Assembly: GCA_947445775.1 (NCBI GenBank)
Contig: CANFEB010000002.1
Location: 1 to 64,000 of the forward strand
DNA: 64,000 nucleotides
Source of the DNA: Oligoflexales bacterium
Lineage (GTDB): Bacteria > Bdellovibrionota_B > Oligoflexia > Oligoflexales > RGVZ01
Reading direction: 5' to 3'
Each line of letters opens with the position of its first letter. Within the stretch, counting starts at the first letter, position 1. Below the pieces are notes generated by a model. That model was not told where the DNA came from and ran no database searches. It worked only from the letters and a program-made list of their open reading frames with translations. Both the position numbers and the translations under genes were made by a program. Shown in pieces: positions 1-64,000 of this stretch.

Positions 1-256
1 ATTGAATACACATCTGCCATGTGCGGGTGGATTATTTTTTTGTCGGCAACAAATTTTTGTATTGAAGAAATGCACTATCTGGTGAAGTAGCCGCTTCATG
101 ACCGAATTCACCTTTTTCAATTCCTGGCTGGGACCGTTTCTATTTGGGCTATTTTTACGCAAACGCTGTGAATCAACTGTTCACACTGCCCTAATTACGC
201 GGTATGTCTTCCGGGAACACAACTCGCAAACATTTCATCTCGATGGGGTCATTTAT

Positions 257-661
257 ATGATTATTAAGAAATTTGGGTTTTTTAATATCCTGGCTTCTCT
301 TTTTATTATTTCTTATTTGAGTCTTGGGACTTCTGCAGCCAATGCCAGCACCTTGTGGCGGAATTGTTCTTCACAGTCTTACGATGAGGCCGTTCAGATT
401 TTGACCGAGATTCGGGACTTAGCTTCTACTGGCGTTTTCTCCGGTTACGACGTGATCGAATCCGAGGTTATGGCTCTGGACGTCGGGTTTTGCTCCGGAC
501 GAATTGCGAAGAATGACCTCTGCAGCCAGAAGAATGAAGTTTTGGGCCGCTATGAAGCAGCGATCCGCGAGTTGGCGAATCAAGGTATCGGCTCCCTTAA
601 CGCCCGCCAGACTTTGCTGGCATGGAAATCCGATCACGCAACGAATTGCGGCTCCAAGTAA
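257..661 (+). CDS. Small secreted hypothetical protein
   Basis: A 134-residue protein of unknown function. I place the start at 257, because the residues from there form a clear signal peptide: a basic start (MIIKK), a hydrophobic stretch and a cleavage-like ASA/NASA region near residues 27-31. The longer in-frame extension back to 98 has no signal character. The mature part has four cysteines, which could form two disulfides outside the cytoplasm. No family is recognised. The gene stands alone, converging on osmC. Confidence 0.6.
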   Translation: MIIKKFGFFNILASLFIISYLSLGTSAANASTLWRNCSSQSYDEAVQILTEIRDLASTGVFSGYDVIESEVMALDVGFCSGRIAKNDLCSQKNEVLGRYEAAIRELANQGIGSLNARQTLLAWKSDHATNCGSK

Positions 662-687
662 CCAACATTCAACCGCAAAGCATTTGA

Positions 688-1113
688 TCAGGCCAGTTTT
701 GCGTCCAAGGTGATCTTGGCATTGAATAGCTTCGATATCGGACAGCCTTCTTTTGCCTGCTTGGCGATTTCCTGAAATTTGTCGTTGCTGATATTTGAAA
801 CCTTGCCAACCAGAGCCAATTTGATTTCGGTTACGGTCCAATGAACGCCTTCTTGTTCCATGATGACTGTCGCCGTTGTGTTCAATTCTTGCGGCGGAAA
901 TCCGGCCCCGGTCAGCATGAAGGACAGCGCCATGTCAAAGCATCCTGCATGTGCTGCTGCGATAAGTTCTTCTGGGTTGGTGCCTTTGCCATCTTCAAAC
1001 CGTGTGTGAAACGAATACTGAGTGTCCTTCAGCGTACCGCTCTGGGTTGTAAGAAAACCTTTGCCCTCTTTGCCGGTTCCGGTCCAGACAGCGTGCGCTT
1101 CGCGTTTCAGCAT
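688..1113 (-). CDS. osmC: Organic hydroperoxide peroxidase OsmC
   Basis: OsmC family thiol peroxidase of 141 residues, the usual length. Members reduce organic hydroperoxides in the cytoplasm with two reactive cysteines. The pair is present: Cys58 in HAGCFDMAL and Cys124 in EGCPISK, with Arg38 in the N-terminal part and Glu49 in NPEEL, all in the order seen in E. coli OsmC. The start at 1113 is preceded by AGGAG at good spacing, so the 14-residue upstream extension is rejected. The gene is monocistronic and convergent with the secreted protein at 257. Confidence 0.9.
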   Translation of the reverse strand: MLKREAHAVWTGTGKEGKGFLTTQSGTLKDTQYSFHTRFEDGKGTNPEELIAAAHAGCFDMALSFMLTGAGFPPQELNTTATVIMEQEGVHWTVTEIKLALVGKVSNISNDKFQEIAKQAKEGCPISKLFNAKITLDAKLA

Positions 1114-1293
1114 GGGATCGCTCCTTTGGTGGATGTGGTTTGCCAAGCGTATCAATTGTAGAGGCCAATGGTCTTTATTTGCCTAAGGTTCCATCGGATA
1201 TTTTTTTTCAAGGGCCCTTAAAATCGGAATTCCAGTTTTTTATAAACAATACGCTGTGTTTCTCGTGTGTTAAGTAATTAGAATTATTCTTTC

Positions 1294-1322
1294 TTTACTT
1301 TCCAAGGGGGGCTATTTATATT
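1294..1322 (+). promoter_or_regulatory. Candidate sigma70 promoter of the bfd gene
   Basis: TTTACT (1294-1299) and TATATT (1317-1322) are separated by 17 bp, matching -35 and -10 boxes at 4/6 and 5/6 positions. The expected transcription start near 1329 falls at the edge of the adjoining Fur-box-like palindrome. Seen by eye only. Confidence 0.5.
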
Positions 1323-1329
1323 CATTCCA

Positions 1330-1346
1330 TTGAGAATGAATCTCAA
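1330..1346. promoter_or_regulatory. Putative Fur box upstream of bfd
   Basis: TTGAGAATGAATCTCAA is a 17-bp palindrome with 6-bp perfect arms. It fits the 7-1-7 Fur model (TGATAAT-n-ATTATCA) at 11 of 14 positions. It lies just downstream of the predicted -10 box, where bound Fe-Fur would block transcription, and 23 bp before an iron-storage-associated ferredoxin gene that is a classic Fur target. Confidence 0.6.
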
Positions 1347-1369
1347 AACCATCCGGAGCCTGATTCCCC

Positions 1370-1561
1370 ATGTTTGTATGCTTGTGTGCGGGCGTCAATG
1401 AACGTTGTTTGAGAGAACTTGCAGAAGCCGGTTGCTGCGACTGGCGCGAAGCCATGGAAAAGACCAAGGCCGGTAAAAGCTGCGGATCCTGCCGCAGTCA
1501 TGTTCAAACCATCATTCAATCCAGAGGGTTGTCATCGGAAGTTGGGGTACCCGTGCTATAA
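1370..1561 (+). CDS. bfd: Bacterioferritin-associated ferredoxin (2Fe-2S)
   Basis: A 63-residue BFD-like [2Fe-2S] protein. The four cluster cysteines are C4 and C6 (VCLC) and C38 and C41 (SCGSC), the spacing typical of Bfd. Bfd reduces the mineral core of bacterioferritin and so releases stored iron. No bacterioferritin gene is in the window. A Fur-box-like palindrome covers the likely transcription start, so expression should rise under iron limitation. The stop codon overlaps the -10 box of the following pilin gene. Confidence 0.88.
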   Translation: MFVCLCAGVNERCLRELAEAGCCDWREAMEKTKAGKSCGSCRSHVQTIIQSRGLSSEVGVPVL

Positions 1562-1562
1562 T
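1554..1562 (+). promoter_or_regulatory. Extended -10 promoter for the pilin gene
   Basis: TGCTATAAT is a perfect extended -10 element (TGnTATAAT), 42 bp before the pilin start. It overlaps the bfd stop codon (1559-1561). No good -35 sits at 17 bp; TTGTCA lies 22 bp upstream, too far to count. Confidence 0.55.
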
Positions 1563-1604
1563 TTCTCGATGGATGAGGAAGAAATAGTCGTGGGAGCATT
1601 ACTT

Positions 1605-2144
1605 ATGAAAAAAATCTCAAGTGGATTCAGTCTGGTTGAGTTGATGATTGTCGTAGCGATCATTGGCATTCTTGCCGCATTGGCAATTCCTCGTTTTCAA
1701 CAATTTCAATCGAAGGCGCGCCAGTCTGAGGCCCGGGGCAACTTGGCCCATATTTACACCCTTCAGGTTTCCTATTACGGGGATAACGACACGTTCTCGG
1801 GCGGGGCCCAAACGGGTGGCTGTTTGACCGCCGGAGGTGGTTCCACCATAACCACGACTTGTGGAGCTCGAAGCACAGTTGCGTGGAGCACCTACAATAC
1901 CTGTAATACGACCAATGATATTGGCTTTCGGATTACGGACTGCAAGAAGGTGCGTTACGTTTATAGTCTATTGGGTAATCAAAATAGTTTCACCACGACT
2001 GCATCTGAGATGGATTCTAGCGGATCTTCAAACCGTCGGGTATTCCCGGGCTGTACGGGTAGCAATGACGTGTGGCAGATCAACAATAATAAAGAATTGT
2101 ACAATCAAAATCTCCCTACTGCGCTGCAAAGTTGCGCCAACTGA
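1605..2144 (+). CDS. Type IV pilin (prepilin-like major subunit)
   Basis: A 179-residue type IV pilin or pseudopilin. It starts with a short basic leader (MKKISSG) followed by the processing site G|F and the segment FSLVELMIVVAIIGILAALA: the mature first residue is Phe, Glu is at +5, and the hydrophobic alpha-1 helix follows. PilD-type peptidase would cleave and N-methylate it. The globular part has several cysteines, consistent with a C-terminal disulfide loop. The start at 1605 has GGGAG upstream; upstream in-frame residues do not fit a prepilin leader. No other pilus genes are nearby, so it may be one of several pilins. Confidence 0.92.
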   Translation: MKKISSGFSLVELMIVVAIIGILAALAIPRFQQFQSKARQSEARGNLAHIYTLQVSYYGDNDTFSGGAQTGGCLTAGGGSTITTTCGARSTVAWSTYNTCNTTNDIGFRITDCKKVRYVYSLLGNQNSFTTTASEMDSSGSSNRRVFPGCTGSNDVWQINNNKELYNQNLPTALQSCAN

Positions 2145-2236
2145 ATCGTCAGAAATTTCTCGGCATGAAAAACTAGGTGCCAAAGCTGCGGTCGTTCCAA
2201 TTGCTGTCACGGCGGGAATTTTGGTGCCACAATCGC

Positions 2237-3769
2237 CTAGCTCGCTTCTGACGCAGAACGTCCTTGGGATTTTTTTGCCAGTTCCATTAACATTAAAAGG
2301 CTCGGAGACGGGCGACAAATCACCAGGATTTGAAATGCAAAAAGAGAGGGCCACATCTTGGCCAAGGTTCCGTGGATTGCGATCAGGGCATTGCCGATAA
2401 ACTTCCCAGTCCGGCCCGAGAGAACCGAATCCCACGGTGCAGGGATGCCTACAGTCTCCAAGACTTCATAGCCAGAATTCTTCACCATTTTCAAGAGGCT
2501 TGATTTAGAAAAAAGCCGGCTATGGTCCAGATCTAGAATTCCTCTTTCACTGTAATTGAAATACCCAAATAACAACGACAATCGCACGGAAAGAAACGCG
2601 ATATTGGGCGTGGAGATGAACACCAACGGTGACCCGTTTCGCAACTGGTTCCGGCGTAAATTCAGCAGCAATTTTTCGGGCAATTTCAGGTGCTCGATCA
2701 CGTCTAGGCACAAAAGTGCGTCAAAATCAGTTGGATCCAGGTCCAGATCATCGTGATCCAGGTCGGCCTGCCGAAAGGTGGTCCAGGCTGCTCCAGACCG
2801 GAAGTCCCCGCGATCGAGGCCGTGCATTTCATGGCCGTCGGCGATCAGGCGCCGGGCAAGAAATCCATTGCCGCAACCAATATCCAGAATGCGTTTAACT
2901 TGATGCTTGCGAAGTTGGGCCAGAACTTGGCCATGGGAAGACCAGCGACTGCTGGTCTTGTCCAGATAGCGCGTTGCCTTGTTGCGGCGGTATTGAGTTG
3001 AATTCATCAGTCCAGTCCGAATCAATGCGTACCTCAGGGTGGCAAGGAAGACCTGCCAAGCGTAAATGGTCCCGTTGACGCGGCAAACTTCGTCGCCGTA
3101 GTGTACGGGTATGGGATGTTCGACGATTTTGGCATCCACATAAAACGACTGAAGAAGGACTTCCGTGTCGAAATGAAAATCATTGGAATTCAGACCAAAA
3201 GAAATTTGTCTGAGAAAATCGCAGGAGTACCCGCGAAGGCCAGTGTGGTATTCCACCAGATTTTTTCCGGTCAAGCGATTCTGGATCCAGGTCAGAAACT
3301 TGTTTCCCAGAAATTTGTATCGGGGCATTCCGCCTGATCGTGCATTCAAATACGACCAAGTCCGAACGCCAAGATATACATCAGCGTTTTGCGCAGACAT
3401 GATTTGGGAAATTTCAGGGACGAGTTCCGGCGCATACTGGCCATCGCCGTGTAAGAGCACAACATAATCGAGGCCCTCCTCCAAGGCGTACTGGTAGCCG
3501 AGTTTTTGGTTCCCGCCGTAGCCCTGATTGACTGGATTTCGCAAGACCAGTAAATTTTGACGACTGTGCGTTTTTTTCCAGGCGAGGGCAATTTCGGTGG
3601 TCTGGTCAGAGGAGGCATCATCAATGCACAGGACTTGATAGCGACGAGAATTCCAGATTTCATCGGGCAGACGATCGAGCACACTTTGGATGTGGCGTTC
3701 CGCCTCGTAAGCCACAATCAAAACGAGGGTTCTGGTTTCGATTATGGCTTTTGTGGCATTGGTATTCAT
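2237..3769 (-). CDS. Glycosyltransferase family 2 fused to SAM-dependent methyltransferase
   Basis: A 510-residue two-domain protein. Residues about 10-240 are a GT-A family 2 glycosyltransferase of the dolichyl-phosphate mannosyltransferase type (LVLIVAYEAERHI at the start, nucleotide-binding CIDDASSD, and HGDGQYAPE as the DXD-like metal site). Residues about 285-480 are a class I methyltransferase with motif I ILDIGCGNGFLARRL. Such fusions modify sugars or lipid-linked glycans at the cytoplasmic membrane. There is no recognisable ribosome site before ATG 3769, but a 16-codon ORF with a strong site ends 14 bp upstream, suggesting coupled translation. It converges on the pilin gene; a role in pilin glycosylation is only a possibility. 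Confidence 0.85.
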   Translation of the reverse strand: MNTNATKAIIETRTLVLIVAYEAERHIQSVLDRLPDEIWNSRRYQVLCIDDASSDQTTEIALAWKKTHSRQNLLVLRNPVNQGYGGNQKLGYQYALEEGLDYVVLLHGDGQYAPELVPEISQIMSAQNADVYLGVRTWSYLNARSGGMPRYKFLGNKFLTWIQNRLTGKNLVEYHTGLRGYSCDFLRQISFGLNSNDFHFDTEVLLQSFYVDAKIVEHPIPVHYGDEVCRVNGTIYAWQVFLATLRYALIRTGLMNSTQYRRNKATRYLDKTSSRWSSHGQVLAQLRKHQVKRILDIGCGNGFLARRLIADGHEMHGLDRGDFRSGAAWTTFRQADLDHDDLDLDPTDFDALLCLDVIEHLKLPEKLLLNLRRNQLRNGSPLVFISTPNIAFLSVRLSLLFGYFNYSERGILDLDHSRLFSKSSLLKMVKNSGYEVLETVGIPAPWDSVLSGRTGKFIGNALIAIHGTLAKMWPSLFAFQILVICRPSPSLLMLMELAKKSQGRSASEAS

Positions 3770-3783
3770 AAAACAATTTTAGC

Positions 3784-3834
3784 TTAATTTAATGAAAGAA
3801 GCAGGATCGAGGTCGCAAGAAAATATTTGCGCAT
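3784..3834 (-). CDS. Putative 16-residue leader peptide ORF
   Basis: A 16-codon ORF, MRKYFLATSILLLSLN, with a strong AAGGAGA ribosome site eight bases before its ATG. Its stop lies 14 bp before the start of the glycosyltransferase-methyltransferase gene, which has no ribosome site of its own. The peptide looks like the first half of a signal sequence. It may be a leader for translational coupling or the remnant of a truncated exported protein. It is too short for coding statistics. Confidence 0.35.
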   Translation of the reverse strand: MRKYFLATSILLLSLN

Positions 3835-3983
3835 CAGGTATTCTCCTTGGATAAAAGTCATAATTTCCCAATAATATCATGGTTTTAAAATATTAACACA
3901 GGTCACAGGCGGATTGGTCGAACATTATGTCACAAGGTTCTAGGTAAACGCATAAAACGGGCAAGTGCAGAAAAGGGGGGGGT

Positions 3984-5507
3984 ATGAAAAAGCATCCGAA
4001 TCCCAACGACAAAGGCTCTCCGGTGCAGTTCAAGTCCAGATACGCGAATTTCGTCGGAGGCGAATGGGTTCCACCAAAATCAGGAAAGTATTTTGAAAAT
4101 GTCAGCCCGGTCACGGGCAAGGCTTTTTGCGAAATTCCCAGGTCGGATCACCACGATATCGAGATGGCCTTGGACGCCGCACACCGGGCCAAGGTGGGGT
4201 GGGGAAAGACTTCGCCGACAGAGCGTAGCAACATTTTGCTCAAGATCGCCGACCGAATGGAACAGAATTTGGAAATGCTGGCGATTGCCGAAACCTGGGA
4301 CAACGGGAAGCCGATCCGTGAGACCAAGGCGGCAGACTTGCCACTGGCGATCGATCATTTTCGGTATTTCGCTGGGTGCATCCGGGCGCAAGAGGGATCC
4401 CTTGGTGAAATCGACCACGACACCGTTGCCTACCACTTTCATGAGCCGCTGGGTGTGGTTGGATTGATCATCCCATGGAATTTCCCACTGCTGATGGCGG
4501 CATGGAAACTCGCGCCGGCAATCGCTGCCGGCAACGCCGTGGTCCTAAAGCCGGCGGAGCAAACGCCTGCAGGGATTTTGGTTTGGGCGGAACTGATCGG
4601 CGATCTGTTGCCACCAGGCGTTCTGAATATCGTCAATGGATTTGGCCTGGAAGCCGGAAAACCACTGGCCAGCAGCAAACGGGTCAACAAGGTGGCCTTT
4701 ACGGGGGAGACGACCACCGGCCGATTGATCATGCAATATGCCTCGCAGAATCTAATTCCAGTGACGTTGGAGCTGGGTGGCAAATCACCCAATATATTTT
4801 TCGCTGACGTCATGGAAAAGGACGATGATTTCTTCGACAAGGCTCTCGAAGGTTTCACCATGTTCGCCCTGAACCAAGGCGAGGTTTGCACCAGCCCATC
4901 GAGGGCGCTGATTCAAGAGTCTATTTACAAGGACTTCATGCAACGGGCTTTGGAGCGAGTAAAAGCGGTGAAGCAGGGGCATCCCTTGGACGAGTCCACC
5001 ATGATTGGGGCCCAGGCCTCCATGGAGCAGGTCGAAAAGATCATGAGCTACATGGACATTGGCCGCCAGGAGGGCGCTGAATGCCTGATTGGGGGCAATC
5101 GTGCCAAGTTTACTGGAGACATGGCGGGGGGATTTTACGTCGAACCGACCGTGTTCAAAGGCAACAATAAAATGCGGATCTTTCAGGAGGAAATTTTTGG
5201 ACCCGTTGTATCTGTGACGACGTTCAAAGATGAGGCCGAGGCGTTGGCGATTGCCAATGACACGCTGTACGGACTTGGGGCTGGCGTTTGGACGCGCGAT
5301 ATCAATACGGCATACCGGTTTGGTCGGGAAATTCAGGCAGGTCGCGTATGGACAAACTGTTACCATGCGTATCCAGCCCATGCGACGTTTGGTGGTTACA
5401 AACAATCTGGAATTGGCCGTGAAACACACAAGATGATGCTGGATCATTACCAGCAGGTCAAAAACGTGTTGGTCAGTTACAGCCCGAAAAAGTTGGGGTT
5501 CTTCTAA
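3984..5507 (+). CDS. NAD-dependent aldehyde dehydrogenase (AldB/ExaC type)
   Basis: A 507-residue cytosolic aldehyde dehydrogenase. The catalytic machinery is intact: Asn166 (PWNF), Glu263 (LELGGKSPN) and nucleophile Cys302 ([11 protein letters not shown]). The NQGEVC context and the N-terminal YANFVGGEW are typical of the AldB/ExaC group, which oxidises acetaldehyde and other short aldehydes to acids. A run of eight G before ATG gives a strong ribosome site. The DUF779 gene follows after one base, an arrangement found repeatedly with this group. No alcohol dehydrogenase gene is adjacent. Confidence 0.92.
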
Positions 5508-5508
5508 G

Positions 5509-5892
5509 ATGAATCTTGGAACTATAAAAAGGGTGTTGGCAACAGAGGCGGCGCTTGAATTGATCGAGCGCCTCCGCGCCAAGCATGGTGATTTGATGTT
5601 TCATCAGTCGGGGGGCTGCTGCGATGGCAGCTCCCCGATGTGTTTTGCGGTCGGTGATTTTATGGTGGGCAGTTCCGATGTCTGTATGGGGGAAATTGGC
5701 GGCGCCCGATTTTACATGAGCAGTTCTCAGTTTGAATACTGGAAGCACACTCAGCTGATCATCGACGTCGTGCCGGGACGTGGCGGAATGTTTTCTCTTG
5801 ATAATGCAGAGGGCCTCCGCTTCCTGACGCGGTCGCGGATTTTCGATGATGCGGAGCTCGAACGCATTGAGGATGCTGAATCATGTGCTTAG
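5509..5892 (+). CDS. DUF779 protein, aldehyde dehydrogenase partner
   Basis: A 127-residue DUF779 protein. It shows the cysteine-rich FHQSGGCCDGSSPMC segment (about residues 32-46) and the central GARFYMSSSQFEYWKHTQ block typical of the family. Its function is not established, but it is habitually encoded beside AldB/ExaC-type aldehyde dehydrogenases, as here, one base after the stop of the upstream gene. Translational coupling and a role in folding, metal handling or regulation of the dehydrogenase are inference. Confidence 0.85.
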   Translation: MNLGTIKRVLATEAALELIERLRAKHGDLMFHQSGGCCDGSSPMCFAVGDFMVGSSDVCMGEIGGARFYMSSSQFEYWKHTQLIIDVVPGRGGMFSLDNAEGLRFLTRSRIFDDAELERIEDAESCA

Positions 5893-5948
5893 CCACAGTC
5901 CTTTGTTACAGTCCTTAGCCACGATCTTTGCGTTGGCGGCGGTCAGCA

Positions 5949-6890
5949 TCAGTCGGTGAACACCGCGGATTTAACCCAAGCCTCGCCGTAGGTGCGGTAG
6001 AGAAAGTCGCGCATCGCGGCTGCATCTTGGCTGTCGCGAAAGGTTTCGTAATAACGATTGAGATTATCGTCGGCAAAGTCGGGCATTTTTCGGCCTTCAA
6101 AAAATACTTTCATTCCGCGCTGCAAATTAAAGGCGAGAAATTCGCGAAACTGGGTGTTGGCCTTGAAATAGGCAGGGTCGAACTTTTCAATGGCCATGCC
6201 GAGGGCGACAGAAAACACACAAAAATCCATGGTTCCCGTGACACCGTCACGCCATCCTGCGCGCCAGAGGCCAAGCTTGACTAGTTCCACGCCTGCAGCC
6301 GATCCGTTGATATATGCGATCCATTCATCTAGGACATAAGTGGGCCTGTCATCCCAGTCCGGACTGCCGGCAATATATAAATCAAATCGTGAATTGCGCA
6401 GGGGCACCGGCACGAACGCGGCAACCTGGGACTTGCGCATTTTGGGCTCTTCAATGAGGGCGATTTTGCTGTTCAACAAATAAAAACCATTGGCCCGTTT
6501 TCCCGAGTTGTTTAGGGAATTGCGGGCGTAGGAGTTGATCCCGTGGGTTGTTTCATGCCCGAGGGTGATCATGTCACCGTAGGAATTGCTGTCGCCTGGG
6601 GCCTCGTGGTTCACGATGTCCTTTAAGATGGGCCCCCAATTGACCGACGACCGCTGGTTGAAGGCCGGCAGATCCAACATCACCAAAGCGCTGCCGGGAG
6701 TGCTGCCTGGACTGCTGCCGTTGGAAAGGGGCTGATTTTCATCCACAGGGGGCGGAATCTGGACGGGATCGTCATCGCCGGCTAGGTTGGACGTGATGGG
6801 GGAGCAACTCGAAAAAAGCAGCGCGCAAGAGAAGGCGATCATCGCCTTTAATGATGGCCTGTAAATTCCCTTCAACGTGGGTTTTGACAT
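5949..6890 (-). CDS. Putative zinc metallopeptidase lipoprotein
   Basis: A 313-residue lipoprotein. The start at 6890 follows GGGAG and gives a signal with lipobox LFSSC; the 52-residue upstream extension lacks one. After a Pro/Ser/Gly-rich linker (about residues 35-68) the protein has LGHETTHGINSY, an HExxH zinc motif, and later VLDEWIAYING, whose Glu could be the third ligand as in gluzincins. It would act at the envelope surface. No named family is recognised. Alternatively it is a zinc-binding protein without peptidase activity. Confidence 0.65.
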   Translation of the reverse strand: MSKPTLKGIYRPSLKAMIAFSCALLFSSCSPITSNLAGDDDPVQIPPPVDENQPLSNGSSPGSTPGSALVMLDLPAFNQRSSVNWGPILKDIVNHEAPGDSNSYGDMITLGHETTHGINSYARNSLNNSGKRANGFYLLNSKIALIEEPKMRKSQVAAFVPVPLRNSRFDLYIAGSPDWDDRPTYVLDEWIAYINGSAAGVELVKLGLWRAGWRDGVTGTMDFCVFSVALGMAIEKFDPAYFKANTQFREFLAFNLQRGMKVFFEGRKMPDFADDNLNRYYETFRDSQDAAAMRDFLYRTYGEAWVKSAVFTD

Positions 6891-7061
6891 GGTGGCTCCC
6901 TTGTTTGTGCGGACTTGTTTTGTAACGGACTCTGCAAAATCTGCAAATTCAGGGCCAGCATTAGGAGCCCGTGTTCTATGACTAACATGCCGTAAAAACA
7001 GGTGTATTTTCTCGCTAAATCTTAGAGCATTAGGGGGCTGTCGCATTAGTGGTCACTTTGA

Positions 7062-8231
7062 TCAGCGAAACGCGGCGATGCCGGTGATGTTTTCACCAAT
7101 GACTAGGCGGTGAATGTCTTCTGTGCCTTCGTAGGTATTCACCGTTTCCAGGTTCATCATGTGACGGATCACCGAGTACTCGTCGATGATGCCGTTGCCG
7201 CCGAGCATGTCGCGGGCATCGCGGGCAATTTCCAGCGCGATTTTGCAGTTGTTCATTTTGCCCAGGGACACCTGATGCGGCAGTAGAGTACCTGTTTCTT
7301 TGATGCGGCCCATCTGTAGAGCCAGCAATTGGCCTTTGGTGATTTCCTGGACCATTTTTGCCAGTTTTGCTTGCGCCAATTGATGGCCGGCCAAAGGTTT
7401 GCCGTCGAAGATGGTCCGGTTTTTCGCGTAATGCAAGGCCGTGTGGTAGCAGGAGTTGGCAGCGCCCAGAACGCCCCAGGCAATGCCGTAACGGGCTTGG
7501 GTTAGGCAGCCGAGTGGCCCCTTGAGTCCTTCGACGTTGGGCAGAATGTTTTCTGCCGGGACGACGCAATCTTGAAAGTGCAGTTCGGAGGTGACGCTGA
7601 CGCGCAGCGAGAACTTACCCTTCATGGTTGTGGTGGTGAAGCCGGGAGTGCCTTTTTCAACGATAAAGCCGCGGACCTTGCCGTCAAGCTTTGCCCAAAC
7701 AATCGCGACATCGGCAATGCAGCCGTTGGTGATCCACATTTTATTGCCGTTGAGTTTATAGCCGCCAGAAACTTTTTCGGCTTTGGTCTGCATCGACCCC
7801 GGATTGGAACCGGCATCGGGTTCCGTCAGGCCAAAACAGCCGATCATCTGACCGCTGGCAAGTTGTGGCAGGTATTTTTCTTTTTGTTGGTCCGATCCGT
7901 AGGCATGGATCGGATACATGACGAGAGATCCCTGGACTGAGCAAAAGGAACGGATTCCTGAATCGCCCCTTTCAAGTTCTTGCATGACGAGGCCATAGGC
8001 AACTTGGCCCAGTCCCGCGCAGCCGTATCCTTTGATTGTCGACCCCAGGAGGCCAAGCTCAGCAAACTGCGGGACCAATTCCATCGGGAAATGCTCGTCG
8101 CGGTTGGCCTTCATCAGGAGCGGCTCGATTTTTTCGGAAACGAAATTCCGGACCGACTGACGAACGAGAAGTTCTTCCTCGGTGAAAAGGCTGTCGATGT
8201 TCATGTAGTCGAGGGATTCGTAGTTGGCCAT
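7062..8231 (-). CDS. gcdH: Glutaryl-CoA dehydrogenase
   Basis: A 389-residue FAD acyl-CoA dehydrogenase. Segments match the glutaryl-CoA dehydrogenase subgroup rather than straight-chain enzymes: SVQGSLVMYPIHAYGS, GCFGLTEPDAGSNPGSM and GKFSLRVSVTSELHF. The catalytic base is Glu368 in NTYEGTEDIH. The enzyme dehydrogenates and decarboxylates glutaryl-CoA to crotonyl-CoA in lysine and tryptophan breakdown; the fadAB-type genes at 30.6-34.3 kb could take the product further. AGGAG precedes the start. It is divergent from the E1 gene across 98 bp. Confidence 0.9.
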   Translation of the reverse strand: MANYESLDYMNIDSLFTEEELLVRQSVRNFVSEKIEPLLMKANRDEHFPMELVPQFAELGLLGSTIKGYGCAGLGQVAYGLVMQELERGDSGIRSFCSVQGSLVMYPIHAYGSDQQKEKYLPQLASGQMIGCFGLTEPDAGSNPGSMQTKAEKVSGGYKLNGNKMWITNGCIADVAIVWAKLDGKVRGFIVEKGTPGFTTTTMKGKFSLRVSVTSELHFQDCVVPAENILPNVEGLKGPLGCLTQARYGIAWGVLGAANSCYHTALHYAKNRTIFDGKPLAGHQLAQAKLAKMVQEITKGQLLALQMGRIKETGTLLPHQVSLGKMNNCKIALEIARDARDMLGGNGIIDEYSVIRHMMNLETVNTYEGTEDIHRLVIGENITGIAAFR

Positions 8232-8329
8232 GGCAGGGAACTCCTGTTTTTGTATTGCTCGGCTTTTTCTTGCCCGTCTGCGAAGGGTCAGAGTAGTGTG
8301 CAGCTCTCACTAAACTAGACAGGGCAATC

Positions 8330-10573
8330 ATGTTTAATCGAGCTGAAGTCATTGATCAAAACTTTTCTCGCTACGTCCGCGAGTTGCACCTGCCCCAGGC
8401 CCACTCCGGGACGTCTTTGGCTGAATCCGGCCTGCGCCCCTCCGAGGTCATGGACCTCTTTGAATCCCAGATGGTCAGCCGGCACCTGGACCTGATTGCC
8501 CGCATTTTGAAGAACAATAACCTATGTTACTACACGATTGGCAGCTCCGGCCATGAGGGCAATGCAGCTTTGGGCAAGGTTTTCCGACTAACGGACATGG
8601 CCTTTCTACACTACCGCAGTGGCGCCTTTATGATCCAGAGGTCGAAGCAACTACCTGGAACTACTCCTGTTTTTGACACCATGCTGTCCTTTTTCGCCTC
8701 CACAGAAGAACCAATCGCCGGCGGACGCCACAAGGTTTTTGGTAGCCTGCCGCTTCTAGTCCCGCCCCAGACCAGCACCATTGCCTCACATTTGCCCAAG
8801 GCCGTTGGTGCCGCCTTGTCGATCCACCGGGCTCAAGCCATGGGAATTGCCTCACCGATGCCGCCCGATGCCATCGTGTCGTGTTCCTTTGGGGACGCCT
8901 CGTCCAATCATTCGACCGCCATTGGAGCCATTAATATGGCGTCCTGGGTGGCCTTTCAAAACATTGCCGTGCCGCTGGTTTTTGTCTGTGAAGACAATGG
9001 GATAGGGATTTCTGTGGCCACTCCAGGTCATTGGGTCGAACGCAATTTTGCCCATCGTCCAGCCATTAAATATATTTCGGCCGACGGTCTGAGCCTGCTC
9101 GATACCTTTCAAAAAGGGCTTCTGGCCGAACAGTATTGTCGCGAGCGGCGCAGACCGGTTTTCCTGCACGTGAAAACCGTACGCCTGATGGGCCACGCCG
9201 GGTCGGATATGGAGGCGACTTACAAGTCGTTTCCCCAGATCGAAGAGGTCGAATTCCAGGATCCACTGCTGCATTCGGCACGGATCGTTTTGGAAAACGG
9301 TTTGGCCTCGGCTGATGAAATTATCAATATGTACGAACAGGTACGCTCACGGATTCGACATGTGTCGGATGCGGCGATTTTGCGGCCGCAGTTGTCAGAC
9401 CCCGTCGAGGTGATGTCTACCATCACGGCTTGCGTCAATAAGCGCGTGGCTCCGCCGGTCCCGTCCGAGGCGGCACGGGAGCGTGGATTTGGCAGTTCCG
9501 ATTGGGGCAAATCAAAAACTCCGCTGCACATGGCCAAGCTTATTAATTTGGGTTTGCACGATATTTTGCTGCGCTACGAAAATACGGTCATTTTTGGCGA
9601 AGACGTCGCGCAAAAGGGCGGAGTCTACAACGTCACAGACGGGTTGTTCAAAAAATTTGGCGCGCGTCGGGTTTTCAATTCCTTGCTGGATGAACAGTCG
9701 ATCATTGGCACCGGAATTGGTATGGCCCACAACGGATTCGTGCCGATTCCAGAGATTCAATTTTTGGCGTATTTTCATAACGCAGAAGATCAGATTCGCG
9801 GTGAAGCAGCGACTCTGCCATTTTTCTCCCGCGGGCAGTTCACCAACCCAATGGTGCTGCGCATGGCCGGCTTGGCTTATCAAAAGGGTTTTGGCGGGCA
9901 TTTTCACAACGACAACTCCCTGGCAGTTTTGCGCGACATTCCCGGGCTCATAATAGCTGTGCCGTCGAATGGCGCCGATGCCGTCAAGATGATGCGTGCG
10001 TGTGTGCGCGAGGCTTATGAAAACGGTCGCATCGTGGTTTTTATCGAACCAATTGCGTTGTACATGACTCGGGATTTGAACGTCGAAGGCGACAAGCTCT
10101 GGTCAGCCACTTATCCAGATCCAGATGAAGAAATTGCGGTGGGAGATTTTGGGGTCTACCGGTCATACGTGGGCGATGCTACGGCGGATTTGACCATCCT
10201 CACTTACGGCAATGGCTATTTTTATTCGCGCCAGGCCACGGAAGTTTTGGTCAATGAACACCACAAGAAAGTCAAAGTGATCGACCTGCGTTGGATCGCT
10301 CCCGTTGACATGGACAAGGTCGTCAAGGAAATCGGATCTTCTAAGAAAGTTCTGGTTGTCGAAGAATGCCGCAAAACCGGGTCATTCAGTGAATACCTTG
10401 TCAGTGCGCTGGTCGAGAAAATGGATTTGTTGCCCAAGATTAAGGTGGTCGCTGCGGACGACTGCTTTATTCCCCTTGGCCAGGCGTCGGCCGCGGGGTT
10501 GCCAAAAAAAGAAGAGATTTTGGCGGCAGCGCTTCAAATGTTTAACTCCAAAAAAATCCCCCTCATCAAGTAA
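8330..10573 (+). CDS. Fused alpha/beta E1 component of 2-oxoacid dehydrogenase
   Basis: A 747-residue thiamine-diphosphate enzyme in which alpha and beta E1 chains are joined. The alpha part (to about residue 380) has the TPP motif starting at GDASSNH (188-194) and closing at EDNGIG with Asn223. The beta part begins near residue 400 (LHMAKLINLGLHDILLRYENTVIFGEDV) and continues to the C-terminal transketolase domain. Such proteins usually decarboxylate branched-chain 2-oxoacids and pass the acyl group to lipoyl-E2, but no E2 or E3 gene is here. It is followed after six bases by a FabD-like acyltransferase gene. Confidence 0.87.
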   Translation: MFNRAEVIDQNFSRYVRELHLPQAHSGTSLAESGLRPSEVMDLFESQMVSRHLDLIARILKNNNLCYYTIGSSGHEGNAALGKVFRLTDMAFLHYRSGAFMIQRSKQLPGTTPVFDTMLSFFASTEEPIAGGRHKVFGSLPLLVPPQTSTIASHLPKAVGAALSIHRAQAMGIASPMPPDAIVSCSFGDASSNHSTAIGAINMASWVAFQNIAVPLVFVCEDNGIGISVATPGHWVERNFAHRPAIKYISADGLSLLDTFQKGLLAEQYCRERRRPVFLHVKTVRLMGHAGSDMEATYKSFPQIEEVEFQDPLLHSARIVLENGLASADEIINMYEQVRSRIRHVSDAAILRPQLSDPVEVMSTITACVNKRVAPPVPSEAARERGFGSSDWGKSKTPLHMAKLINLGLHDILLRYENTVIFGEDVAQKGGVYNVTDGLFKKFGARRVFNSLLDEQSIIGTGIGMAHNGFVPIPEIQFLAYFHNAEDQIRGEAATLPFFSRGQFTNPMVLRMAGLAYQKGFGGHFHNDNSLAVLRDIPGLIIAVPSNGADAVKMMRACVREAYENGRIVVFIEPIALYMTRDLNVEGDKLWSATYPDPDEEIAVGDFGVYRSYVGDATADLTILTYGNGYFYSRQATEVLVNEHHKKVKVIDLRWIAPVDMDKVVKEIGSSKKVLVVEECRKTGSFSEYLVSALVEKMDLLPKIKVVAADDCFIPLGQASAAGLPKKEEILAAALQMFNSKKIPLIK

Positions 10574-10579
10574 GAGGCT

Positions 10580-11599
10580 ATGGTTGCAATGAAGAAAAAA
10601 GAACGCATTGTCGTCATTTGCCCGGGGCGGGGTTCTTATACCAGCGAGACGCTGGGGTATTTGAAAAAACATCGCCCGAATATCGCTGATTTCATCGCTG
10701 ACATTGATCAGCGTCGATCCAAATTATCTGAACCCACGATTTCCGAATTGGACAATGCGGCAACCTTCAGCCCCAGCTTGCACACCAAGGGCGAGAACGC
10801 GTCGACTTTGATTTATGCGTGTTCCTATGCTGATTTTCAGGCGATTGACCGCGAAAAGTACGAGGTCGTTGCGGTCACCGGAAATTCCATGGGCTGGTAT
10901 TTGGCCCTTGGGTTTGCCGGGGCACTCGATTGGGCGGGCAGTTTTGAGGTGATCAACACCATGGGCTCGATGATGAAGGGCAAGATCATCGGTGGCCAGT
11001 TGATTTATCCTGCGATGAATGGCGACTGGCAAAGAAGCCAGGAACTGCAGGACACGATCGCGGCGACGATTGAACGGGCCCGTGCCTCGGGAGGCAACGT
11101 TTACCCGTCGATTCATCTGGGCGGTTATGCGGTGATTGGCGGCGACAGCATCGGATTGAATTACTTGATGAAAAACCTTCCGAAAATCGAGCATTATCCG
11201 TTTCAATTGATCAACCACGCAGCGTTTCACACGCCTCTATTAAAACAGACGTCAGAACGTGCGATGAAGACGATTTCGCCGGAAATTTTTGGGCGTCCGA
11301 AGATTCCCATGATCGATGGGCGCGGACAGATTTGGCAACCGTGGAGCACGGAAGTTGAAGGCTTGTACCGCTACACCCTCGATCGCCAAGTGGTCGAGAC
11401 CTATGATTTTACGAAGGCCGTCACGGTCGCTTTGAAGGAGTTCGCTCCGGACAAGTTGTTTCTGCTGGGGCCTGGAAACAGCCTTGGCGGAGCGATTGGG
11501 CAAGTTCTTGTCGCCAACTCATGGCAGGGGATTGCCAACAAGGCGGATTTCTCCGCCCGTCAGAAATCGAACCCATTTTTGATCTCGATGGGGCTTTAG
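10580..11599 (+). CDS. FabD-like acyltransferase lacking the malonyl-binding arginine
   Basis: A 339-residue protein of the FabD acyltransferase fold. The nucleophile elbow is GNSMGWY with Ser103 and the catalytic His is His217 in AFHTPLL. Aligned without gaps to FabD (GHSLGEYSAL...), the arginine 25 residues after the serine, which holds the malonyl carboxylate, is Met128. The acyl group moved is therefore probably uncharged, not malonyl. Coupling to the upstream E1 gene (six-base gap) suggests that 2-oxoacid-derived acyl groups are the substrate, for example for branched lipid or polyketide priming. The last point is inference. ATG 10589 is an alternative start. Confidence 0.75.
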   Translation: MVAMKKKERIVVICPGRGSYTSETLGYLKKHRPNIADFIADIDQRRSKLSEPTISELDNAATFSPSLHTKGENASTLIYACSYADFQAIDREKYEVVAVTGNSMGWYLALGFAGALDWAGSFEVINTMGSMMKGKIIGGQLIYPAMNGDWQRSQELQDTIAATIERARASGGNVYPSIHLGGYAVIGGDSIGLNYLMKNLPKIEHYPFQLINHAAFHTPLLKQTSERAMKTISPEIFGRPKIPMIDGRGQIWQPWSTEVEGLYRYTLDRQVVETYDFTKAVTVALKEFAPDKLFLLGPGNSLGGAIGQVLVANSWQGIANKADFSARQKSNPFLISMGL

Positions 11600-11620
11600 G
11601 GTCATCTTGCAATAAGACGA

Positions 11621-11806
11621 TCAGCCTTCGAAATCGCGGTCCATGACAGTTTTGCGCTTGTCAGCTTGGGCACGTTCGATGGCGCGAGCGCATTCACGCT
11701 CGACAACCTTGGACAGGGCGTCCATGGCGGTCGATGATGTATTCATGCTGGCGCGGTCTTTGATGAGTTTTTTTACTTTGCTTGCAACCACCAATACTTC
11801 GCTCAT
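11621..11806 (-). CDS. Bacterial histone-fold protein
   Basis: A 61-residue single-domain histone-fold protein, like the abundant bacterial histone of Bdellovibrio (Bd0055). The order is a short basic helix with SKVKKLIKD, a TSSTAMDALSKVVERECARAIERA central helix (split here by function, not sequence), and the loop RKTVMDRDF that in archaeal and bacterial histones pairs with the opposite chain and touches DNA. The start at 11806 has GGGAG upstream; the in-frame extension to 11974 is implausible. TATACT at 11835-11840 could be its -10. It should dimerise, coat DNA and be a chromatin protein. It stands alone between convergent and divergent genes. Confidence 0.85.
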   Translation of the reverse strand: MSEVLVVASKVKKLIKDRASMNTSSTAMDALSKVVERECARAIERAQADKRKTVMDRDFEG

Positions 11807-12023
11807 GATGTAACTCCCTTTAAGTTTGACGGTCAGTATAATGATTTTTGGGCATAGTTGGTAGTGCCTTGAGTGGCAAATAAGAAAGCTGTGCCAAAAA
11901 TAGGGTGAAGCGGAGTCCCGGGGTGTTTGGAACAACCGCTTCTGAGTGTTATGATTCCAGAGCTGTAAATCCAATAACTTCTAATTGGATATGAACATGA
12001 TTTTCAACCCGCCGAGGTTTTTT

Positions 12024-12926
12024 ATGATGCGTGCCCTCAAATTGGCGCTTTGTGTTGCTCCGCTTTTGATGCATTTGGCTGCTTGCGCGGCCGCCCGCAC
12101 AGCCGGTTGGGACACGCCAGCTATGACGGGCAAGGAAGCCGGGGCCGAGGTCGCCGACAAGGCAGTGGTCAGTAAGAAAAAAGCTGAGGCGATCCTCTTA
12201 TGGAAAAAGCGGATAAATCAAGTCGATTTGGAAAAATCCCTAAAGTTATTTGAAGAAGTAGCCAAACAAAGTCCCGACGATGCCGAGGTGCTGGTTTATT
12301 TGTGTCGGGGCCACTATTTTTTAGCGGATGGGCATCTTACCGACACAGCAATGAAAAAAGCGACGTGGGAAGCCGGAATAGCGTGGGGTGAGCGTGCTCT
12401 GGCCAGCAACCTAGACTTTCGCACGCAGGTGACAACCGGGGGTAAGAAAGTTGAAGAGGCATTGGATTCTTTGACTGTGGAGCAGGTGCCGGCTTTGTAT
12501 TGGACTGCGTCGAACCTGGGCAAGTGGGCGCGCCTGTCAGGGTTGCCGACCTTGTTAGGCAATAAAAATCGCATCCGCCTCATGATCGAGCGCGTTGAGA
12601 AGCTGCAACCCGATTTTTTTCATGGCGCGGCTCCGCGTTATTGGGGTGCTTATTACGCCGTGGCTCCGTCGTTTGCCGGAGGCAGCCTGCCGAAGAGCGA
12701 AGAGAACTTCAACAGGTCTCTTAAAATGGCCAACAACTATTTTGGTACCCATGTTCTGATCGCCGATACCTTGGCTCCTAAAAAGGGCGACAAGGCGATG
12801 TTCAAAAAACACCTTGAATTCGTGATCAACGGCAAACCGGAAGTTCTTCCAGACCTTGTCCCCGAGCAGATTGTCGAGCAGCGCAAGGCCAAAAAAATGC
12901 TGGAAAAAATGGCGGAGTACTTTTGA
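12024..12926 (+). CDS. TRAP transporter TatT component lipoprotein
   Basis: A 300-residue TatT (TRAP-associated TPR) family lipoprotein. ATG 12024 follows GAGG and begins a signal peptide ending in the lipobox LAAC; the earlier TTG at 11985 is rejected. TPR-like helices run through the protein (for example SLKLFEEVAKQSPDDAEVLV). TatT trimers in the periplasm are thought to receive ligand from or cooperate with the TRAP binding protein; its gene starts one base after this stop codon. Confidence 0.85.
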   Translation: MMRALKLALCVAPLLMHLAACAAARTAGWDTPAMTGKEAGAEVADKAVVSKKKAEAILLWKKRINQVDLEKSLKLFEEVAKQSPDDAEVLVYLCRGHYFLADGHLTDTAMKKATWEAGIAWGERALASNLDFRTQVTTGGKKVEEALDSLTVEQVPALYWTASNLGKWARLSGLPTLLGNKNRIRLMIERVEKLQPDFFHGAAPRYWGAYYAVAPSFAGGSLPKSEENFNRSLKMANNYFGTHVLIADTLAPKKGDKAMFKKHLEFVINGKPEVLPDLVPEQIVEQRKAKKMLEKMAEYF

Positions 12927-12927
12927 C

Positions 12928-13992
12928 ATGAATTATAAATCTTTCAGATCCCGCTGCCATGGGATTGCAGTGGCAATGGGCGTCGCATCATTTGCCGCTT
13001 CATTCGCGATGCCCGGAACGTCCCAAGCTGGGGCAAAGGTGGTGGTGAAGCTGGCGACAGTGGCACCCACCGGGACTCCCTGGGCTGATTCATTGGATCA
13101 GATCAAAAAGCGCATCGAAAGCGAGAGCAAGGGGAACATTCAAGTCAAGGCCTACATGGGTGGGCAGCTTGGGGGTGAACTTGAAATCACCCAGGGCATC
13201 AAACGTGGTCGCATTGAAGGCGGCGGCATCACGGCCGGTGCTCTGGCCAGCGTGATTCCGGAGCTTGATGTTCTGGAAATTCCGTATCTGTTCGAATCCT
13301 ACGAAGAAGCTGACTACATCCTTGATGAGCATTTATACGAACCGTTTAAGAAGATTTTTGCAAATAAGGGCTTTGTTCTGGCCTCGTGGGCCGAAAACGG
13401 CTGGCGCAATATCGGCACCAAAAAAAATGTGATTCGCAAACCATCCGATCTGAAGGGGCTCAAGGTCCGTTCCCAGGAAAGCAAAGCGCACCTGGCCTTC
13501 TGGAAAAGGGTGGGAGCAAATCCCGTGCCGATTTCAATGCCCGAGACATTGACTGCGTTGCAGACAGGCCTGGTGGATGGTTTTGACAATACGGCCCTGC
13601 TGACGTTGTCGGCCGAATGGCATACGGCTATCAAACATTTTTCGGTGACCGAGCACATCTATCAGTCGGCTGCGATCCTCTATAGCAAGAAATTCTGGGA
13701 CAAGATTTCTGCAGAAGACCAAAAGATCATTTATGGAAACGGCAACCAGCTGGCGATCGAAAGTCGCGCTGCTGTGCGTGCAATTGGTCAAGAGCTTATC
13801 GGGGTTTTGCAGACTTCCGGCATCAAGATCGAAACGCTGACGGAATCTGAAAAGGTCGAATTTCGGAAGTCGGTGGATGGTTTGGCGGATGAGATTGTGA
13901 AGGTGGTTGGGGGCGATGCCCGCCGAATTTACGACGCCGTTCTTGAGGGAAAAAAACAATTTAAAGCGAAAAAATCAGCCGGAAAAAAATAA
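12928..13992 (+). CDS. dctP: TRAP transporter solute-binding protein DctP
   Basis: A 354-residue periplasmic TRAP solute receptor. ATG 12928 begins a signal peptide ending in TSQAGA near residue 35; then come KLATVAPTGTPWADSLDQIKK and the family core GLKVRSQESKAHLAFWKRVGANPVPI, whose arginine in the VRSQE region is where DctP proteins bind a substrate carboxylate. The ligand is unknown. The C-terminus is lysine-rich. It is cotranscribed with TatT upstream and DctQ, whose start overlaps its stop by one base. Confidence 0.92.
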   Translation: MNYKSFRSRCHGIAVAMGVASFAASFAMPGTSQAGAKVVVKLATVAPTGTPWADSLDQIKKRIESESKGNIQVKAYMGGQLGGELEITQGIKRGRIEGGGITAGALASVIPELDVLEIPYLFESYEEADYILDEHLYEPFKKIFANKGFVLASWAENGWRNIGTKKNVIRKPSDLKGLKVRSQESKAHLAFWKRVGANPVPISMPETLTALQTGLVDGFDNTALLTLSAEWHTAIKHFSVTEHIYQSAAILYSKKFWDKISAEDQKIIYGNGNQLAIESRAAVRAIGQELIGVLQTSGIKIETLTESEKVEFRKSVDGLADEIVKVVGGDARRIYDAVLEGKKQFKAKKSAGKK

Positions 13993-14492
13993 TGATGGCC
14001 TCATTGAACAAGTTTTTTAGTCTGGTCACAACCGGCGAACGGTGGCTTGCCGGCCTTGCGATTGGGACCATGGCGGCGCTCTTGTGTGCCGATGTTTTTT
14101 TTCGCGAAGTTTTCCACCACAGTTTGCCTTGGGCTCAGAAACTGAGCCTGCACTTGATGATCATCTCCGGTAGCCTTGGGGTCAGTTTGGCGTCATCGAG
14201 CGGCGGCCACTTGCGCCCAGAGGTTGGGGACCATGTTTTGCCGAAGGCGATTTTGCCTGCGGTGGTGGTCTTGCGGGAGCTTTGCGTTGCCGCGTTTTGC
14301 TTTTTTTATTCTTGGATCGCCCTTGGCTACGCGCGCCAAAGCCATGAGTCCGGTGATGTGAATGTCATCACTGGCGTGCCTCTCTGGGTCATTCAAGGGA
14401 TTTTTCCGGCCGTGTTTTTGGTTATGGCTATGAAACACCTGTTTTTCGCCTTGATACCAGCGGCGCGCCCCGTTCGCGCGGGAGTCCACTGA
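13992..14492 (+). CDS. dctQ: TRAP transporter small permease DctQ
   Basis: A 166-residue inner-membrane protein with four hydrophobic helices, the usual topology and size of DctQ. Typical features are RWLAGLAIGTMAALLCADVFFREVF and the FFYSWIALGYARQS segment. It partners with DctM in sodium-driven uptake. ATG overlaps the dctP stop codon and its own stop overlaps the dctM start, so the operon is translationally coupled. Confidence 0.9.
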   Translation: MMASLNKFFSLVTTGERWLAGLAIGTMAALLCADVFFREVFHHSLPWAQKLSLHLMIISGSLGVSLASSSGGHLRPEVGDHVLPKAILPAVVVLRELCVAAFCFFYSWIALGYARQSHESGDVNVITGVPLWVIQGIFPAVFLVMAMKHLFFALIPAARPVRAGVH

Positions 14493-15760
14493 TGTCGCTG
14501 GGTTATTCGCTCATTTTGTTTTTGATTGTCTCCCTCGTGGCGGGACTGCCGCTGTTTGTGATTTTGGGTATGGTCGCAACCCTTTGTTATACCTTTCAAG
14601 GTAACGCTGACCTGGTAGATGTCATCGAAGATATCTATTACGCGGCGGACAAAGAGGTGCTTCTTGCCATTCCGCTCTTCATCCTTGCCGGAAACCTGAT
14701 GACCCACGGTGCGATTGCGCGCCGTTTGATCCGCATCGCCGCATCGATCACAGCACCGTTGCCAGCTGGTCTGGGTGTGGCGGCGGTTTTATCGTGCACC
14801 CTGTTTGCTGCTATTTCTGGATCATCCCCCGTCACGTTGATTGCGATAGGAACCATGATGTACCCGGCCCTGGTCGAGGCCGGCTACTCCCGGGGCTTTT
14901 CTGTTGGACTATTGGCATCGGCCGGAACCTTGGGAATCATCATTCCGCCTAGTATTCCGATGATCATATTTTCCATCATGGCCAGCGTACCAGTGACCGA
15001 TATGTTCATTGCTGGGATTTTTCCTGGGCTGCTTTTATCGGCAATTTTGATGTGTTATGCGATGTATCATGGCCGCAAGATGCCGCGTGGCCGGTGGAGC
15101 ACGCCGGAGTTTCTGGCTGCTCTAAAATCCGGATTCCTTTCGCTCCTAGTCCCGTTGATTATTTTGGGGGGCATTTACTCTGGGTTTTTTACGGCCACGG
15201 AGGCCGCCGCCATTGCCGTTGCCGTGGCATTGATCATCGAACTTGGAATTTATCGTGAACTCAAGTTGCCGTTGGTTTGGAAATCGATGACGGATACGAC
15301 GGAAATGCTGGGTATGATTTTTTTCATCCTGCTGTTTGCCGTTAGCTTCAATAAATACCTCATTATCGAGCAGATCCCCCAAAATCTAGTCCAAGATATG
15401 TCTAGTGTGATTACCTCGCGTTATGGTTTTTTGATTGTTGTGAACATCCTGCTTTTGATCGCTGGATGTTTCATGGACATTATGAGCGCGATTTTGGTCT
15501 TTGCACCACTCTTGACCCCAATGGCCCTTCATTATGGGATCCATCCCGTTCATTTTGGGATCATCATGATCGTCAATCTTGAGATCGGTTACTTGACGCC
15601 TCCCCTCGGCATCAATTTGTTTGTGGCGGCAGCTGCCTTTAAACTGCCCCTTGGCGAGGTCATTCGGTCTTCCATTGTCCCGGCCTTGATGCTCCTTGGA
15701 GGCCTTGTCGTCGTAACTTTCTGGCCAGAGCTGAGCCTGTTTTTGGTTCCGGGAAAATAG
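14492..15760 (+). CDS. dctM: TRAP transporter large permease DctM
   Basis: A 422-residue membrane protein, the ion-translocating subunit of the TRAP transporter. It has about a dozen hydrophobic helices and the family signatures LAIPLFILAGNLM, AAISGSSPVTLIAIGTMM, LLASAGTLGIIIPPSIPMI and NLEIGYLTPPLGINLF. The start overlaps the dctQ stop (ATGA-type). It completes TatT-DctP-DctQ-DctM. Confidence 0.93.
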   Translation: MSLGYSLILFLIVSLVAGLPLFVILGMVATLCYTFQGNADLVDVIEDIYYAADKEVLLAIPLFILAGNLMTHGAIARRLIRIAASITAPLPAGLGVAAVLSCTLFAAISGSSPVTLIAIGTMMYPALVEAGYSRGFSVGLLASAGTLGIIIPPSIPMIIFSIMASVPVTDMFIAGIFPGLLLSAILMCYAMYHGRKMPRGRWSTPEFLAALKSGFLSLLVPLIILGGIYSGFFTATEAAAIAVAVALIIELGIYRELKLPLVWKSMTDTTEMLGMIFFILLFAVSFNKYLIIEQIPQNLVQDMSSVITSRYGFLIVVNILLLIAGCFMDIMSAILVFAPLLTPMALHYGIHPVHFGIIMIVNLEIGYLTPPLGINLFVAAAAFKLPLGEVIRSSIVPALMLLGGLVVVTFWPELSLFLVPGK

Positions 15761-15793
15761 CGATTCATTTTTGGTCTTTATGATGCCGCCGAT

Positions 15794-15822
15794 TTGACAA
15801 TCTGCTTCGTTCCCTTGAGAAT
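15794..15822 (+). promoter_or_regulatory. Candidate promoter of the small secreted protein gene
   Basis: A perfect TTGACA (15794-15799) is followed after 17 bp by GAGAAT (15817-15822), a 4/6 match to the -10 consensus. The next gene starts at 15870. Confidence 0.4.
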
Positions 15823-15869
15823 TTAGGTGATTGCTTTCGTCACCCCCTCCAAACCTAAGGAATTTACCC

Positions 15870-16262
15870 ATGAAAATGAAGTCAGGCTTTATGGTTTCCA
15901 GTGCCATTGCTGCAACCCTTTCTTTTGCGGGCGTCGCTTCTGCCAGCCAGTTCAATTGCGGAGTTTTTCTTGACGATGAAGAGAAGCCAGCAGCCACTGC
16001 CCGCTTTGATACGGCCAGTGGCCAGCGGACGACGATGCAGGCGGGGGGCTTTTTAGGCTTCGTGCAAGTGAATGAGAATAATGGCAAGGACGAGCCACTT
16101 CTGTTGGTCGGTAACGCTGCCACAGACAAAACGGTTTCGATTGCGGCATATCCGATGACCGCCGACGTGATGCTGACCTTGCTCAAGGTTCCGACCGGCA
16201 AGCAGGCGATCACGACGTGCGTTGCGGCGGGAATGGAATTGGTACGCCCGGCCGGACTATAA
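15870..16262 (+). CDS. Small secreted hypothetical protein
   Basis: A 130-residue protein with a clear signal peptide (MKMKSGFMVSSAIAATLSFAGVASAS, cleavage after ASA near residue 26). ATG 15870 has AAGGA upstream. The mature part is small, likely beta-rich, with two cysteines that could pair. No family recognised. It follows the TRAP operon but has its own candidate promoter. The last six bases overlap the convergent membrane-protein gene. Confidence 0.65.
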   Translation: MKMKSGFMVSSAIAATLSFAGVASASQFNCGVFLDDEEKPAATARFDTASGQRTTMQAGGFLGFVQVNENNGKDEPLLLVGNAATDKTVSIAAYPMTADVMLTLLKVPTGKQAITTCVAAGMELVRPAGL

Positions 16263-18032
16263 CCTAACCCTTCGGGGCCAGCCAAAGATGACGACAGCGG
16301 CTCCCAGAAAACCGCAGGCGGATACGAGCACACTCCACCAGGGGACAGTCTCTGGTCCGTGAACGGTGATCGTCCCGGATTTTAATTGCCTCACGTCGAA
16401 AACAAGCTGGCCATTGGGGCGTTTAAGCGTAGCGGGCGGATCATATGTGTAACCCGCAAATAAAGGCATGTTAAATTGAATTTCCCTGACCGAGGCGTTA
16501 TTCGCCGAATCCAAATACCTGAACGTGACACTTGATGCTCCGTATTCAATCGCTGAAGGCGGCGGGGAAGACAGCTCCAAAATTCCTTCGGGACCTTGAA
16601 AATTCCGTAAAAGTCCGTTTGGAAGTGGCTCATAGCAGTTGTCGATCCACTGGCGTTTTTCAGCCAGTAAATCCATATCGGTACTAAAAATTCCCCGGGC
16701 ACTGATCATCTGTGTCCGGGAAAAATCCACGCCGTAGATTTTGGCGACGTCGTCGCGGGGCACGGCACGGATTCTTTTGAGGAGCACAACGTTATTGGCC
16801 AGCATTTGGTCAAATGTGGCTGCGACCAAAATCAGGACGCTCAGGATTTTCAGGACCGTGAACCGAAGCGGCCATTTTTCTTTGACCCGTCTGACCTTCA
16901 ACCAGGCGTTGAGTTGCTCCAGAAGGACTGACATGCCGGCTGCTGCTAGGATTGCAATCGCCAGAACAACGAGAACTTCGTAACGACCAAATGATCTAAT
17001 GGAACTGGCAAAAGGCAATTGCCGAAAGTAAAAACCAAGGCTCCAAGCCGATTGATTGCCGGTGCTGAGCCATGCGCCAATTATGCCGCAGATCAGGGCA
17101 AATCGTATCAAGAAGGCTGTTTCTGGTTTCTTAGGGTTCCTTAACCACAGCAACCCAAGCAGGACAAAGATGATGACTGTCGGGCCGACAAAGGCGCTGT
17201 ATTCCCAAACTCCAAACAGGCGATCATTGGCAATGCTCACCGCCTTCAGCTGTTCCTCATAAGGTATGACCAGCGCTCCCAGGACGTCGGCAAAAGACTG
17301 GTGCTCCGTTTTTTCGAGGGCGCGTGGGTATTTCTGTGACCACATCATGACCGGAATCAACTTATAGGCCGCTGCAACGGCGCCAAGTGCATGCAGGGTG
17401 ATGATTACGAGCAGCCTTTTCTTGGTGGCTGCCTTATGAGCGATGGCCATAACAAAAACCGGGAAAGCCAAATACGGATAAAAAAGAGTTTGAGGGATCC
17501 CGTTGGTGAACAAGATCCAGGAAAACAGCCACAGCAAAAACATCCAGCGTCGTTTTGAGGCAATTTGTCGCGGATTAAACTCCATGAGTTTATTGGCTGC
17601 CAGCATCAACGCAGGAATCAGGTGAAAGAAGGCAAATCCCCAATGCCCGACCCGGAAGTGGGAAATAAAATAACCGCTGAAGACAAAAATTCCCGCACCA
17701 ACGGCGGCACTGAGGCGTCCAATACCGTGGTCACGCAACAGGCGTTGTAAGGCCCAAAATCCAAGGGCGCTCATGGCAAGCCAGAGTCCGAGGAAGAAGT
17801 AAACGGGATGGACCAAATAAAGGGGCAGGCTAAACGGCGTCCAAGCAAAGCTCTGGGGGTTGGCCAATTCGGGGCCACCACCGCAAAAAATAAAATTCCA
17901 AACTGGCACCGTGCCGTGTTCAAAAAGAAGCTGGCGCAACACCCTGCCATGGGACACGGCATAATCCCAGTCATGGTCAAGGACCATGGCGTCAGGATTC
18001 GTCAGGCCGTCCCACATGGTGTTAATGGACAT
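16257..18032 (-). CDS. YfhO-like multi-pass membrane protein
   Basis: A 591-residue protein with about ten transmembrane helices followed by a soluble C-terminal domain (about residues 420-560) and a last helix. It resembles the YfhO/GT-C glycosyltransferase-like group: an early acidic loop (DHDWDYAVSHGRVLRQLL), the GTVPVWNFIFCGGGPELANPQ segment and helices after it. YfhO proteins help glycosylate lipid-linked polymers; the substrate is unknown. I use ATG 18032, which has GGAG upstream; a TTG at 18050 is the only longer option, since a stop lies two codons further up. No full first helix is encoded, so the N-terminus may be short for the family. Confidence 0.6.
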   Translation of the reverse strand: MSINTMWDGLTNPDAMVLDHDWDYAVSHGRVLRQLLFEHGTVPVWNFIFCGGGPELANPQSFAWTPFSLPLYLVHPVYFFLGLWLAMSALGFWALQRLLRDHGIGRLSAAVGAGIFVFSGYFISHFRVGHWGFAFFHLIPALMLAANKLMEFNPRQIASKRRWMFLLWLFSWILFTNGIPQTLFYPYLAFPVFVMAIAHKAATKKRLLVIITLHALGAVAAAYKLIPVMMWSQKYPRALEKTEHQSFADVLGALVIPYEEQLKAVSIANDRLFGVWEYSAFVGPTVIIFVLLGLLWLRNPKKPETAFLIRFALICGIIGAWLSTGNQSAWSLGFYFRQLPFASSIRSFGRYEVLVVLAIAILAAAGMSVLLEQLNAWLKVRRVKEKWPLRFTVLKILSVLILVAATFDQMLANNVVLLKRIRAVPRDDVAKIYGVDFSRTQMISARGIFSTDMDLLAEKRQWIDNCYEPLPNGLLRNFQGPEGILELSSPPPSAIEYGASSVTFRYLDSANNASVREIQFNMPLFAGYTYDPPATLKRPNGQLVFDVRQLKSGTITVHGPETVPWWSVLVSACGFLGAAVVIFGWPRRVRL

Positions 18033-18086
18033 GACCAGGCTCCAAAGCAAGCTTCAAAACAAGCTCCAAATTGCTGAACTCTGGCA

Positions 18087-19469
18087 TCAAACGATCTTAC
18101 GGTTTTGCAGAATCTTCAAGAAAGACCGGCTTCGGATCTCATCGAGGGAAAGCCCCGTGCGCAGGGCCTCTGCCTCAGTGATGGCGCCGCAGCTTATTCC
18201 GCGCAGGAAAAAATTCAGCAGGCCCTGGCCGGTGGCCGCATCGTCAAAAACGTCCCCCAGAAGTGTCGCCTTGGCGGCCTTCTCCACAAAGCCCTTCAGA
18301 CGCGCTGAAACGGAATCAAAACTTTCCAGGAAAAAAGCGTACATGGCTGCATAGCGAACAGGAATTTGCGCCGGATGCAAATCCCAGCCCTGGTAATAGC
18401 CGGTTTCGAGAGAATGGCGGATGTGCTTGTAGCTTAGTTGCCAAGCCCGGTAAACAACCTCACGGTTCTCGTCCGCCTGTTGCTTGGTCAACGACGAGCC
18501 CGGAGCCGCACGATGCGGACCGACTGGCATGACGTTGGTGGCGCCATCGGAAATCATGACCTCGGTGGTCGCAAGGCTGACCTGCAGGACATGCTTGGCA
18601 AAGTCGCAGACGGGATTGGCCATGGTTTGAAACGAAGCGGTGATCTGGCAACCGGCCGTGTAATCGTATGTCCCGAAATGCGCGCCGACGCAGCGGCCGT
18701 CACCAGCATCAACAATCTCGCGAAGTGGCGTCCTGCCAGTGTCGTCGATGATGATTTGGGGCATTTCCACCATGATTTCGAACTTGAGGGAATTTTTAGG
18801 CAGGCCGCGTTTTTTTTCAGCCTCGGTCAGAAGCTCCGCAAGGGCGCGTGACTGTGCTGCTACCGTGATTTTCGGTAGGGTGATGACAAAGTTTTCAGGC
18901 AGTTTGTTGCCGGAGCTTTGCAGGAGGGTATCGAGAAAAATATCGAGGGTCCGGATACTGCGATGGATGTTTTCCTGGTTGAATGGCTTGATGCGGATTC
19001 CAATGAAGGGCGGAAGCGTTCCTTCCTTCATGCCCTGGGCTACTTCTTTGGCGGCACTTGCTGCGTGGCCGTCTTCTTCGGCATCAGGACGGTTGCCATA
19101 GCCGTCTTCAAAGTCGATGCGAAAATCCTCCACGGCCTCGGCCTTGATCTTGCCGGATACACGCTCGTAGACCTTCTGCCACAAGTCATGTCCAAATTGT
19201 TCCTGATTGATTCCTAGTCCGCGCGCGAGGGTCGCCGCATCGGGAGCGTATTCGGCCATGGTCCGCAGGGATGTCTCGCCCATTTTTCGTGCGGTCTGCG
19301 CGGTGAACAACTGAGCCCCGCCGTAAACGGTATGCACCGCCTGGCGTCCTTCTGGAACTCCCGGATAGCGGTGGTTGAATTTCAAGTTGGCGTCTTTAAG
19401 GCGCGCTTTGACGGAATCTGCGACGGCGGAAAAAAGCATCGCATTGTTACTGCTGTTGGAGTTTGGCAT
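18087..19469 (-). CDS. DUF6986 aldolase-like protein of purine catabolism
   Basis: A 460-residue protein related to the HpcH/HpaI aldolase and citrate-lyase-beta superfamily (DUF6986, once labelled PEP kinase). Metal-site type segments are FRIDFEDGYGNR and FEIMVEMPQIIID, and AHFGTYDYTAGC is conserved in the group. It is the last gene of the urate operon. Allantoate breakdown gives glyoxylate, the substrate of related malate-synthase-type enzymes, so a C-C bond reaction on glyoxylate or a purine-derived acid is a reasonable inference; the true reaction is not established. Confidence 0.72.
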   Translation of the reverse strand: MPNSNSSNNAMLFSAVADSVKARLKDANLKFNHRYPGVPEGRQAVHTVYGGAQLFTAQTARKMGETSLRTMAEYAPDAATLARGLGINQEQFGHDLWQKVYERVSGKIKAEAVEDFRIDFEDGYGNRPDAEEDGHAASAAKEVAQGMKEGTLPPFIGIRIKPFNQENIHRSIRTLDIFLDTLLQSSGNKLPENFVITLPKITVAAQSRALAELLTEAEKKRGLPKNSLKFEIMVEMPQIIIDDTGRTPLREIVDAGDGRCVGAHFGTYDYTAGCQITASFQTMANPVCDFAKHVLQVSLATTEVMISDGATNVMPVGPHRAAPGSSLTKQQADENREVVYRAWQLSYKHIRHSLETGYYQGWDLHPAQIPVRYAAMYAFFLESFDSVSARLKGFVEKAAKATLLGDVFDDAATGQGLLNFFLRGISCGAITEAEALRTGLSLDEIRSRSFLKILQNRKIV

Positions 19470-19505
19470 TTGAATTCTCCTGGTTGAATTAGGGGATTTT
19501 GTTTT

Positions 19506-19865
19506 TCAGTTGCCCCGGTAAGTCGAATAACCAAAAGGGCTGAGCAGTAACGGCACATGATGATGGCGCGTGGCATCGGTGATGTTAAAGGTTATTTCAA
19601 CTGTCGGATAAAACGATGTTTCACCCCGTGATTTGAAGTATTCGCCGGTGATAAAAATCAGTTTGTAGGTGCCCGTTGCAATCTCCTGGGACACGGGCAG
19701 CAAATCCTCGACCCGGCCATCACTGTTGGTTTTGCTTTTTGCGATCGGCTGAAAAACGTTGTGGCGCAATTCATCCAGCCTGACATGAATGTCTGAGGCA
19801 GGCAGGCCGGTGCTCAGGTCAAGGACATGGGTTGTGATGGGGGAGCGTGATGATGGTTTACTCAT
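19506..19865 (-). CDS. uraH: 5-hydroxyisourate hydrolase
   Basis: A 119-residue transthyretin-related HIU hydrolase. It opens 5-hydroxyisourate, the urate oxidase product, to OHCU. The N-terminal ITTHVLDLSTG carries His13, and HHHVPLLLSPFGYSTYRG at the end carries further active-site residues. The last residue is Asn (YRGN) where the family signature is YRGS. No signal peptide is seen, so it acts in the cytoplasm. Its start overlaps the uraD stop by four bases. Confidence 0.92.
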   Translation of the reverse strand: MSKPSSRSPITTHVLDLSTGLPASDIHVRLDELRHNVFQPIAKSKTNSDGRVEDLLPVSQEIATGTYKLIFITGEYFKSRGETSFYPTVEITFNITDATRHHHVPLLLSPFGYSTYRGN

Positions 19866-20401
19866 GATCGAAAAAGTTTCTCCAGGCGCAGTCGGGTGAT
19901 TTTTGCTTGCTCGTTCATGGCAATTTGCATTTCTGTGCCGGAATCATTGGTCATTCGTGAATCTAAGTTCGTCAACATTTCTGACGCAGATTTTCCCGTC
20001 GCACAAATAAGAAAAATGTGACCAAATTTTATTTCGTATTCAGCATTGCCAATTGCAAGGCGATTTATGGTTTCCTCCGAAGCGGCTTGGGCGCCCTGCT
20101 GCTCTTCACCGGCCCAGCTTGAGGTTGCGGCATATTTTTTTCGCATTGAATCCAAATCCCCAATCCGGGGATGATGCCCGAAGGCTTCCAGGCAATCTGA
20201 TCTTTCGAGATTTTTCCAATGGCTCTGGGCCGCATCAAAAATTTCTTCCATAGACTTGAAGGGGCGCCCGGCCATCATGCGTTCCGCCCATCGCTGGCTG
20301 CCACAGCAGCGCATCAGGGAATCGATGGCATCCTGGCGTGGCAGACCATTGAACCCAGCCAAGGTCGTGCCCGCATCATTGATGTTCACCTGGGACTTCA
20401 C
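19862..20401 (-). CDS. uraD: OHCU decarboxylase
   Basis: A 179-residue 2-oxo-4-hydroxy-4-carboxy-5-ureidoimidazoline decarboxylase, which makes S-allantoin. The catalytic His is in FGHHPRIGD (His77), and YEIKFGHIFLICATGKSASEML matches the C-terminal family block. I choose GTG 20401, which overlaps the allantoicase stop in a GTGA junction; the next option is GTG 20389. Residues further upstream in frame are arginine-rich antisense-like sequence and are rejected. Confidence 0.85.
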   Translation of the reverse strand: MKSQVNINDAGTTLAGFNGLPRQDAIDSLMRCCGSQRWAERMMAGRPFKSMEEIFDAAQSHWKNLERSDCLEAFGHHPRIGDLDSMRKKYAATSSWAGEEQQGAQAASEETINRLAIGNAEYEIKFGHIFLICATGKSASEMLTNLDSRMTNDSGTEMQIAMNEQAKITRLRLEKLFRS

Positions 20402-21567
20402 TGGGACGGCCGCCCCCAGATCCGTAACCGGCTGACGCCGCCATCGGGTGAAATGTTGAGGCGGATGTAGTCCACGGGATTGTTGCCTGATTTGATTTCT
20501 TTCGCGTCGAACTCGTGGGCCGTGTCGGCTCTGAGTTTTGTTTTCCGGAGGGCTTCCGTCCAAACCAAGGTCGTTGTGGAGGGCGCGAAGCCCTTGGTTT
20601 CCGTGGCCTCAAAAGCAGAAATGTCCCGCAGGTCGCAGGGCAGCAAATCTCGTGCCGGATAACGGCAGGTTTCCACCGAACAGGAATCCGGAAAGTTGCC
20701 TTTATAATGGTGGGTGTCGATTTCTATTTTGTCGATGATGCTCGTGCATCCCAGTCGCACCACGATCCAATCAGATCCCTCTCCACGCCGACGGCGCGTT
20801 TCCCAGCCGCCGCCCATGTTTTCAGCGCGTCCTGGTTTGATCAAATTATCTTTTGGCCCAAAGTAGGAGTCGCTCGATGCTAAAACAGTCGCGCCATTAG
20901 CGGCCGCTGCAACATCGATTGATTTGCCGGTGGCGGCCGCAGTTGCCGCAAGTTTTTTCCAATCGGGCATAACATCGCCAAAGGCACGTAATCTGGCAAC
21001 GCCGCCGTCCGGAAAGATGCGCAGGCGCAGGTGGGTCCAGCGAGTTTTCGTCGTGGGATCGTCGCCGCTGGCATGGGTGACTGGGCTGACTTGGCTGATT
21101 TGACTGACTTGGCTGACAGGTATGATGTTGTGGCTGCCCCCCTGAAGTTTCGTCTTGGGAACGATGGTGACCCAAGGGGCGCTGTTTTTTTGAAGTTCGT
21201 TCAAGGAGTCGCTGGTTGCCGCAATAGCTTCAATGGATGCGTACTCGGGAAAATTACCGGTAAAAAATGCCGTATCGATGTCAAACCCTTGAATGGTGCC
21301 CGGTAGTCCAAGGCGAATGATGCAGTGGTCGTGGCCCGCAGTGCGCTTGCGGCGGCTCTCCCATCCGTCCATCCATTTTCCGTTGTCGGTGTATTTGTCT
21401 GCGATAAAAACGGGAGCGGCGACTTTCAGCAGATTTTCCTTCTCCGCAAAAAAATCATCGGTAGCGAATAGCACGCTGCCGCCGACATCCTCGCAGGCCA
21501 GATCAATTTTATCAGCGAAGGGGATGTAAAAATTGGCCCCGGTGATGCTTGGTGTTTGATTCTGCAT
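20398..21567 (-). CDS. alc: Allantoicase
   Basis: A 389-residue allantoicase with the family's two internal repeats: ADKIDLACEDVGGSVLFATDDFFA...WESRRKRTAGHDHCIIRLG near the N-terminus, and AAAANGATVLASSDSYFGPKDNLI...WETRRRRGEGSDWIVVRLG about 170 residues later. Each is a jelly-roll unit. It splits allantoate to ureidoglycolate and urea. ATG 21567 is used; an earlier ATG at 21612 is possible. It overlaps the allantoinase gene by 56 bp in another frame. Confidence 0.9.
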   Translation of the reverse strand: MQNQTPSITGANFYIPFADKIDLACEDVGGSVLFATDDFFAEKENLLKVAAPVFIADKYTDNGKWMDGWESRRKRTAGHDHCIIRLGLPGTIQGFDIDTAFFTGNFPEYASIEAIAATSDSLNELQKNSAPWVTIVPKTKLQGGSHNIIPVSQVSQISQVSPVTHASGDDPTTKTRWTHLRLRIFPDGGVARLRAFGDVMPDWKKLAATAAATGKSIDVAAAANGATVLASSDSYFGPKDNLIKPGRAENMGGGWETRRRRGEGSDWIVVRLGCTSIIDKIEIDTHHYKGNFPDSCSVETCRYPARDLLPCDLRDISAFEATETKGFAPSTTTLVWTEALRKTKLRADTAHEFDAKEIKSGNNPVDYIRLNISPDGGVSRLRIWGRPSQ

Positions 21568-22915
21568 TTTGGGTTGGACCCTTTCTTTGGTAGACCAATT
21601 GACCACGAACATACGTGGCTTCAACAACACCTGTCAGTGTCTTGCCCTCGTAGGGCGTTATTTTATGGCGGTGGCGGATGATTTCCCTGGTCAACGTAAA
21701 TTGACCCTCGGGATCCCAGACCACAAAGTCGGCGTCGTGACCCGGAGTTAGCGCCCCCTTGCGGCGATGCAGTCCGGTCAGGCGCGCCGTGCGGGCGCTC
21801 ATCCAGCCGACAAGATCGGTGATTTGATGGCCAGCGCGGCGTGCCTCGGTCCAGACGGTGCTCAGGCTGAATTGCAGGCCGGCGATCCCGCCCCAGGCGT
21901 GACCAAAATCGCCGTCTTCGATTAGTTTAAGTTGTGGTGTGCAGGGTGAATGGTCCGATACCACGCAGTCGATAAGGCCCGATTTGAGGGCCGTCCATAA
22001 CTTGCGCTGGTTGGCGGCCTCGCGGATTGGTGGCGCGCATTTGAACCACGTGGCTCCATCGGCGATTTCTTCGGAACTGAGGGTCAGGTAGTGCGGACAG
22101 GTCTCAACCGTCAGCTTGATTCCGGCGTCTTTCGCCCGTGCAATATCATCAAGGGCATCTGCGGCGGACAAGTGTACGATGTGGACGCGGGTGCCGTGTT
22201 TTTTGGCAAGTTCGATCACCATCCGGATGGCTTCGACCTCCCATGATTGTGGGCGCGATGCCAAATAGTCGCGGTAATGGCGCGTGGTTCCAAGTTGTGG
22301 AGAGGCGCAGGCGCCCTCAAGTTCAGCGTGGACTAGAAGCGGCACGTCAAGGCTTGTCAAAATTGGCATGGCCCGTTCAAGGTCGGCCCGCGCTGCCATG
22401 GGAAATTCGTCAACACCCGAAGGGCAGGTGAAGGCTTTGAACCCCATGACGCCAGCGGCAACCATGGCTTCATATTCATTGGTGTTGCCAGGGATGACGC
22501 CACCCCACAACCCGTAATCGATTTGGCAACGGCCGTGGGCGGCATCCATTTTTGCTTGCATGCCCGCAAGGGTTGTCGTCGGCGGAATGCTGTTGAGCGG
22601 CATGTCGATCACGGTGGTGATTCCGCCGGCAGCCGCTGCCAATGTTGCCGTTTCGAAGCCTTCCCATTCGGTACGACCAGGCTCGTTGATATGGGCGTGG
22701 GCTTCGACAATGCCGGGCATGATGACCAGATTGCCGGCGTCGTAAATTTCTTGCGGGGCGAAATGACGAAGGGCGGCGCATTCACCGTGAATTTCGATGG
22801 AGGCAATTTTTCCGTCGCGAATGACTAGAGTAGCCGGGTGCGGAGCATCGCCGGCAGCCGTGATGACACGTTGACTGCGAACGGCGAAGATTTTTTGGGA
22901 GCCGGTTTCCATCAT
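21512..22915 (-). CDS. allB: Allantoinase
   Basis: A 467-residue amidohydrolase-fold allantoinase that opens allantoin to allantoate. The binuclear metal site is visible: HAH (His73, His75) in EAHAHINEPG, the carboxylated lysine Lys160 (GFKAFTCPSG), then HAELE, HIVHLS and SDHSPC. The segment GRTEWEGFETATLAAAAGG is typical of allantoinases over dihydropyrimidinases. The start follows the puuD stop by five bases. The C-terminal 18 codons overlap the alc gene. Confidence 0.93.
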   Translation of the reverse strand: MMETGSQKIFAVRSQRVITAAGDAPHPATLVIRDGKIASIEIHGECAALRHFAPQEIYDAGNLVIMPGIVEAHAHINEPGRTEWEGFETATLAAAAGGITTVIDMPLNSIPPTTTLAGMQAKMDAAHGRCQIDYGLWGGVIPGNTNEYEAMVAAGVMGFKAFTCPSGVDEFPMAARADLERAMPILTSLDVPLLVHAELEGACASPQLGTTRHYRDYLASRPQSWEVEAIRMVIELAKKHGTRVHIVHLSAADALDDIARAKDAGIKLTVETCPHYLTLSSEEIADGATWFKCAPPIREAANQRKLWTALKSGLIDCVVSDHSPCTPQLKLIEDGDFGHAWGGIAGLQFSLSTVWTEARRAGHQITDLVGWMSARTARLTGLHRRKGALTPGHDADFVVWDPEGQFTLTREIIRHRHKITPYEGKTLTGVVEATYVRGQLVYQRKGPTQNAESNTKHHRGQFLHPLR

Positions 22916-22920
22916 GAATA

Positions 22921-24147
22921 TTACTCGTGGCCGGCGTCAATATTTGCGTCTGCGCCGCCAATATTTGCGCCTGCGGCGAGCCAGCGCCCCAAAATCTGGC
23001 GCTCATCTGCGGTCATCTTGGTTTTGTTGCCAAAGGGCATGGTCGAAGAATCGACCACCCGGAATTTGATGCGTGCAGCGAAAGCCTTGATCGTGCGCGG
23101 GTCGTCAAACATCATGCCGCCGGGAGCCACCGTGAAAGTATCGTCCGTCGGATGTTGCGAATGGCAAGTGACGCATCGTTCCTGGATAATGCCCCTGACT
23201 TGGGCAAATTCTGGCGGAGGTAATTGGCCTGCCTGCCCCACGTTAAAAGACGGTTTTGGTGCGCAAATCCAGATGACAAGTGCCAACGCGCCGGTAACGG
23301 GAATACCCATCCAGGCCACGCGCCTTGTGCCAACGATTTGCATGTGACGGATTCCGCCGCCGATGAATGTCATCAGCAGCAGGGCCACCCAGTTCCAAGG
23401 GCCTGAATAGGTCGCAGGAAAATGATTGCTGATCATAATGAATAGGACGGGAAGGGTCATGTAACTGTTGTGGACGCTGCGACGTTTGGCAGCTTTGCCG
23501 AGGTTGAAGTCCGGCGTGCGGCCTTCTTTCGTCGCATCGATCATTTTTTGTTGGGCTGGAAGTATTCGCACCCAAACGTTGAGAACCATAATGGTGCCAA
23601 ACATGGCCCCGACATGCAGGAATGCCCCGCGCCCGGTGAATAGCTGGCTGAGCCACCACGAGATTCCAGCCGTTAGGACAAGGCACAGGGCCAGGGAAAA
23701 TCCGGCTTGGGACTTCCCAAGTTTAGAATTCCACAGCCAGTCGTAGAAAAACCACGTTACGGCCAGCACGGAAATGCCGATGGCCGATGCCTGGGCGTGA
23801 TTGAGGTTGGTTCGTGTCGGGTCGATCAAAAAGGCGGAATCAGACAAATAATAAACGACCGCCAAAAGGCCCATGCCGCTGAGCCAGGTAAATGCCGCCT
23901 CCCATTTGAACCAATGGAGGACATCCGGCATCGAGCCGGGACCGATTCGGCGTTTTTCGACCTGGTAGAAGCCGCCGCTGTGGCACATCCAGAGCTCGCC
24001 TTCGACCCCGTCGCGCGGTTTTTTTGGGGGTTCCAGGCTTTGGTCCAACCACATGAAATAAAAGGAACTACCAATCCAGGAAATTCCAGCAACGAGGTGG
24101 AACCAACGCAGAATAAGATTTAGCCATTCAGAAAAGTAAGAATTCAT
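22921..24147 (-). CDS. puuD: Membrane urate oxidase PuuD with C-terminal cytochrome c
   Basis: A 408-residue PuuD-type urate oxidase. The N-terminal 290 residues have about eight transmembrane helices starting with WFHLVAGISWIGSSFYF, and the C-terminal domain has a c-type heme site, CVTCH (325-329), with Met370 (TMPFG) as likely axial ligand. Unlike soluble uricase, electrons from urate would go to the respiratory chain. It is the first gene of a six-gene operon that runs to DUF6986. The divergent transporter starts 110 bp away. Confidence 0.93.
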   Translation of the reverse strand: MNSYFSEWLNLILRWFHLVAGISWIGSSFYFMWLDQSLEPPKKPRDGVEGELWMCHSGGFYQVEKRRIGPGSMPDVLHWFKWEAAFTWLSGMGLLAVVYYLSDSAFLIDPTRTNLNHAQASAIGISVLAVTWFFYDWLWNSKLGKSQAGFSLALCLVLTAGISWWLSQLFTGRGAFLHVGAMFGTIMVLNVWVRILPAQQKMIDATKEGRTPDFNLGKAAKRRSVHNSYMTLPVLFIMISNHFPATYSGPWNWVALLLMTFIGGGIRHMQIVGTRRVAWMGIPVTGALALVIWICAPKPSFNVGQAGQLPPPEFAQVRGIIQERCVTCHSQHPTDDTFTVAPGGMMFDDPRTIKAFAARIKFRVVDSSTMPFGNKTKMTADERQILGRWLAAGANIGGADANIDAGHE

Positions 24148-24257
24148 GGGTAAACCTTTGCAAAACCGGGGCTTAAAGGCAATTGAAAATCCGGGCCATT
24201 TGCGATACGAGGGGCGCTCACTGAGATTTTTTTGGTGCCAGTTTTGGGGAGCATTCC

Positions 24258-25745
24258 ATGGACCTGATTATTATTGGCATCACTATGGTGATCGTTGTGG
24301 GCCTTTATTTTAACAATAATCCCCTAAACCACAGCCCCCGTTTCATGTGGAAGCGATTCATCAACTGGTTTGCCCTGGGCATGACCTATGCCTTCCTTTA
24401 TATGGCCCGCTACAACCTGAGTGTCTCGAAGAACGCCCTTGGCGACCTGATGACCAAGAAGGACTTTGGGCTGATTTTCGGAGTCGGAACCATCGTTTAC
24501 GGCCTTAGTTTCCTCTTGACTGGGCCCATGGTGGACCGCATGGGGGGGCGCAAGGGCATGTTGTTCGCTGCGATCGGATCGAGCATGGCCAACATCCTTA
24601 TGGGGGCTGTCGTTTTCTATTACCTCCACGGCGGGCGGGCGATCGATTTGACGATCACCATGACGGCCCTTTATTCATTGAACATGTTTTTCCAAAGTTA
24701 CGGCGCTGTTTCCATCATCAAGGTCAAAGCCTACTGGTTTCATGTTCGCGAACGTGGCCTTTTTGGTGCGATCTTCGGATCGTTGATTTCTTTTGGCGTG
24801 TACTTTGCCTTTGACTGGGGTCAGGCCATCGCCGATGCCGTGAAGTTGAGTCCAACAGTTCAGCTTTCCGCGGTTCAAAAATTCATTCGCAGTGCCTTTG
24901 CCGTTGAAATGGGGCAAACGGATGCATTTTGGTTCATATTCTTCATTCCCGCAGTGTTATTGATTTTCTGGGCCTTGATCGATGCATTTTTGCTCAAGGA
25001 TTCTCCCGCCCACGCTGATTTTGACGAATTTGATCCTCACGATGCGTCGTCCGACGAAGGCGAAATTGATTTGGCCATTGGGGCTTTGTTGAAGCGGATT
25101 TTCACCAACCCGATTTTGTTGACGATCGCTTGCGTCGAATTCACCTCCGGCGTGCTGCGCAACGGCATCATGCAGTGGTATTTCGTCTATGCAAAAGAAG
25201 TGCCTCAAATTGGCGCGGAATTCTTTTTGAAGCACTGGGGCTTATTGATTTGTATGACGGGGATTGTCGGCGGATTCACTGTCGGCATCTTGTCGGACCG
25301 GATTTTTCAATCAAGGCGCGGTCCTCCGGCTGCCATCATGAGTGCTTTCATGGTGATCTTGACGTCGATCATGGCGATTGCAATCCCTGATCATCCGGTG
25401 GTTCTGGGTCTTTGCGCGATCACCATGATTTTAGCTGTGATTGGTGTCCATTCAATCATGTCGGGAACTGCGGCTGCTGATTTCGGCGGTCGCAAGGCCA
25501 CGGGCACGGCATCTGGAGTTGTTGACGGCTGCGTTTATTTGGGCAGCGGCTTGCAGTCGATTTCCCTGGGTTACCTGACGAGCAAGAGCTGGGCCTATTG
25601 GCCGCTGTTTCTGATCCCATTTGCGGCCCTCGGAACTTATTTTGCACTTCGCATCTGGTATCAACTCCCTGAAGCCACCAAACGCTACTTGCGGACGGTA
25701 GAGAAGATTGAGATTGTGGAAGTCACTGGCCCACGCGGACCGTGA
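24258..25745 (+). CDS. MFS transporter of the organophosphate:phosphate antiporter family
   Basis: A 495-residue, 12-helix MFS protein. The OPA-type segment YMARYNLSVSKNAL (about residues 48-61) and GPMVDRMGGRKGML after helix 2 are typical of GlpT/UhpT-like antiporters. An acidic loop (DEFDPHDASSDEGEID) divides the two halves. The substrate cannot be read from the sequence; it is divergent from the urate operon, but a link is not implied, since family members carry sugar or glycerol phosphates. Confidence 0.8.
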   Translation: MDLIIIGITMVIVVGLYFNNNPLNHSPRFMWKRFINWFALGMTYAFLYMARYNLSVSKNALGDLMTKKDFGLIFGVGTIVYGLSFLLTGPMVDRMGGRKGMLFAAIGSSMANILMGAVVFYYLHGGRAIDLTITMTALYSLNMFFQSYGAVSIIKVKAYWFHVRERGLFGAIFGSLISFGVYFAFDWGQAIADAVKLSPTVQLSAVQKFIRSAFAVEMGQTDAFWFIFFIPAVLLIFWALIDAFLLKDSPAHADFDEFDPHDASSDEGEIDLAIGALLKRIFTNPILLTIACVEFTSGVLRNGIMQWYFVYAKEVPQIGAEFFLKHWGLLICMTGIVGGFTVGILSDRIFQSRRGPPAAIMSAFMVILTSIMAIAIPDHPVVLGLCAITMILAVIGVHSIMSGTAAADFGGRKATGTASGVVDGCVYLGSGLQSISLGYLTSKSWAYWPLFLIPFAALGTYFALRIWYQLPEATKRYLRTVEKIEIVEVTGPRGP

Positions 25746-25785
25746 AGGTGGCCATCAAATCAACCATTGTAACATCGGAGCCATC

Positions 25786-26352
25786 ATGAGCCATGCAACC
25801 ACTGCCTTAGGGTTACTATTTTTCGCGCTGGTTTTTCCTGGGTTGGCTTCAACTGCCGTGGCCGGTCCGAAGTTTGACCGTGTGATGGAGATGTATCAGG
25901 GGGGCGCTCCGGTTTTGGAGTTCGACCTTGCCGGCGAAAGCGCGTGGGCTGGGTATTGCATCCATCCTACGGATCGGATTGATGACTCGATGATCGCCCT
26001 TCGCCATACCAATGACCCTGTCATGGGGCCTTCGCTCAAATCTTATCAGGCGCAGACACTGGGCTCGGCGAATTACTACTTGCGCATGGACGAGCCAACC
26101 GCAAGGGCGGAGATTGACAAGGCCGATCCCTCATTGTGGGACGATGGCATCTGGAGCGACGGGGACCTATACAGCCGTAAGCATGAAAGATTTGAAACGG
26201 TCCTTCGCAAAACTATCAGCTCGGGGATTAAAGGCGCTTATTTCGTTGCTGCCAAGCGCTGCCGGTCTCTGGATGGCATCAAATGCAATGGGTCGGGTTC
26301 CGTTGATTTTATTGTTTACGAAGCCTGCTACTTCTATTCCCGGAAATTTTGA
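25786..26352 (+). CDS. Secreted hypothetical protein
   Basis: A 188-residue protein with a signal peptide (MSHATTALGLLFFALVFPGLASTAVAGP, cleavage near residue 26). ATG 25786 follows GGAG. The mature part has four cysteines and the blocks FDLAGESAWAGYCIHPTDR and VDFIVYEACYFYS. No family is recognised. It may be cotranscribed with the transporter 40 bp upstream. Confidence 0.6.
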   Translation: MSHATTALGLLFFALVFPGLASTAVAGPKFDRVMEMYQGGAPVLEFDLAGESAWAGYCIHPTDRIDDSMIALRHTNDPVMGPSLKSYQAQTLGSANYYLRMDEPTARAEIDKADPSLWDDGIWSDGDLYSRKHERFETVLRKTISSGIKGAYFVAAKRCRSLDGIKCNGSGSVDFIVYEACYFYSRKF

Positions 26353-26420
26353 GCGCCTGCGCCTGGCCTGCGCCTGCGGTTGGCTTAGCTTAACTGGGCC
26401 GCACTTAGCTTAACAGGGCC

Positions 26421-26440
26421 GCACTTTCCGCGGAAAGTGC
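26421..26440. repeat. Perfect 20-bp palindrome, copy 1 (left of HNH relic)
   Basis: GCACTTTCCGCGGAAAGTGC is a perfect inverted repeat with no loop. An identical 20-bp core recurs at 27823-27842 on the other side of the HNH endonuclease relic. With no loop and no T-run it is a poor terminator; a protein-binding site, a nuclease target or a dispersed repeat fits better. Confidence 0.8.
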
Positions 26441-26517
26441 GCGGATCATCACGCGTCACCGAGCATCACCGAGCGTCATCAAGCCGCTGAGCAATTTCGT
26501 CTGCCATTCGATTTTAC

Positions 26518-26547
26518 TTGACATAAAAATTTAACGTTTTTTATCAT
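26518..26547 (+). promoter_or_regulatory. Strong promoter-like pair upstream of HNH relic
   Basis: TTGACA (26518-26523, 6/6) and TATCAT (26542-26547, 5/6) are separated by 18 bp. The next coding start is about 220 bp downstream, leaving room for a long leader or a small RNA. Confidence 0.4.
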
Positions 26548-26765
26548 TGTCGTCGCGGCCTTGCAGGGCAGCGTTTTCTCTGCGTCGCGGGGCTAAAAAT
26601 TGATGCTGATGGATGCGCGAAGAATCAAGCAAGAGGGCGAAGGGGCGTGGGCTTTGCGGCGATTCTAGACCACTTTGCGCCGTCCAAAAAAACCCGTGAT
26701 AGAAATTCACTGGGCGCAAAAACTATCGAGCGCTGAGATGATTTACATAACACCGGGGGCAGCCA

Positions 26766-27783
26766 ATGGAAATTTTAGCCGCAAAAAAACTTTCCGACAC
26801 CGACTTAACCGCAGCCTTGTATAAGGCTATCGCCTCCGAACGCAGCCATGTCGCCGATTCGAACGCCTGCCTCATTGAAATCACGGCGCGTGACCTGCAC
26901 ACGCGACTGGGCGCCTCGTCACTTTTTGTTTATTTGACGCGTGATTTGAAGTTGTCGGAATCGTCAGCATCAAAACGCTGCGCCGCCGTCAGGGCCATTC
27001 GCCAGTTTCCAGAGATGTTGGGTCTCGTTCAATCTAGTCGACTGCACCTGTCAAATATTGCGCTGATCTCGCGCCACCTTGCGTTCGGTGGTTTATTTGT
27101 CGCAAGGCGGGGAAGCTCCGGCTCAAGAGGCGGACGGGCCAGATTTCGTGCTCGAGTCTGGGGCGTCCTCGTCGGGAACTGCGGTGGGATCTGGCGGCGG
27201 ATCTGGATCTGGCAACGTTGAAACAGCCCTGGGGATTCGCATGCATGTCACGCTTAATCCCGCCGCCGCCGCGGACTTTGAATATCTGGTTGGCGCGATG
27301 CCCGGAAAATCCCCGTCGGATATTTTGTCCCATGCTCTAAATGAGCTGCGCAAGCGTCGCGAGTTGGGCGCGGGCAAATCCCAGTCGGCGCGTCCGTCTG
27401 ACGACGGCACCAAAAGGACGCCTAAGTTTTCCCTTGCCAGCAGGTATATTCCAGCGGCGCTTCGGCGGGACGTTGCGCGACGGGATGGCCACCGCTGCAC
27501 CTATGTGGCCCTCGTTGAAAGTCGCTCTCATGGAGTTGAGATGACTGGTGCGGAAATACCCGGCGCGGTGATGACTGGCGCGGAGACTGCCAGATTTGAA
27601 ATTAACGGCGCGAGGCGCTGCGAAGCGATTCACCAACTAGAGTTTGACCATGTGAACCCGCGGGCATTTGGGGGACAGAACACTTTGGCGAATTTGCGCC
27701 TGCTTTGTCGCGCGCACAATAATTTGGCGGCGAAAGATCTGATGGGAAAAGAATTTATCGAGTCGCGCTATGGGCATGGCTGA
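26766..27783 (+). pseudogene. Degenerate DUF222-type HNH endonuclease
   Basis: Two overlapping reading frames make up one broken HNH endonuclease. Frame one (26766 to about 27075) encodes the helical DUF222-like N-terminus, including LSESSASKRCAAVRAIRQFPE. Frame two (from about 27079) encodes a Gly/Ser-rich linker, DILSHALNELRKRREL, and the HNH core RRDGHRC...LEFDHVNPRAFGGQNTLANLRLLCRAHN. A +1 shift near 27075 separates them, and the region between the helical part and the linker seems shortened. About 35 residues with repeated MTGAE units are inserted between the CTYV and RRC parts of the zinc site. Family members are multicopy in Bdellovibrio-like genomes. Sequencing error is an alternative for the shift. 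Confidence 0.7.
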
Positions 27784-27821
27784 GTTTCGGCCACCGGCCG
27801 GAGGTGACGGAACAGGAAAAA

Positions 27822-27843
27822 GGCACTTTCCGCGGAAAGTGCC
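27822..27843. repeat. Perfect 22-bp palindrome, copy 2 (right of HNH relic)
   Basis: This site holds the same 20-bp palindrome as at 26421-26440, extended by one G-C pair at each end. It lies 39 bp after the HNH stop codon. A partial copy of one arm (AAAAGGCACTT) follows at 27872-27882. Confidence 0.8.
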
Positions 27844-27926
27844 TGCTGGTCATTCGGATGGGCCGGCGAAGAAAAGGCACTTCGCCCGCGGCTTCAGGAT
27901 GCAGAGGTTGGTTCAAGATGACGGGC

Positions 27927-28112
27927 TTAATACGCCCTTGTCGTCGTGACCCGGGGCACACCAGTTTTTGAATTCACCGTGATGACCATGTCGATCGCCC
28001 GACAACAAACCTGACAATCTTCGGTATAGGATTGGCCGCCGGCGGAAAGGTCTATAAACGTTGTAAACCACTCCGCACAAAACGGGCATTGCACGTCGAC
28101 AGGTTGTTCCAT
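27927..28112 (-). CDS. CPXCG-motif cysteine-rich zinc-ribbon protein
   Basis: A 61-residue protein of the small CPXCG family. Cysteines C9, C12 (CPFC) and C33, C36 (CQVC) form a zinc ribbon. The middle SAGGQSYTEDCQVCCRA is the family signature. In this copy the usual G of CPxCG is replaced by Ala (CPFCA). Function is unknown for the family. The gene stands alone. Confidence 0.82.
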   Translation of the reverse strand: MEQPVDVQCPFCAEWFTTFIDLSAGGQSYTEDCQVCCRAIDMVITVNSKTGVPRVTTTRAY

Positions 28113-28150
28113 TGCGAGCTCCTAATTTTGCGGCCGTCGTGCCGCCACAG

Positions 28151-29101
28151 TCAATTCAACCAGATAGCCTCATCCGGCACCGGTACCTCTCGGGCGTCAA
28201 GGACAAAACCCTTGGCTGCCCCGAGGCGGGTCAATTCGGCTGGTATTGTCTCAGCATTATTTGAGCCCAGCCCTTCAAGAGAACTGGTTCTTGTGCCCAG
28301 CTCGCCAAGAGGATTTTTTCCTTCGCGCCAGGAGTTTTCGATGTGGCGAAAAAGCGCATCGGGATCGAAAAAATTAACTCCATAATGAGACTCAGCTTCC
28401 GTTGCCCACCTGGAAGGAAGCAGCGGCCTCAGCAAGGCTGTCATCGGTACAAACCTGCCCGTTAATGGCCCGCCGACGAGATGGGCTGGGACGCGCCGGA
28501 CTTTGGACCAACTGGCTTTCAGGTGCGTTGAATGCAGGCCGGCTAGATCCAAAAAACTCGCAGCAAAGGCACTGCAGCCAGCGCCCTCGCCATGGCGCGG
28601 ACGATTGGGAAGTCCATAAAGCTGATCGTATCCGCGTTCTTGATATTCAGTAACATACCGCGCCAAACGCTCGCAGGTTGCCGATCCAATCTGAAATTGC
28701 AGGAAGTTTATCGACCCTCGGCCAAAGCGGTGGTGCAAGTCTCGCGAAACTTCAGACTGTGTTTCAAGTCGCCCGGGAGCAGTGGTGAACAGGATTCCGA
28801 GGCCGTAGCCCTCAACTGTCAGCAAATTATTGGTGGGATCATTGGCGCCAGAAGTCATTCCCGTCAGCAGCTCAAAATCCCGCATATCACCGGCTTCAGC
28901 CTGGCATCGCAAGTGGATGTTGGCATGGCCGATGGTATGCGTCTGGGGTGACGCCTGATTGGTCAAAGCGGACCAAGAAAGGGTTTTTGGCGATGCCCAA
29001 TTGATGCCATGTGGCGATGGAATGATATAGACGGTCAAGGTCCCTGCAAGGGCTGTGGATGACGTTAAAAGCAAGGTAATAAACATCAGTCGTCGCATCA
29101 T
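28151..29101 (-). CDS. Secreted protein, possibly a thiol hydrolase fold
   Basis: A 316-residue exported protein. Start 29101 (MMRRLMFITLLLTSSTALAG) gives a signal peptide cut after ALA; GGAG lies nine bases upstream. The segment GEGAGCSAFAASFLDLAG resembles the nucleophile-cysteine helix of NlpC/papain-type folds, and histidines follow, but no full triad can be assigned. It is preceded by an OsmC gene seven bases upstream, so the two are one operon. The function is not known. Confidence 0.55.
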   Translation of the reverse strand: MMRRLMFITLLLTSSTALAGTLTVYIIPSPHGINWASPKTLSWSALTNQASPQTHTIGHANIHLRCQAEAGDMRDFELLTGMTSGANDPTNNLLTVEGYGLGILFTTAPGRLETQSEVSRDLHHRFGRGSINFLQFQIGSATCERLARYVTEYQERGYDQLYGLPNRPRHGEGAGCSAFAASFLDLAGLHSTHLKASWSKVRRVPAHLVGGPLTGRFVPMTALLRPLLPSRWATEAESHYGVNFFDPDALFRHIENSWREGKNPLGELGTRTSSLEGLGSNNAETIPAELTRLGAAKGFVLDAREVPVPDEAIWLN

Positions 29102-29108
29102 GCCTCGT

Positions 29109-29534
29109 TTACTCCATCCAGTTGAGCTCGATGAGGGATTGTACGTCAGGATGCAGGCTTTTGTGAACCGGACAGCTGTGGGCCGCGCGTTCGAGCTTTT
29201 CCCGGTCAAGAGGGGAAATTTTTGCAGACACAGATTTTGGAATCGTGATTTTGGCGGTTAGTTTACCGATGCGCCGGACCGGGTCAGCAACCATGTCTTT
29301 GGTGCAATCGGCATGCATGCCAGCCAAATCAATATTCAAGCGCTGGGCAAGGATTCCCATCGTCGTCATGACGCAGGCTCCCAGGGCGGTCGCAACCAGA
29401 TCTGTCGGTGAAAAGGATTCGCCCTTGCCGTGATTATCAACGGGGGCATCGGTCAGCAGTTCGCTGGCCGACGTGGCGTGCTTTGATTTGCAGCGCAGGC
29501 CACCCAAGTATTCGGATGAAATATGGACCGTCAT
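29109..29534 (-). CDS. OsmC/Ohr family protein
   Basis: A 141-residue OsmC-fold protein distinct from the one at 688. Cysteines lie in ALGACVMTTMG and HSCPVHKSL, the two redox positions of the family. It belongs to the general OsmC-like branch (FSPTDLVATALGACVMT), where the substrate is uncertain. The start at 29534 has GGGAGA upstream. It begins a two-gene operon with the secreted protein downstream. Confidence 0.88.
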   Translation of the reverse strand: MTVHISSEYLGGLRCKSKHATSASELLTDAPVDNHGKGESFSPTDLVATALGACVMTTMGILAQRLNIDLAGMHADCTKDMVADPVRRIGKLTAKITIPKSVSAKISPLDREKLERAAHSCPVHKSLHPDVQSLIELNWME

Positions 29535-29688
29535 TGGTAGGTCTCCCAAAAAATTCTAGAGATCATGCAGGAACTGTTGCCCGATTATGGCACCTTAATT
29601 GAAAATTTAAAGTGCCTTTACACTTTCCCAATCTGATTTTTGATCTGGTGCCAGATGATTATGACCATCATGCATAAGAGGAGGCACC

Positions 29689-30642
29689 ATGAGATCTATG
29701 GGTTTGATTGGTACCATCTATCGGACTATATTTTTTGAATTGAAAAACCTTCCGTCAAAATCGGCCTGTGCTCGATTGATCCGGTTTCGCTTGAACGCCA
29801 ATGGTGCAGAATTCATCCAAGAGATTCAATTTCCTGCCCAATTTCAACCAAAATCCAATGCCGTATTGTTTGTGCATGGAGTCGACTACGTCGACGATCG
29901 CGAGGCAATCAATGATTTTATTCAGCCACTTGCCGAGGCGTGTGGCCTCGATAAATCCAGGCGCCATAGTGAATTTTACCTGTTGACGTGGAATTCGATG
30001 CTGTTCAGCCAAACCGCCCGCGATGAAATGGGGTTGCGCAACCTGCGTCGCCTGCTTTTTTATGCTGCAGCATTCCTTTGGTGGGGGCTGATTTGGCGTG
30101 ACGCAGAAAGGCGCGCGGGCGATGCAGCTGCAACTTTGGCGGAATTTTTGGAAGCCGCTTTCGGCACTGGATATCCCATTGGATCGGTAAAAGGATTTGC
30201 GCCAACAGCAGTTACCCACTCAGCTGGCGCGTTGGTTTGGGCGAAGGCCATCAAACTTCTCTCGGAGAGGCGCCCCGATCTGATTCATCAGGGAATAAAC
30301 ATCGGCCGCTGGTGGAACCTGCAACCGGCGCTGCCGGCAAGCGCTTTCTGTGGGCAGGGGGATTATGCAGCCGTGGCGGCGCTTTATGACGGAGCAAGGC
30401 CCAACCACCTAGTCTGGTTCTCCCGGATGGATTTCATCCTTGGGGGCTTCTACCGATTGGCACGCCGAGCCCCGGCGATGGGACAATTTGGCAGCAGCAA
30501 TCGCCTTATTCGTCAACGGGACGTCACTTGGATGACAATGGAGGCTCATGGCAACAATGTCTTGATGCGCTTATCGGGAAGTTTTTTCGCCCGGGCCCGT
30601 CGCGCGTTGCGAGTCGATGCCCGGGCATTAGGGTTGGTGTAA
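29689..30642 (+). CDS. Alpha/beta-hydrolase-like protein
   Basis: A 317-residue protein with an alpha/beta hydrolase pattern: strand plus oxyanion segment AVLFVHGVDYVDD (about residues 58-70), a nucleophile elbow VTHSAGALVWAKA (the Ser of HSAG), and a late His in MEAHGNN. A hydrophobic stretch (FYAAAFLWWGLIW) lies between, perhaps a lid. No signal peptide. AGGAGG before ATG is a very strong ribosome site. The substrate is unknown; esterase or lipase activity is inference. Confidence 0.6.
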   Translation: MRSMGLIGTIYRTIFFELKNLPSKSACARLIRFRLNANGAEFIQEIQFPAQFQPKSNAVLFVHGVDYVDDREAINDFIQPLAEACGLDKSRRHSEFYLLTWNSMLFSQTARDEMGLRNLRRLLFYAAAFLWWGLIWRDAERRAGDAAATLAEFLEAAFGTGYPIGSVKGFAPTAVTHSAGALVWAKAIKLLSERRPDLIHQGINIGRWWNLQPALPASAFCGQGDYAAVAALYDGARPNHLVWFSRMDFILGGFYRLARRAPAMGQFGSSNRLIRQRDVTWMTMEAHGNNVLMRLSGSFFARARRALRVDARALGLV

Positions 30643-30652
30643 TCCCTGCTGA

Positions 30653-31840
30653 CTAAACCGCTTCGAACACTGCAGCTGCGCCCATCCCAGTTCCGATGCA
30701 CATTGTCACCATGCCGTATTTTTGGTGGTCGCGGTGCATGCCGTGAATCAGCGTCGCCGCAAGTTTGGCGCCAGTGGCACCCAGTGGATGTCCCAGGGCG
30801 ATCGCACCGCCAGTTGGATTGATGATTGCCGCGTCGAGTCCCAATTGGCGCACGACGGCCAGACCCTGAGCCGCGAAAGCCTCATTGAGTTCAATGCGCT
30901 GGATCTGGTTTTGTTGAATCCCTGCGCGGGCCAAGGCTTTTGGAATCGCAGCCACGGGGCCGATGCCCATGATTCTTGGCGCCACGCCTGTCACAGCATA
31001 TCCACAGAAACGGGCCACAGGGGTCAGATTGTGCTGCTTGGCAAATTTTTCAGATACAACCAAACACATTGCTGCGCCGTCGGACATTTGCGAGCTGTTG
31101 CCAGCCGTGACCGTGCCGCCTTGCAGAAACGCCGGCTTTAGTTTGGCGAGGGCCTCGAAGGTCGTGTCGCTACGGGGCCCTTCGTCGGTGTCAATTGTTT
31201 TGGTTTCCACTTTGGCCTGACCGTCTTTGCCTGGTGTGCGGTAGGTCACTTGCACCGGGGCAATTTCATTTTTGAACCAACCGCTTTCCATGGCCTTGAC
31301 GGCCTTTGCGTGGGATTCAACGGAAAATCGGTCCTGATCGTCCCGCGAGATGTTAAATTCCTTGGCTACGTTTTCTGCCGTCATGCCCATACCCAAATAA
31401 AAATCCGGGTGGCCGTCCATGACCGTCCGGCTGCCGACGACTTTATTTCCCATCATGGGAATCATCGTCATGGATTCCGTTCCACCTGCTAGGATGCAAT
31501 CGGCGTTGCCGGCCATGATGCGGTCTGCGGCCATCGCAATGGTTTGAATTCCTGACGAACAAAAACGGTTTACCGTCACACCCGGAACGTGATCCGGAAG
31601 GCCAGCCAGTAGCAGGGCGAAACGCGCGACGTTCATGCCTTGCTCTGCCTCGGGCATGGCGCAGCCGATCAGGACATCTTCAATCAAGCCGGAATCAAGC
31701 TTAGGATTTTTGGCCATCACGGCGCGAATAACGTCCGCGCAAAGATCATCAGGACGCTTGACGCGTAGTGATCCTCGGAAGGCCTTGCCAATGGGTGAAC
31801 GCAGGGGGCTTACAATATAGACGCCTTGGGTGTTAGACAT
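30653..31840 (-). CDS. fadA: Acetyl-CoA acyltransferase (thiolase)
   Basis: A 395-residue thiolase that ends each round of beta-oxidation by thiolytic cleavage. Nucleophile Cys94 (NRFCSSGIQT), His351 (ALGHPLGATGAK) and the second Cys381 (MCIGTGMGAA) are all present. It lies 78 bp after the fadB-type gene, the usual pairing. Confidence 0.92.
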   Translation of the reverse strand: MSNTQGVYIVSPLRSPIGKAFRGSLRVKRPDDLCADVIRAVMAKNPKLDSGLIEDVLIGCAMPEAEQGMNVARFALLLAGLPDHVPGVTVNRFCSSGIQTIAMAADRIMAGNADCILAGGTESMTMIPMMGNKVVGSRTVMDGHPDFYLGMGMTAENVAKEFNISRDDQDRFSVESHAKAVKAMESGWFKNEIAPVQVTYRTPGKDGQAKVETKTIDTDEGPRSDTTFEALAKLKPAFLQGGTVTAGNSSQMSDGAAMCLVVSEKFAKQHNLTPVARFCGYAVTGVAPRIMGIGPVAAIPKALARAGIQQNQIQRIELNEAFAAQGLAVVRQLGLDAAIINPTGGAIALGHPLGATGAKLAATLIHGMHRDHQKYGMVTMCIGTGMGAAAVFEAV

Positions 31841-31918
31841 TTCAGGGGTCTCCTGGATTTCGTTTTTTTATGCTGTCTGGAAAAAATTGCTTCCGATTAA
31901 TTTCCGATTAATTTCCGA

Positions 31919-34267
31919 CTAATTTCTAAGCGCCTGACCAGACTTTAGCATGTGCTCGATGCGTGCCATGGTTTTTGGCTCGCGGCAAAGATCCACAAAC
32001 GCGCGTCGTTCCAGATCCAAGAAATCATTCTCGGAAATCACGCTGCCCGAATCGACCTCGCCCCCACAAAGGACCGTCGCCATTTTGGTAGCAACAAGGG
32101 CGTCGTGAGCCGAAATCTGGCGCCCCTCCACCATATTGTACAGCATGAGTTTGAAGGTCTGGATGCCCGGATCGCCCACGACCGTAACGGCCGTTCTCGG
32201 CTGGGCTGGAATGTAGCCGCGCCGGACAAGATTCAGGGCTTCGTGTTTGGCCTGGGAAATCTGATGGTCTTTCGCCAAGGTGATCAGAGTCGACCCTTGG
32301 GGGAACATACCCATTTCAGCGGCATCAAAACCACTGGTGGACACCCGGGCCATGCCGATCAGTAAAAAAGCTCTTTGTAAAAAATGCATCGGGTCGCCGC
32401 GCTCGGCCATCGCCATCTGGTCATAGGCCCGCAAGGCCAGTTCCTTGGTTCCGCCTCCTGCTGGAATCAAGCCGACACCGGCTTCGACTAGACCGGCATA
32501 GGTTTCGCCGGCAGCGACGCGCAGCGTAGTATGGAGTGCTGTTTCGCAGCCGCCGCCCAAGACCAGGCCACGCGGACACGAAACACTTGGAAACGACGCA
32601 AACTTGACCATCTGCAAGGTGCCCTGAAATTCACGGATGAAACCGTCGATCGTCGGGAAATCGCCTTTTTGGATCAGGCCGAGAATTTCTTTAAGATTGG
32701 CCCCGGCGCTAAAATTATCTGCATCATTGCCAATCACGAGAGCGTCGAAATCTTTTGCCACGGCGACGACAGATTTTTGCAGGGTTTCCATCATGAGGCG
32801 GTCAAGGGCATTCATTTTGGTGTGGAATTCAAAGCAAGCAACGCCGTCACCAAGATCGCGTAGGGTGGCGCTGCGGCTCTCAAAAACTGTTTTCGAGCGT
32901 GATAGAAATGACGGAGTCCGGGCTGGCTTGGCATCCGTATAGAAAACTTTTCCGGCATGGGTCAGTTTGGCGCCCTCTTTTTTCATGCGGGCTGCAACGG
33001 CATCGACGCCGAGCGTCTGCCATAACTCAAATGGCCCGAGGTCCCAGTTGAAGCCCCAGCGAATCGCCTCATCCACGCGGCGCGGATCGCCGGCTGCAAT
33101 CGTGTCGAGGAGTAAACTGGAGTAGCTCCACACGTCGCGCATGATACGCCAGATAAACGTTGCCGCAGGGTCTGTTTGTTTGAAAATAAATTCAAAACGC
33201 TGGCCGAGGTCAGAAATTTTGCTGGCTTCTTCGAGCCAAGCCACTGGGGCTACCTCCTGCGCAACGTAGGTCTTGGTTTCGGGGCGGTAGGCCAAAATCA
33301 CGCGTTTGCCGTTGGCATCTGCGGATTTTTTAAAGCATCCAACATCGCCAGATTTTTGTCCGAGTGTGCCGGCCTTGATCAAATCAAGGATCCACTGGGG
33401 GCTTTTGAAGACCTCGCGGAAGGGATCGTCGGGTGCCTTGTCGTAGGTGTTATTGGCAACGTGGACAAAGGTATCAAGGCCAACGACATCCATCGTCCGA
33501 AATGTCGCAGATCCAGGCCGGCCCATTAGTTTTCCGGTGATGGCGTCGACAGTTTCGATGTTCAGATTCAAATCGGCCATGTGTTTTAGCGTCACTTGAT
33601 TGGCGAAAACACCGATGCGATTGGCAATAAAATTTACCGTATCCAAGGCTTCGACGAGGCCCTTACCTAAGCGGTGATCGATCCAGTGGCAAAGTGATTC
33701 CATCAATTTTCGGTCTGTCCCCGGATGAGCAATCACTTCGAGTAGGCGCATGTAGCGCGGCGGATTGAAAAAGTGGGTACCAAAGAAGGCAGCCTGATAA
33801 TGCTCGGGCAAATCGTCACACATGGCGGCAAGGTTGATGCCAGACGTGTTTGTGGTGACGGGAGTCCCAGGCCGGACGATTTCGGCTATTTTTGCATGAA
33901 GTTCTTTTTTGATGTCGAGTTTTTCGATGACGGCCTCGATCACCCAATCGGCATCGGCCAGGACGGCCATGTCGTCCTCAAAATTTCCTGGGATTATATT
34001 TTGCAGGTGTGACGGGGAAAAAAGCGGAGAAGGGCGCAGGTACTTCAGCCCTTCAACGGCCAAGATGGCCCGTGTTGACCGGAAATTTTTTTGCAGCAAT
34101 TTTGGTAGCCGCAAATCTTTTTGAAGTTCTTTTGGCAGGCTGGTCGGCGGTTCGGTGGACGCCAAATCCAGCACATGCACTCGCACACCAGCGGCCGCAA
34201 GGACGGCAGCAATTTGTGCCCCCATGACCCCGGATCCCATCACCACTGCGCGTCTAATTTTCATCAT
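31919..34267 (-). CDS. 3-hydroxyacyl-CoA dehydrogenase / enoyl-CoA hydratase (FadN/FadB type)
   Basis: A 782-residue bifunctional beta-oxidation enzyme in the FadN order: an N-terminal NAD domain (GSGVMGAQIAAVLA near residue 12), a catalytic GTHFFNPPRYM dehydrogenase block, and a C-terminal crotonase domain with SAGANLKEIL and RGLVLGGGCETALHTTLRVA plus EAGVGLIPAGGGTKEL. It hydrates and oxidises trans-2-enoyl-CoA; the downstream thiolase finishes the cycle. MM at the start allows 34267 or 34264. Confidence 0.92.
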   Translation of the reverse strand: MMKIRRAVVMGSGVMGAQIAAVLAAAGVRVHVLDLASTEPPTSLPKELQKDLRLPKLLQKNFRSTRAILAVEGLKYLRPSPLFSPSHLQNIIPGNFEDDMAVLADADWVIEAVIEKLDIKKELHAKIAEIVRPGTPVTTNTSGINLAAMCDDLPEHYQAAFFGTHFFNPPRYMRLLEVIAHPGTDRKLMESLCHWIDHRLGKGLVEALDTVNFIANRIGVFANQVTLKHMADLNLNIETVDAITGKLMGRPGSATFRTMDVVGLDTFVHVANNTYDKAPDDPFREVFKSPQWILDLIKAGTLGQKSGDVGCFKKSADANGKRVILAYRPETKTYVAQEVAPVAWLEEASKISDLGQRFEFIFKQTDPAATFIWRIMRDVWSYSSLLLDTIAAGDPRRVDEAIRWGFNWDLGPFELWQTLGVDAVAARMKKEGAKLTHAGKVFYTDAKPARTPSFLSRSKTVFESRSATLRDLGDGVACFEFHTKMNALDRLMMETLQKSVVAVAKDFDALVIGNDADNFSAGANLKEILGLIQKGDFPTIDGFIREFQGTLQMVKFASFPSVSCPRGLVLGGGCETALHTTLRVAAGETYAGLVEAGVGLIPAGGGTKELALRAYDQMAMAERGDPMHFLQRAFLLIGMARVSTSGFDAAEMGMFPQGSTLITLAKDHQISQAKHEALNLVRRGYIPAQPRTAVTVVGDPGIQTFKLMLYNMVEGRQISAHDALVATKMATVLCGGEVDSGSVISENDFLDLERRAFVDLCREPKTMARIEHMLKSGQALRN

Positions 34268-34351
34268 GTTTTTTTTCCTCTTGGGTGTTGCACCCGAAAA
34301 TTGTACCAGAAGTCACTTCCAATCGTCTGAGAAGACTGCGATGTTTCCGCC

Positions 34352-35014
34352 ATGAACTTGTGGCAGGGTCTGACAACTTGTAGTCATTGCGGCAAAAACG
34401 ACCCGGCTGGTCGGGTCGGCTCTCGTGGCGGCTGGCGTGGCCTTTGTGATCATTGCCTGTGGGCCTTGAATCAGCATCGTACACACGGCGAGTGGCCGGA
34501 TGTGAATCATTTATTCCAATACCGTGCGGAGGTTCGAGACGTCATCGTCAAGACCAAGTCGCGCGGGGGACACCCCGAGTTCGCCGGCTGTGTCCGGGTA
34601 TTTCTAGACGAGCCGAGAGCCCACGCTGCTGCGGCTTGGTGCGATGGCGTTGCCGCTGCTCCTGCGAGCTTTTGGAGCAGAATTCGTGGTCGCCCTCACT
34701 TGGCAACGGAATTGGCCATTGAGTTGGCGGCGCAACATCGAAAGCCCGTCATTCGTATCATCCCGCCTGTGTTGTGGCGGCTTCGCAAGCAATCTATGAG
34801 GTCCTCTGGGCAAAGAAACGCTGACCAAGAAACGGCCTTCAATGTCATCGTGCCGGCGAATCTAACCAAGACGAGATTCACCGGTTCTTCAATTCGGGTT
34901 CTTCTTATCGATGACGTCCGAACATCTGGAGTGACCTTGGGTGTGCTGGCGGGAACCTTGTCAGCGCAGCTTGCGAACGCAGACATCCGCAGTTTGGTAT
35001 TTGCGGCGAAGTGA
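34352..35014 (+). CDS. comF: ComF family phosphoribosyltransferase-like protein
   Basis: A 220-residue ComF-type protein. The N-terminal zinc ribbon has C10, C13, C32 and C35, and the PRPP-binding loop is VLLIDDVRTSGVTLG (about residues 185-199). The family supports uptake of transforming DNA in competent bacteria, though its exact reaction is unknown. No other competence genes are nearby. The central region is longer and less conserved than in typical ComF. Confidence 0.8.
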   Translation: MNLWQGLTTCSHCGKNDPAGRVGSRGGWRGLCDHCLWALNQHRTHGEWPDVNHLFQYRAEVRDVIVKTKSRGGHPEFAGCVRVFLDEPRAHAAAAWCDGVAAAPASFWSRIRGRPHLATELAIELAAQHRKPVIRIIPPVLWRLRKQSMRSSGQRNADQETAFNVIVPANLTKTRFTGSSIRVLLIDDVRTSGVTLGVLAGTLSAQLANADIRSLVFAAK

Positions 35015-35131
35015 ATTACCCACACTTATTGTGGCACTATTGTGACGCAACGAGTCCAACCCTCCGAATTTCCAACCGATTTTCGGTAACCTTTTTGTGA
35101 GTCAATTCGTACCAATGAGTCAACACCCACG

Positions 35132-35431
35132 GTGTTCAAGACTCAGGCGGACTTTTCCAATACTGTGGATCCCGCGCCTGGAAAATTTGTGACGGATGCC
35201 GGCGTGGCTTTAAATGCCTCTTTTAATTTATGGGCTGGTGATTTTACGACAGGTGGCGACGACTGCCGGGGGATGTCCAGCAACCCATGGACGAGTTGGT
35301 CAAGTGCTTACAATGGTCTTATCTTGGCAGTTGGTACCGGCTTCGTCTCAAACTCGTGGTTTAGCGCGCCTACGCCTCTGGCGTCGAGTGCCTGCAATGG
35401 GTCACTTCGGCTGATGTGCATTACCAAGTAG
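35132..35431 (+). pseudogene. C-terminal remnant of a DUF1554-like protein
   Basis: The 99 codons from GTG 35132 match the pattern of the DUF1554 C-terminus: WAGDFTTGGDDC, NPWTSWSS, then NSWFS and a final SSACNGSLRLMCI. The frame is open only back to 35090 and has no ATG, signal or ribosome site, so the front of the gene is missing. It is likely dead. Confidence 0.45.
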
Positions 35432-35471
35432 TCGCCAGCGCAAAAGCGCCAGAAACTAAGTTGAGCCGTCA

Positions 35472-35771
35472 CTAGAGTTTTATTTTTTCTTTGTCGATAC
35501 TAGGACGGTAATCCACGGCCAAGTCTTGGGTATTTACAAGGTCCACTTTGATGGTCAAATTGCTGGTTTCCATGAGTTCTTTGATGTAGGTGAGCAGCCC
35601 GCCTGGAAGAGGATTTTTGCAGCAGTAGCACAGGTCAACATCAGAGAATTTCCGGTAGTCGCCGCGGGCGCGGGAGCCAAAAATCCAGACATCGCAGGCA
35701 ACGGACTTTAATGGTTCTATGGCCACCGTTAAAAGTATCTGCCAATCTGCGTCATTAAGTCCGTAATTCAA
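35472..35771 (-). CDS. mntA: MntA-type nucleotidyltransferase antitoxin
   Basis: A 99-residue minimal nucleotidyltransferase. FGSRARGDYRKFSDVDL contains the exact GSx10DxD motif (Gly32, Ser33, Asp44, Asp46) of MntA, which adds AMP to its HepT partner and silences it. The start overlaps the stop of the HepT gene by four bases, as usual for this toxin-antitoxin type. Confidence 0.88.
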   Translation of the reverse strand: MNYGLNDADWQILLTVAIEPLKSVACDVWIFGSRARGDYRKFSDVDLCYCCKNPLPGGLLTYIKELMETSNLTIKVDLVNTQDLAVDYRPSIDKEKIKL

Positions 35772-36094
35772 AGGGTGGCCAGCGACACAAGAAGTTTCTT
35801 GTAGTCACCTGCAAATTTCACTGCCGCCAGGTAAACGCGCTCGGCGACTTCTTCGTTGTAAATATGCGAGGTTTCGTTGCGTCGGTCAATGGACTCAAGC
35901 CAAGCCAAGGCATCGGTAATGAGCCCTTGAGACGCCATTTCGCGGATAACGACTTTCGGGGCGGTGGATGAACTTCCCATGAGTTTTTGAGAGACGCCCC
36001 AGGCAAGTTCGTTGGTGTATTCAAACCTTTGGATGACGGCATCCCGGAGGAATTCGTTTTTTGGCTGGGCAATAGCATCGTCTAGGGTTTGCAA
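35768..36094 (-). CDS. hepT: HepT-type HEPN ribonuclease toxin (HI0074 family)
   Basis: A 108-residue HEPN protein. RRNETSHIY contains the Rx4HxY motif (Arg72, His77, Tyr79): the RNase site and the tyrosine that MntA AMPylates in the characterised HepT/MntA pair. The N-terminal LRDAVIQRFEYTNELAW is the HI0074-family helix. The start is unsure: the first codon is TTG 36094 and a stop lies six codons further up, so a few family-conserved N-terminal residues may be missing. The front overlaps the end of the upstream hydrolase gene by 13 bp. Confidence 0.85.
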   Translation of the reverse strand: MQTLDDAIAQPKNEFLRDAVIQRFEYTNELAWGVSQKLMGSSSTAPKVVIREMASQGLITDALAWLESIDRRNETSHIYNEEVAERVYLAAVKFAGDYKKLLVSLATL

Positions 36095-36810
36095 AGCCCG
36101 CGGGTTGAATCAAGCAGAGTACTCCAAACCCGGTTATCGCTTTCAGTCGATGCGTGGCCACGCATTGGGTTCATCGACCAGCCTGTAAAGGTCAGGCGTT
36201 GGTTGGTGGTAGCCTCCGGAATTTTTGAAGAGTGCAAAAATGTGGTCTCGGTCTGGTAGAAATTGTGCCAGATGCCAGTCCGGGCTCGTATTTCGGCGAA
36301 GCGCGGTTTTAAATCGGTTGGCGCGTGGGTACAGCCTGCCCAGGGACTGAAACCGAGGGTGGCATATCCGATGGTGGATGCGCTAAATGTAGTTGCATCA
36401 CAATTCTGAACGCTAATGGCATCTGCCGTAGTCAAGACATCGACTTTTCGATTCATGTGCAGGACAGCTTTCATGGCGGTCCAGCCGCCGTGGCTCTGAC
36501 CGACAAAAACAAGGGGGCGGCCTTCCGAAGATGATTCAATCCAATCAAAGAGGGTTTCCAAATCAGTTGAACCCACATCAGGATGTGACTGGTCGCGATG
36601 GTCGTAACGCGATGAATAAATGGGGTCGCTGCCAATGGCAAAACAGGCTTTGATTGCAGGGACAGGCTCGCCAGCGGAATCGCTGACCTCCTGGAGGAAA
36701 TTCTGGATGGTCTGGGAGGCCCGGATCTCGGAGGGATGGCCGTCGATAAAACAGGAACCAAACCCCCCGAAGAAGACCACAAAAGGGGCAACGGCAAATT
36801 GATGTTTCAC
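36082..36810 (-). CDS. Alpha/beta-hydrolase-like protein upstream of hepT
   Basis: A 242-residue protein starting at GTG 36810, which has GGAGA six bases upstream. Motifs are VVFFGGFGSC (strand and oxyanion), VFVGQSHGGWTAMKA (GxSxG nucleophile) and a late PMRGHASTESD with the likely catalytic His. No signal peptide is obvious. It resembles lipase-like cytoplasmic hydrolases. Its end overlaps hepT, so the three genes may be one transcript; a functional link is not known. Confidence 0.6.
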   Translation of the reverse strand: MKHQFAVAPFVVFFGGFGSCFIDGHPSEIRASQTIQNFLQEVSDSAGEPVPAIKACFAIGSDPIYSSRYDHRDQSHPDVGSTDLETLFDWIESSSEGRPLVFVGQSHGGWTAMKAVLHMNRKVDVLTTADAISVQNCDATTFSASTIGYATLGFSPWAGCTHAPTDLKPRFAEIRARTGIWHNFYQTETTFLHSSKIPEATTNQRLTFTGWSMNPMRGHASTESDNRVWSTLLDSTRGLCKP

Positions 36811-37006
36811 GGTCGTCTCCGCCAAGGTCGTTTGCTAGCCTTGTACTTCAGCTTTAGGCAAGGAAAAAGCCAAATTAATCGAAACCCCTCACTTTGAGTC
36901 AAAGTCTGGTCGGACCGTGGCGGGATATAGTACAATTCGGGGAATCAGGGCTAATCTGCCTTGCCATTGAATTGGGCATCACGTCCCAGCGGAGCAGAAA
37001 ATTTCC

Positions 37007-38995
37007 ATGGCGATCAAAAAAAAATCAGAGAAAATTTCAGCATCAACTGACGCCATCACCAGTTCCTTGAAGGAAACGCGGGTTTTTGCGCCACCGCGCG
37101 AGTTTGCGAAAAATGCCCATATCAAAAGCCCTGCCCAATATCAGAAACTGTGGGAACAATCGGTAAAAAAACCTGAGGTGTTTTGGGGCAAGCAGGCCAA
37201 AGAAAATCTTGAGTGGATTAAACCATTCAAAAAAGTGCTGCAATGGAAAGCCCCTTTTGCGAAATGGTTCACCGGCGGAAAGTTGAATGCCAGCGCTAAT
37301 TGTATTGACCGACATGTGACCGCAGGGCTTGGCAATAAGGCAGCCTTAATTTGGGAGGGCGAGCCCGGCGATAGTCGAACCCTGACCTACCAGGACTTGC
37401 TCCGTGAAACGTCTAAATGTGCCAACGCCCTGAAGGCTCTGGGCGTAACCCCCGGCGACCGCGTGGCCATTTATATGCCCCTGATTCCCGAGACGGTCAT
37501 TGCGATGTTGGCGTGTGCACGCGTGGGGGCGATGCACTGTGTGGTGTTTGGTGGGTTCTCCAGCGAGGCCCTGGCCGACCGCATCAATGACTGCGGCGCT
37601 TCGGTGGTGATCACGGCAGACGGTGGTTACCGGAAGGGCGCCGTCGTGGCGTTGAAACAAAATGTTGATGTTGCCATCGAGCGTTGTCCCTCGGTGAGTC
37701 ATGTTCTCGTGGTGCGCAGGACCGGCACCCTTGTCACCATGCAGCCCGCGCGGGATCATTGGTGGGGAGAATTTCTGGGGCGCATGTCCAGCCATTGCCC
37801 GCCCTATGAAGCAGACAGCGAACACCCGCTCTTTTTGCTTTATACGTCGGGCAGCACCGGCAAACCAAAAGGCATTTTGCATACGACTGGCGGATACCTT
37901 TTGGGTGCAGCGTTGTCAGCAAAAATTGTTTTTGACTTGAAGCCCAGCGATACCTTTTGGTGCACGGCCGATGCCGGTTGGGTCACGGGTCATAGCTACC
38001 TTGCCTACGGGCCTTTGGCCAACGGTGCAACAATTGTCATGTACGAGGGGGCGCCGAACCATCCAGATTGGGGCCGCCTATGGAGCATCGTCGAAAAACA
38101 TCGCGTCAGTATTTTGTACACGGCACCGACGGCGATTCGCGCCTGCCTGCGAGCCGGAGATTCGTGGCCGGCGAAGCATGATTTGTCGTCGCTGCGGTTG
38201 CTTGGCAGCGTCGGTGAGCCCATCAATCCAGAAGCCTGGATGTGGTATCACGAGGTCATTGGCGGAGGACGTTGCCCGATTGTTGACACATGGTGGCAAA
38301 CAGAAACTGGCAGCATCATGATTTCACCGCTGCCGGGAGCCATACCTCAGGTTCCTGGATCCGCAACAAAACCGTTTTTTGGTGTTTTCCCGGACATTGT
38401 CGATAAGAACGGCAAGCCGGTTCCGGCTGGCAGCGGCGGATTTCTGGTGATTCGCAAGCCCTGGCCCAGTATGTTGCGGACGATTTGGGGCGACGATGAA
38501 CGTTACAAACAACAGTATTGGTCGCAAGTCCCGGGAGTTTATTTTACGGGAGACGGCGCCCGCCGTGACAAGAAAGGCAACATTTGGATCATGGGGCGCA
38601 TTGATGATGTGCTGAATGTTTCCGGTCACCGTCTGAGTACGATGGAGGTTGAAAGTGCGCTGGTTTCCCACAAACTTGTGGCCGAGGCCGCCGTCGTTGG
38701 ACGTCCAGATGAATTGAAGGGTGAAGGGATCGTTGCCTTTGTCACCTTGCAGGTTGGGTTCAGTGCCTCGGATGCGTTGCGTGACGAATTAAAAAAACAT
38801 GTTGCGGTGCAGATTGGTGCGCTGGCGCGTCCTGATGACATTCGCTTTGCAGATGCATTGCCCAAGACCCGTTCGGGAAAAATCATGCGCCGCTTGTTAC
38901 GCGATGTCGCCGCCGGGCGCAATTCAAATCAAGATACGTCGACTTTGGAGGACCTGTCCGTGGTGGCAGCGCTGCGGGCCGACAGCGAGGACTGA
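37007..38995 (+). CDS. acs: Acetyl-CoA synthetase
   Basis: A 662-residue AMP-forming acetate:CoA ligase. Core motifs are [11 protein letters not shown] (ATP loop), [10 protein letters not shown], and near the C-terminus [15 protein letters not shown] with the conserved lysine that acetylation regulates. It activates acetate, which could come from the aldehyde dehydrogenase at 3984. The first 60 residues are a little longer than usual. It is transcribed alone. Confidence 0.93.
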
Positions 38996-39015
38996 TCTGT
39001 TTAGTTTCCCCCTCT

Positions 39016-39044
39016 GTCAGAAAATTTTCAGTCAGAAAATTTTC
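39016..39044. repeat. 14-bp direct repeat after acs
   Basis: GTCAGAAAATTTTC occurs twice (39016-39029 and 39031-39044). Each copy contains the palindrome GAAAATTTTC. It sits between convergent genes; no T-run hairpin typical of a terminator is seen. Confidence 0.5.
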
Positions 39045-39067
39045 CGCACAGAAAATCTGCACCAATT

Positions 39068-39802
39068 TCACTGGGGCACAAGGCAAATGTTGTCAATGGC
39101 CCAATCGTTTCCAGAATTGTTCGTGCTGTTGTTAATTCCACAAACTTCTGTTTGTGTTGTGGCCTGGGACTGCCACAATACTCCGCGAGTTCGCCATTGT
39201 TGAATTGGCGTTAAAGGCGCAATGACTTCCTGGCCATTAATCGTCCACCTAATAGGACTAGAGCCATTTTTACTTGCTTCGCCCAAGTCAGGGTGCAGTA
39301 ATCGTTCGTCTACTGCGAAGGCATAAGATTTTCCAGCCTCAACGCTAAAAGTTTTACACCAAAAACGAGAACCGACGGCACCATTAAAGATAGCTATTTT
39401 GCTCGTGGACGTCATGACATCCCAAGCTCTGTGGCACCTATGAGGGTCACTGACGATTGAATAACTACCAACGCCAGGTCGAACAGAATCGGAGTTAACA
39501 CAGGTCTCAAGGGTATCCAAAGTGTAGTCTCCAGTAATACCAGTATTCGCTGATTCAAAGTCTCCGCTTGGGACCAAATTGGGACTTGATTTTGTAATTG
39601 CTGAAATTCCAAGCCTAGTGACGCCTATGCACGACGGAGGCAGGGTACCGTCGTCGGTCGGATTACCGTTGTCGGTCGGATTACCGTTGCCTGAATTTGG
39701 TTTAACAGGATGTTTTGGAGCTGCTCCTGATTTAAATGAAGCATTGGAGCAGGACGAAATAACTGAGAAGCATGTAAAAAATATAATTAATAACTTTCTC
39801 AA
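39068..39802 (-). CDS. Surface lipoprotein with a C-terminal carbohydrate-binding-like domain
   Basis: A 244-residue lipoprotein. I use TTG 39802, which has GGGGAG eight bases upstream and gives a signal ending in the lipobox VISSC; the longer frame to 39922 has no signal. A repeat-bearing linker (GNPTDNGNPTDDG) precedes a jelly-roll-like domain: NLVPSGDFESANTGITGDYT at its start and WAIDNICLV at its end are typical of carbohydrate-binding folds. Function unknown. Confidence 0.6.
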   Translation of the reverse strand: MRKLLIIFFTCFSVISSCSNASFKSGAAPKHPVKPNSGNGNPTDNGNPTDDGTLPPSCIGVTRLGISAITKSSPNLVPSGDFESANTGITGDYTLDTLETCVNSDSVRPGVGSYSIVSDPHRCHRAWDVMTSTSKIAIFNGAVGSRFWCKTFSVEAGKSYAFAVDERLLHPDLGEASKNGSSPIRWTINGQEVIAPLTPIQQWRTRGVLWQSQATTQTEVCGINNSTNNSGNDWAIDNICLVPQ

Positions 39803-40072
39803 AATATCACTCCCCGGCGTCAAATTCGCCACTTGGGCTATCGGTAGGATGCCCCGATTCTTTAGGGGAATGTTAAAATAAGGGTGAATACTAAAATATA
39901 TACGGCAACCGCCCCCTGGCATGGGACTCCAGTGTCCGAATCTGCTGAATACTTCCGATAATAACTGTGGGTTAAAGCGGGTATCTGGTCCAGACCGCTG
40001 TCCCGCGACTTCAGATATGCCTCAAGAAATTCACGAATTTTGCCGACAAATCTTTCAACGAGTGAGGGCGCG

Positions 40073-42028
40073 ATGCTCATGGGACGAAAATATTTTTGCG
40101 CGATGGTTTCTTTGCTGACGATTTGCGTCCTGCCTCTAGGGTGCAAGCGAAAATCAAATGCATCTTCGAAATCTTTTTTGGCCCTCAATGCCCGTGTTGC
40201 TGCGGGGGAGGCGCCGTCGTTTGTGGCAGTTGCCCAGTGGTTTGAGGGCGCGACTAGCAATGCGTCTAATTCTGGTGATGAGGCCTTGCATTTGGCTCCA
40301 CCGCAATTACGCGACGGTTTGATTCGTTATGTATTGCAACAAGTGCAGCGGACGGCCGATTTTCAGCGGTCCGTCACCAACCCGGCGGCTATTGAGCAAC
40401 TCCTCGATGCTGAGACGCAGGAGATGAAAGATATTGTCCTGTCCCTCATTCAACCGGGATATTTACCGGCGACGAACGATTTGTTTGCTGCGCTTTTGAG
40501 CCAGCCAGGAATTCGCGATTATGTCGATGCGGCGTCGTTGCCGGCATTGTCACAGATCATGATGCGCCCCATGGATGATTTGCTGGGCAATATGGAACGC
40601 GAGCGCCTGAATTATTTGAACGCATTGAAAAAAGTTTACTTATCCACCGCTGGTGCCACAGAGAAGTTGGGCCAAGATCTGGATCGAAACTGCAGTTGGC
40701 TGCGGGCTTTTCTCGTCCAAGTTAATGTCAACCTCGGCGCAGATGCTTGCTTCGCTGGGGGTTCTGCTGCGCAGGGGCAGGCGTCGGGGGCCGTTCCGCG
40801 GTTTATGAATTTGTTCGCTGGGCTCATGCGGGCGCAGCAATTCAATGGACCTAATGGCCCTAATGGCCCTAATGGCCCTAATGGCCCGGGTGGTGGCATG
40901 CCCCAAGCACAAATCAGCCCAGATGCCCCAAATTTGTCTGTTTTTAACGGGGTTGTTCCACCGAGTCAACTCGGGCGCGGAAGCGACTACGTTTCGCCCG
41001 GAGGCTCCCGATCAGGGAACACCAGCGGCGGCAGCGATTCTGAGGCATTTGACCAGTGCCCCGAGGGATTTGTTTTTGCCAATGGTGGATGCGAGGCATC
41101 CGAAGATTCTGGATCGTATGCTTTGGATGATTGGCCTGGGCAAGGTCCGAACGCGCAGGCAGATGAGTCAGGATTTTTAAGCCTATTTTTCGATAAGGCG
41201 GACCCTTCATCGTCCCCTAAATCGTCAGCAAAAAAATTTTTGCGTCCCCGCTACATCGAAAATCCCGGTAGGCCCCGCGTGGACTGCGCCGCCAGAGGCC
41301 TAAGGGGGATGAGGCTGGTCAACTGCCAGCGCTACATTGCTTACCTGCCAAATTTCAGGGACATGAGGGTCCAAAACAAGGCGGCCTTCTCATCAAAACA
41401 AAATCGGGGCGGGTCACCCCTCAGTCAGGAGGGCACGCGCCTTAACTTGAATCAGCCCGGCCAAAAACAATTGGATTTATTGTTGTACAGCCCATTCCCT
41501 TCGCCCGTGCAAAATCAAGGCAGCGAAGGCGCGTGCACGGCATTTGGTATGACCCATACGGTGATCACCAACATGCGCAAATTCGATCCTGGCTATACCT
41601 TTGACGCGTGGGATCTGTGGAGCCGCTACAGCAATCCATACATGAGTGCAGCGATTGAGGCAGTGGGTCAAGGGCCATTGGGGCGGGCAGTGGTGGGAAA
41701 TACTCAGGAGTTGAATGGCCTTGACGAAATGTTGGCGGAATTGGATGCCGGCAAAGCTATTTTTGCTAGTTCCGATGTGGACAGTTCTTGGCAAAATGCA
41801 AGTAGCGGCTCTGCCACGCTTACCTGCGAAAATGAGGGTGGGGGGCATGCTTATTCGATTCAAGGGTATCTTCGCGATCAAGGAGCACCCGGTGGCGGTT
41901 ATTTTGTGGTAAAAAATTCGTGGGGGCGTTGGTTTGGTGATGATGGTTACGGTTACCAGCCCTTCGCCTGCGCAACCGGGTCTGGGGCCCAAGCTTTTCG
42001 GGTAGAGGTCTCGCCGGGCGGGGCGTAG
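40073..42028 (+). CDS. Papain-family (C1) cysteine peptidase lipoprotein
   Basis: A 651-residue lipoprotein: signal MLMGRKYFCAMVSLLTICVLPLGC, then a helical N-terminal half, a low-complexity linker with five NGP triplets, an acidic Ser-rich part, and a C-terminal papain domain. The triad is intact: Cys488 in QNQGSEGACTAFG, His592 in GGGHAYSI, and Asn615 in VVKNSWGRWFGDDGYGY. It should be an active surface or periplasmic peptidase. ATG 40073 follows GAGGG; ATG 40079 is an alternative. Confidence 0.8.
   Translation: MLMGRKYFCAMVSLLTICVLPLGCKRKSNASSKSFLALNARVAAGEAPSFVAVAQWFEGATSNASNSGDEALHLAPPQLRDGLIRYVLQQVQRTADFQRSVTNPAAIEQLLDAETQEMKDIVLSLIQPGYLPATNDLFAALLSQPGIRDYVDAASLPALSQIMMRPMDDLLGNMERERLNYLNALKKVYLSTAGATEKLGQDLDRNCSWLRAFLVQVNVNLGADACFAGGSAAQGQASGAVPRFMNLFAGLMRAQQFNGPNGPNGPNGPNGPGGGMPQAQISPDAPNLSVFNGVVPPSQLGRGSDYVSPGGSRSGNTSGGSDSEAFDQCPEGFVFANGGCEASEDSGSYALDDWPGQGPNAQADESGFLSLFFDKADPSSSPKSSAKKFLRPRYIENPGRPRVDCAARGLRGMRLVNCQRYIAYLPNFRDMRVQNKAAFSSKQNRGGSPLSQEGTRLNLNQPGQKQLDLLLYSPFPSPVQNQGSEGACTAFGMTHTVITNMRKFDPGYTFDAWDLWSRYSNPYMSAAIEAVGQGPLGRAVVGNTQELNGLDEMLAELDAGKAIFASSDVDSSWQNASSGSATLTCENEGGGHAYSIQGYLRDQGAPGGGYFVVKNSWGRWFGDDGYGYQPFACATGSGAQAFRVEVSPGGA
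40844..40888 (+). repeat. Five copies of a 9-bp repeat in the peptidase linker
   Basis: AATGGCCCT repeats in tandem (first copy AATGGACCT, last AATGGCCCG), coding for Asn-Gly-Pro units. The unit is a multiple of three, so copy changes would vary linker length without breaking the frame. Confidence 0.85.
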
Positions 42029-42056
42029 GCTAATTTATTTGCTAGGGAGACTTTCT

Positions 42057-42449
42057 ATGAAACAGATAATGACAAAACTGGGCGTAGGAATCACGAGCAT
42101 CGCGGTGATGGTCGCGGTGATGGTCGCGGTGATGGTCGCAGGTGGTGCTCTGGTCGGGGTTGCCCTTGGAGGCGAGCCCATTTATGTCCAGCCCGGGCAA
42201 TGTGTGATGGTTGGATCGCAACAGGTCTGCGCAATGAAGGCGGACGCGTTGGGGACACCGGGCGAAATAACCTATGCCTGCCGTTATTCAGAACACAAAG
42301 GCGGCGAGCTGCCGGGGTACAAGACTTATGGTCTGGTAAAAATTGTTACCAAGGCACAGGGAGCGTCCAGCGAAATTCTAATCAAGGATTTTGGCCTCAA
42401 AGGCAAAGATAAATGTGATGACGCTGCGGAGGACCGCAAAAAACCATGA
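42057..42449 (+). CDS. Small exported hypothetical protein
   Basis: A 130-residue protein with an N-terminal hydrophobic segment (residues about 8-38) that contains the tandem VMVA repeat and probably serves as signal or anchor. The rest has five cysteines and no known family. ATG 42057 follows GGGAGA. Its stop overlaps the start of the next lipoprotein gene (ATGA). Confidence 0.6.
   Translation: MKQIMTKLGVGITSIAVMVAVMVAVMVAGGALVGVALGGEPIYVQPGQCVMVGSQQVCAMKADALGTPGEITYACRYSEHKGGELPGYKTYGLVKIVTKAQGASSEILIKDFGLKGKDKCDDAAEDRKKP
42105..42140 (+). repeat. Three copies of a 12-bp repeat in a signal segment
   Basis: GTGATGGTCGCG occurs three times (last copy ends in A). In frame it gives Val-Met-Val-Ala repeats and lengthens the hydrophobic stretch of the small exported protein by four residues per copy. 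Confidence 0.85.
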
Positions 42450-43153
42450 CATTCAAAACAATGAAAACTATGAAAATAATGAAAATGTTGCTCGTTTTGT
42501 CCATAGCCGTCGTGGCCTGTGAAAAAGGGGCCGACACTGACGTGAAATCCGTGCGCAAGGTGGATAGCGTTGCCGAAACTCCCGATGCCTTGGACGCTGC
42601 GGCCGTCAAAGAGCGTGCAGAAATGGTCAGCGCCCCATGGAAGCCGGGCTTCATTGAGAATTCAGAACTTGGTGAGGCACCCGCCGCCCTGGATTTGATG
42701 AAGTCAACGAACATGAGCTTTTCCAAGTTGATCGCGAGCCTGCCTGAATGCGCCAAATCCGCCATTGCCACAGGGGCTGTCTTGAAGGTTGACGGCCCGT
42801 CGGCCTCGATTGATTTCACGCTGCCAGCTGCGGCCTGCCCAGGTGAAGTAAATAATTTGCACCTCGTGTATGCGGTCCGTTGCTTGAACGGGGCGAGCCT
42901 AACCAGATTTTATGCAATGACCAATTCTGCATTTTTTGAATCACCTGCCGCCGAGCTTTGCTACAAGACCAAAACGGGGGTATTGTTTGAACTTCGCAAG
43001 GATGAAAACGATAAACGCGGCGCTCAGGTTTTCAATGACCGAAACAAGGGACTATGCGCGATCGATTACGCTGCAAAAGACGTCGTCTTAAGCAATGCCT
43101 GCCAAAGCGTTTCCTCTACGGTCGATTTGGCGCCGCCATCCGCCGTTCCCTAG
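42446..43153 (+). CDS. Lipoprotein of unknown function
   Basis: A 235-residue lipoprotein: MTFKTMKTMKIMKMLLVLSIAVVAC gives a lipobox-like VVAC at residues 22-25. The early part repeats Met-Lys-Thr/Ile. The mature protein has several cysteines. It overlaps the previous gene's stop by four bases and the next gene's start by 100 bases. No family recognised. Confidence 0.6.
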   Translation: MTFKTMKTMKIMKMLLVLSIAVVACEKGADTDVKSVRKVDSVAETPDALDAAAVKERAEMVSAPWKPGFIENSELGEAPAALDLMKSTNMSFSKLIASLPECAKSAIATGAVLKVDGPSASIDFTLPAAACPGEVNNLHLVYAVRCLNGASLTRFYAMTNSAFFESPAAELCYKTKTGVLFELRKDENDKRGAQVFNDRNKGLCAIDYAAKDVVLSNACQSVSSTVDLAPPSAVP

Positions 43154-44865
43154 CTTCTCTAGTTTTTTCCTGGGTGTTCATCTGGCAGTTTGGGCTAATC
43201 TCCCAAGCCAGCCAGGCAGCGTCGCCTGACGCCTTGCTGATTGAGCGCAATGCACGGCCTCTTTTAGCCGAGGGCACCCTCGAAGCACTTATTCCTTGGG
43301 AGACTCCCCTTGAGGGTTTTTTTGTCCGCAGCCACCACAACGTCCTGCCCGCTGCTACGGATGACTCGTGGACTGTCATGTTTGATGGTCTGCTGGCCAA
43401 GCCAAAAAAGATTTCCGTTGGTGAATTAAAGAAACGGAATCAAATCTCGTTTCATTCCCTGCTAGAGTGTTCTGGAAATGGTCGGGGGCTTTTTTCGCCC
43501 CAAGTCAGCGGCATTCAATGGCAGTGGGGTGCAGTTGGCAACGCCGAGTGGAGTGGTGTGTCGCTGGGCGATCTATTTGCGGAATTAGGCGTCAAAGCCA
43601 ATGCCGAATATGTGACGGTTGAAGGGTTTGACAAGCCGATCATCAAAAGTGATGCGAAGTTCGTTCGCAGCATTCCCCTAAAATTACTGATCGAAGCCAA
43701 GGCAATTCTCGCGTTTAAAATGAATCGCCAATGGATGCCGATTGTCCACGGCGGGCCGGTGCGCCTGGTTGTTCCAGGAATTTATGGTCAAAATTGGGTC
43801 AAGTGGGTCACCCGGATGACCTTTACCAACGAAGTCGACCAACGCATCTACGCCAAAAAGGCGTATCGCATGCCGGACAAGCCCGTGAAGCCCGGCGAGG
43901 CTTTGGATCCAGCTAAATTGGGCAAGCCGATTGAACACATCAGGGTCCAGTCGATTTTCACGGCACCCCCACGAGATGCCAAGCTCGCGGCTGGCCCGCT
44001 AGCACTGCGTGGCAAAACATTCTCGGGAACTGGTGCCATTAAAAAAGTCGAAATTTCCCTTGATGCCGGATCGTCGTGGCAGGCGGCGAAACTTTCCCGC
44101 GAGAATATAGCCTGGCAGGAGTTTGAATATGTGATGCAAGTCAGGGAAGGGAAATCCTACGAGGCTTGGGCCCGGGCCACAGACTCAATGGGCAATGTTC
44201 AGCCAGTCGAGCCGGAGTGGAATCCAAAAGGGTATTTGTATAACGCCGTCGATCGCGTGCGGTTTGTCGGGGATAGATCTGGCGCTTTTTTGGCAGAGGG
44301 CAAATCCTTGGCAGAGGCTCATTGTCAGACCTGCCACTCCATTGACATGGCAGAGGGGCAAAGGCTTTCTAAAAACGCATGGAAGGAAACCATTAAAAAA
44401 ATGGCCGACTTTGGCTTGGGTGGTGGAGCAGGATTGCCTGATGGCGATGTGGAAAAGATCGCCGCATATTTTTCAGGGAGATTTCCCCCCGGAATGCCCG
44501 GCGAAGAAGGCGCCTCGCGGCGCGTGGATTTGTCTGCCGCGCCATCGTCTTTGGTGGGTGCGCGGGCGAACTCTGGTGGTTTAGCTAAAAATGAAGTGGT
44601 CAGCGGCGCGCGTGGAAAGAAATTATTCGCCGTTTATTGCGCAGCCTGTCACGGCGCCAACGGTGATGTGAGGGGCAATGAAGGCGGTGACGAGGGTAAC
44701 CTTGCTTTGTCCGGCCCCGTCTTGAAAGGTCGTGCCTTGACGGATGCGACATTCTGGTCAAGTGTGGTGAATGGGAAGCGCAATATGCCTCCTTTTAAGG
44801 ATGTGCTGACCAGCGCGCAAATTGCAGATATCAGAGCTTGGATTCAGTTGCCCCAAAACAAATAA
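43054..44865 (+). CDS. Sulfite-oxidase-like molybdoenzyme fused to two cytochrome c domains
   Basis: A 603-residue exported oxidoreductase. A molybdopterin-binding sulfite-oxidase domain (about residues 70-270) has the metal-ligating Cys139 in LLECSGNGRG. A dimerisation domain (about 285-400) follows, and then two c-type cytochromes with CQTCH (424-428) and CAACH (529-533). This resembles SorA/SorB or SoxCD-type enzymes, here fused, passing electrons through its own hemes. ATG 43054 is the only clear start and overlaps the previous gene by 100 bp. The N-terminus is arginine-rich with a hydrophobic segment ending ASQAAS near residue 57; Tat export is likely but the twin-arginine context is not canonical. 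Confidence 0.78.
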   Translation: MRDRLRCKRRRLKQCLPKRFLYGRFGAAIRRSLASLVFSWVFIWQFGLISQASQAASPDALLIERNARPLLAEGTLEALIPWETPLEGFFVRSHHNVLPAATDDSWTVMFDGLLAKPKKISVGELKKRNQISFHSLLECSGNGRGLFSPQVSGIQWQWGAVGNAEWSGVSLGDLFAELGVKANAEYVTVEGFDKPIIKSDAKFVRSIPLKLLIEAKAILAFKMNRQWMPIVHGGPVRLVVPGIYGQNWVKWVTRMTFTNEVDQRIYAKKAYRMPDKPVKPGEALDPAKLGKPIEHIRVQSIFTAPPRDAKLAAGPLALRGKTFSGTGAIKKVEISLDAGSSWQAAKLSRENIAWQEFEYVMQVREGKSYEAWARATDSMGNVQPVEPEWNPKGYLYNAVDRVRFVGDRSGAFLAEGKSLAEAHCQTCHSIDMAEGQRLSKNAWKETIKKMADFGLGGGAGLPDGDVEKIAAYFSGRFPPGMPGEEGASRRVDLSAAPSSLVGARANSGGLAKNEVVSGARGKKLFAVYCAACHGANGDVRGNEGGDEGNLALSGPVLKGRALTDATFWSSVVNGKRNMPPFKDVLTSAQIADIRAWIQLPQNK

Positions 44866-44888
44866 TTGGTTTCAGGATGAGGTGTTTC

Positions 44889-45497
44889 ATGGCTTTTTTT
44901 CGCAAAACTGGATTTTTTTTGACGGTTGCCGTGACAATTTGTGCGACGCTTTCTGGCTGCGGTTGGCAGTCTATTCCTCAGTCGAAAAATGCGGTCGATG
45001 CTGCTGCGGCAGAGGTTTTCAATCAGTACAAACGTCGCGCTGATTTAATTCCAAATCTAGTCTCGACGGTCCAGGGTTATGCGAAGCACGAAAGCAAAAC
45101 CCTGATCGATGTTACCGAGGCCAGGGCCAAGGCGACCAGCGTCACGGTGGATCCTTCCAAAGTTTCTCCAGCGCAGTTGCTGGAGTTTCAAAGGGCGCAA
45201 GGATCATTGAGTCAAGCCTTGGGCAGGCTTATGGTTGTGTCGGAAAACTATCCGCAGTTGAAGGCTGATGCGAACTTCCGTGACCTTCAAGCCCAACTAG
45301 AAGGAACTGAAAATCGCATCACCGTGGCGCGCCAACGGCACATCGAGTCCATCAAGTCGTTCAACGATTTGGTCACGGTCCCTCCTTACAGTTGGACCAA
45401 TGGCCTGCTGTATCATTTTGAAAAAATGGCGCAGTGGGATGTTTCTGCTGCGGAGAAGCCAACCGTTGAGGCGGCCCCGAAGGTGGAATTTAAATAA
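44889..45497 (+). CDS. lemA: LemA family lipoprotein
   Basis: A 202-residue LemA protein. ATG 44889 has GAGG six bases upstream and begins a signal with lipobox LSGC. The helical body shows the family core: QYKRRADLIPNLVSTVQGYAKHESKTL and SENYPQLKADANFRDLQAQLEGTENRITVARQR. LemA proteins are small helical envelope proteins of unclear role. The next gene starts right after its stop, as usual for LemA with a TPM protein. Confidence 0.9.
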   Translation: MAFFRKTGFFLTVAVTICATLSGCGWQSIPQSKNAVDAAAAEVFNQYKRRADLIPNLVSTVQGYAKHESKTLIDVTEARAKATSVTVDPSKVSPAQLLEFQRAQGSLSQALGRLMVVSENYPQLKADANFRDLQAQLEGTENRITVARQRHIESIKSFNDLVTVPPYSWTNGLLYHFEKMAQWDVSAAEKPTVEAAPKVEFK

Positions 45498-46310
45498 ATG
45501 CCGGGAAAATTCTCTGCACACCCGCTGATGCTTTTTTGCGCCGTGCTGCTGGCTTTTTTCTGGCCAGTGGTGCGGGCAGAATCGTCAGAGGTGGGGTCTA
45601 AAATTACGGGTCAATTTATGGATCAAATCCCGGCGCTGACCACCCCGGTGACTGACCTTGCTGGGATGATTTCATCCGAGACTAAAAATACGTTGGATCA
45701 AATTCTGTATCGCCTTCGTGAGGGCGGCGGCAGCCAAATTGCGGTTTTGACCGTGCCGGATTTGGGCGGAATGTCCATTGAAGAAGCTGGAATTAAGGTC
45801 GGGGAAAAGTGGAAGATCGGTGAAGCGGGAACAGACCGTGGTGTGATCCTCCTGATTGCCAAGAGCGAACGCAAGATGCGCATCGAAGTGGGGCAGGGGA
45901 ACGAAGGAGCGCTGCCCGATGTTATTGCCAAGCGGATCATTGCAGAGGTGATCGCTCCGAAATTCCGTGCAAGCGGCGTTGATGACGGCGTTGTCGCGGG
46001 AGTTTTGCAAATCATTCGGCACACGGATCCAGAGTTTGATGTCGGATCAATCCGGCAATCTCGGGGACAGGGCGGTTCTCGTCGAGGGTCCGGGGGCGGA
46101 TTGTTCGGCCTGTTTCCCTTCATTATTTTAATTGGATTCGTCATCCGCGTTTTGTCAGCATTCAATGGTCCCGGCGGCCATTACGGAAACAACTTGCGCC
46201 GGTCTGGATTTGGCGGCGGTTTTGGTGGTGGTTTTGGCAGCGGCGGTGGCGGTGGTTTTGGTGGCGGTGGCGGTGGTTTTAGTGGTGGAGGGTCGTCAGG
46301 CGGATGGTAA
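45498..46310 (+). CDS. TPM-domain membrane protein (YgcG type)
   Basis: A 270-residue protein: signal peptide (cleaved near VVRAES, about residue 29), TPM domain (VTDLAGMISSETKNTLDQIL... to VLQIIRHTDPEF), one transmembrane helix (LFGLFPFIILIGFVIRVLS) and a glycine-rich tail ending FSGGGSSGGW. This is the standard YgcG architecture. TPM domains are linked to envelope maintenance, with uncertain enzymology. ATG directly abuts the lemA stop. Confidence 0.88.
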   Translation: MPGKFSAHPLMLFCAVLLAFFWPVVRAESSEVGSKITGQFMDQIPALTTPVTDLAGMISSETKNTLDQILYRLREGGGSQIAVLTVPDLGGMSIEEAGIKVGEKWKIGEAGTDRGVILLIAKSERKMRIEVGQGNEGALPDVIAKRIIAEVIAPKFRASGVDDGVVAGVLQIIRHTDPEFDVGSIRQSRGQGGSRRGSGGGLFGLFPFIILIGFVIRVLSAFNGPGGHYGNNLRRSGFGGGFGGGFGSGGGGGFGGGGGGFSGGGSSGGW

Positions 46311-46960
46311 CGGACAGTGCAAAAATAAAAATTCCTGATTGGATTGCAAACCGGTTGGACCTGGCGGGGCTTGCCACGGTGGAGCATGAGATCTCGGCTG
46401 CCGAGGAGAATACCTCCGGCGAACTTGTCGTGGCCTTGGCACGTCGTTCATCGGCTATCGGGCATGTTCCTTTGATTGTGGCCCTTCTTGGCGGCGTGGG
46501 CGTCCTTGAAATCGCCTGGTCCATGGAAGTTTCCCAGATCACGACCGTGGGAGGGCTTTTTCTGGTTGTTGTCGCCTCGTTTTTTATGGCTCGAATTCCC
46601 TTGGTTCAGCGCTTATGCACGTTGAAGCAGGACCGCGACGTCCAGGCTCAAAATGCTGCGGCCGCTGAATTTTTGCGGGCACGAGTCAGCCGCACAGAGG
46701 CTGCCACGGGAGTTCTAATTTACATTTCGCTCTTGGAACACCGCGTGGTGGTGCTCGGTGATTCAGCCATTGCTGCAAAGGTGCAGCAAAGCGATTGGGA
46801 CGGCATGGTGGCCGCTATTTTAATTGGCATCAAAAACAAAGACTTTGCGGGCGGGCTGACAAAGGCCGTTGCAGCCGCAGGCAAATTATTGGCGCTACAT
46901 TTTCCTGCAACCGCCGATAATCCTAACGAGCTGCACAACGCGGTGCGATTCATTGATTGA
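46304..46960 (+). CDS. Second TPM-domain membrane protein
   Basis: A 218-residue protein with two transmembrane helices (VPLIVALLGGVGVLEIAW and ITTVGGLFLVVVASFFM) and a TPM-type domain after them (RTEATGVLIYISLLEHRVVVLGD-like segment and LTKAVAAAGKLLALHFP). It resembles the partner TPM proteins that follow LemA and YgcG in many genomes. Its start overlaps the previous gene by seven bases. The stop lies inside a 12-bp tandem repeat. Confidence 0.8.
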   Translation: MVTDSAKIKIPDWIANRLDLAGLATVEHEISAAEENTSGELVVALARRSSAIGHVPLIVALLGGVGVLEIAWSMEVSQITTVGGLFLVVVASFFMARIPLVQRLCTLKQDRDVQAQNAAAAEFLRARVSRTEAATGVLIYISLLEHRVVVLGDSAIAAKVQQSDWDGMVAAILIGIKNKDFAGGLTKAVAAAGKLLALHFPATADNPNELHNAVRFID

Positions 46961-46991
46961 ATCCTAGATTGAAGCCTAGATTGAAGCCTAG
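46955..46991. repeat. Three copies of a 12-bp repeat at a gene end
   Basis: GATTGAATCCTA, GATTGAAGCCTA and GATTGAAGCCTA in tandem (plus G). The stop codon TGA (46958-46960) of the second TPM gene lies in the first copy, and the convergent gene ends three bases after the last. Confidence 0.85.
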
Positions 46992-46993
46992 TT

Positions 46994-47386
46994 TTACATC
47001 TTCTTTTTCAAATCGAAATGAGTCAGCACGGACTCCAACACATGGGCATCATCGTTGAAGCAGCCGGCATTCTTGAAGTCGGGCGTATGATCATTTTCTG
47101 TGACCAGATAATCAATCGCCGCTAAGGCGTAGGGAACGAATTGTGCACCTGGCGTATCGATGCAGAGCGCAAGCAAGCGCAGAGCGCGGGTCAGAAGTTC
47201 GCGGCCGACCTTGGCATCCGGATGCTGAGTCCGTTCAGCGACTTTCAGGCGGGTTTCAAAGGCATTGACCGAGCTTTGAATCCTGCGAAAAACTTCTTCA
47301 TGATGAAGGATTCTTTTTAGCAGGGCCGAGTAACCGGCGGGCGCGTTGGGATTGTCTTGAAGCGGCACAAAAAGTTCATTGGTCAT
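46994..47386 (-). CDS. Hypothetical protein with a weak DUF1232-like C-terminus
   Basis: A 130-residue soluble protein. The C-terminal AAIDYLVTENDHTPDFKNAGCFNDDAHVLESVL follows the pattern of DUF1232 (a hydrophobic helix, then DxxPD and a G-DD motif), but with differences at the first Asp and Pro positions. The N-terminal part is helical with no named domain. Function unknown. Confidence 0.5.
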   Translation of the reverse strand: MTNELFVPLQDNPNAPAGYSALLKRILHHEEVFRRIQSSVNAFETRLKVAERTQHPDAKVGRELLTRALRLLALCIDTPGAQFVPYALAAIDYLVTENDHTPDFKNAGCFNDDAHVLESVLTHFDLKKKM

Positions 47387-47463
47387 GGTGAAGCCTCGGG
47401 AATATTGAATGATTGATTAAATGTTTGAATGGCTGATTGTGCATCACAATTTTTGTTGACGTT

Positions 47464-47496
47464 GCAGAGTTAGTTTAAGTGTCATACAAACTCTGC
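47464..47496. promoter_or_regulatory. 8-bp inverted repeat before the propeller-like gene
   Basis: GCAGAGTT (47464-47471) and AACTCTGC (47489-47496) are perfect inverted arms with a 17-base loop. They lie 43 bp before the gene at 47540 and just after TTGACG (47456-47461), a possible -35. A regulator site or leader hairpin is possible. Confidence 0.35.
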
Positions 47497-47539
47497 AGGA
47501 CAAGAAATCAAAAACGTATCGATTTTACAAGGAGTTGCC

Positions 47540-48727
47540 ATGCGCTGGAACTTATTGAATGTTCTATCTAGTTTTCATTGTGTGATTGCGGCCGCAGGGA
47601 TTGGCTTTGGGCTGGGACAGCCAGCTTTAGCGTCGAAAGTCACTGATTTTGCTGAAGTTTTCGGAGTCAGTGCGCCTTCTGAACCCGTGTTGCTCACCAA
47701 GATGGACATCGGAGAGCCCTATGATTCCATGATTTTCCATGATGGCTACCTGTGGGTCGGGCAAAATCGGAAGGAGTTTAATGCCAATTATCGGGTTTCT
47801 ATATTTGGTCGCGACGGCCAGCGGATCCACGAAGTTAGCCTGAAGCATACAGCCTATACCGTCCACCCTTACGGCCAAGGCGCTATCATCGTTACGGGGA
47901 CGAGTTCTTCACCTAATTTGACGGCATGGACCGTTATTCGGGCTGGAGCTGGGGGCTTTACCACGGAACACCACTGGATTCCGGCGGAAGCTTGGAGCAA
48001 TGGCTGGCTGGGCACCTTGGGTGGAAAAGAGTTTTTCCTGGATATAGGCGGCAATTCAGATGATTCAGATGGTTCAATGGATCCCAACTTGCCAGCTCAA
48101 ACCATCTTTACCGTAAATCGTTCCAGCGCACCGTCTTATTTGAAAATGCGCCTGCGTGGTCCGGTTTCTGGTTTTAAACACGGCAATCAGTTCATCATCC
48201 TTCGCAAAGACAGTATCGCGTCACCTGCTGGCAAGGTTGTGATTGTCGATCCAGCGTCTGGCACCAGTCGGGATGTGTTGGATCGCCAGTTGGACCGTCC
48301 CGGTGAGCCCGTGATTATGCCGGATGGCGAACGCTTGGTCGTCGCCGAGGCCAACCGTGGAATCGTCCATTTTGCAAATCTCCGCACCGGAGAAAAAGTC
48401 GAATTCGAAACGGGAGGTTCCCCCAAGTCTGTGACGGTTGCCGGCACTTGCTTGATTGTTGGGATGGAAGTTGAAAAGAAGGGCATGGTGTTGAAAGCTC
48501 CGGCCAACGGTCCCGTGGAAATGGTCGGCTCCTTTGACTTTAATTCTTTCGGAGAATCATTCCGCGGTCTGCGCCGTGTTGCTGCAGATGTGGCCTCCGG
48601 CACGATCTATGGCCTTTCGGCTTACCCCTGCAATCCAATTGTGCAGAGTTGTCCGGATACTTGGAATGCAGTGGTTGCCAATCCTGTGGCCGGACGTGAA
48701 GCGATTATTGAGAAGTGTTCGAAATAA
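47540..48727 (+). CDS. Secreted beta-propeller-like protein
   Basis: A 395-residue exported protein with a signal peptide ending near ALAS (residue about 32). The repeating pattern of short strands (GYLWVGQNRKEFN, GKVVIVDPASGTSRDVLDRQLDRPGEPVIMPDGERLVVAE, GSPKSVTVAGTCLIVG) suggests a WD40/NHL-type propeller. No enzyme residues can be assigned. AAGGAG precedes ATG. Confidence 0.55.
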   Translation: MRWNLLNVLSSFHCVIAAAGIGFGLGQPALASKVTDFAEVFGVSAPSEPVLLTKMDIGEPYDSMIFHDGYLWVGQNRKEFNANYRVSIFGRDGQRIHEVSLKHTAYTVHPYGQGAIIVTGTSSSPNLTAWTVIRAGAGGFTTEHHWIPAEAWSNGWLGTLGGKEFFLDIGGNSDDSDGSMDPNLPAQTIFTVNRSSAPSYLKMRLRGPVSGFKHGNQFIILRKDSIASPAGKVVIVDPASGTSRDVLDRQLDRPGEPVIMPDGERLVVAEANRGIVHFANLRTGEKVEFETGGSPKSVTVAGTCLIVGMEVEKKGMVLKAPANGPVEMVGSFDFNSFGESFRGLRRVAADVASGTIYGLSAYPCNPIVQSCPDTWNAVVANPVAGREAIIEKCSK

Positions 48728-48742
48728 CTGAAAAAAATTTGC

Positions 48743-48772
48743 TTGACTGAACTAGAGCTGTCCGAGGATAAC
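48743..48772 (+). promoter_or_regulatory. Candidate promoter of the lipoprotein gene at 48845
   Basis: TTGACT (48743-48748, 5/6) and GATAAC (48767-48772, 4/6) with an 18-bp spacer. The gene has GGAGG and a strong terminator, so it looks like a self-contained, well-expressed unit. Confidence 0.45.
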
Positions 48773-48844
48773 GAGGTCAGCTTTATCAAAGAGTAGTTTT
48801 AGAAGACACCAAGAGCCCAAGTAGGGCCAAAATTGGAGGAACGC

Positions 48845-49600
48845 ATGATGTTCGTTCGTATTCTTGCTAGTAGTGCAATGTTCAGTCTGGCTTTGTCGGG
48901 ATGCGGCATGGTTGATGATCATTCGCTTGACGCTGCCAAGGTTCTCTCAGTCGAAACCCGCAATGTTGATGATTTGAATGTTACCGTGAAGGAAGTTGAG
49001 ACCTCTGCAGCAGTGCGCGCATCCCTCGCAGCGGATTTTGCTTCTGTCGAAAGTGTAAAAGCTAAAACCCTCGTGAAGCCGGAAAACGATGATCTCGGCG
49101 TCATCGATGCCACCTTGGACGAGATCATTAATATCGGCAAGAAGGTTTGGGCGGTTGTGGTCGCTGGCAAACCCGTCATGAATGTGAAATTTGATTTCGC
49201 CACGGCAATGCCAAAAGGCATCACCGCGGCTTCAGAGTTGCATGGTTTCTCTGACCTTCAGTTCAAGTCTTTTGAGTACGCCGGCACTAACACGTACGGG
49301 TTCGAAGTATTCAAGGTCCAGTACACGGTGGTTTACCAGTACGCTGGCGCCTTCGGTGGCAAGGGTGCTTACATCGCAAGCGCTTCCATCGTGCCTCAGA
49401 ACGTTTCAGTCCTTTGGGGCTATAGCCTCGGCATGAACGTCGACAATGTGTCTGTGTCCAACCTTGGCACCAGTGAAAGCCCGGTCGCTGGCATGAACCT
49501 GATGGCTAACATCAAGGTCAGCACGGTATTGAAGGCAGTCGAAATCAATGAGCTCTTTGCGATTCGCGGCGACACCGGTATGTTGACCCGCGTGCACTAA
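48845..49600 (+). CDS. Lipoprotein of unknown function, single-gene unit
   Basis: A 251-residue lipoprotein: MMFVRILASSAMFSLALSGC ends in a lipobox. A helical linker of about 60 residues precedes a beta-rich domain (residues about 90-250) rich in Gly and Asn. No family recognised. GGAGG precedes the start; promoter before and terminator after suggest strong, independent expression. Codon use favours GCC, GGC and AAG like its neighbours. Confidence 0.65.
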   Translation: MMFVRILASSAMFSLALSGCGMVDDHSLDAAKVLSVETRNVDDLNVTVKEVETSAAVRASLAADFASVESVKAKTLVKPENDDLGVIDATLDEIINIGKKVWAVVVAGKPVMNVKFDFATAMPKGITAASELHGFSDLQFKSFEYAGTNTYGFEVFKVQYTVVYQYAGAFGGKGAYIASASIVPQNVSVLWGYSLGMNVDNVSVSNLGTSESPVAGMNLMANIKVSTVLKAVEINELFAIRGDTGMLTRVH

Positions 49601-49626
49601 GCCAGCGTTTGTTTGGATGAATTAAC

Positions 49627-49663
49627 AAAGGGCCAGCCTCAACAGGCTGACCCTTTGCTTTTT
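49627..49663 (+). terminator. Rho-independent terminator
   Basis: AAAGGG-c-CAGCCT, loop CAAC, AGGCTG-a-CCCTTT, then GCTTTTT. The stem has 12 pairs with one mismatch and ends in a five-T run, 26 bp after the lipoprotein stop. Confidence 0.92.
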
Positions 49664-49721
49664 CAGCAGCAACCAGAATGACGTGTTCCACCAAAAACGA
49701 GACCAGACAGCCCAGAACGGG

Positions 49722-50297
49722 TCAAATGCCCAAGTCGTCTCCAGAAGCACGTCGATTGCTGCTCAAGGACTCACCTTCCTCACGCTCACGCGCTTTGGCA
49801 AGAGAGTCAGTCAAATGATTAAGTTCTTCCGCGACATCCTGAAAAGCATCGCCTTTTTTGACAGAAATTCGTTTCGACAAGTCACCATTGGCCATGGAGC
49901 GGACATGTTTTCGGAATCCTACCGTCGACCCAACCATCTGCTGGGTAACTCTTAACGAAACCGCAATTGATACGGCGACGTAACCGACCAAAACTAGCAG
50001 TGCCCAGATCCGGACCCCTTCAATGTGATGGTATACCTGAGCGATGGTGGCGTCATCAGCCTGGGATGTATCAATGAAGGTATTCGCAAACATCTCGAGG
50101 TTCTTGTAAAAAAGAAACGATAAGACTAGCGAAAACATTGCTGCCGCCAAGGCATTATAGGCAGCGATTCGCAACTGGATCACGGGTTGAAACATCATGC
50201 CGGTAACCGTTCTCTTGGTTGCGGATTTTCCTGATCGCGGCGGACGATTCATCGGAGAATCTGGGCCCACCAAAGTCAATTTTGATTTGTCCTTCAC
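49722..50297 (-). CDS. Two-TM HAMP-domain protein
   Basis: A 191-residue membrane protein: transmembrane helices AAYNALAAAMFSLVLSFLFY and IWALLVLVGYVAVSIAVSL enclose a short periplasmic loop, followed by a HAMP domain (RVTQQMVGSTVGFRKHVRSMANGDLSKRISVKKGDAFQDVAEELNHL, split here) and an acidic tail. It has no kinase or chemotaxis output domain, so it is a stand-alone HAMP protein. The start is GTG 50297, supported by AAGGAGGT at good spacing. Confidence 0.8.
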   Translation of the reverse strand: MKDKSKLTLVGPDSPMNRPPRSGKSATKRTVTGMMFQPVIQLRIAAYNALAAAMFSLVLSFLFYKNLEMFANTFIDTSQADDATIAQVYHHIEGVRIWALLVLVGYVAVSIAVSLRVTQQMVGSTVGFRKHVRSMANGDLSKRISVKKGDAFQDVAEELNHLTDSLAKAREREEGESLSSNRRASGDDLGI

Positions 50298-50434
50298 GAA
50301 ACACCTCCTTTTCCCACTAAGGAGTCATTCGGTGGATATCAGAAAAACTAAATGTTTTTTTAAAAGTATTTTTTAAATCCATGAAATCATTGGTTTTATT
50401 GCGCCATTTCAACTTTCATTGGCGGATCGATTGA

Positions 50435-50477
50435 GGTGACTTCGCTGAAAATTTTCACTTCGCTGAAAAAAGTCACC
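50435..50477. repeat. Nested direct and inverted repeats before the CAP gene
   Basis: GGTGACTT (50435-50442) and AAGTCACC (50470-50477) are inverted arms. Between them lie two direct copies of ACTTCGCTGAAAA (50439-50451 and 50457-50469) 18 bp apart. This 43-bp structure sits 80 bp before the CAP-domain gene; a regulator site is possible. Confidence 0.45.
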
Positions 50478-50556
50478 CCGCGTCAATCACTGCCAAAAAT
50501 CGAAGTTTGGTGCGGTCCGGAGTCAAGTCCGAGCAACTTCAGGCCGATACCAACCC

Positions 50557-51519
50557 ATGGTGAATACCTTGAAATTCTTGAAGTCAGCTGCGTTCGCGCT
50601 AGGGCCCGGATGGGCATTGGCATTTGCACCCATAACGGCCTGCAAGGCCAAGCCGAGCAGTCAGGGAAGTTCCAAGCAGGTTTCTTGGAATAACAATGGC
50701 AATGGAATTTCCTTAGTCGCTGGCACGAGCGTGACTGGCGATGCCAAGTCGTTGATCTACGCCACAGTTCGCGATGCGGCTGCCGTCGTTGCCTTTTGTC
50801 CGGACACCGTCAGTGCCTGCAGCACACGCCAGATTCCGGCAGTTCCTGGGCGGCTCGTCAAATCTACGGGAACAGCCGTGACTTGGGCGAGTGTCGTCGA
50901 GTTTGATCTCAAGGAAATAACAAAATTTAGTGCCTTCGTCCGGATGGCGGGTGGAGGACTCGTTTGCGCGGAATTTACGTCTGAGACCACCCTTCTGGGC
51001 CCAGTGATTGTTGTGGTCCCTGTGTCAGGCACGACTTCACAGAGCCCCAGTTTGTGTGCAGGGTCTGATCCTGCGGCCCTCGGTAACGGAGCCTTGCGGC
51101 AAATGCTTGTGGAAAATATCGCAACGCCGCCGGTGCAATCCGGAAGCGATTGGGTGCCGAATCCAGAAGGGTCATTGCTTTCTGATGCGGAACGGGAATT
51201 GGTTCGCCGGACGAATGAGATTCGCGCAACGGCCGGCTTGCCACCGCTCCTGGTCTCCAGCCAATTGATGATGTTGGCGCGGTCTTGGGCCCAAAGCGTT
51301 GCTTTCAGAATGTCCGCCAATGAACACAGCACCTACGGTGTCGCCGAAAATACCTGCTGCTCACCGCCGGGGCCCTTTACGGCACTGCAGGCAGTTGGGA
51401 TCTGGCAGTACAGCCCGGACGCCAACGAAAAGATGTTGGCAAGGGCAGCACGCTATATCGGGGTAGGCAGCGCGATGGATGCGTATGGTAACTTTTACTG
51501 GTACCAACAGTTTCTCTGA
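50557..51519 (+). CDS. CAP (SCP-like) domain lipoprotein
   Basis: A 320-residue lipoprotein (lipobox ITAC near residue 29) with an N-terminal beta-rich region and a C-terminal CAP domain (about residues 210-320): LVRRTNEIRATAGLPPLLVSS, then SWAQSVAFRMSANEHSTYGVAENT and GVGSAMDAYGNFYWYQQF. CAP proteins are secreted proteins of diverse role with a His-rich cleft; one His (EHS) and the AEN pattern are visible, though the domain is shorter than usual. The ribosome site is weak. Confidence 0.75.
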   Translation: MVNTLKFLKSAAFALGPGWALAFAPITACKAKPSSQGSSKQVSWNNNGNGISLVAGTSVTGDAKSLIYATVRDAAAVVAFCPDTVSACSTRQIPAVPGRLVKSTGTAVTWASVVEFDLKEITKFSAFVRMAGGGLVCAEFTSETTLLGPVIVVVPVSGTTSQSPSLCAGSDPAALGNGALRQMLVENIATPPVQSGSDWVPNPEGSLLSDAERELVRRTNEIRATAGLPPLLVSSQLMMLARSWAQSVAFRMSANEHSTYGVAENTCCSPPGPFTALQAVGIWQYSPDANEKMLARAARYIGVGSAMDAYGNFYWYQQFL

Positions 51520-51533
51520 TTTTCTGTCATTGC

Positions 51534-52472
51534 TCATGTGCCGCGCTGGCGTACAGGTAACTCCGTAGTTCCTGAATCAGTTCGTCCTGGCCGGTTGGGC
51601 CCTGGTGGCGGCAAGTCGTCCGGGCCCACTTCGAAATAGGCGACCGGCTTTTCAGCGGTCTCGCACCAATTCCAAACAAGGCGCGCATTGAAAGTCCGGG
51701 CATTATTGGCCACGGTTCGCCAGATTTCGGGCTCATCAATGCTGTGGGGTTTGTGGGCACGTTCATCATAATAAACTGGCCAACGGTAAGGGTTGAAGGG
51801 GGCAAAAACGCCGTTGAGAAGGCGGGCATCGTCGGCGCGATAGTCGAAGAAGGACACGAAGGAAGATTTGAGGTCTGCCGGAGGTACCGCAAAAAATTTA
51901 TGTTCAGCCTGAATCATGACTTGCCCGCGTTGGCCGCGGCGAGACTGGAGTTTTTGGAGATCTTGCTGTTTGCGGATGTCCGAGCCCTCGCGGGCAAACA
52001 GAGAATTAAAGGTGCCCATGCTGAAGTAACGCCAGCCCGGGCGAACAGCCTCACGCAGCGGACGAAGCTTGTCGTTTTCGAGTTCCAAATTATCTAGAAA
52101 ATAGAACTCCTCGTGATTCCGGTGCAGCAAGGCACTAGTCGCACAATCGTGAATGTCCCAGACAACGGACCTGCGTGACACGAGTGACGCCTGTTGCTGC
52201 GGCGAGGCGACAATCTGTGCCTTTTCAGATGGAGAAATTCCCCGCCAGATTCCCCAATAAAATGAAAACTGACTATCGCTGGCGGACATCTGTGGAAGGC
52301 CATTCACAGTTTCGTAGGGAGCTGGCTCAGCAGTGATTGCAGGGTCTGCCGCATTGCCAACAAAATTTTCTGACGTGCTCAGCCCAGTTTCCCCCTGTGG
52401 TCGGGCTTTGCAGGAGGCGACTGTGAATCCTGATAGGATGGCGACGACAAAAATGGTCCAGTGCAATTTCAT
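51534..52472 (-). CDS. Lipoprotein of unknown function, last gene of HTTM operon
   Basis: A 312-residue lipoprotein (MKLHWTIFVVAILSGFTVASC lipobox). The segments WDIHDCATSALLHRNHEEFYFLDNLELENDK and VYYDERAHKPHSID are notable, but no family is recognised. The C-terminus is Pro-rich. ATG overlaps the SDR stop codon (ATGA), so it is the last gene of a five-gene coupled operon. Confidence 0.6.
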   Translation of the reverse strand: MKLHWTIFVVAILSGFTVASCKARPQGETGLSTSENFVGNAADPAITAEPAPYETVNGLPQMSASDSQFSFYWGIWRGISPSEKAQIVASPQQQASLVSRRSVVWDIHDCATSALLHRNHEEFYFLDNLELENDKLRPLREAVRPGWRYFSMGTFNSLFAREGSDIRKQQDLQKLQSRRGQRGQVMIQAEHKFFAVPPADLKSSFVSFFDYRADDARLLNGVFAPFNPYRWPVYYDERAHKPHSIDEPEIWRTVANNARTFNARLVWNWCETAEKPVAYFEVGPDDLPPPGPNRPGRTDSGTTELPVRQRGT

Positions 52473-53284
52473 GTCCGTTTTCCTTTTCCGCTTGCGCCAT
52501 TCAGATAGGCGGTTGTTTGCAAAATCATCGGCCGCGGCAAAAACCGGTTTAGAAAAGCGGCGGCTGCCAATAATTTGGAATCGATGACCACAGCCTGCCC
52601 TTTCAACATGCCCGCATAGCCGATCTGGGCAACTTGCATGCTCGTCATGGGTTTAAAGAGGCTGAACAGCCTTGAAGCCTGCATGCTTGCCGCCGATGCG
52701 AATTCAGTTTTCACGGGCCCGGGGCAAAGCGCGCTGATTTTAACAGGTGAATGCCGGACTTCGTAGGAGAGAGCCTCTGACAAGGATGTTACAAAGGCCT
52801 TGCTGGCATAATAGACAGCCATTTTTGGGCCTGGTTGAAATCCCGCCGTTGACGATACATTACAGATCCATCCGCGATTCGCAGCCATCATGCTGGGCAG
52901 GGCCAGATGGGCAAAATGGGTGAGGGCGCTGATGTTGACATCGATGGTATCCGCCATTCGCTGCCAGTCAGACCTAACAAACCACCCACTTGCGCCGAGG
53001 CCGGCATTGTTGATCAGGCAATCAACTGGTGCGGCCGAATACTGAGGTGCCTTCGTGATTCTGTCCCAGGCCTCGGTTCGGGCATGCGCTGTCCGCAGGT
53101 CGCACGGGATCACGGTGATTTGAATTTGATGACGGGACTCAAGTTCATGTTTCAACGCCTCCAAACGGTCTAGCCGTCGCGCCAGGAGAAACAAATGGGT
53201 GCCATTGGCCGCAAGAACCCGTGCAAATGATTCGCCGATTCCCGATGAAGCTCCGGTGATCAGTGCGGATTTTGGCTTGGGCAT
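52469..53284 (-). CDS. Short-chain dehydrogenase/reductase
   Basis: A 271-residue classical SDR. Coenzyme site TGASSGIGE near the N-terminus, NNAG at the structural motif, and the catalytic Ser (VSSTAG) with YYASK. The sequence resembles DltE/YqjQ-like reductases (SALITGASSGIGESFARVLAANG). The start at 53284 follows GGAGA. It overlaps the HTTM gene by 25 bases and the next gene by four. Confidence 0.88.
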   Translation of the reverse strand: MPKPKSALITGASSGIGESFARVLAANGTHLFLLARRLDRLEALKHELESRHQIQITVIPCDLRTAHARTEAWDRITKAPQYSAAPVDCLINNAGLGASGWFVRSDWQRMADTIDVNISALTHFAHLALPSMMAANRGWICNVSSTAGFQPGPKMAVYYASKAFVTSLSEALSYEVRHSPVKISALCPGPVKTEFASAASMQASRLFSLFKPMTSMQVAQIGYAGMLKGQAVVIDSKLLAAAAFLNRFLPRPMILQTTAYLNGASGKGKRT

Positions 53285-54183
53285 GGAATTCTCCGGTAAA
53301 GTATTCGTTGCAGCCAACCCAACATGCTTCTGATTTCGTGTTTATCAAGAAACAGAGCCAGAGAAGCCATGAGCGTCCACTCAAAGAGTTGAATGTTCAT
53401 GCTGTATTCGATCCCGATGTGCATCAAAATACTTCCAGCAATGATGACCAAGCGCGTGTCGCGAAACCAGACCAACACAGGAAAGGCCCCTTCGATCGCC
53501 AGGGTGCCCCAAGTTTGAACTTTGCTCATAAAATCAGAGCGCATGAAGTCCGGCAGCGGAAAATGCTGGAACTCTGTCAACTGCAGGACGATATAAACGG
53601 CACTGCCATCAAGCCATCTGGCCCCGGTGGCTTTGAAGCAAAATGCGGCGGCATAGAGCAGGCAAACCTGAAACTGAATGGCGCGAAATGCGGCTGGATT
53701 GACCCTTTTCAAGGGAAATCCGCGCATCCAACTTTCCACGGAAAGGGCTGCTCCAGACGGCGCAAAAATCATGAGAAAGCTGACAATTCGTATGAACGTA
53801 TCGCCGCTGTGAAGGATGTAGATGTTGCGATGCCCAAAACTAGCCAGGGTAATGTAGACGAGCAAGGCCATCCGACGGGGAAACAGGCCGATCATTAGAA
53901 GGACGCTGGCTGCCATGTAAACCCAGAACACGGTGGCCACGGTTTTGTAGCTGTCACCGAGTTGCAAAAAGACGTTGAGCCGGTTGACCCCGATCATGGA
54001 TCGCGCGGAATCGAGTGGAAAAATTCCACCGGCACTGAACCACATTCCCAGATCAGGAAAGAGCAGCGCGCCGTTGAGGATCAAGATAAAGCCGAATAAA
54101 ATTCGAAAAAGTGCCAGTGGCAGCGGCGACACTGGGTCAGTGAGCCAGCTCCAAAAGTTCATGACGACCCGCTGAAATGTCAT
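53260..54183 (-). CDS. HTTM-domain (vitamin K gamma-carboxylase-like) membrane protein
   Basis: A 307-residue HTTM-type membrane protein with several helices: FRILFGFILILNGALLFPDLGMWF, the MIGLFPRRMALLVYITLASFGHRNIYILHSGDTFIRIVSFLMIF core (split by function) and LMHIGIEYSMNIQLFEW. The family is related to vitamin K-dependent gamma-glutamyl carboxylase, but bacterial members have unknown substrates. The previous gene encodes its usual small partner and overlaps it in ATGA. Confidence 0.85.
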   Translation of the reverse strand: MTFQRVVMNFWSWLTDPVSPLPLALFRILFGFILILNGALLFPDLGMWFSAGGIFPLDSARSMIGVNRLNVFLQLGDSYKTVATVFWVYMAASVLLMIGLFPRRMALLVYITLASFGHRNIYILHSGDTFIRIVSFLMIFAPSGAALSVESWMRGFPLKRVNPAAFRAIQFQVCLLYAAAFCFKATGARWLDGSAVYIVLQLTEFQHFPLPDFMRSDFMSKVQTWGTLAIEGAFPVLVWFRDTRLVIIAGSILMHIGIEYSMNIQLFEWTLMASLALFLDKHEIRSMLGWLQRILYRRIPCPSQNPH

Positions 54184-54710
54184 AACGGTGCCTTCCACTT
54201 ATGAAATACAAAGCGCATGTAGGGCCGTTTGTCGTCTAAGACGTTGCCAGGTTGATTTGGCAGCAGGCTTTTGCGCCAATGGCGCACCAGTTCAACATGG
54301 GAAACAATCTGTCCAGATTTTGCGGAGGCATCGCGGGCAACCCAAGTCGCTGATGCGTCCCACATGCCCTTGCGCTCATCAAGGCGCAGGTTGTCGTTGA
54401 AGAATTTGCGCCAACGCTCCTTTTGGTATCTCGTCAGGTATGGGAATTCACTCATCCGGGTCATGACCCATGTTTTCCTGGTGCCGTCTTTAAAATATAT
54501 TTCACTGCTGACGAAGATATCCTCGTCACGGGGGATGGGGGCAAACATGTCCCACCCTTGCCAAAGACCTGACCACTGGAAAAACGGTTCAAAGAAGGCG
54601 TCGCAAGATTTTTTTAACGGAAATCCGGCGGGCATGCTCCACATGGTTGCGCCGAGCATATACAGCGCAGCACCAAACCCAAGGCATCGGCTGATGAAGA
54701 AATTTATCAT
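54180..54710 (-). CDS. Small HTTM-partner protein
   Basis: A 176-residue protein with an N-terminal hydrophobic helix (MINFFISRCLGFGAALYMLGATMW) and the block WQGWDMFAPIPRDEDIFV, which recurs in proteins encoded next to HTTM genes and in the C-terminal parts of some HTTM proteins. ATG 54710 overlaps the upstream stop (ATGA), and its own stop overlaps the HTTM start. It probably works with the HTTM protein in the membrane. Confidence 0.65.
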   Translation of the reverse strand: MINFFISRCLGFGAALYMLGATMWSMPAGFPLKKSCDAFFEPFFQWSGLWQGWDMFAPIPRDEDIFVSSEIYFKDGTRKTWVMTRMSEFPYLTRYQKERWRKFFNDNLRLDERKGMWDASATWVARDASAKSGQIVSHVELVRHWRKSLLPNQPGNVLDDKRPYMRFVFHKWKAPL

Positions 54711-55426
54711 TCGTTTGCGCAACGCTCTGTATGGATTGCCGTTCCGTCAGTCGCACTGAAAATAGCGCCTGCGGCAGTGTCGTCGCGGCACAACATTTCA
54801 ATCTGGTACTGCAGGCTGTCGATGGTGCTGGGGCCAAGAATTGTTTTGAGGAATAAGTTCCAGGCTTTGGCAGTCTTCAGAGAGTCTTCGATTTTGATGC
54901 CAGCAATTTCTTTTTTCAGGAGTGCAGCCGGCTCAATTTTAATTGAAGCATCCATGAATCCTGATTCATCAATCGGACGCATCCCTAGAAATGCGTCGAG
55001 GGCTCGCGCGGCATCCATCAGTAGATCGTCCTTTGCAGAGCAGGCATTGTCCGAATCAGGTTTAACGTAAAATCCAGCCGCCCGAGCTTGGTCATCCGCG
55101 TTGCTCGTGTTGTATGAAATGCCAAATTCCACAGTGGTGTTTGCCGTGCAGCGTGCCATTCCAGATGGATAAATGTTGATGTAAACGAGGACAGGATCCT
55201 TGCCTCCGGCGTTGGTGACTGCTGCGATGGCGCGGGCGCGGGCTGCAATCAAAGTGGCGATGGAGGGTAATTCGTGGTTTGGCCCGACAATCCTGTCGTT
55301 CGAGGCGGTTTCCAATGCCTGAACGTGCGCCAGATTTTTCTTACCTGTGGATTTGCAGCCAACGAGGGCAGTCGGGGTGAGAACGGCCATGCTCACTAGG
55401 GTGATGGCTTTTATTGTCTTCATCAT
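54707..55426 (-). CDS. Lipoprotein of unknown function, first gene of HTTM operon
   Basis: A 239-residue lipoprotein; MMKTIKAITLVSMAVLTPTALVGC ends in a lipobox. The body is helical with Asp/Asn-rich segments and a few cysteines. It starts a five-gene operon; its stop overlaps the next start in ATGA. GAGG lies before ATG 55426. Confidence 0.6.
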   Translation of the reverse strand: MMKTIKAITLVSMAVLTPTALVGCKSTGKKNLAHVQALETASNDRIVGPNHELPSIATLIAARARAIAAVTNAGGKDPVLVYINIYPSGMARCTANTTVEFGISYNTSNADDQARAAGFYVKPDSDNACSAKDDLLMDAARALDAFLGMRPIDESGFMDASIKIEPAALLKKEIAGIKIEDSLKTAKAWNLFLKTILGPSTIDSLQYQIEMLCRDDTAAGAIFSATDGTAIHTERCANE

Positions 55427-55592
55427 AATTGGGATGCCTCCGTGGCCGGCCCGAAAGAAGTGTCTCCAGGCAAACATTGAATGCGTCAAAAAATGCCTCA
55501 TGCTTGTAACAATATTGTAGCCTTTTCAGGTATGATTGCCAGCGGTGCAATCATTTTCAAAAAATTTGGATTTGGGCGTTTTGTATTGCCGG

Positions 55593-56204
55593 ATGACAGG
55601 GCTTGTCGCCGTCTTTGCGACGATTTTTTTGGGTTGCGTCACCGCTGGCGCTGAACGTGTCGAAGGCATCACAAACACTTTTGGTTTGATTCCGAAAATG
55701 GATCTCAAAGTCCTTTACGTCTGCACGAACACAAATCATCCGTCGGCCCTAGAGTCCGTGCGCGATGCGGTGCTTGATTGGGCGGACTCGGTGCGCGAGG
55801 ATTCCAGCGGTCCACTGGTCAGCGACGTTCTTGAAGCATGCCCCGGCGATTTTCGTGTCAATTTTTTTAGTGCAATCCGGGCTCATACCTATCCAGCGTC
55901 CTATCCGGTGATCAATCTTGGGTCTCCCGACGATTATGCATCCTTGCTGCACGAAGTTGGGCACGCCTTTGGTTTAGGCGACGGCTACGTCGAGGGGGTG
56001 TGGCAGTGTCCGGGAGAGCAAGAGAATTCGGTCATGTGCAACCCGGGAATCGAGGAAATTTCAGAAGCTGACCGGGACGGTCTGCGAGCAGTCAGGCGCC
56101 AATATTTATTGCGGCCTGTTTTTGCCTGGGGTGGAAAAAAATTTCAATGCCCAGACAAGATGCGGCTCTATGGTGTTGGCGACTGGATTTTTTGCGCCCG
56201 CTAG
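55593..56204 (+). CDS. Metzincin-like zinc peptidase, secreted
   Basis: A 203-residue exported protein with LLHEVGHAFGLGDGYVEG, the HExxHxxGxxD zinc motif of metzincins (about residues 127-137). The CLPGEQENSVMCNPGIEEIS part after it could hold the Met-turn (SVMC). A signal peptide lies at the N-terminus (MTGLVAVFATIFLGCVTAG). Four or more cysteines suggest disulfides. ATG 55593 is chosen from the signal peptide; its ribosome site is weak. Substrates unknown. Confidence 0.7.
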   Translation: MTGLVAVFATIFLGCVTAGAERVEGITNTFGLIPKMDLKVLYVCTNTNHPSALESVRDAVLDWADSVREDSSGPLVSDVLEACPGDFRVNFFSAIRAHTYPASYPVINLGSPDDYASLLHEVGHAFGLGDGYVEGVWQCPGEQENSVMCNPGIEEISEADRDGLRAVRRQYLLRPVFAWGGKKFQCPDKMRLYGVGDWIFCAR

Positions 56205-56208
56205 ATTT

Positions 56209-57015
56209 TCACCGCGCAATTCTGATCACCGGCCCCGCTCCGTACAAGAGGTCGTGATTTTCCTGCATGTGTTTTATGGCGGTGATCATGTCGGACTTTT
56301 CACTAGAATTTTCACTAGAATTTTTACTAGAATTTTTACTAGAATTTTTACTAGAACTTTCTATAGCCCGGCGAAACGTGTCTAGAAGTCGCGACGCCGC
56401 TGGATGAAGGAATGCCGGCGCTGTGGCCTCGTGGCCAACGCTGGTGACAATCACCGTTTGCGCAAAGTTTCGTTCGCGGTCCATAGCCGATGTTTCTTGG
56501 ATCCAGGCGTCGCCCAGGCTGGCCGCTACGATCATGGCAAGGCGCTCAAACCGCGGAGCCGGGGCACCGGTGGCGGACAGCAGCGAACCGTAATTCAAGG
56601 TTGAATGGTCGGCCAAGGTCAAGGCGCCCCGTTCATTGGCAAATCCAGCGAGCAAAACCACGAGGGTGCCCCTCGGGCCAGTCGCCATGGATGATTCATG
56701 GATGGTTCGGATCACGGCGTCAGAGCTTGTGGGGGCAATCACGGCGACCTTGAATTTTTCTGGCGCGTTCTCCAGAGCTGACCGCATTTTTTCAAGGTCG
56801 AGTTGCACCCAGCCAGAAATTGGGGTCGCGCTGCCAACGATCACCGCCCGGTTGCCTGGTGCTTGCAAGGGGGATTGGCTTGGCTGGGGCGCCGCAGAAA
56901 CAGCGACAATTTCCGTGGGGGCCGCCGATTCGATGGCGCAGCTTTGAATCGCCGCAGTCCATAGAAGTCCCGCCAGCGCAGCCATTATTTGTTCAAAGAG
57001 GCCGAAGTGTTTCAT
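56209..57015 (-). CDS. Lipoprotein with a degenerate caspase-like domain
   Basis: A 268-residue lipoprotein (lipobox IQSC). Residues about 55-190 follow the caspase p20 layout: AVIVGSATPISG strand, helices, LVVLLAGFANERGALTL where SGHG is expected, and RLAMIVAASLGDAW where the DxC strand is expected. Both catalytic positions are changed (His to Phe, Cys to Ala), so it would be an inactive pseudo-caspase. A Lys/Asn/Ser repeat at the C-terminus is encoded by a 12-bp tandem repeat. The family call is weak and rests on pattern alone. Confidence 0.4.
   Translation of the reverse strand: MKHFGLFEQIMAALAGLLWTAAIQSCAIESAAPTEIVAVSAAPQPSQSPLQAPGNRAVIVGSATPISGWVQLDLEKMRSALENAPEKFKVAVIAPTSSDAVIRTIHESSMATGPRGTLVVLLAGFANERGALTLADHSTLNYGSLLSATGAPAPRFERLAMIVAASLGDAWIQETSAMDRERNFAQTVIVTSVGHEATAPAFLHPAASRLLDTFRRAIESSSKNSSKNSSKNSSENSSEKSDMITAIKHMQENHDLLYGAGPVIRIAR
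56297..56356 (-). repeat. Five copies of a 12-bp repeat in the lipoprotein tail
   Basis: TTTTCACTAGAA (twice) and TTTTTACTAGAA (three times) on the plus strand. In the minus-strand gene they encode four-residue Ser-Ser-Lys/Glu-Asn units near the C-terminus, so copy changes keep the frame. Confidence 0.85.
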
Positions 57016-57033
57016 GGTTTACCCGTTGATTTA

Positions 57034-57047
57034 GGATACGTGTATCC
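57034..57047. promoter_or_regulatory. Inverted repeat in the ctaA divergent promoter region
   Basis: GGATAC-gt-GTATCC has perfect 6-bp arms. It lies between the divergent lipoprotein gene (start 57015) and ctaA (start 57144), so a dimeric regulator site is possible. Confidence 0.35.
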
Positions 57048-57090
57048 AGTATCTGATGTCTGACGGCATTTCGCCACCTGACATTGGATC

Positions 57091-57143
57091 GAACACTCGT
57101 AGAACACTCGTAGAACACTCGTAGAACACTCGTAGGACACTCA
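57091..57143 (+). repeat. 11-bp tandem repeats abutting the ctaA start codon
   Basis: GAACACTCGTA occurs four times (57091-57134), then GGACACTCA runs into ATG 57144. Only the last partial copy has the A-to-G change that makes TAGGA, the best ribosome site. An 11-bp unit near a start changes spacing of promoter parts or leader when copies are gained or lost. Confidence 0.85.
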
Positions 57144-58175
57144 ATGGCCCCCGACTTGATTTTCCCAGCGCCAATCTCCCGTAATTTGATCAAATTTGCC
57201 TGGCTTTGCCTTGTTTACGTAATTTTTGTCATCGTTTGGGGGGCCTACGTCAGGGCCTCTGGATCCGGGGCTGGCTGCGGCAGCCATTGGCCCCTGTGCA
57301 ATGGTTCGGTGTTGCCCACCGGCGCTTCTAGGGCGACTTGGATTGAATTTTCACATCGCATCACAAGCGGCCTGTCATTGATCCTTGTGGCGACCCTGTT
57401 TTTTTTGGTTCGCCGTGCCACTCATTCCAGCAGAGGATTTCCCCAGGGCGTGATCCAGCGTCGCGCTGCGGGATGGGCCCTTGGATTCATCCTTGGCGAG
57501 GCTGCCGTCGGGGCGGTGCTGGTTTTGCAACATCTAGTCGCCGGCGATTCATCCCTGGCGCGGGCTGTCGTCATTGCGCTGCACCTGGTCAATACACTGT
57601 TTCTGGTGGGCGCACTCGTTTGGACGATTATGGCGCTGGCGGTTCCGGAGGTGATTCTAAATCCCTCGCCGGAGGATTCTGAAAACTCGGGACTGGGACG
57701 CCCAGGGCCAGACGGTCGCTCCCTGGCAGTGCATTACTACCAACGCCTTGGTCGAGTGGCGGGCCTGTTCTTGATGGTGGGCGCCTCAGGGGCGATTGTG
57801 GCCTTGGGGGACACCCTGTTTCCGGCCACAGATTTGATTTCGGGTATGGTTCAAGATTTGTCGGGGTCGGCCCATTTTCTGGTGCGCCTACGTGTGGTCC
57901 ACCCGTTTCTTGCGGTGGCCACGGCAGGGGCCTTGTGGTTGACCGTGAGTGGAATTGAAAAACACTGTAAAAACAGTGATTTAGTATCAAATTTGATTTT
58001 CTTGGTCCGCTTTTTAGTGGTGGCCCAAATCGTTGCCGGCATTGTGAATTGGTTGCTGATGGCGCCTCATTGGCTGCAGCTTGTCCACCTGGCCGGCTCC
58101 AATGCCTTGTGGGTCGCGGTTGTTGCCCTGCTTTACAGCCTGAATCGCATTGCTAAGGCCACCTCTGTGGGTTAA
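57144..58175 (+). CDS. ctaA: Heme A synthase
   Basis: A 343-residue COX15/CtaA protein with eight predicted helices. GAGCGSHWPLCNG carries the conserved cysteine pair near the first helix pair. Heme-ligating histidines are in EFSHRITSG, ALHLVN, RVVHPFLA and LVHLAGSNALW. It oxidises heme O to heme A for an aa3-type oxidase. No cox or ctaB genes lie nearby. Its leader carries 11-bp tandem repeats up to the ATG. Confidence 0.92.
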   Translation: MAPDLIFPAPISRNLIKFAWLCLVYVIFVIVWGAYVRASGSGAGCGSHWPLCNGSVLPTGASRATWIEFSHRITSGLSLILVATLFFLVRRATHSSRGFPQGVIQRRAAGWALGFILGEAAVGAVLVLQHLVAGDSSLARAVVIALHLVNTLFLVGALVWTIMALAVPEVILNPSPEDSENSGLGRPGPDGRSLAVHYYQRLGRVAGLFLMVGASGAIVALGDTLFPATDLISGMVQDLSGSAHFLVRLRVVHPFLAVATAGALWLTVSGIEKHCKNSDLVSNLIFLVRFLVVAQIVAGIVNWLLMAPHWLQLVHLAGSNALWVAVVALLYSLNRIAKATSVG

Positions 58176-58211
58176 ACGGTCCCCATAATCACCTGAATTG
58201 GAGTGCAACCA

Positions 58212-61200
58212 ATGGTTTATCGTGGCCTTAAACCGCTGTTTACTGGTGTCTTGACACTCAGCGTCGTTGTCGCATCGGCATTGCCGGCCTCAGCCGCGCG
58301 CCGGCAGACCACCCTAAATCAGGAATCCGGATCGTGCCCCGCCTTGGATCAAATTTTAGATGAAGCGGAGGCCCGCAATTCCGACCTGGCCCCGCATCAG
58401 GCCGGCAAGCAAGACGAGTTTGCTCCCGGTGTGATGGCCGCATTTTCCGAGTGCCTCGTTCGTGGTGCCGTCAATGACGAGACGGCCAAAGGCGAGCTTA
58501 GAGTTGCCTTGCAGTCCCTGTCACAACGGGGATTGGCCGCTGTCCACGAGATCGCGCCGGTCGTCGCACTGATCAACGAGACCGGCGGGGCCTCTCAAGC
58601 CTCGCAGCAACCTAGTGCAGCGGCAGCAAGTATTTTCGCCGCCAATTCAATGATTCAAATCGCAGAGGCCTCGCGCCTTTTAGATACCCGCATGGGACGC
58701 TTGCGAGCCGCAGATGCCCGAATGGCTGTCGCGCAATTTGCCAGCGAAATTAGCCGCCGGGGTGTCAGAGATAGTGTGGATTCTGCAGATTTCATCGCCC
58801 ATGGCCAGGGAATCCGCATCCTCACCACCGAAATTGCTGGCCGAGTTGATGAAGTTGCCCAACTGGCAGCGATCACTTCGCGGCGCGACATGGCCGCCAG
58901 TTTGACCACGCGCTTGCGGACGTTTTCGCGCCGCAGTGGCGATGCCCCGGCATTGAATGCCCCGACTCTGCATGCCGCGGCTATACTTGATTTGGAAAAA
59001 TTATTCGAAGAAGCAAATTCCCAAGCCAACACGTTGGAATATTCTGGCATCAACGGCCAGGTGGAGCGTGACGCAGCCCGTAATTGGTCCACTGCGTTTG
59101 ATGGGCGTTTGATGGTCGTATTGAAAACTGTTTCACCCGAAGCCCAGTCGCCTGCTGAGGCGGTTGAGGTTTGGCACGCTGCCCTTCGCCGCGCCAACCC
59201 TGAAGCCATCGAAGCCATCGAAGCCGGCCCCGGTTCATCGGCGACACGTGACGCAAAAGTTCTCATTGAACTGGCGCCAGACCAAATGCGGTCTGAAGTT
59301 TATGAAACGGCGGAAGCCATCCGCCGGGTACTGCCGGAAGTCCGTAAAAGTGTCGAGCAATCAAGTGGCATGATCGACAGGTCTATGTTCGGCTTCACCG
59401 ACGACGCTTTGGCGGCAATACGCCAGGTGGAATTAATCCTTGAGGGGGTTGCCCTTAGAGTTCGCCGGTCGACAAATCCCGATGAAATCCTGCAGGTTTG
59501 GCAACATCGGGATATGTTCAAAAATATCGCGGTTTGGACCCTTGAAGCCAGTGCCAGCAAGTCGAAGACCGCCACGCGGCTGGCCGCTGTTTTTTCTGGA
59601 GCCGTTTCGCGCATGTGGCAGCCGGATGTCATGTTTCTGCGGATGGATGACCTGCATCAGCTTCACGGAATCATCGAAGACCAGAACTCAGAAAACTGGG
59701 TCCGGGCCTTTGTGAACCGTCAGATGGCTGTGGTTTACGCGCAGTCGGCCTTGTTGCTGGGCGAAGCCATTGCGGTGCCCTTTTCAGGGGGCGCGTCTGG
59801 CGCAGCGATGCCGGCGACGCTTCATGCCATTGTGGTTGGCTTGCAGGTTGCCGGCAAAGCAACCCTCATTGTTACTTCTTCTTTGAATATTGCTGACCGC
59901 TACGTCCAAGACGGCGTTAAAGGTCTGGTGAATCCTGCCTCGGGTCTCGACGCCTTGACGATTATCATGATGTTGCCGCGTCCCATTCCGGGACCGGTGG
60001 ATGCCCAGTCTTGGTTTGGACGGGCGTTGCAATCCGGTCGCAATTCCGCCGCTGGGTGGATGCACGAGGCCGGCAGGTTTGCCGTGGTGGGCCATACGGC
60101 TTTTGGTGCCTATCAAATTGCCTATGCGGATCATATTGCCGCGACCCTGCGCCTTCAGGGTTATCAAACTTCTGCGGCCGAAGTCCGGCGCCAGGCGTTT
60201 GGGCACTTTGCCCAGGCATTTTTGTTGGGCATGGTCGAGTGGGGAGAATACCGGCGCGGACAGGCGCTTGGTGGTGACCATCATTCCCAAGTGATCGCAG
60301 GGACGAATCCGTTCAAGATTTTTGCGAAACGTTTGCGCAACATGGTGTTTCCTCACAAGGCGGCCATCGACGCTTACAACAGTCTGGCGCCGGTCATTGG
60401 CGCGCCCTTGGCTGGTGCAGTTTCGGTACTGCCGGCTGCGGCTTACATCGCCTACGATTACGTCATCGCCAGTGAAGCCATGATGTACTTTTATGCGGGA
60501 ACTGATTTTGGTTACTTTGCCCATAACCGCAATCAACAAGAGTATCCAGATTTGGCTGCCGGTGAGTCGGCGGTGACCTTTGTTGGGTTCGACGAGGCCG
60601 ATATGCTTCATGCTGGAGCCCATGCGATTGATGCGCATCGCCTCGAGATGGAAAAATACGGCAACCGCTATTTCATTTACGATTACCATTCCCGCGAAGA
60701 ATTTCTGACCAAACTGGCGAGCCACGCCAGCCAACATGGCCCAGTAAAATACATGCGCATTATGACTCATGGTTTGCCGGGTAAACTTTACACGGCCGAC
60801 GTTCAGGTCTCGGCCGGCGACGGTGAAGACACGGCGCAGCGTGATGGTTGGATTGACGCTCCGTGGTTGCGCAGTAACCGCGATAGGATTCGGGGCATTG
60901 CCGCGAACGGCATGGCGCCGGGGGCGCGTGCGGTCCTGTTTGCGTGCCTCGTCGGTGCCAATATGGACACTGCGGCGCCGGGGTTGGCTGAAGATTCCGG
61001 CGATGACTTTTTGCGAGCCTTTGGCGAAACGCTGCTTTACCAGGGGGGGCTGATCGATGCTTCCGTGCGGTTCTTGGTCGGGCTCGATACCGTTTACGGC
61101 AGTATGTTGAACTGGGCGGCGCGAGACGAAGTCATTCGCAACGGCGCCCTGCAGCACCAGCCGGTTTTGCCGCTGAATCTTTTCCGCGAAGGCAAATCGG

Positions 61201-61529
61201 GACTGCTAGAGGCCGACGAAAAATTGCGCGCGCAAATGTCTGCGGCAGTGATTGCTGCGGCAACTGGTGACGGGCTGGTGGTGGCGCCAAGCGACAACGA
61301 TTCTGCTGGCTGGAGTCAAAGCACTGAGATGCTGCAATACGCCGTGGCGCGCATGTGGCGCATGATGACCCAGTTGCATAAACTCGGAATCCGCTACGGG
61401 ATACAACTGGAAGGCCCATGGTGGTCAACTCCACGCTACAAGCATGCTTATGTGGAGCCCGTTAGTAATCCAAGTAGCCCGAGCGGCGCGAGCAGCGCCG
61501 GCGTTAATGTCCGTATTGTTCGGTTTTAA
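58212..61529 (+). CDS. Large exported protein with a C-terminal clan CD-like peptidase domain
   Basis: A 1105-residue protein with a signal peptide (cleavage after ASA near residue 31). Residues to about 500 are helical, 520-800 contain hydrophobic segments, and the last 320 have a caspase/gingipain-type layout: strand-plus-histidine MRIMTHGLPG (His853) and strand-plus-cysteine AVLFACLVGANM (Cys912), 59 residues apart, as in clan CD peptidases and DUF4347-like domains. The two-residue dyad is seen; the family assignment is inference. ATG 58212 has GGAG eight bases upstream; a GTG three codons earlier is rejected. It may be cotranscribed with ctaA. Confidence 0.6.
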   Translation: MVYRGLKPLFTGVLTLSVVVASALPASAARRQTTLNQESGSCPALDQILDEAEARNSDLAPHQAGKQDEFAPGVMAAFSECLVRGAVNDETAKGELRVALQSLSQRGLAAVHEIAPVVALINETGGASQASQQPSAAAASIFAANSMIQIAEASRLLDTRMGRLRAADARMAVAQFASEISRRGVRDSVDSADFIAHGQGIRILTTEIAGRVDEVAQLAAITSRRDMAASLTTRLRTFSRRSGDAPALNAPTLHAAAILDLEKLFEEANSQANTLEYSGINGQVERDAARNWSTAFDGRLMVVLKTVSPEAQSPAEAVEVWHAALRRANPEAIEAIEAGPGSSATRDAKVLIELAPDQMRSEVYETAEAIRRVLPEVRKSVEQSSGMIDRSMFGFTDDALAAIRQVELILEGVALRVRRSTNPDEILQVWQHRDMFKNIAVWTLEASASKSKTATRLAAVFSGAVSRMWQPDVMFLRMDDLHQLHGIIEDQNSENWVRAFVNRQMAVVYAQSALLLGEAIAVPFSGGASGAAMPATLHAIVVGLQVAGKATLIVTSSLNIADRYVQDGVKGLVNPASGLDALTIIMMLPRPIPGPVDAQSWFGRALQSGRNSAAGWMHEAGRFAVVGHTAFGAYQIAYADHIAATLRLQGYQTSAAEVRRQAFGHFAQAFLLGMVEWGEYRRGQALGGDHHSQVIAGTNPFKIFAKRLRNMVFPHKAAIDAYNSLAPVIGAPLAGAVSVLPAAAYIAYDYVIASEAMMYFYAGTDFGYFAHNRNQQEYPDLAAGESAVTFVGFDEADMLHAGAHAIDAHRLEMEKYGNRYFIYDYHSREEFLTKLASHASQHGPVKYMRIMTHGLPGKLYTADVQVSAGDGEDTAQRDGWIDAPWLRSNRDRIRGIAANGMAPGARAVLFACLVGANMDTAAPGLAEDSGDDFLRAFGETLLYQGGLIDASVRFLVGLDTVYGSMLNWAARDEVIRNGALQHQPVLPLNLFREGKSGLLEADEKLRAQMSAAVIAAATGDGLVVAPSDNDSAGWSQSTEMLQYAVARMWRMMTQLHKLGIRYGIQLEGPWWSTPRYKHAYVEPVSNPSSPSGASSAGVNVRIVRF

Positions 61530-61561
61530 GTTCGACTTGAATTTTAAGGGAGCATCAGGCC

Positions 61562-61855
61562 GTGGCTGCATTGTCTAGTAAGCAAAACAAATTCCTGCGT
61601 GGATTGGCTCATGACCTGAATCCGGTGGTGAAGATGGGGCAGCACGGAATCACCGAGGCGGCGATCAAGGAGATCAGCCGCTGCCTGAGCGATCATGAAC
61701 TCATCAAAATTCGCGTTGCTTGCGATGAACAGGCAGCCTTTCAAGAGATTCTGGCTGGAATCGAATCGGCTTGCGGTGCGACGACCATCGACGCCATCGG
61801 GCATACGGTGGTGCTTTATAAGCGATCCAAGACGCCGAAAATCAATCTTCCTTAG
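61562..61855 (+). CDS. yhbY: CRM-domain RNA-binding protein YhbY
   Basis: A 97-residue YhbY protein, the usual length. It is one CRM domain: LSSKQNKFLRGLAHDLNPVVKMGQHGIT with the GxxG-type loop (GQHG), and IGHTVVLYKRSKTPKINL at the end. YhbY associates with the large ribosomal subunit during assembly. The start is GTG 61562, preceded by GGGAG. It lies 32 bp after the large exported protein gene. Confidence 0.93.
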   Translation: MAALSSKQNKFLRGLAHDLNPVVKMGQHGITEAAIKEISRCLSDHELIKIRVACDEQAAFQEILAGIESACGATTIDAIGHTVVLYKRSKTPKINLP

Positions 61856-62009
61856 GGTCTGCCAGGGATCTCTGGATTTGCATTTACGCTAAATAAATTC
61901 ACTCATTACGGTCACTTATCAAAAAGACAAGTGATGCCTTTATGTTCGCCTCAATTTTCCATGAAAAAAGCCGAAAAGGTCGGGGTAACTGGAATTGGAG
62001 CACCGAGCC

Positions 62010-62618
62010 ATGGGCAAATCAATCTTGGGATGCGCCGCAGCCCTGCTATTATTCGCGTGCGAGGCGCGCGTGGATCCATTTGCGACGCCCCCAATTGGGG
62101 CCGTGATGAGAATCAAACCGTCTCTGATCGATGGGATGCCTTCGGCGCTCGATCAGCGTAAAGGCCTCGCGGCAGCAGAGCCGACAAGGGCCACTTTGAT
62201 TTATTTAACGAGCAAAAAAAAGGACGTGGACGGCGCGGCGGACACCAGTGACGACGTCACTGCAATTGTAGTCAGCGATTCCCGAGGTGAGAGAGCATCG
62301 TGGAACTGGCAAAGCCTCGAGCGGGGCGCTGAATCATCATCATCACCATCACCATCACCATCACCATCATCATCATCTTCTTCTTCCGATTCTTATTCGC
62401 ATTGCCGTCATTCTGAGCCGGATATGATAGAATTGCTGGCAGAGTTTGGGGGGATGGTCTTGATTTGCGACAGCACTTTAGTGGATGCGATGGACGCTGC
62501 CAAAATCATTACATTCACCACCCGTAGTGGAGCCATCAAGAGTTTTACCAGTTGGGGAACTACCAACGCCGAATTGGGGAGTGGCAGGGCCATCGTAATC
62601 CATTCCTTTCCCATTTGA
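62010..62618 (+). CDS. Lipoprotein with Ser/Pro-rich linker
   Basis: A 202-residue lipoprotein: MGKSILGCAAALLLFAC has a lipobox at its end. Residues about 108-135 are a Ser/Pro linker made of SP repeats, encoded by CATCAC/CATCAT simple sequence. No family is recognised. GGAG precedes ATG 62010. Confidence 0.6.
   Translation: MGKSILGCAAALLLFACEARVDPFATPPIGAVMRIKPSLIDGMPSALDQRKGLAAAEPTRATLIYLTSKKKDVDGAADTSDDVTAIVVSDSRGERASWNWQSLERGAESSSSPSPSPSPSSSSSSSDSYSHCRHSEPDMIELLAEFGGMVLICDSTLVDAMDAAKIITFTTRSGAIKSFTSWGTTNAELGSGRAIVIHSFPI
62334..62378 (+). repeat. TCA/TCACCA simple repeat in the lipoprotein linker
   Basis: A 45-bp run of TCA and CCA triplets, coding Ser and Pro in frame. It is a trinucleotide-type tract prone to slippage; in another frame it would read as His codons. 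Confidence 0.8.
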
Positions 62619-62662
62619 TGATCACAAGTTGGTCATCACAACCCTGACCGCAAGGAATCGCG

Positions 62663-64000
62663 ATGAACGTGAAAAAAGGTTTGGCCGGGATATTTATTTT
62701 TGTGATTATTGGAATCACGATCAGCTCCTGCAAATGCTCTGACTCAAATTTCAGTGGTGTGTCGAAAACGCGGCCTCCCACCACAGGTGGGGACCCAGGT
62801 GACGATGCCAAGGGCGTCATCAGCAGGACGTTGAATTCTGTCACCAGCCACAAGATCTGGATTGTCACCTCTGCCGGCGTTGCAAAGCGTCTGACCTTAG
62901 AGGGTAATGAGGTCAAAGAGACTCGAAGTTGGAGCGGCCTTGACGGCAATCTAGGCACCAGAACCTACGTCACCGAGGGTGGTTTCATCGCGGCCAGGTT
63001 TCCCAACATTTACTTTATTGATCCAGATGGCACCCCTCAGGGGCCGATTCCAGCCAGCAATAAAAAAGTCATTTCAGAAGCCACAGATCGCATTTGCTTG
63101 GCCTCGTATAAACGCGGAGACAAGCGCTTTATGCTGGCGGCTTGGGGCAAGGGGGCATATCGAGAGTTTCCCTTGGCCGACACGCCGCCATACCGCCCCA
63201 TGTGGGATGGGGCAGCCAGCCATGAAGGTACCCTGGGTCTGGCAGCCCTTTGGGGATACAGTTGCTTCATCGACCAGAAGAGAATGGTTTTTTACTCGCA
63301 GCATGGTGGTGGTGGCAACGCCTTGGACTTGAACACCATGCAGAAGGTTAATCCTGAGAGTGTGGCGCCCAATGCCAAGTTTGTTTCCGTCAACATCCCA
63401 CCCCTGACCAAAGTCATTCCTCTAACGTCTTTGCTGACCAAAGGCATTACTCCATCCTCTTACGCCATAGCCGGCGATGCCAACGGCAACATCATCAACG
63501 GAGTGGGCGTTTATACAGCGTCACATGATCCGATCAGTGACACGATTTGGGTGAGCAAGGGGAAAATTGGGGTTTATCCGGCGAGCTGTTTTTCCAGCAC
63601 GCCCAACTGTGCTGGCTTTGCCGAGTATGATCCCCCGGCTGGTGGGATTGGCCCAATGAGCGCTTTGAAAGATGGCCGAATTATCGGGGCAACCAGAACC
63701 TCAGGCAACATCTATGTCATGTCCCTGAAAAATCCCGCCGATCGCACCGCAGGAATCAATGTGACCAAGATCGCCTCAGTTGGGGGAGATCCCTATATGT
63801 ATACGGACTTCACCGGCGCAACTTTATATGTGAGCAACGCCGAACAAACTTTTGATTTTGGTGAGGCACCGGGTTTTGTTCCGGACAAAGCCGTGGTCGG
63901 GTCAAAATTCAGATGGACCGCAAAAGGCGGCGCATCCACTGAATGGAAGTCGATGAAGGTTGAAATCCGCTGCTACAATGACGGGGCCGCCAAGCCAGAA
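62663..64000 (+). CDS. Large lipoprotein, truncated by the window end
   Basis: A lipoprotein open for 446 codons to the last base of the window; I translated it fully and saw no stop. MNVKKGLAGIFIFVIIGITISSC ends in a lipobox. AAGGA precedes ATG 62663. The rest looks beta-propeller-like: repeated short strands such as GKGAYREFPL, GYSCFIDQKRMVFYS, ISDTIWVSKGKIGVY and DGRIIGATRTSGNIYVMSL. It closely resembles the protein at 47540 in style. No enzyme motif is seen. Confidence 0.75.
   Translation, partial: MNVKKGLAGIFIFVIIGITISSCKCSDSNFSGVSKTRPPTTGGDPGDDAKGVISRTLNSVTSHKIWIVTSAGVAKRLTLEGNEVKETRSWSGLDGNLGTRTYVTEGGFIAARFPNIYFIDPDGTPQGPIPASNKKVISEATDRICLASYKRGDKRFMLAAWGKGAYREFPLADTPPYRPMWDGAASHEGTLGLAALWGYSCFIDQKRMVFYSQHGGGGNALDLNTMQKVNPESVAPNAKFVSVNIPPLTKVIPLTSLLTKGITPSSYAIAGDANGNIINGVGVYTASHDPISDTIWVSKGKIGVYPASCFSSTPNCAGFAEYDPPAGGIGPMSALKDGRIIGATRTSGNIYVMSLKNPADRTAGINVTKIASVGGDPYMYTDFTGATLYVSNAEQTFDFGEAPGFVPDKAVVGSKFRWTAKGGASTEWKSMKVEIRCYNDGAAKPE

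Follow-up and report, generated by a model that had tools for sequence, protein, structure and literature searches.

A stand-alone gene for a probable HBb-type bacterial histone in an Oligoflexales genome

The gene and its signals

The window, that is, the whole 64,000-nucleotide stretch of Oligoflexales DNA analysed here, carries a 61-residue open reading frame (ORF) on the minus strand, flanked by plus-strand genes. The features of the locus are as follows.

10580..11599, plus strand: convergent neighbour, a 339-aa protein with no Pfam match; last gene of a block shared with the congener G003, 80% identical
11621..11806, minus strand: histone coding sequence, 61 aa, ATG at 11806, stop TGA at 11623-11621 (translation, phmmer, AlphaFold2 and Foldseek)
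11814..11818, minus strand: probable ribosome binding site GGGAG, ending 7 nt before the histone ATG
11835..11840, minus strand (11840-11835 read 5' to 3'): -10-like TATACT, without a convincing -35
11985..15760, plus strand: TRAP transporter operon (T-component, DctP, DctQ, DctM), diverging from the histone gene

The initial annotation placed a histone gene at 11621-11806 and left its strand unstated. The ORF is real and complete and belongs to the minus strand: MSEVLVVASKVKKLIKDRASMNTSSTAMDALSKVVERECARAIERAQADKRKTVMDRDFEG is the product translated from 11806 to 11621, and translation of the plus strand over the same interval gives no histone. Upstream of the start the sequence reads ...AAAGGGAGTTACATC-ATG, in which GGGAG bears out the proper ribosome site that had been claimed. 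The -10-like TATACT is also where it was said to be, but a promoter scan found no minus-strand sigma-70-like site (paired -35 and -10) upstream of the gene and, because no paired -35 is recognised, the hexamer is weak evidence only for a promoter. With a convergent neighbour on one side and a divergent operon on the other, the gene does stand alone. It occurs only once in the genome that carries it, and its GC content (0.527) agrees with that of the window (0.530) and of its neighbours, which argues against a chimaeric contig.

The histone gene is under purifying selection. Its differences from five relatives fall mostly at codon position 3 (11, 5 and 32 differences at positions 1, 2 and 3, respectively, in the comparison with G016), with dN at 0.14-0.21 and dS either saturated or 3.7. 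The frame is very short and is missing from close relatives, as might be expected of a chance ORF or a decayed gene. A chance ORF is contradicted by the match to the Bdellovibrio histone Bd0055 described below, by the single copy in the genome and by the excess of third-position substitutions; the strength of the homology, the intact frame, the ribosome site and the purifying selection weigh against both forms of this reading, the probability of which is negligible and which we count as already refuted by the pattern of conservation.

Relationship to Bd0055/HBb

The window protein is identical to Bd0055/HBb of Bdellovibrio bacteriovorus at 35 of 59 ungapped positions (59%), and in a phmmer search of the PDB Bd0055/HBb was matched at E=5e-17, with HLp of Leptospira (9qt0, 5e-5) and HTkC of Thermococcus (9f2c, 2e-4) far behind. 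The Pfam histone model, which covers archaeal and eukaryotic nucleosomal histones (PF00808), gave 17 bits against a curated cut-off of 21.4, and the NCBIfam archaeal histone model NF043032 gave 25.7 bits against a cut-off of 50. A search with histone models, proposed as a check at the outset, thus yields weak matches below the cut-offs, a result that counts against the assignment; the strong match is that of phmmer to Bd0055. Both SKVKKLIK and RKTVMDRDF, the motifs picked out in the initial annotation, are found in the translated product, and the resemblance to Bd0055 that it had judged by eye is substantiated by the identity, by an HBb-like predicted fold and by conservation of the functional residues. 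The protein has a pI of 9.4 and a net charge of +2.5, equal to that of Bd0055.

In a tree built on 61 columns, and hence of low resolution, the window protein lies among bacterial histones of Oligoflexales and Chlamydiota; support is 93/82 for the Oligoflexales group that holds it and 95/75 for its subgroup. Horizontal transfer from Chlamydiota was considered and set aside, as the window protein sits among Oligoflexales rows and 61 columns leave the deeper order unresolved. The closest of the Chlamydiota and Oligoflexales bacterial dimer histones (e.g. L003, L005, L007 and L108) are 75-82% identical to it, share the ending MDRDF(E) and have mostly the same subgroup residues, including a glutamate at position 38, although their gene neighbourhoods are unlike that of the window.

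That ending bears on the short acidic tail that had been singled out as a possible departure from the known histone. The tail is literally there (E60-G61, in DFEG), but it is an ordinary family ending: relatives finish in FE, FEE, FD, FES, FG and similar sequences, mostly no more than a few residues past D58 and often acidic. Since relatives end alike, neither a special C-terminal tail nor a difference from the known histone on this account can be upheld.

'Bacterial dimer' alpha3 histones, a class delimited on sequence, were published in 2023-2024 from Bdellovibrionota, Chlamydiota and others (PMC10627809, PMC11390915, PMC11317129). We are highly confident that the window protein belongs to this class, being of the HBb type and near Bd0055, and that it would act as a homodimeric DNA-bending nucleoid protein. 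The gene is a further member of an already published class, and no sequence feature clearly sets it apart.

Predicted fold and functional residues

AlphaFold2, given the window protein as a single chain with 32 related sequences, predicts three helices (alpha1 3-19, alpha2 25-48, alpha3 56-59) with a mean pLDDT of 89 and a pTM of 0.66. In a Foldseek search of the PDB, HBb chains took the first five places (probability 1.00, E about 5e-5, TM about 0.7), followed by HLp and HTkC (TM about 0.72-0.74) and then by nucleosomal histones. The moderate pTM and TM values are probably due to the modelling of a lone 61-residue chain without its dimer partner. The complete single histone fold that had been read from the sequence is thus also what the structure prediction gives, with HBb as its best match. 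At about four residues, the predicted alpha3 fits the alpha3 histones, in which this helix is truncated to a few residues (PMC11390915).

The main DNA contacts of HBb are N22, R57, S9, T53, T8, S24, K10, K12, K52 and K16, and its 'RD clamp', R51-D58, is supported by D49 (PMC11317129). Nine of the ten contacts (S9, K10, K12, K16, N22, S24, K52, T53 and R57) are identical in the window protein, as are both clamp residues and D49; the tenth, T8, is replaced by alanine, the commonest residue there in the family. The RKTxxxD motif is present as RKTVMDRD at residues 51-58, and so are the alpha1 lysines and the S9-K10 motif of the HBb-type class. In archaeal histones the position aligned with A48 holds a tetramerising histidine (PMC10627809). 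The window protein keeps A48, as does HBb, and judged from the sequence this residue in place of the histidine is consistent with a dimer that does not form tetramers.

Likeness to Bd0055/HBb (PDB 8FVX, 8FW7, 8CMP, 9EZZ, 9F0E) therefore extends from the single short histone fold and length class to the short alpha2, the one-turn alpha3, A48, the RD clamp with D49 and the net charge. The differences are T8 to A and I59 to F, both to the family consensus, and L38 to E, a feature of the subgroup; in addition, the window gene belongs to a different branch of the phylum from Bd0055, and congeners lack it. On sequence comparison, the change at L38 is the most substantial of these differences. L38 is a dimer-interface residue in HBb, and E38 could alter the dimer. 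It lies in the subgroup consensus VEREC and occurs in 28 of 110 entries (doublets counted twice), so that, being common to much of the subgroup, it is not peculiar to the window gene.

A second kind of alpha3 histone has to be weighed here. HLp, the face-to-face (FtF) histone of Leptospira perolatii (9QT0-9QT2), shares with the window protein the histone fold and a truncated alpha3, but forms a tetramer around which about 60 bp of DNA is wrapped (PMC12701072). If the window protein were of this type it would wrap DNA as tetramers, and both HLp and HTkC do have its fold, at the Foldseek scores given above, and detectable sequence similarity. HBb is nevertheless far closer in sequence (HLp is about 38% identical), and the window protein clusters with the bacterial dimers of Oligoflexales and Chlamydiota, a class reported to lack the FtF dimer-dimer residues (PMC11390915). 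An FtF assignment is very improbable, and a bacterial dimer of the HBb type is the preferred reading.

Proposed role in the nucleoid

By analogy with HBb, the window histone most likely acts in the nucleoid as a homodimer, bending DNA non-specifically. Two copies would pair by a histone handshake through alpha2, and the dimer would bind the minor-groove backbone of any DNA through L1 (N22, T23, S24), L2 (K52, T53), R57 and the alpha1 lysines (K10, K12, K16), held by the R51-D58 clamp. The bound dimer would then bend and compact the DNA as a nucleoid-associated protein alongside those of the HU/IHF family. The expectation of dimerisation, DNA bending and abundance derives from HBb, which binds the DNA backbone non-specifically and bends DNA (PMC11317129). 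An earlier structure of the same protein suggested a sheath on straight DNA (PMC10627809), so that the path of the DNA may be bent or straight across the whole class, the window member included. Five matches to the HU/IHF family in the window's genome make the histone one of several nucleoid proteins there.

Distribution and genomic context

A scan of genome contigs confirmed 228 genome stretches that encode relatives, the best 80 of them coming from Oligoflexales, Bacteriovoracaceae, other Bdellovibrionota, Chlamydiota, Planctomycetota and others, and a class-level sample gave a match in 16 of 58 genomes and 9 of 30 genera. Bacterial histones, described as rare in the initial annotation, are on these counts not rare in this lineage. 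The window's genome shares its family with G004, which carries a histone too. An alphaproteobacterial, Micavibrio-like host was considered and rejected, since the genome lacks GcrA and its relatives indicate Oligoflexales; a search of the assembly for 16S rRNA found none. No histone turned up in the three congeners G001-G003, which are 89-90% complete: a profile search to E<=1 returned only chance matches of 22-23 residues.

The flanking gene could be compared in one congener only, G003. The block at 7060-11599 is collinear there, at 77% DNA identity, and breaks off precisely with the stop codon of the 339-aa neighbour. Where the histone would be expected, G003 has a gene that encodes a GGKGGVGKS ATP-binding motif and looks ParA/MinD-like by eye; in the window's genome this gene is on another contig. 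A search of the three congeners for DctP gave nothing above the threshold used, and none of these genomes matches the DNA of the window between 15.7 and 26.7 kb. Since collinearity with G003 stops, DctP is missing at that threshold and this region is unmatched, the histone belongs to a stretch that is particular to the window's genome.

Absence from the sampled congeners suggests that the histone is dispensable in this genus, and its role in chromatin cannot be assumed to be major or essential. Together with the end of G003 synteny at the neighbour's stop codon, it makes the histone look accessory here. Bd0055, by contrast, seems to matter in B. bacteriovorus, where it is highly abundant and a deletion was not obtained (PMC10627809). 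The same absence, and the location in an unshared segment, could also point to a histone-fold protein whose role is local and specialised, for instance in gene regulation, in place of a general nucleoid protein. HBb, however, contacts the DNA backbone only (PMC11317129) and the same contacts are conserved in the window protein, while none of 26 related loci shares a gene neighbourhood with the window, which leaves no conserved neighbour to indicate a local partner and disqualifies the neighbourhood as a clue to partners. A local role is accordingly unlikely, and general DNA bending of the HBb kind is favoured. We would also give little credence to the bolder idea that in this genus the HBb-type histone is an accessory chromatin protein, horizontally exchanged or repeatedly lost, and that E38 gives the Oligoflexales/Chlamydiota subgroup a dimer/DNA geometry different from that of HBb.

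The window gene leaves the known mechanism of bacterial histones unchanged and adds a further Bdellovibrionota genome to the range of the class. It is useful chiefly for the natural contrast in presence and absence between its genome and the congeners, which may help to establish how dispensable bacterial histones are beside HU/IHF.

Other features of the window and related histones

An apparent purine/ureide breakdown cluster at 18087-24147 on the minus strand (a DUF6986 protein, allantoicase, an amidohydrolase that is likely an allantoinase, and urate oxidase) has no DNA match in the congeners. The region at about 26780-27785 has several, some near contig ends (G002 C9 and C31; G001 C61), which suggests a repeated gene or element. 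A 1108-aa ORF with a GTG start and no Pfam match lies at 58203-61529 on the plus strand.

Phage and plasmid collections gave no match for the window histone, and a phage or plasmid origin was rejected. At L127:566-730, one viral contig (IMGVR_UViG_3300022707_002644) codes for a fold that has 55% identity to the window histone; this could be a histone of a phage, or the contig could be bacterial and mis-sorted. The presence of a typical bacterial dimer histone on a contig titled Euryarchaeota archaeon (L076:540-713) probably reflects a binning or labelling error. In L053 and L069 an N-terminal Cys-rich domain (WRKCSSCKKEI...) precedes the histone fold, consistent with the published ZZ histones. 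Histone doublets have already been described, and many Bacteriovoracaceae loci (L028-L078, e.g. L028:5806-6180) encode single chains of about 132 aa in which two histone folds stand in tandem, with the pattern MESLIVISKVKKFIK...GKDFNLY...RKTVMDRDF; the second fold is closer to the window protein than the first.
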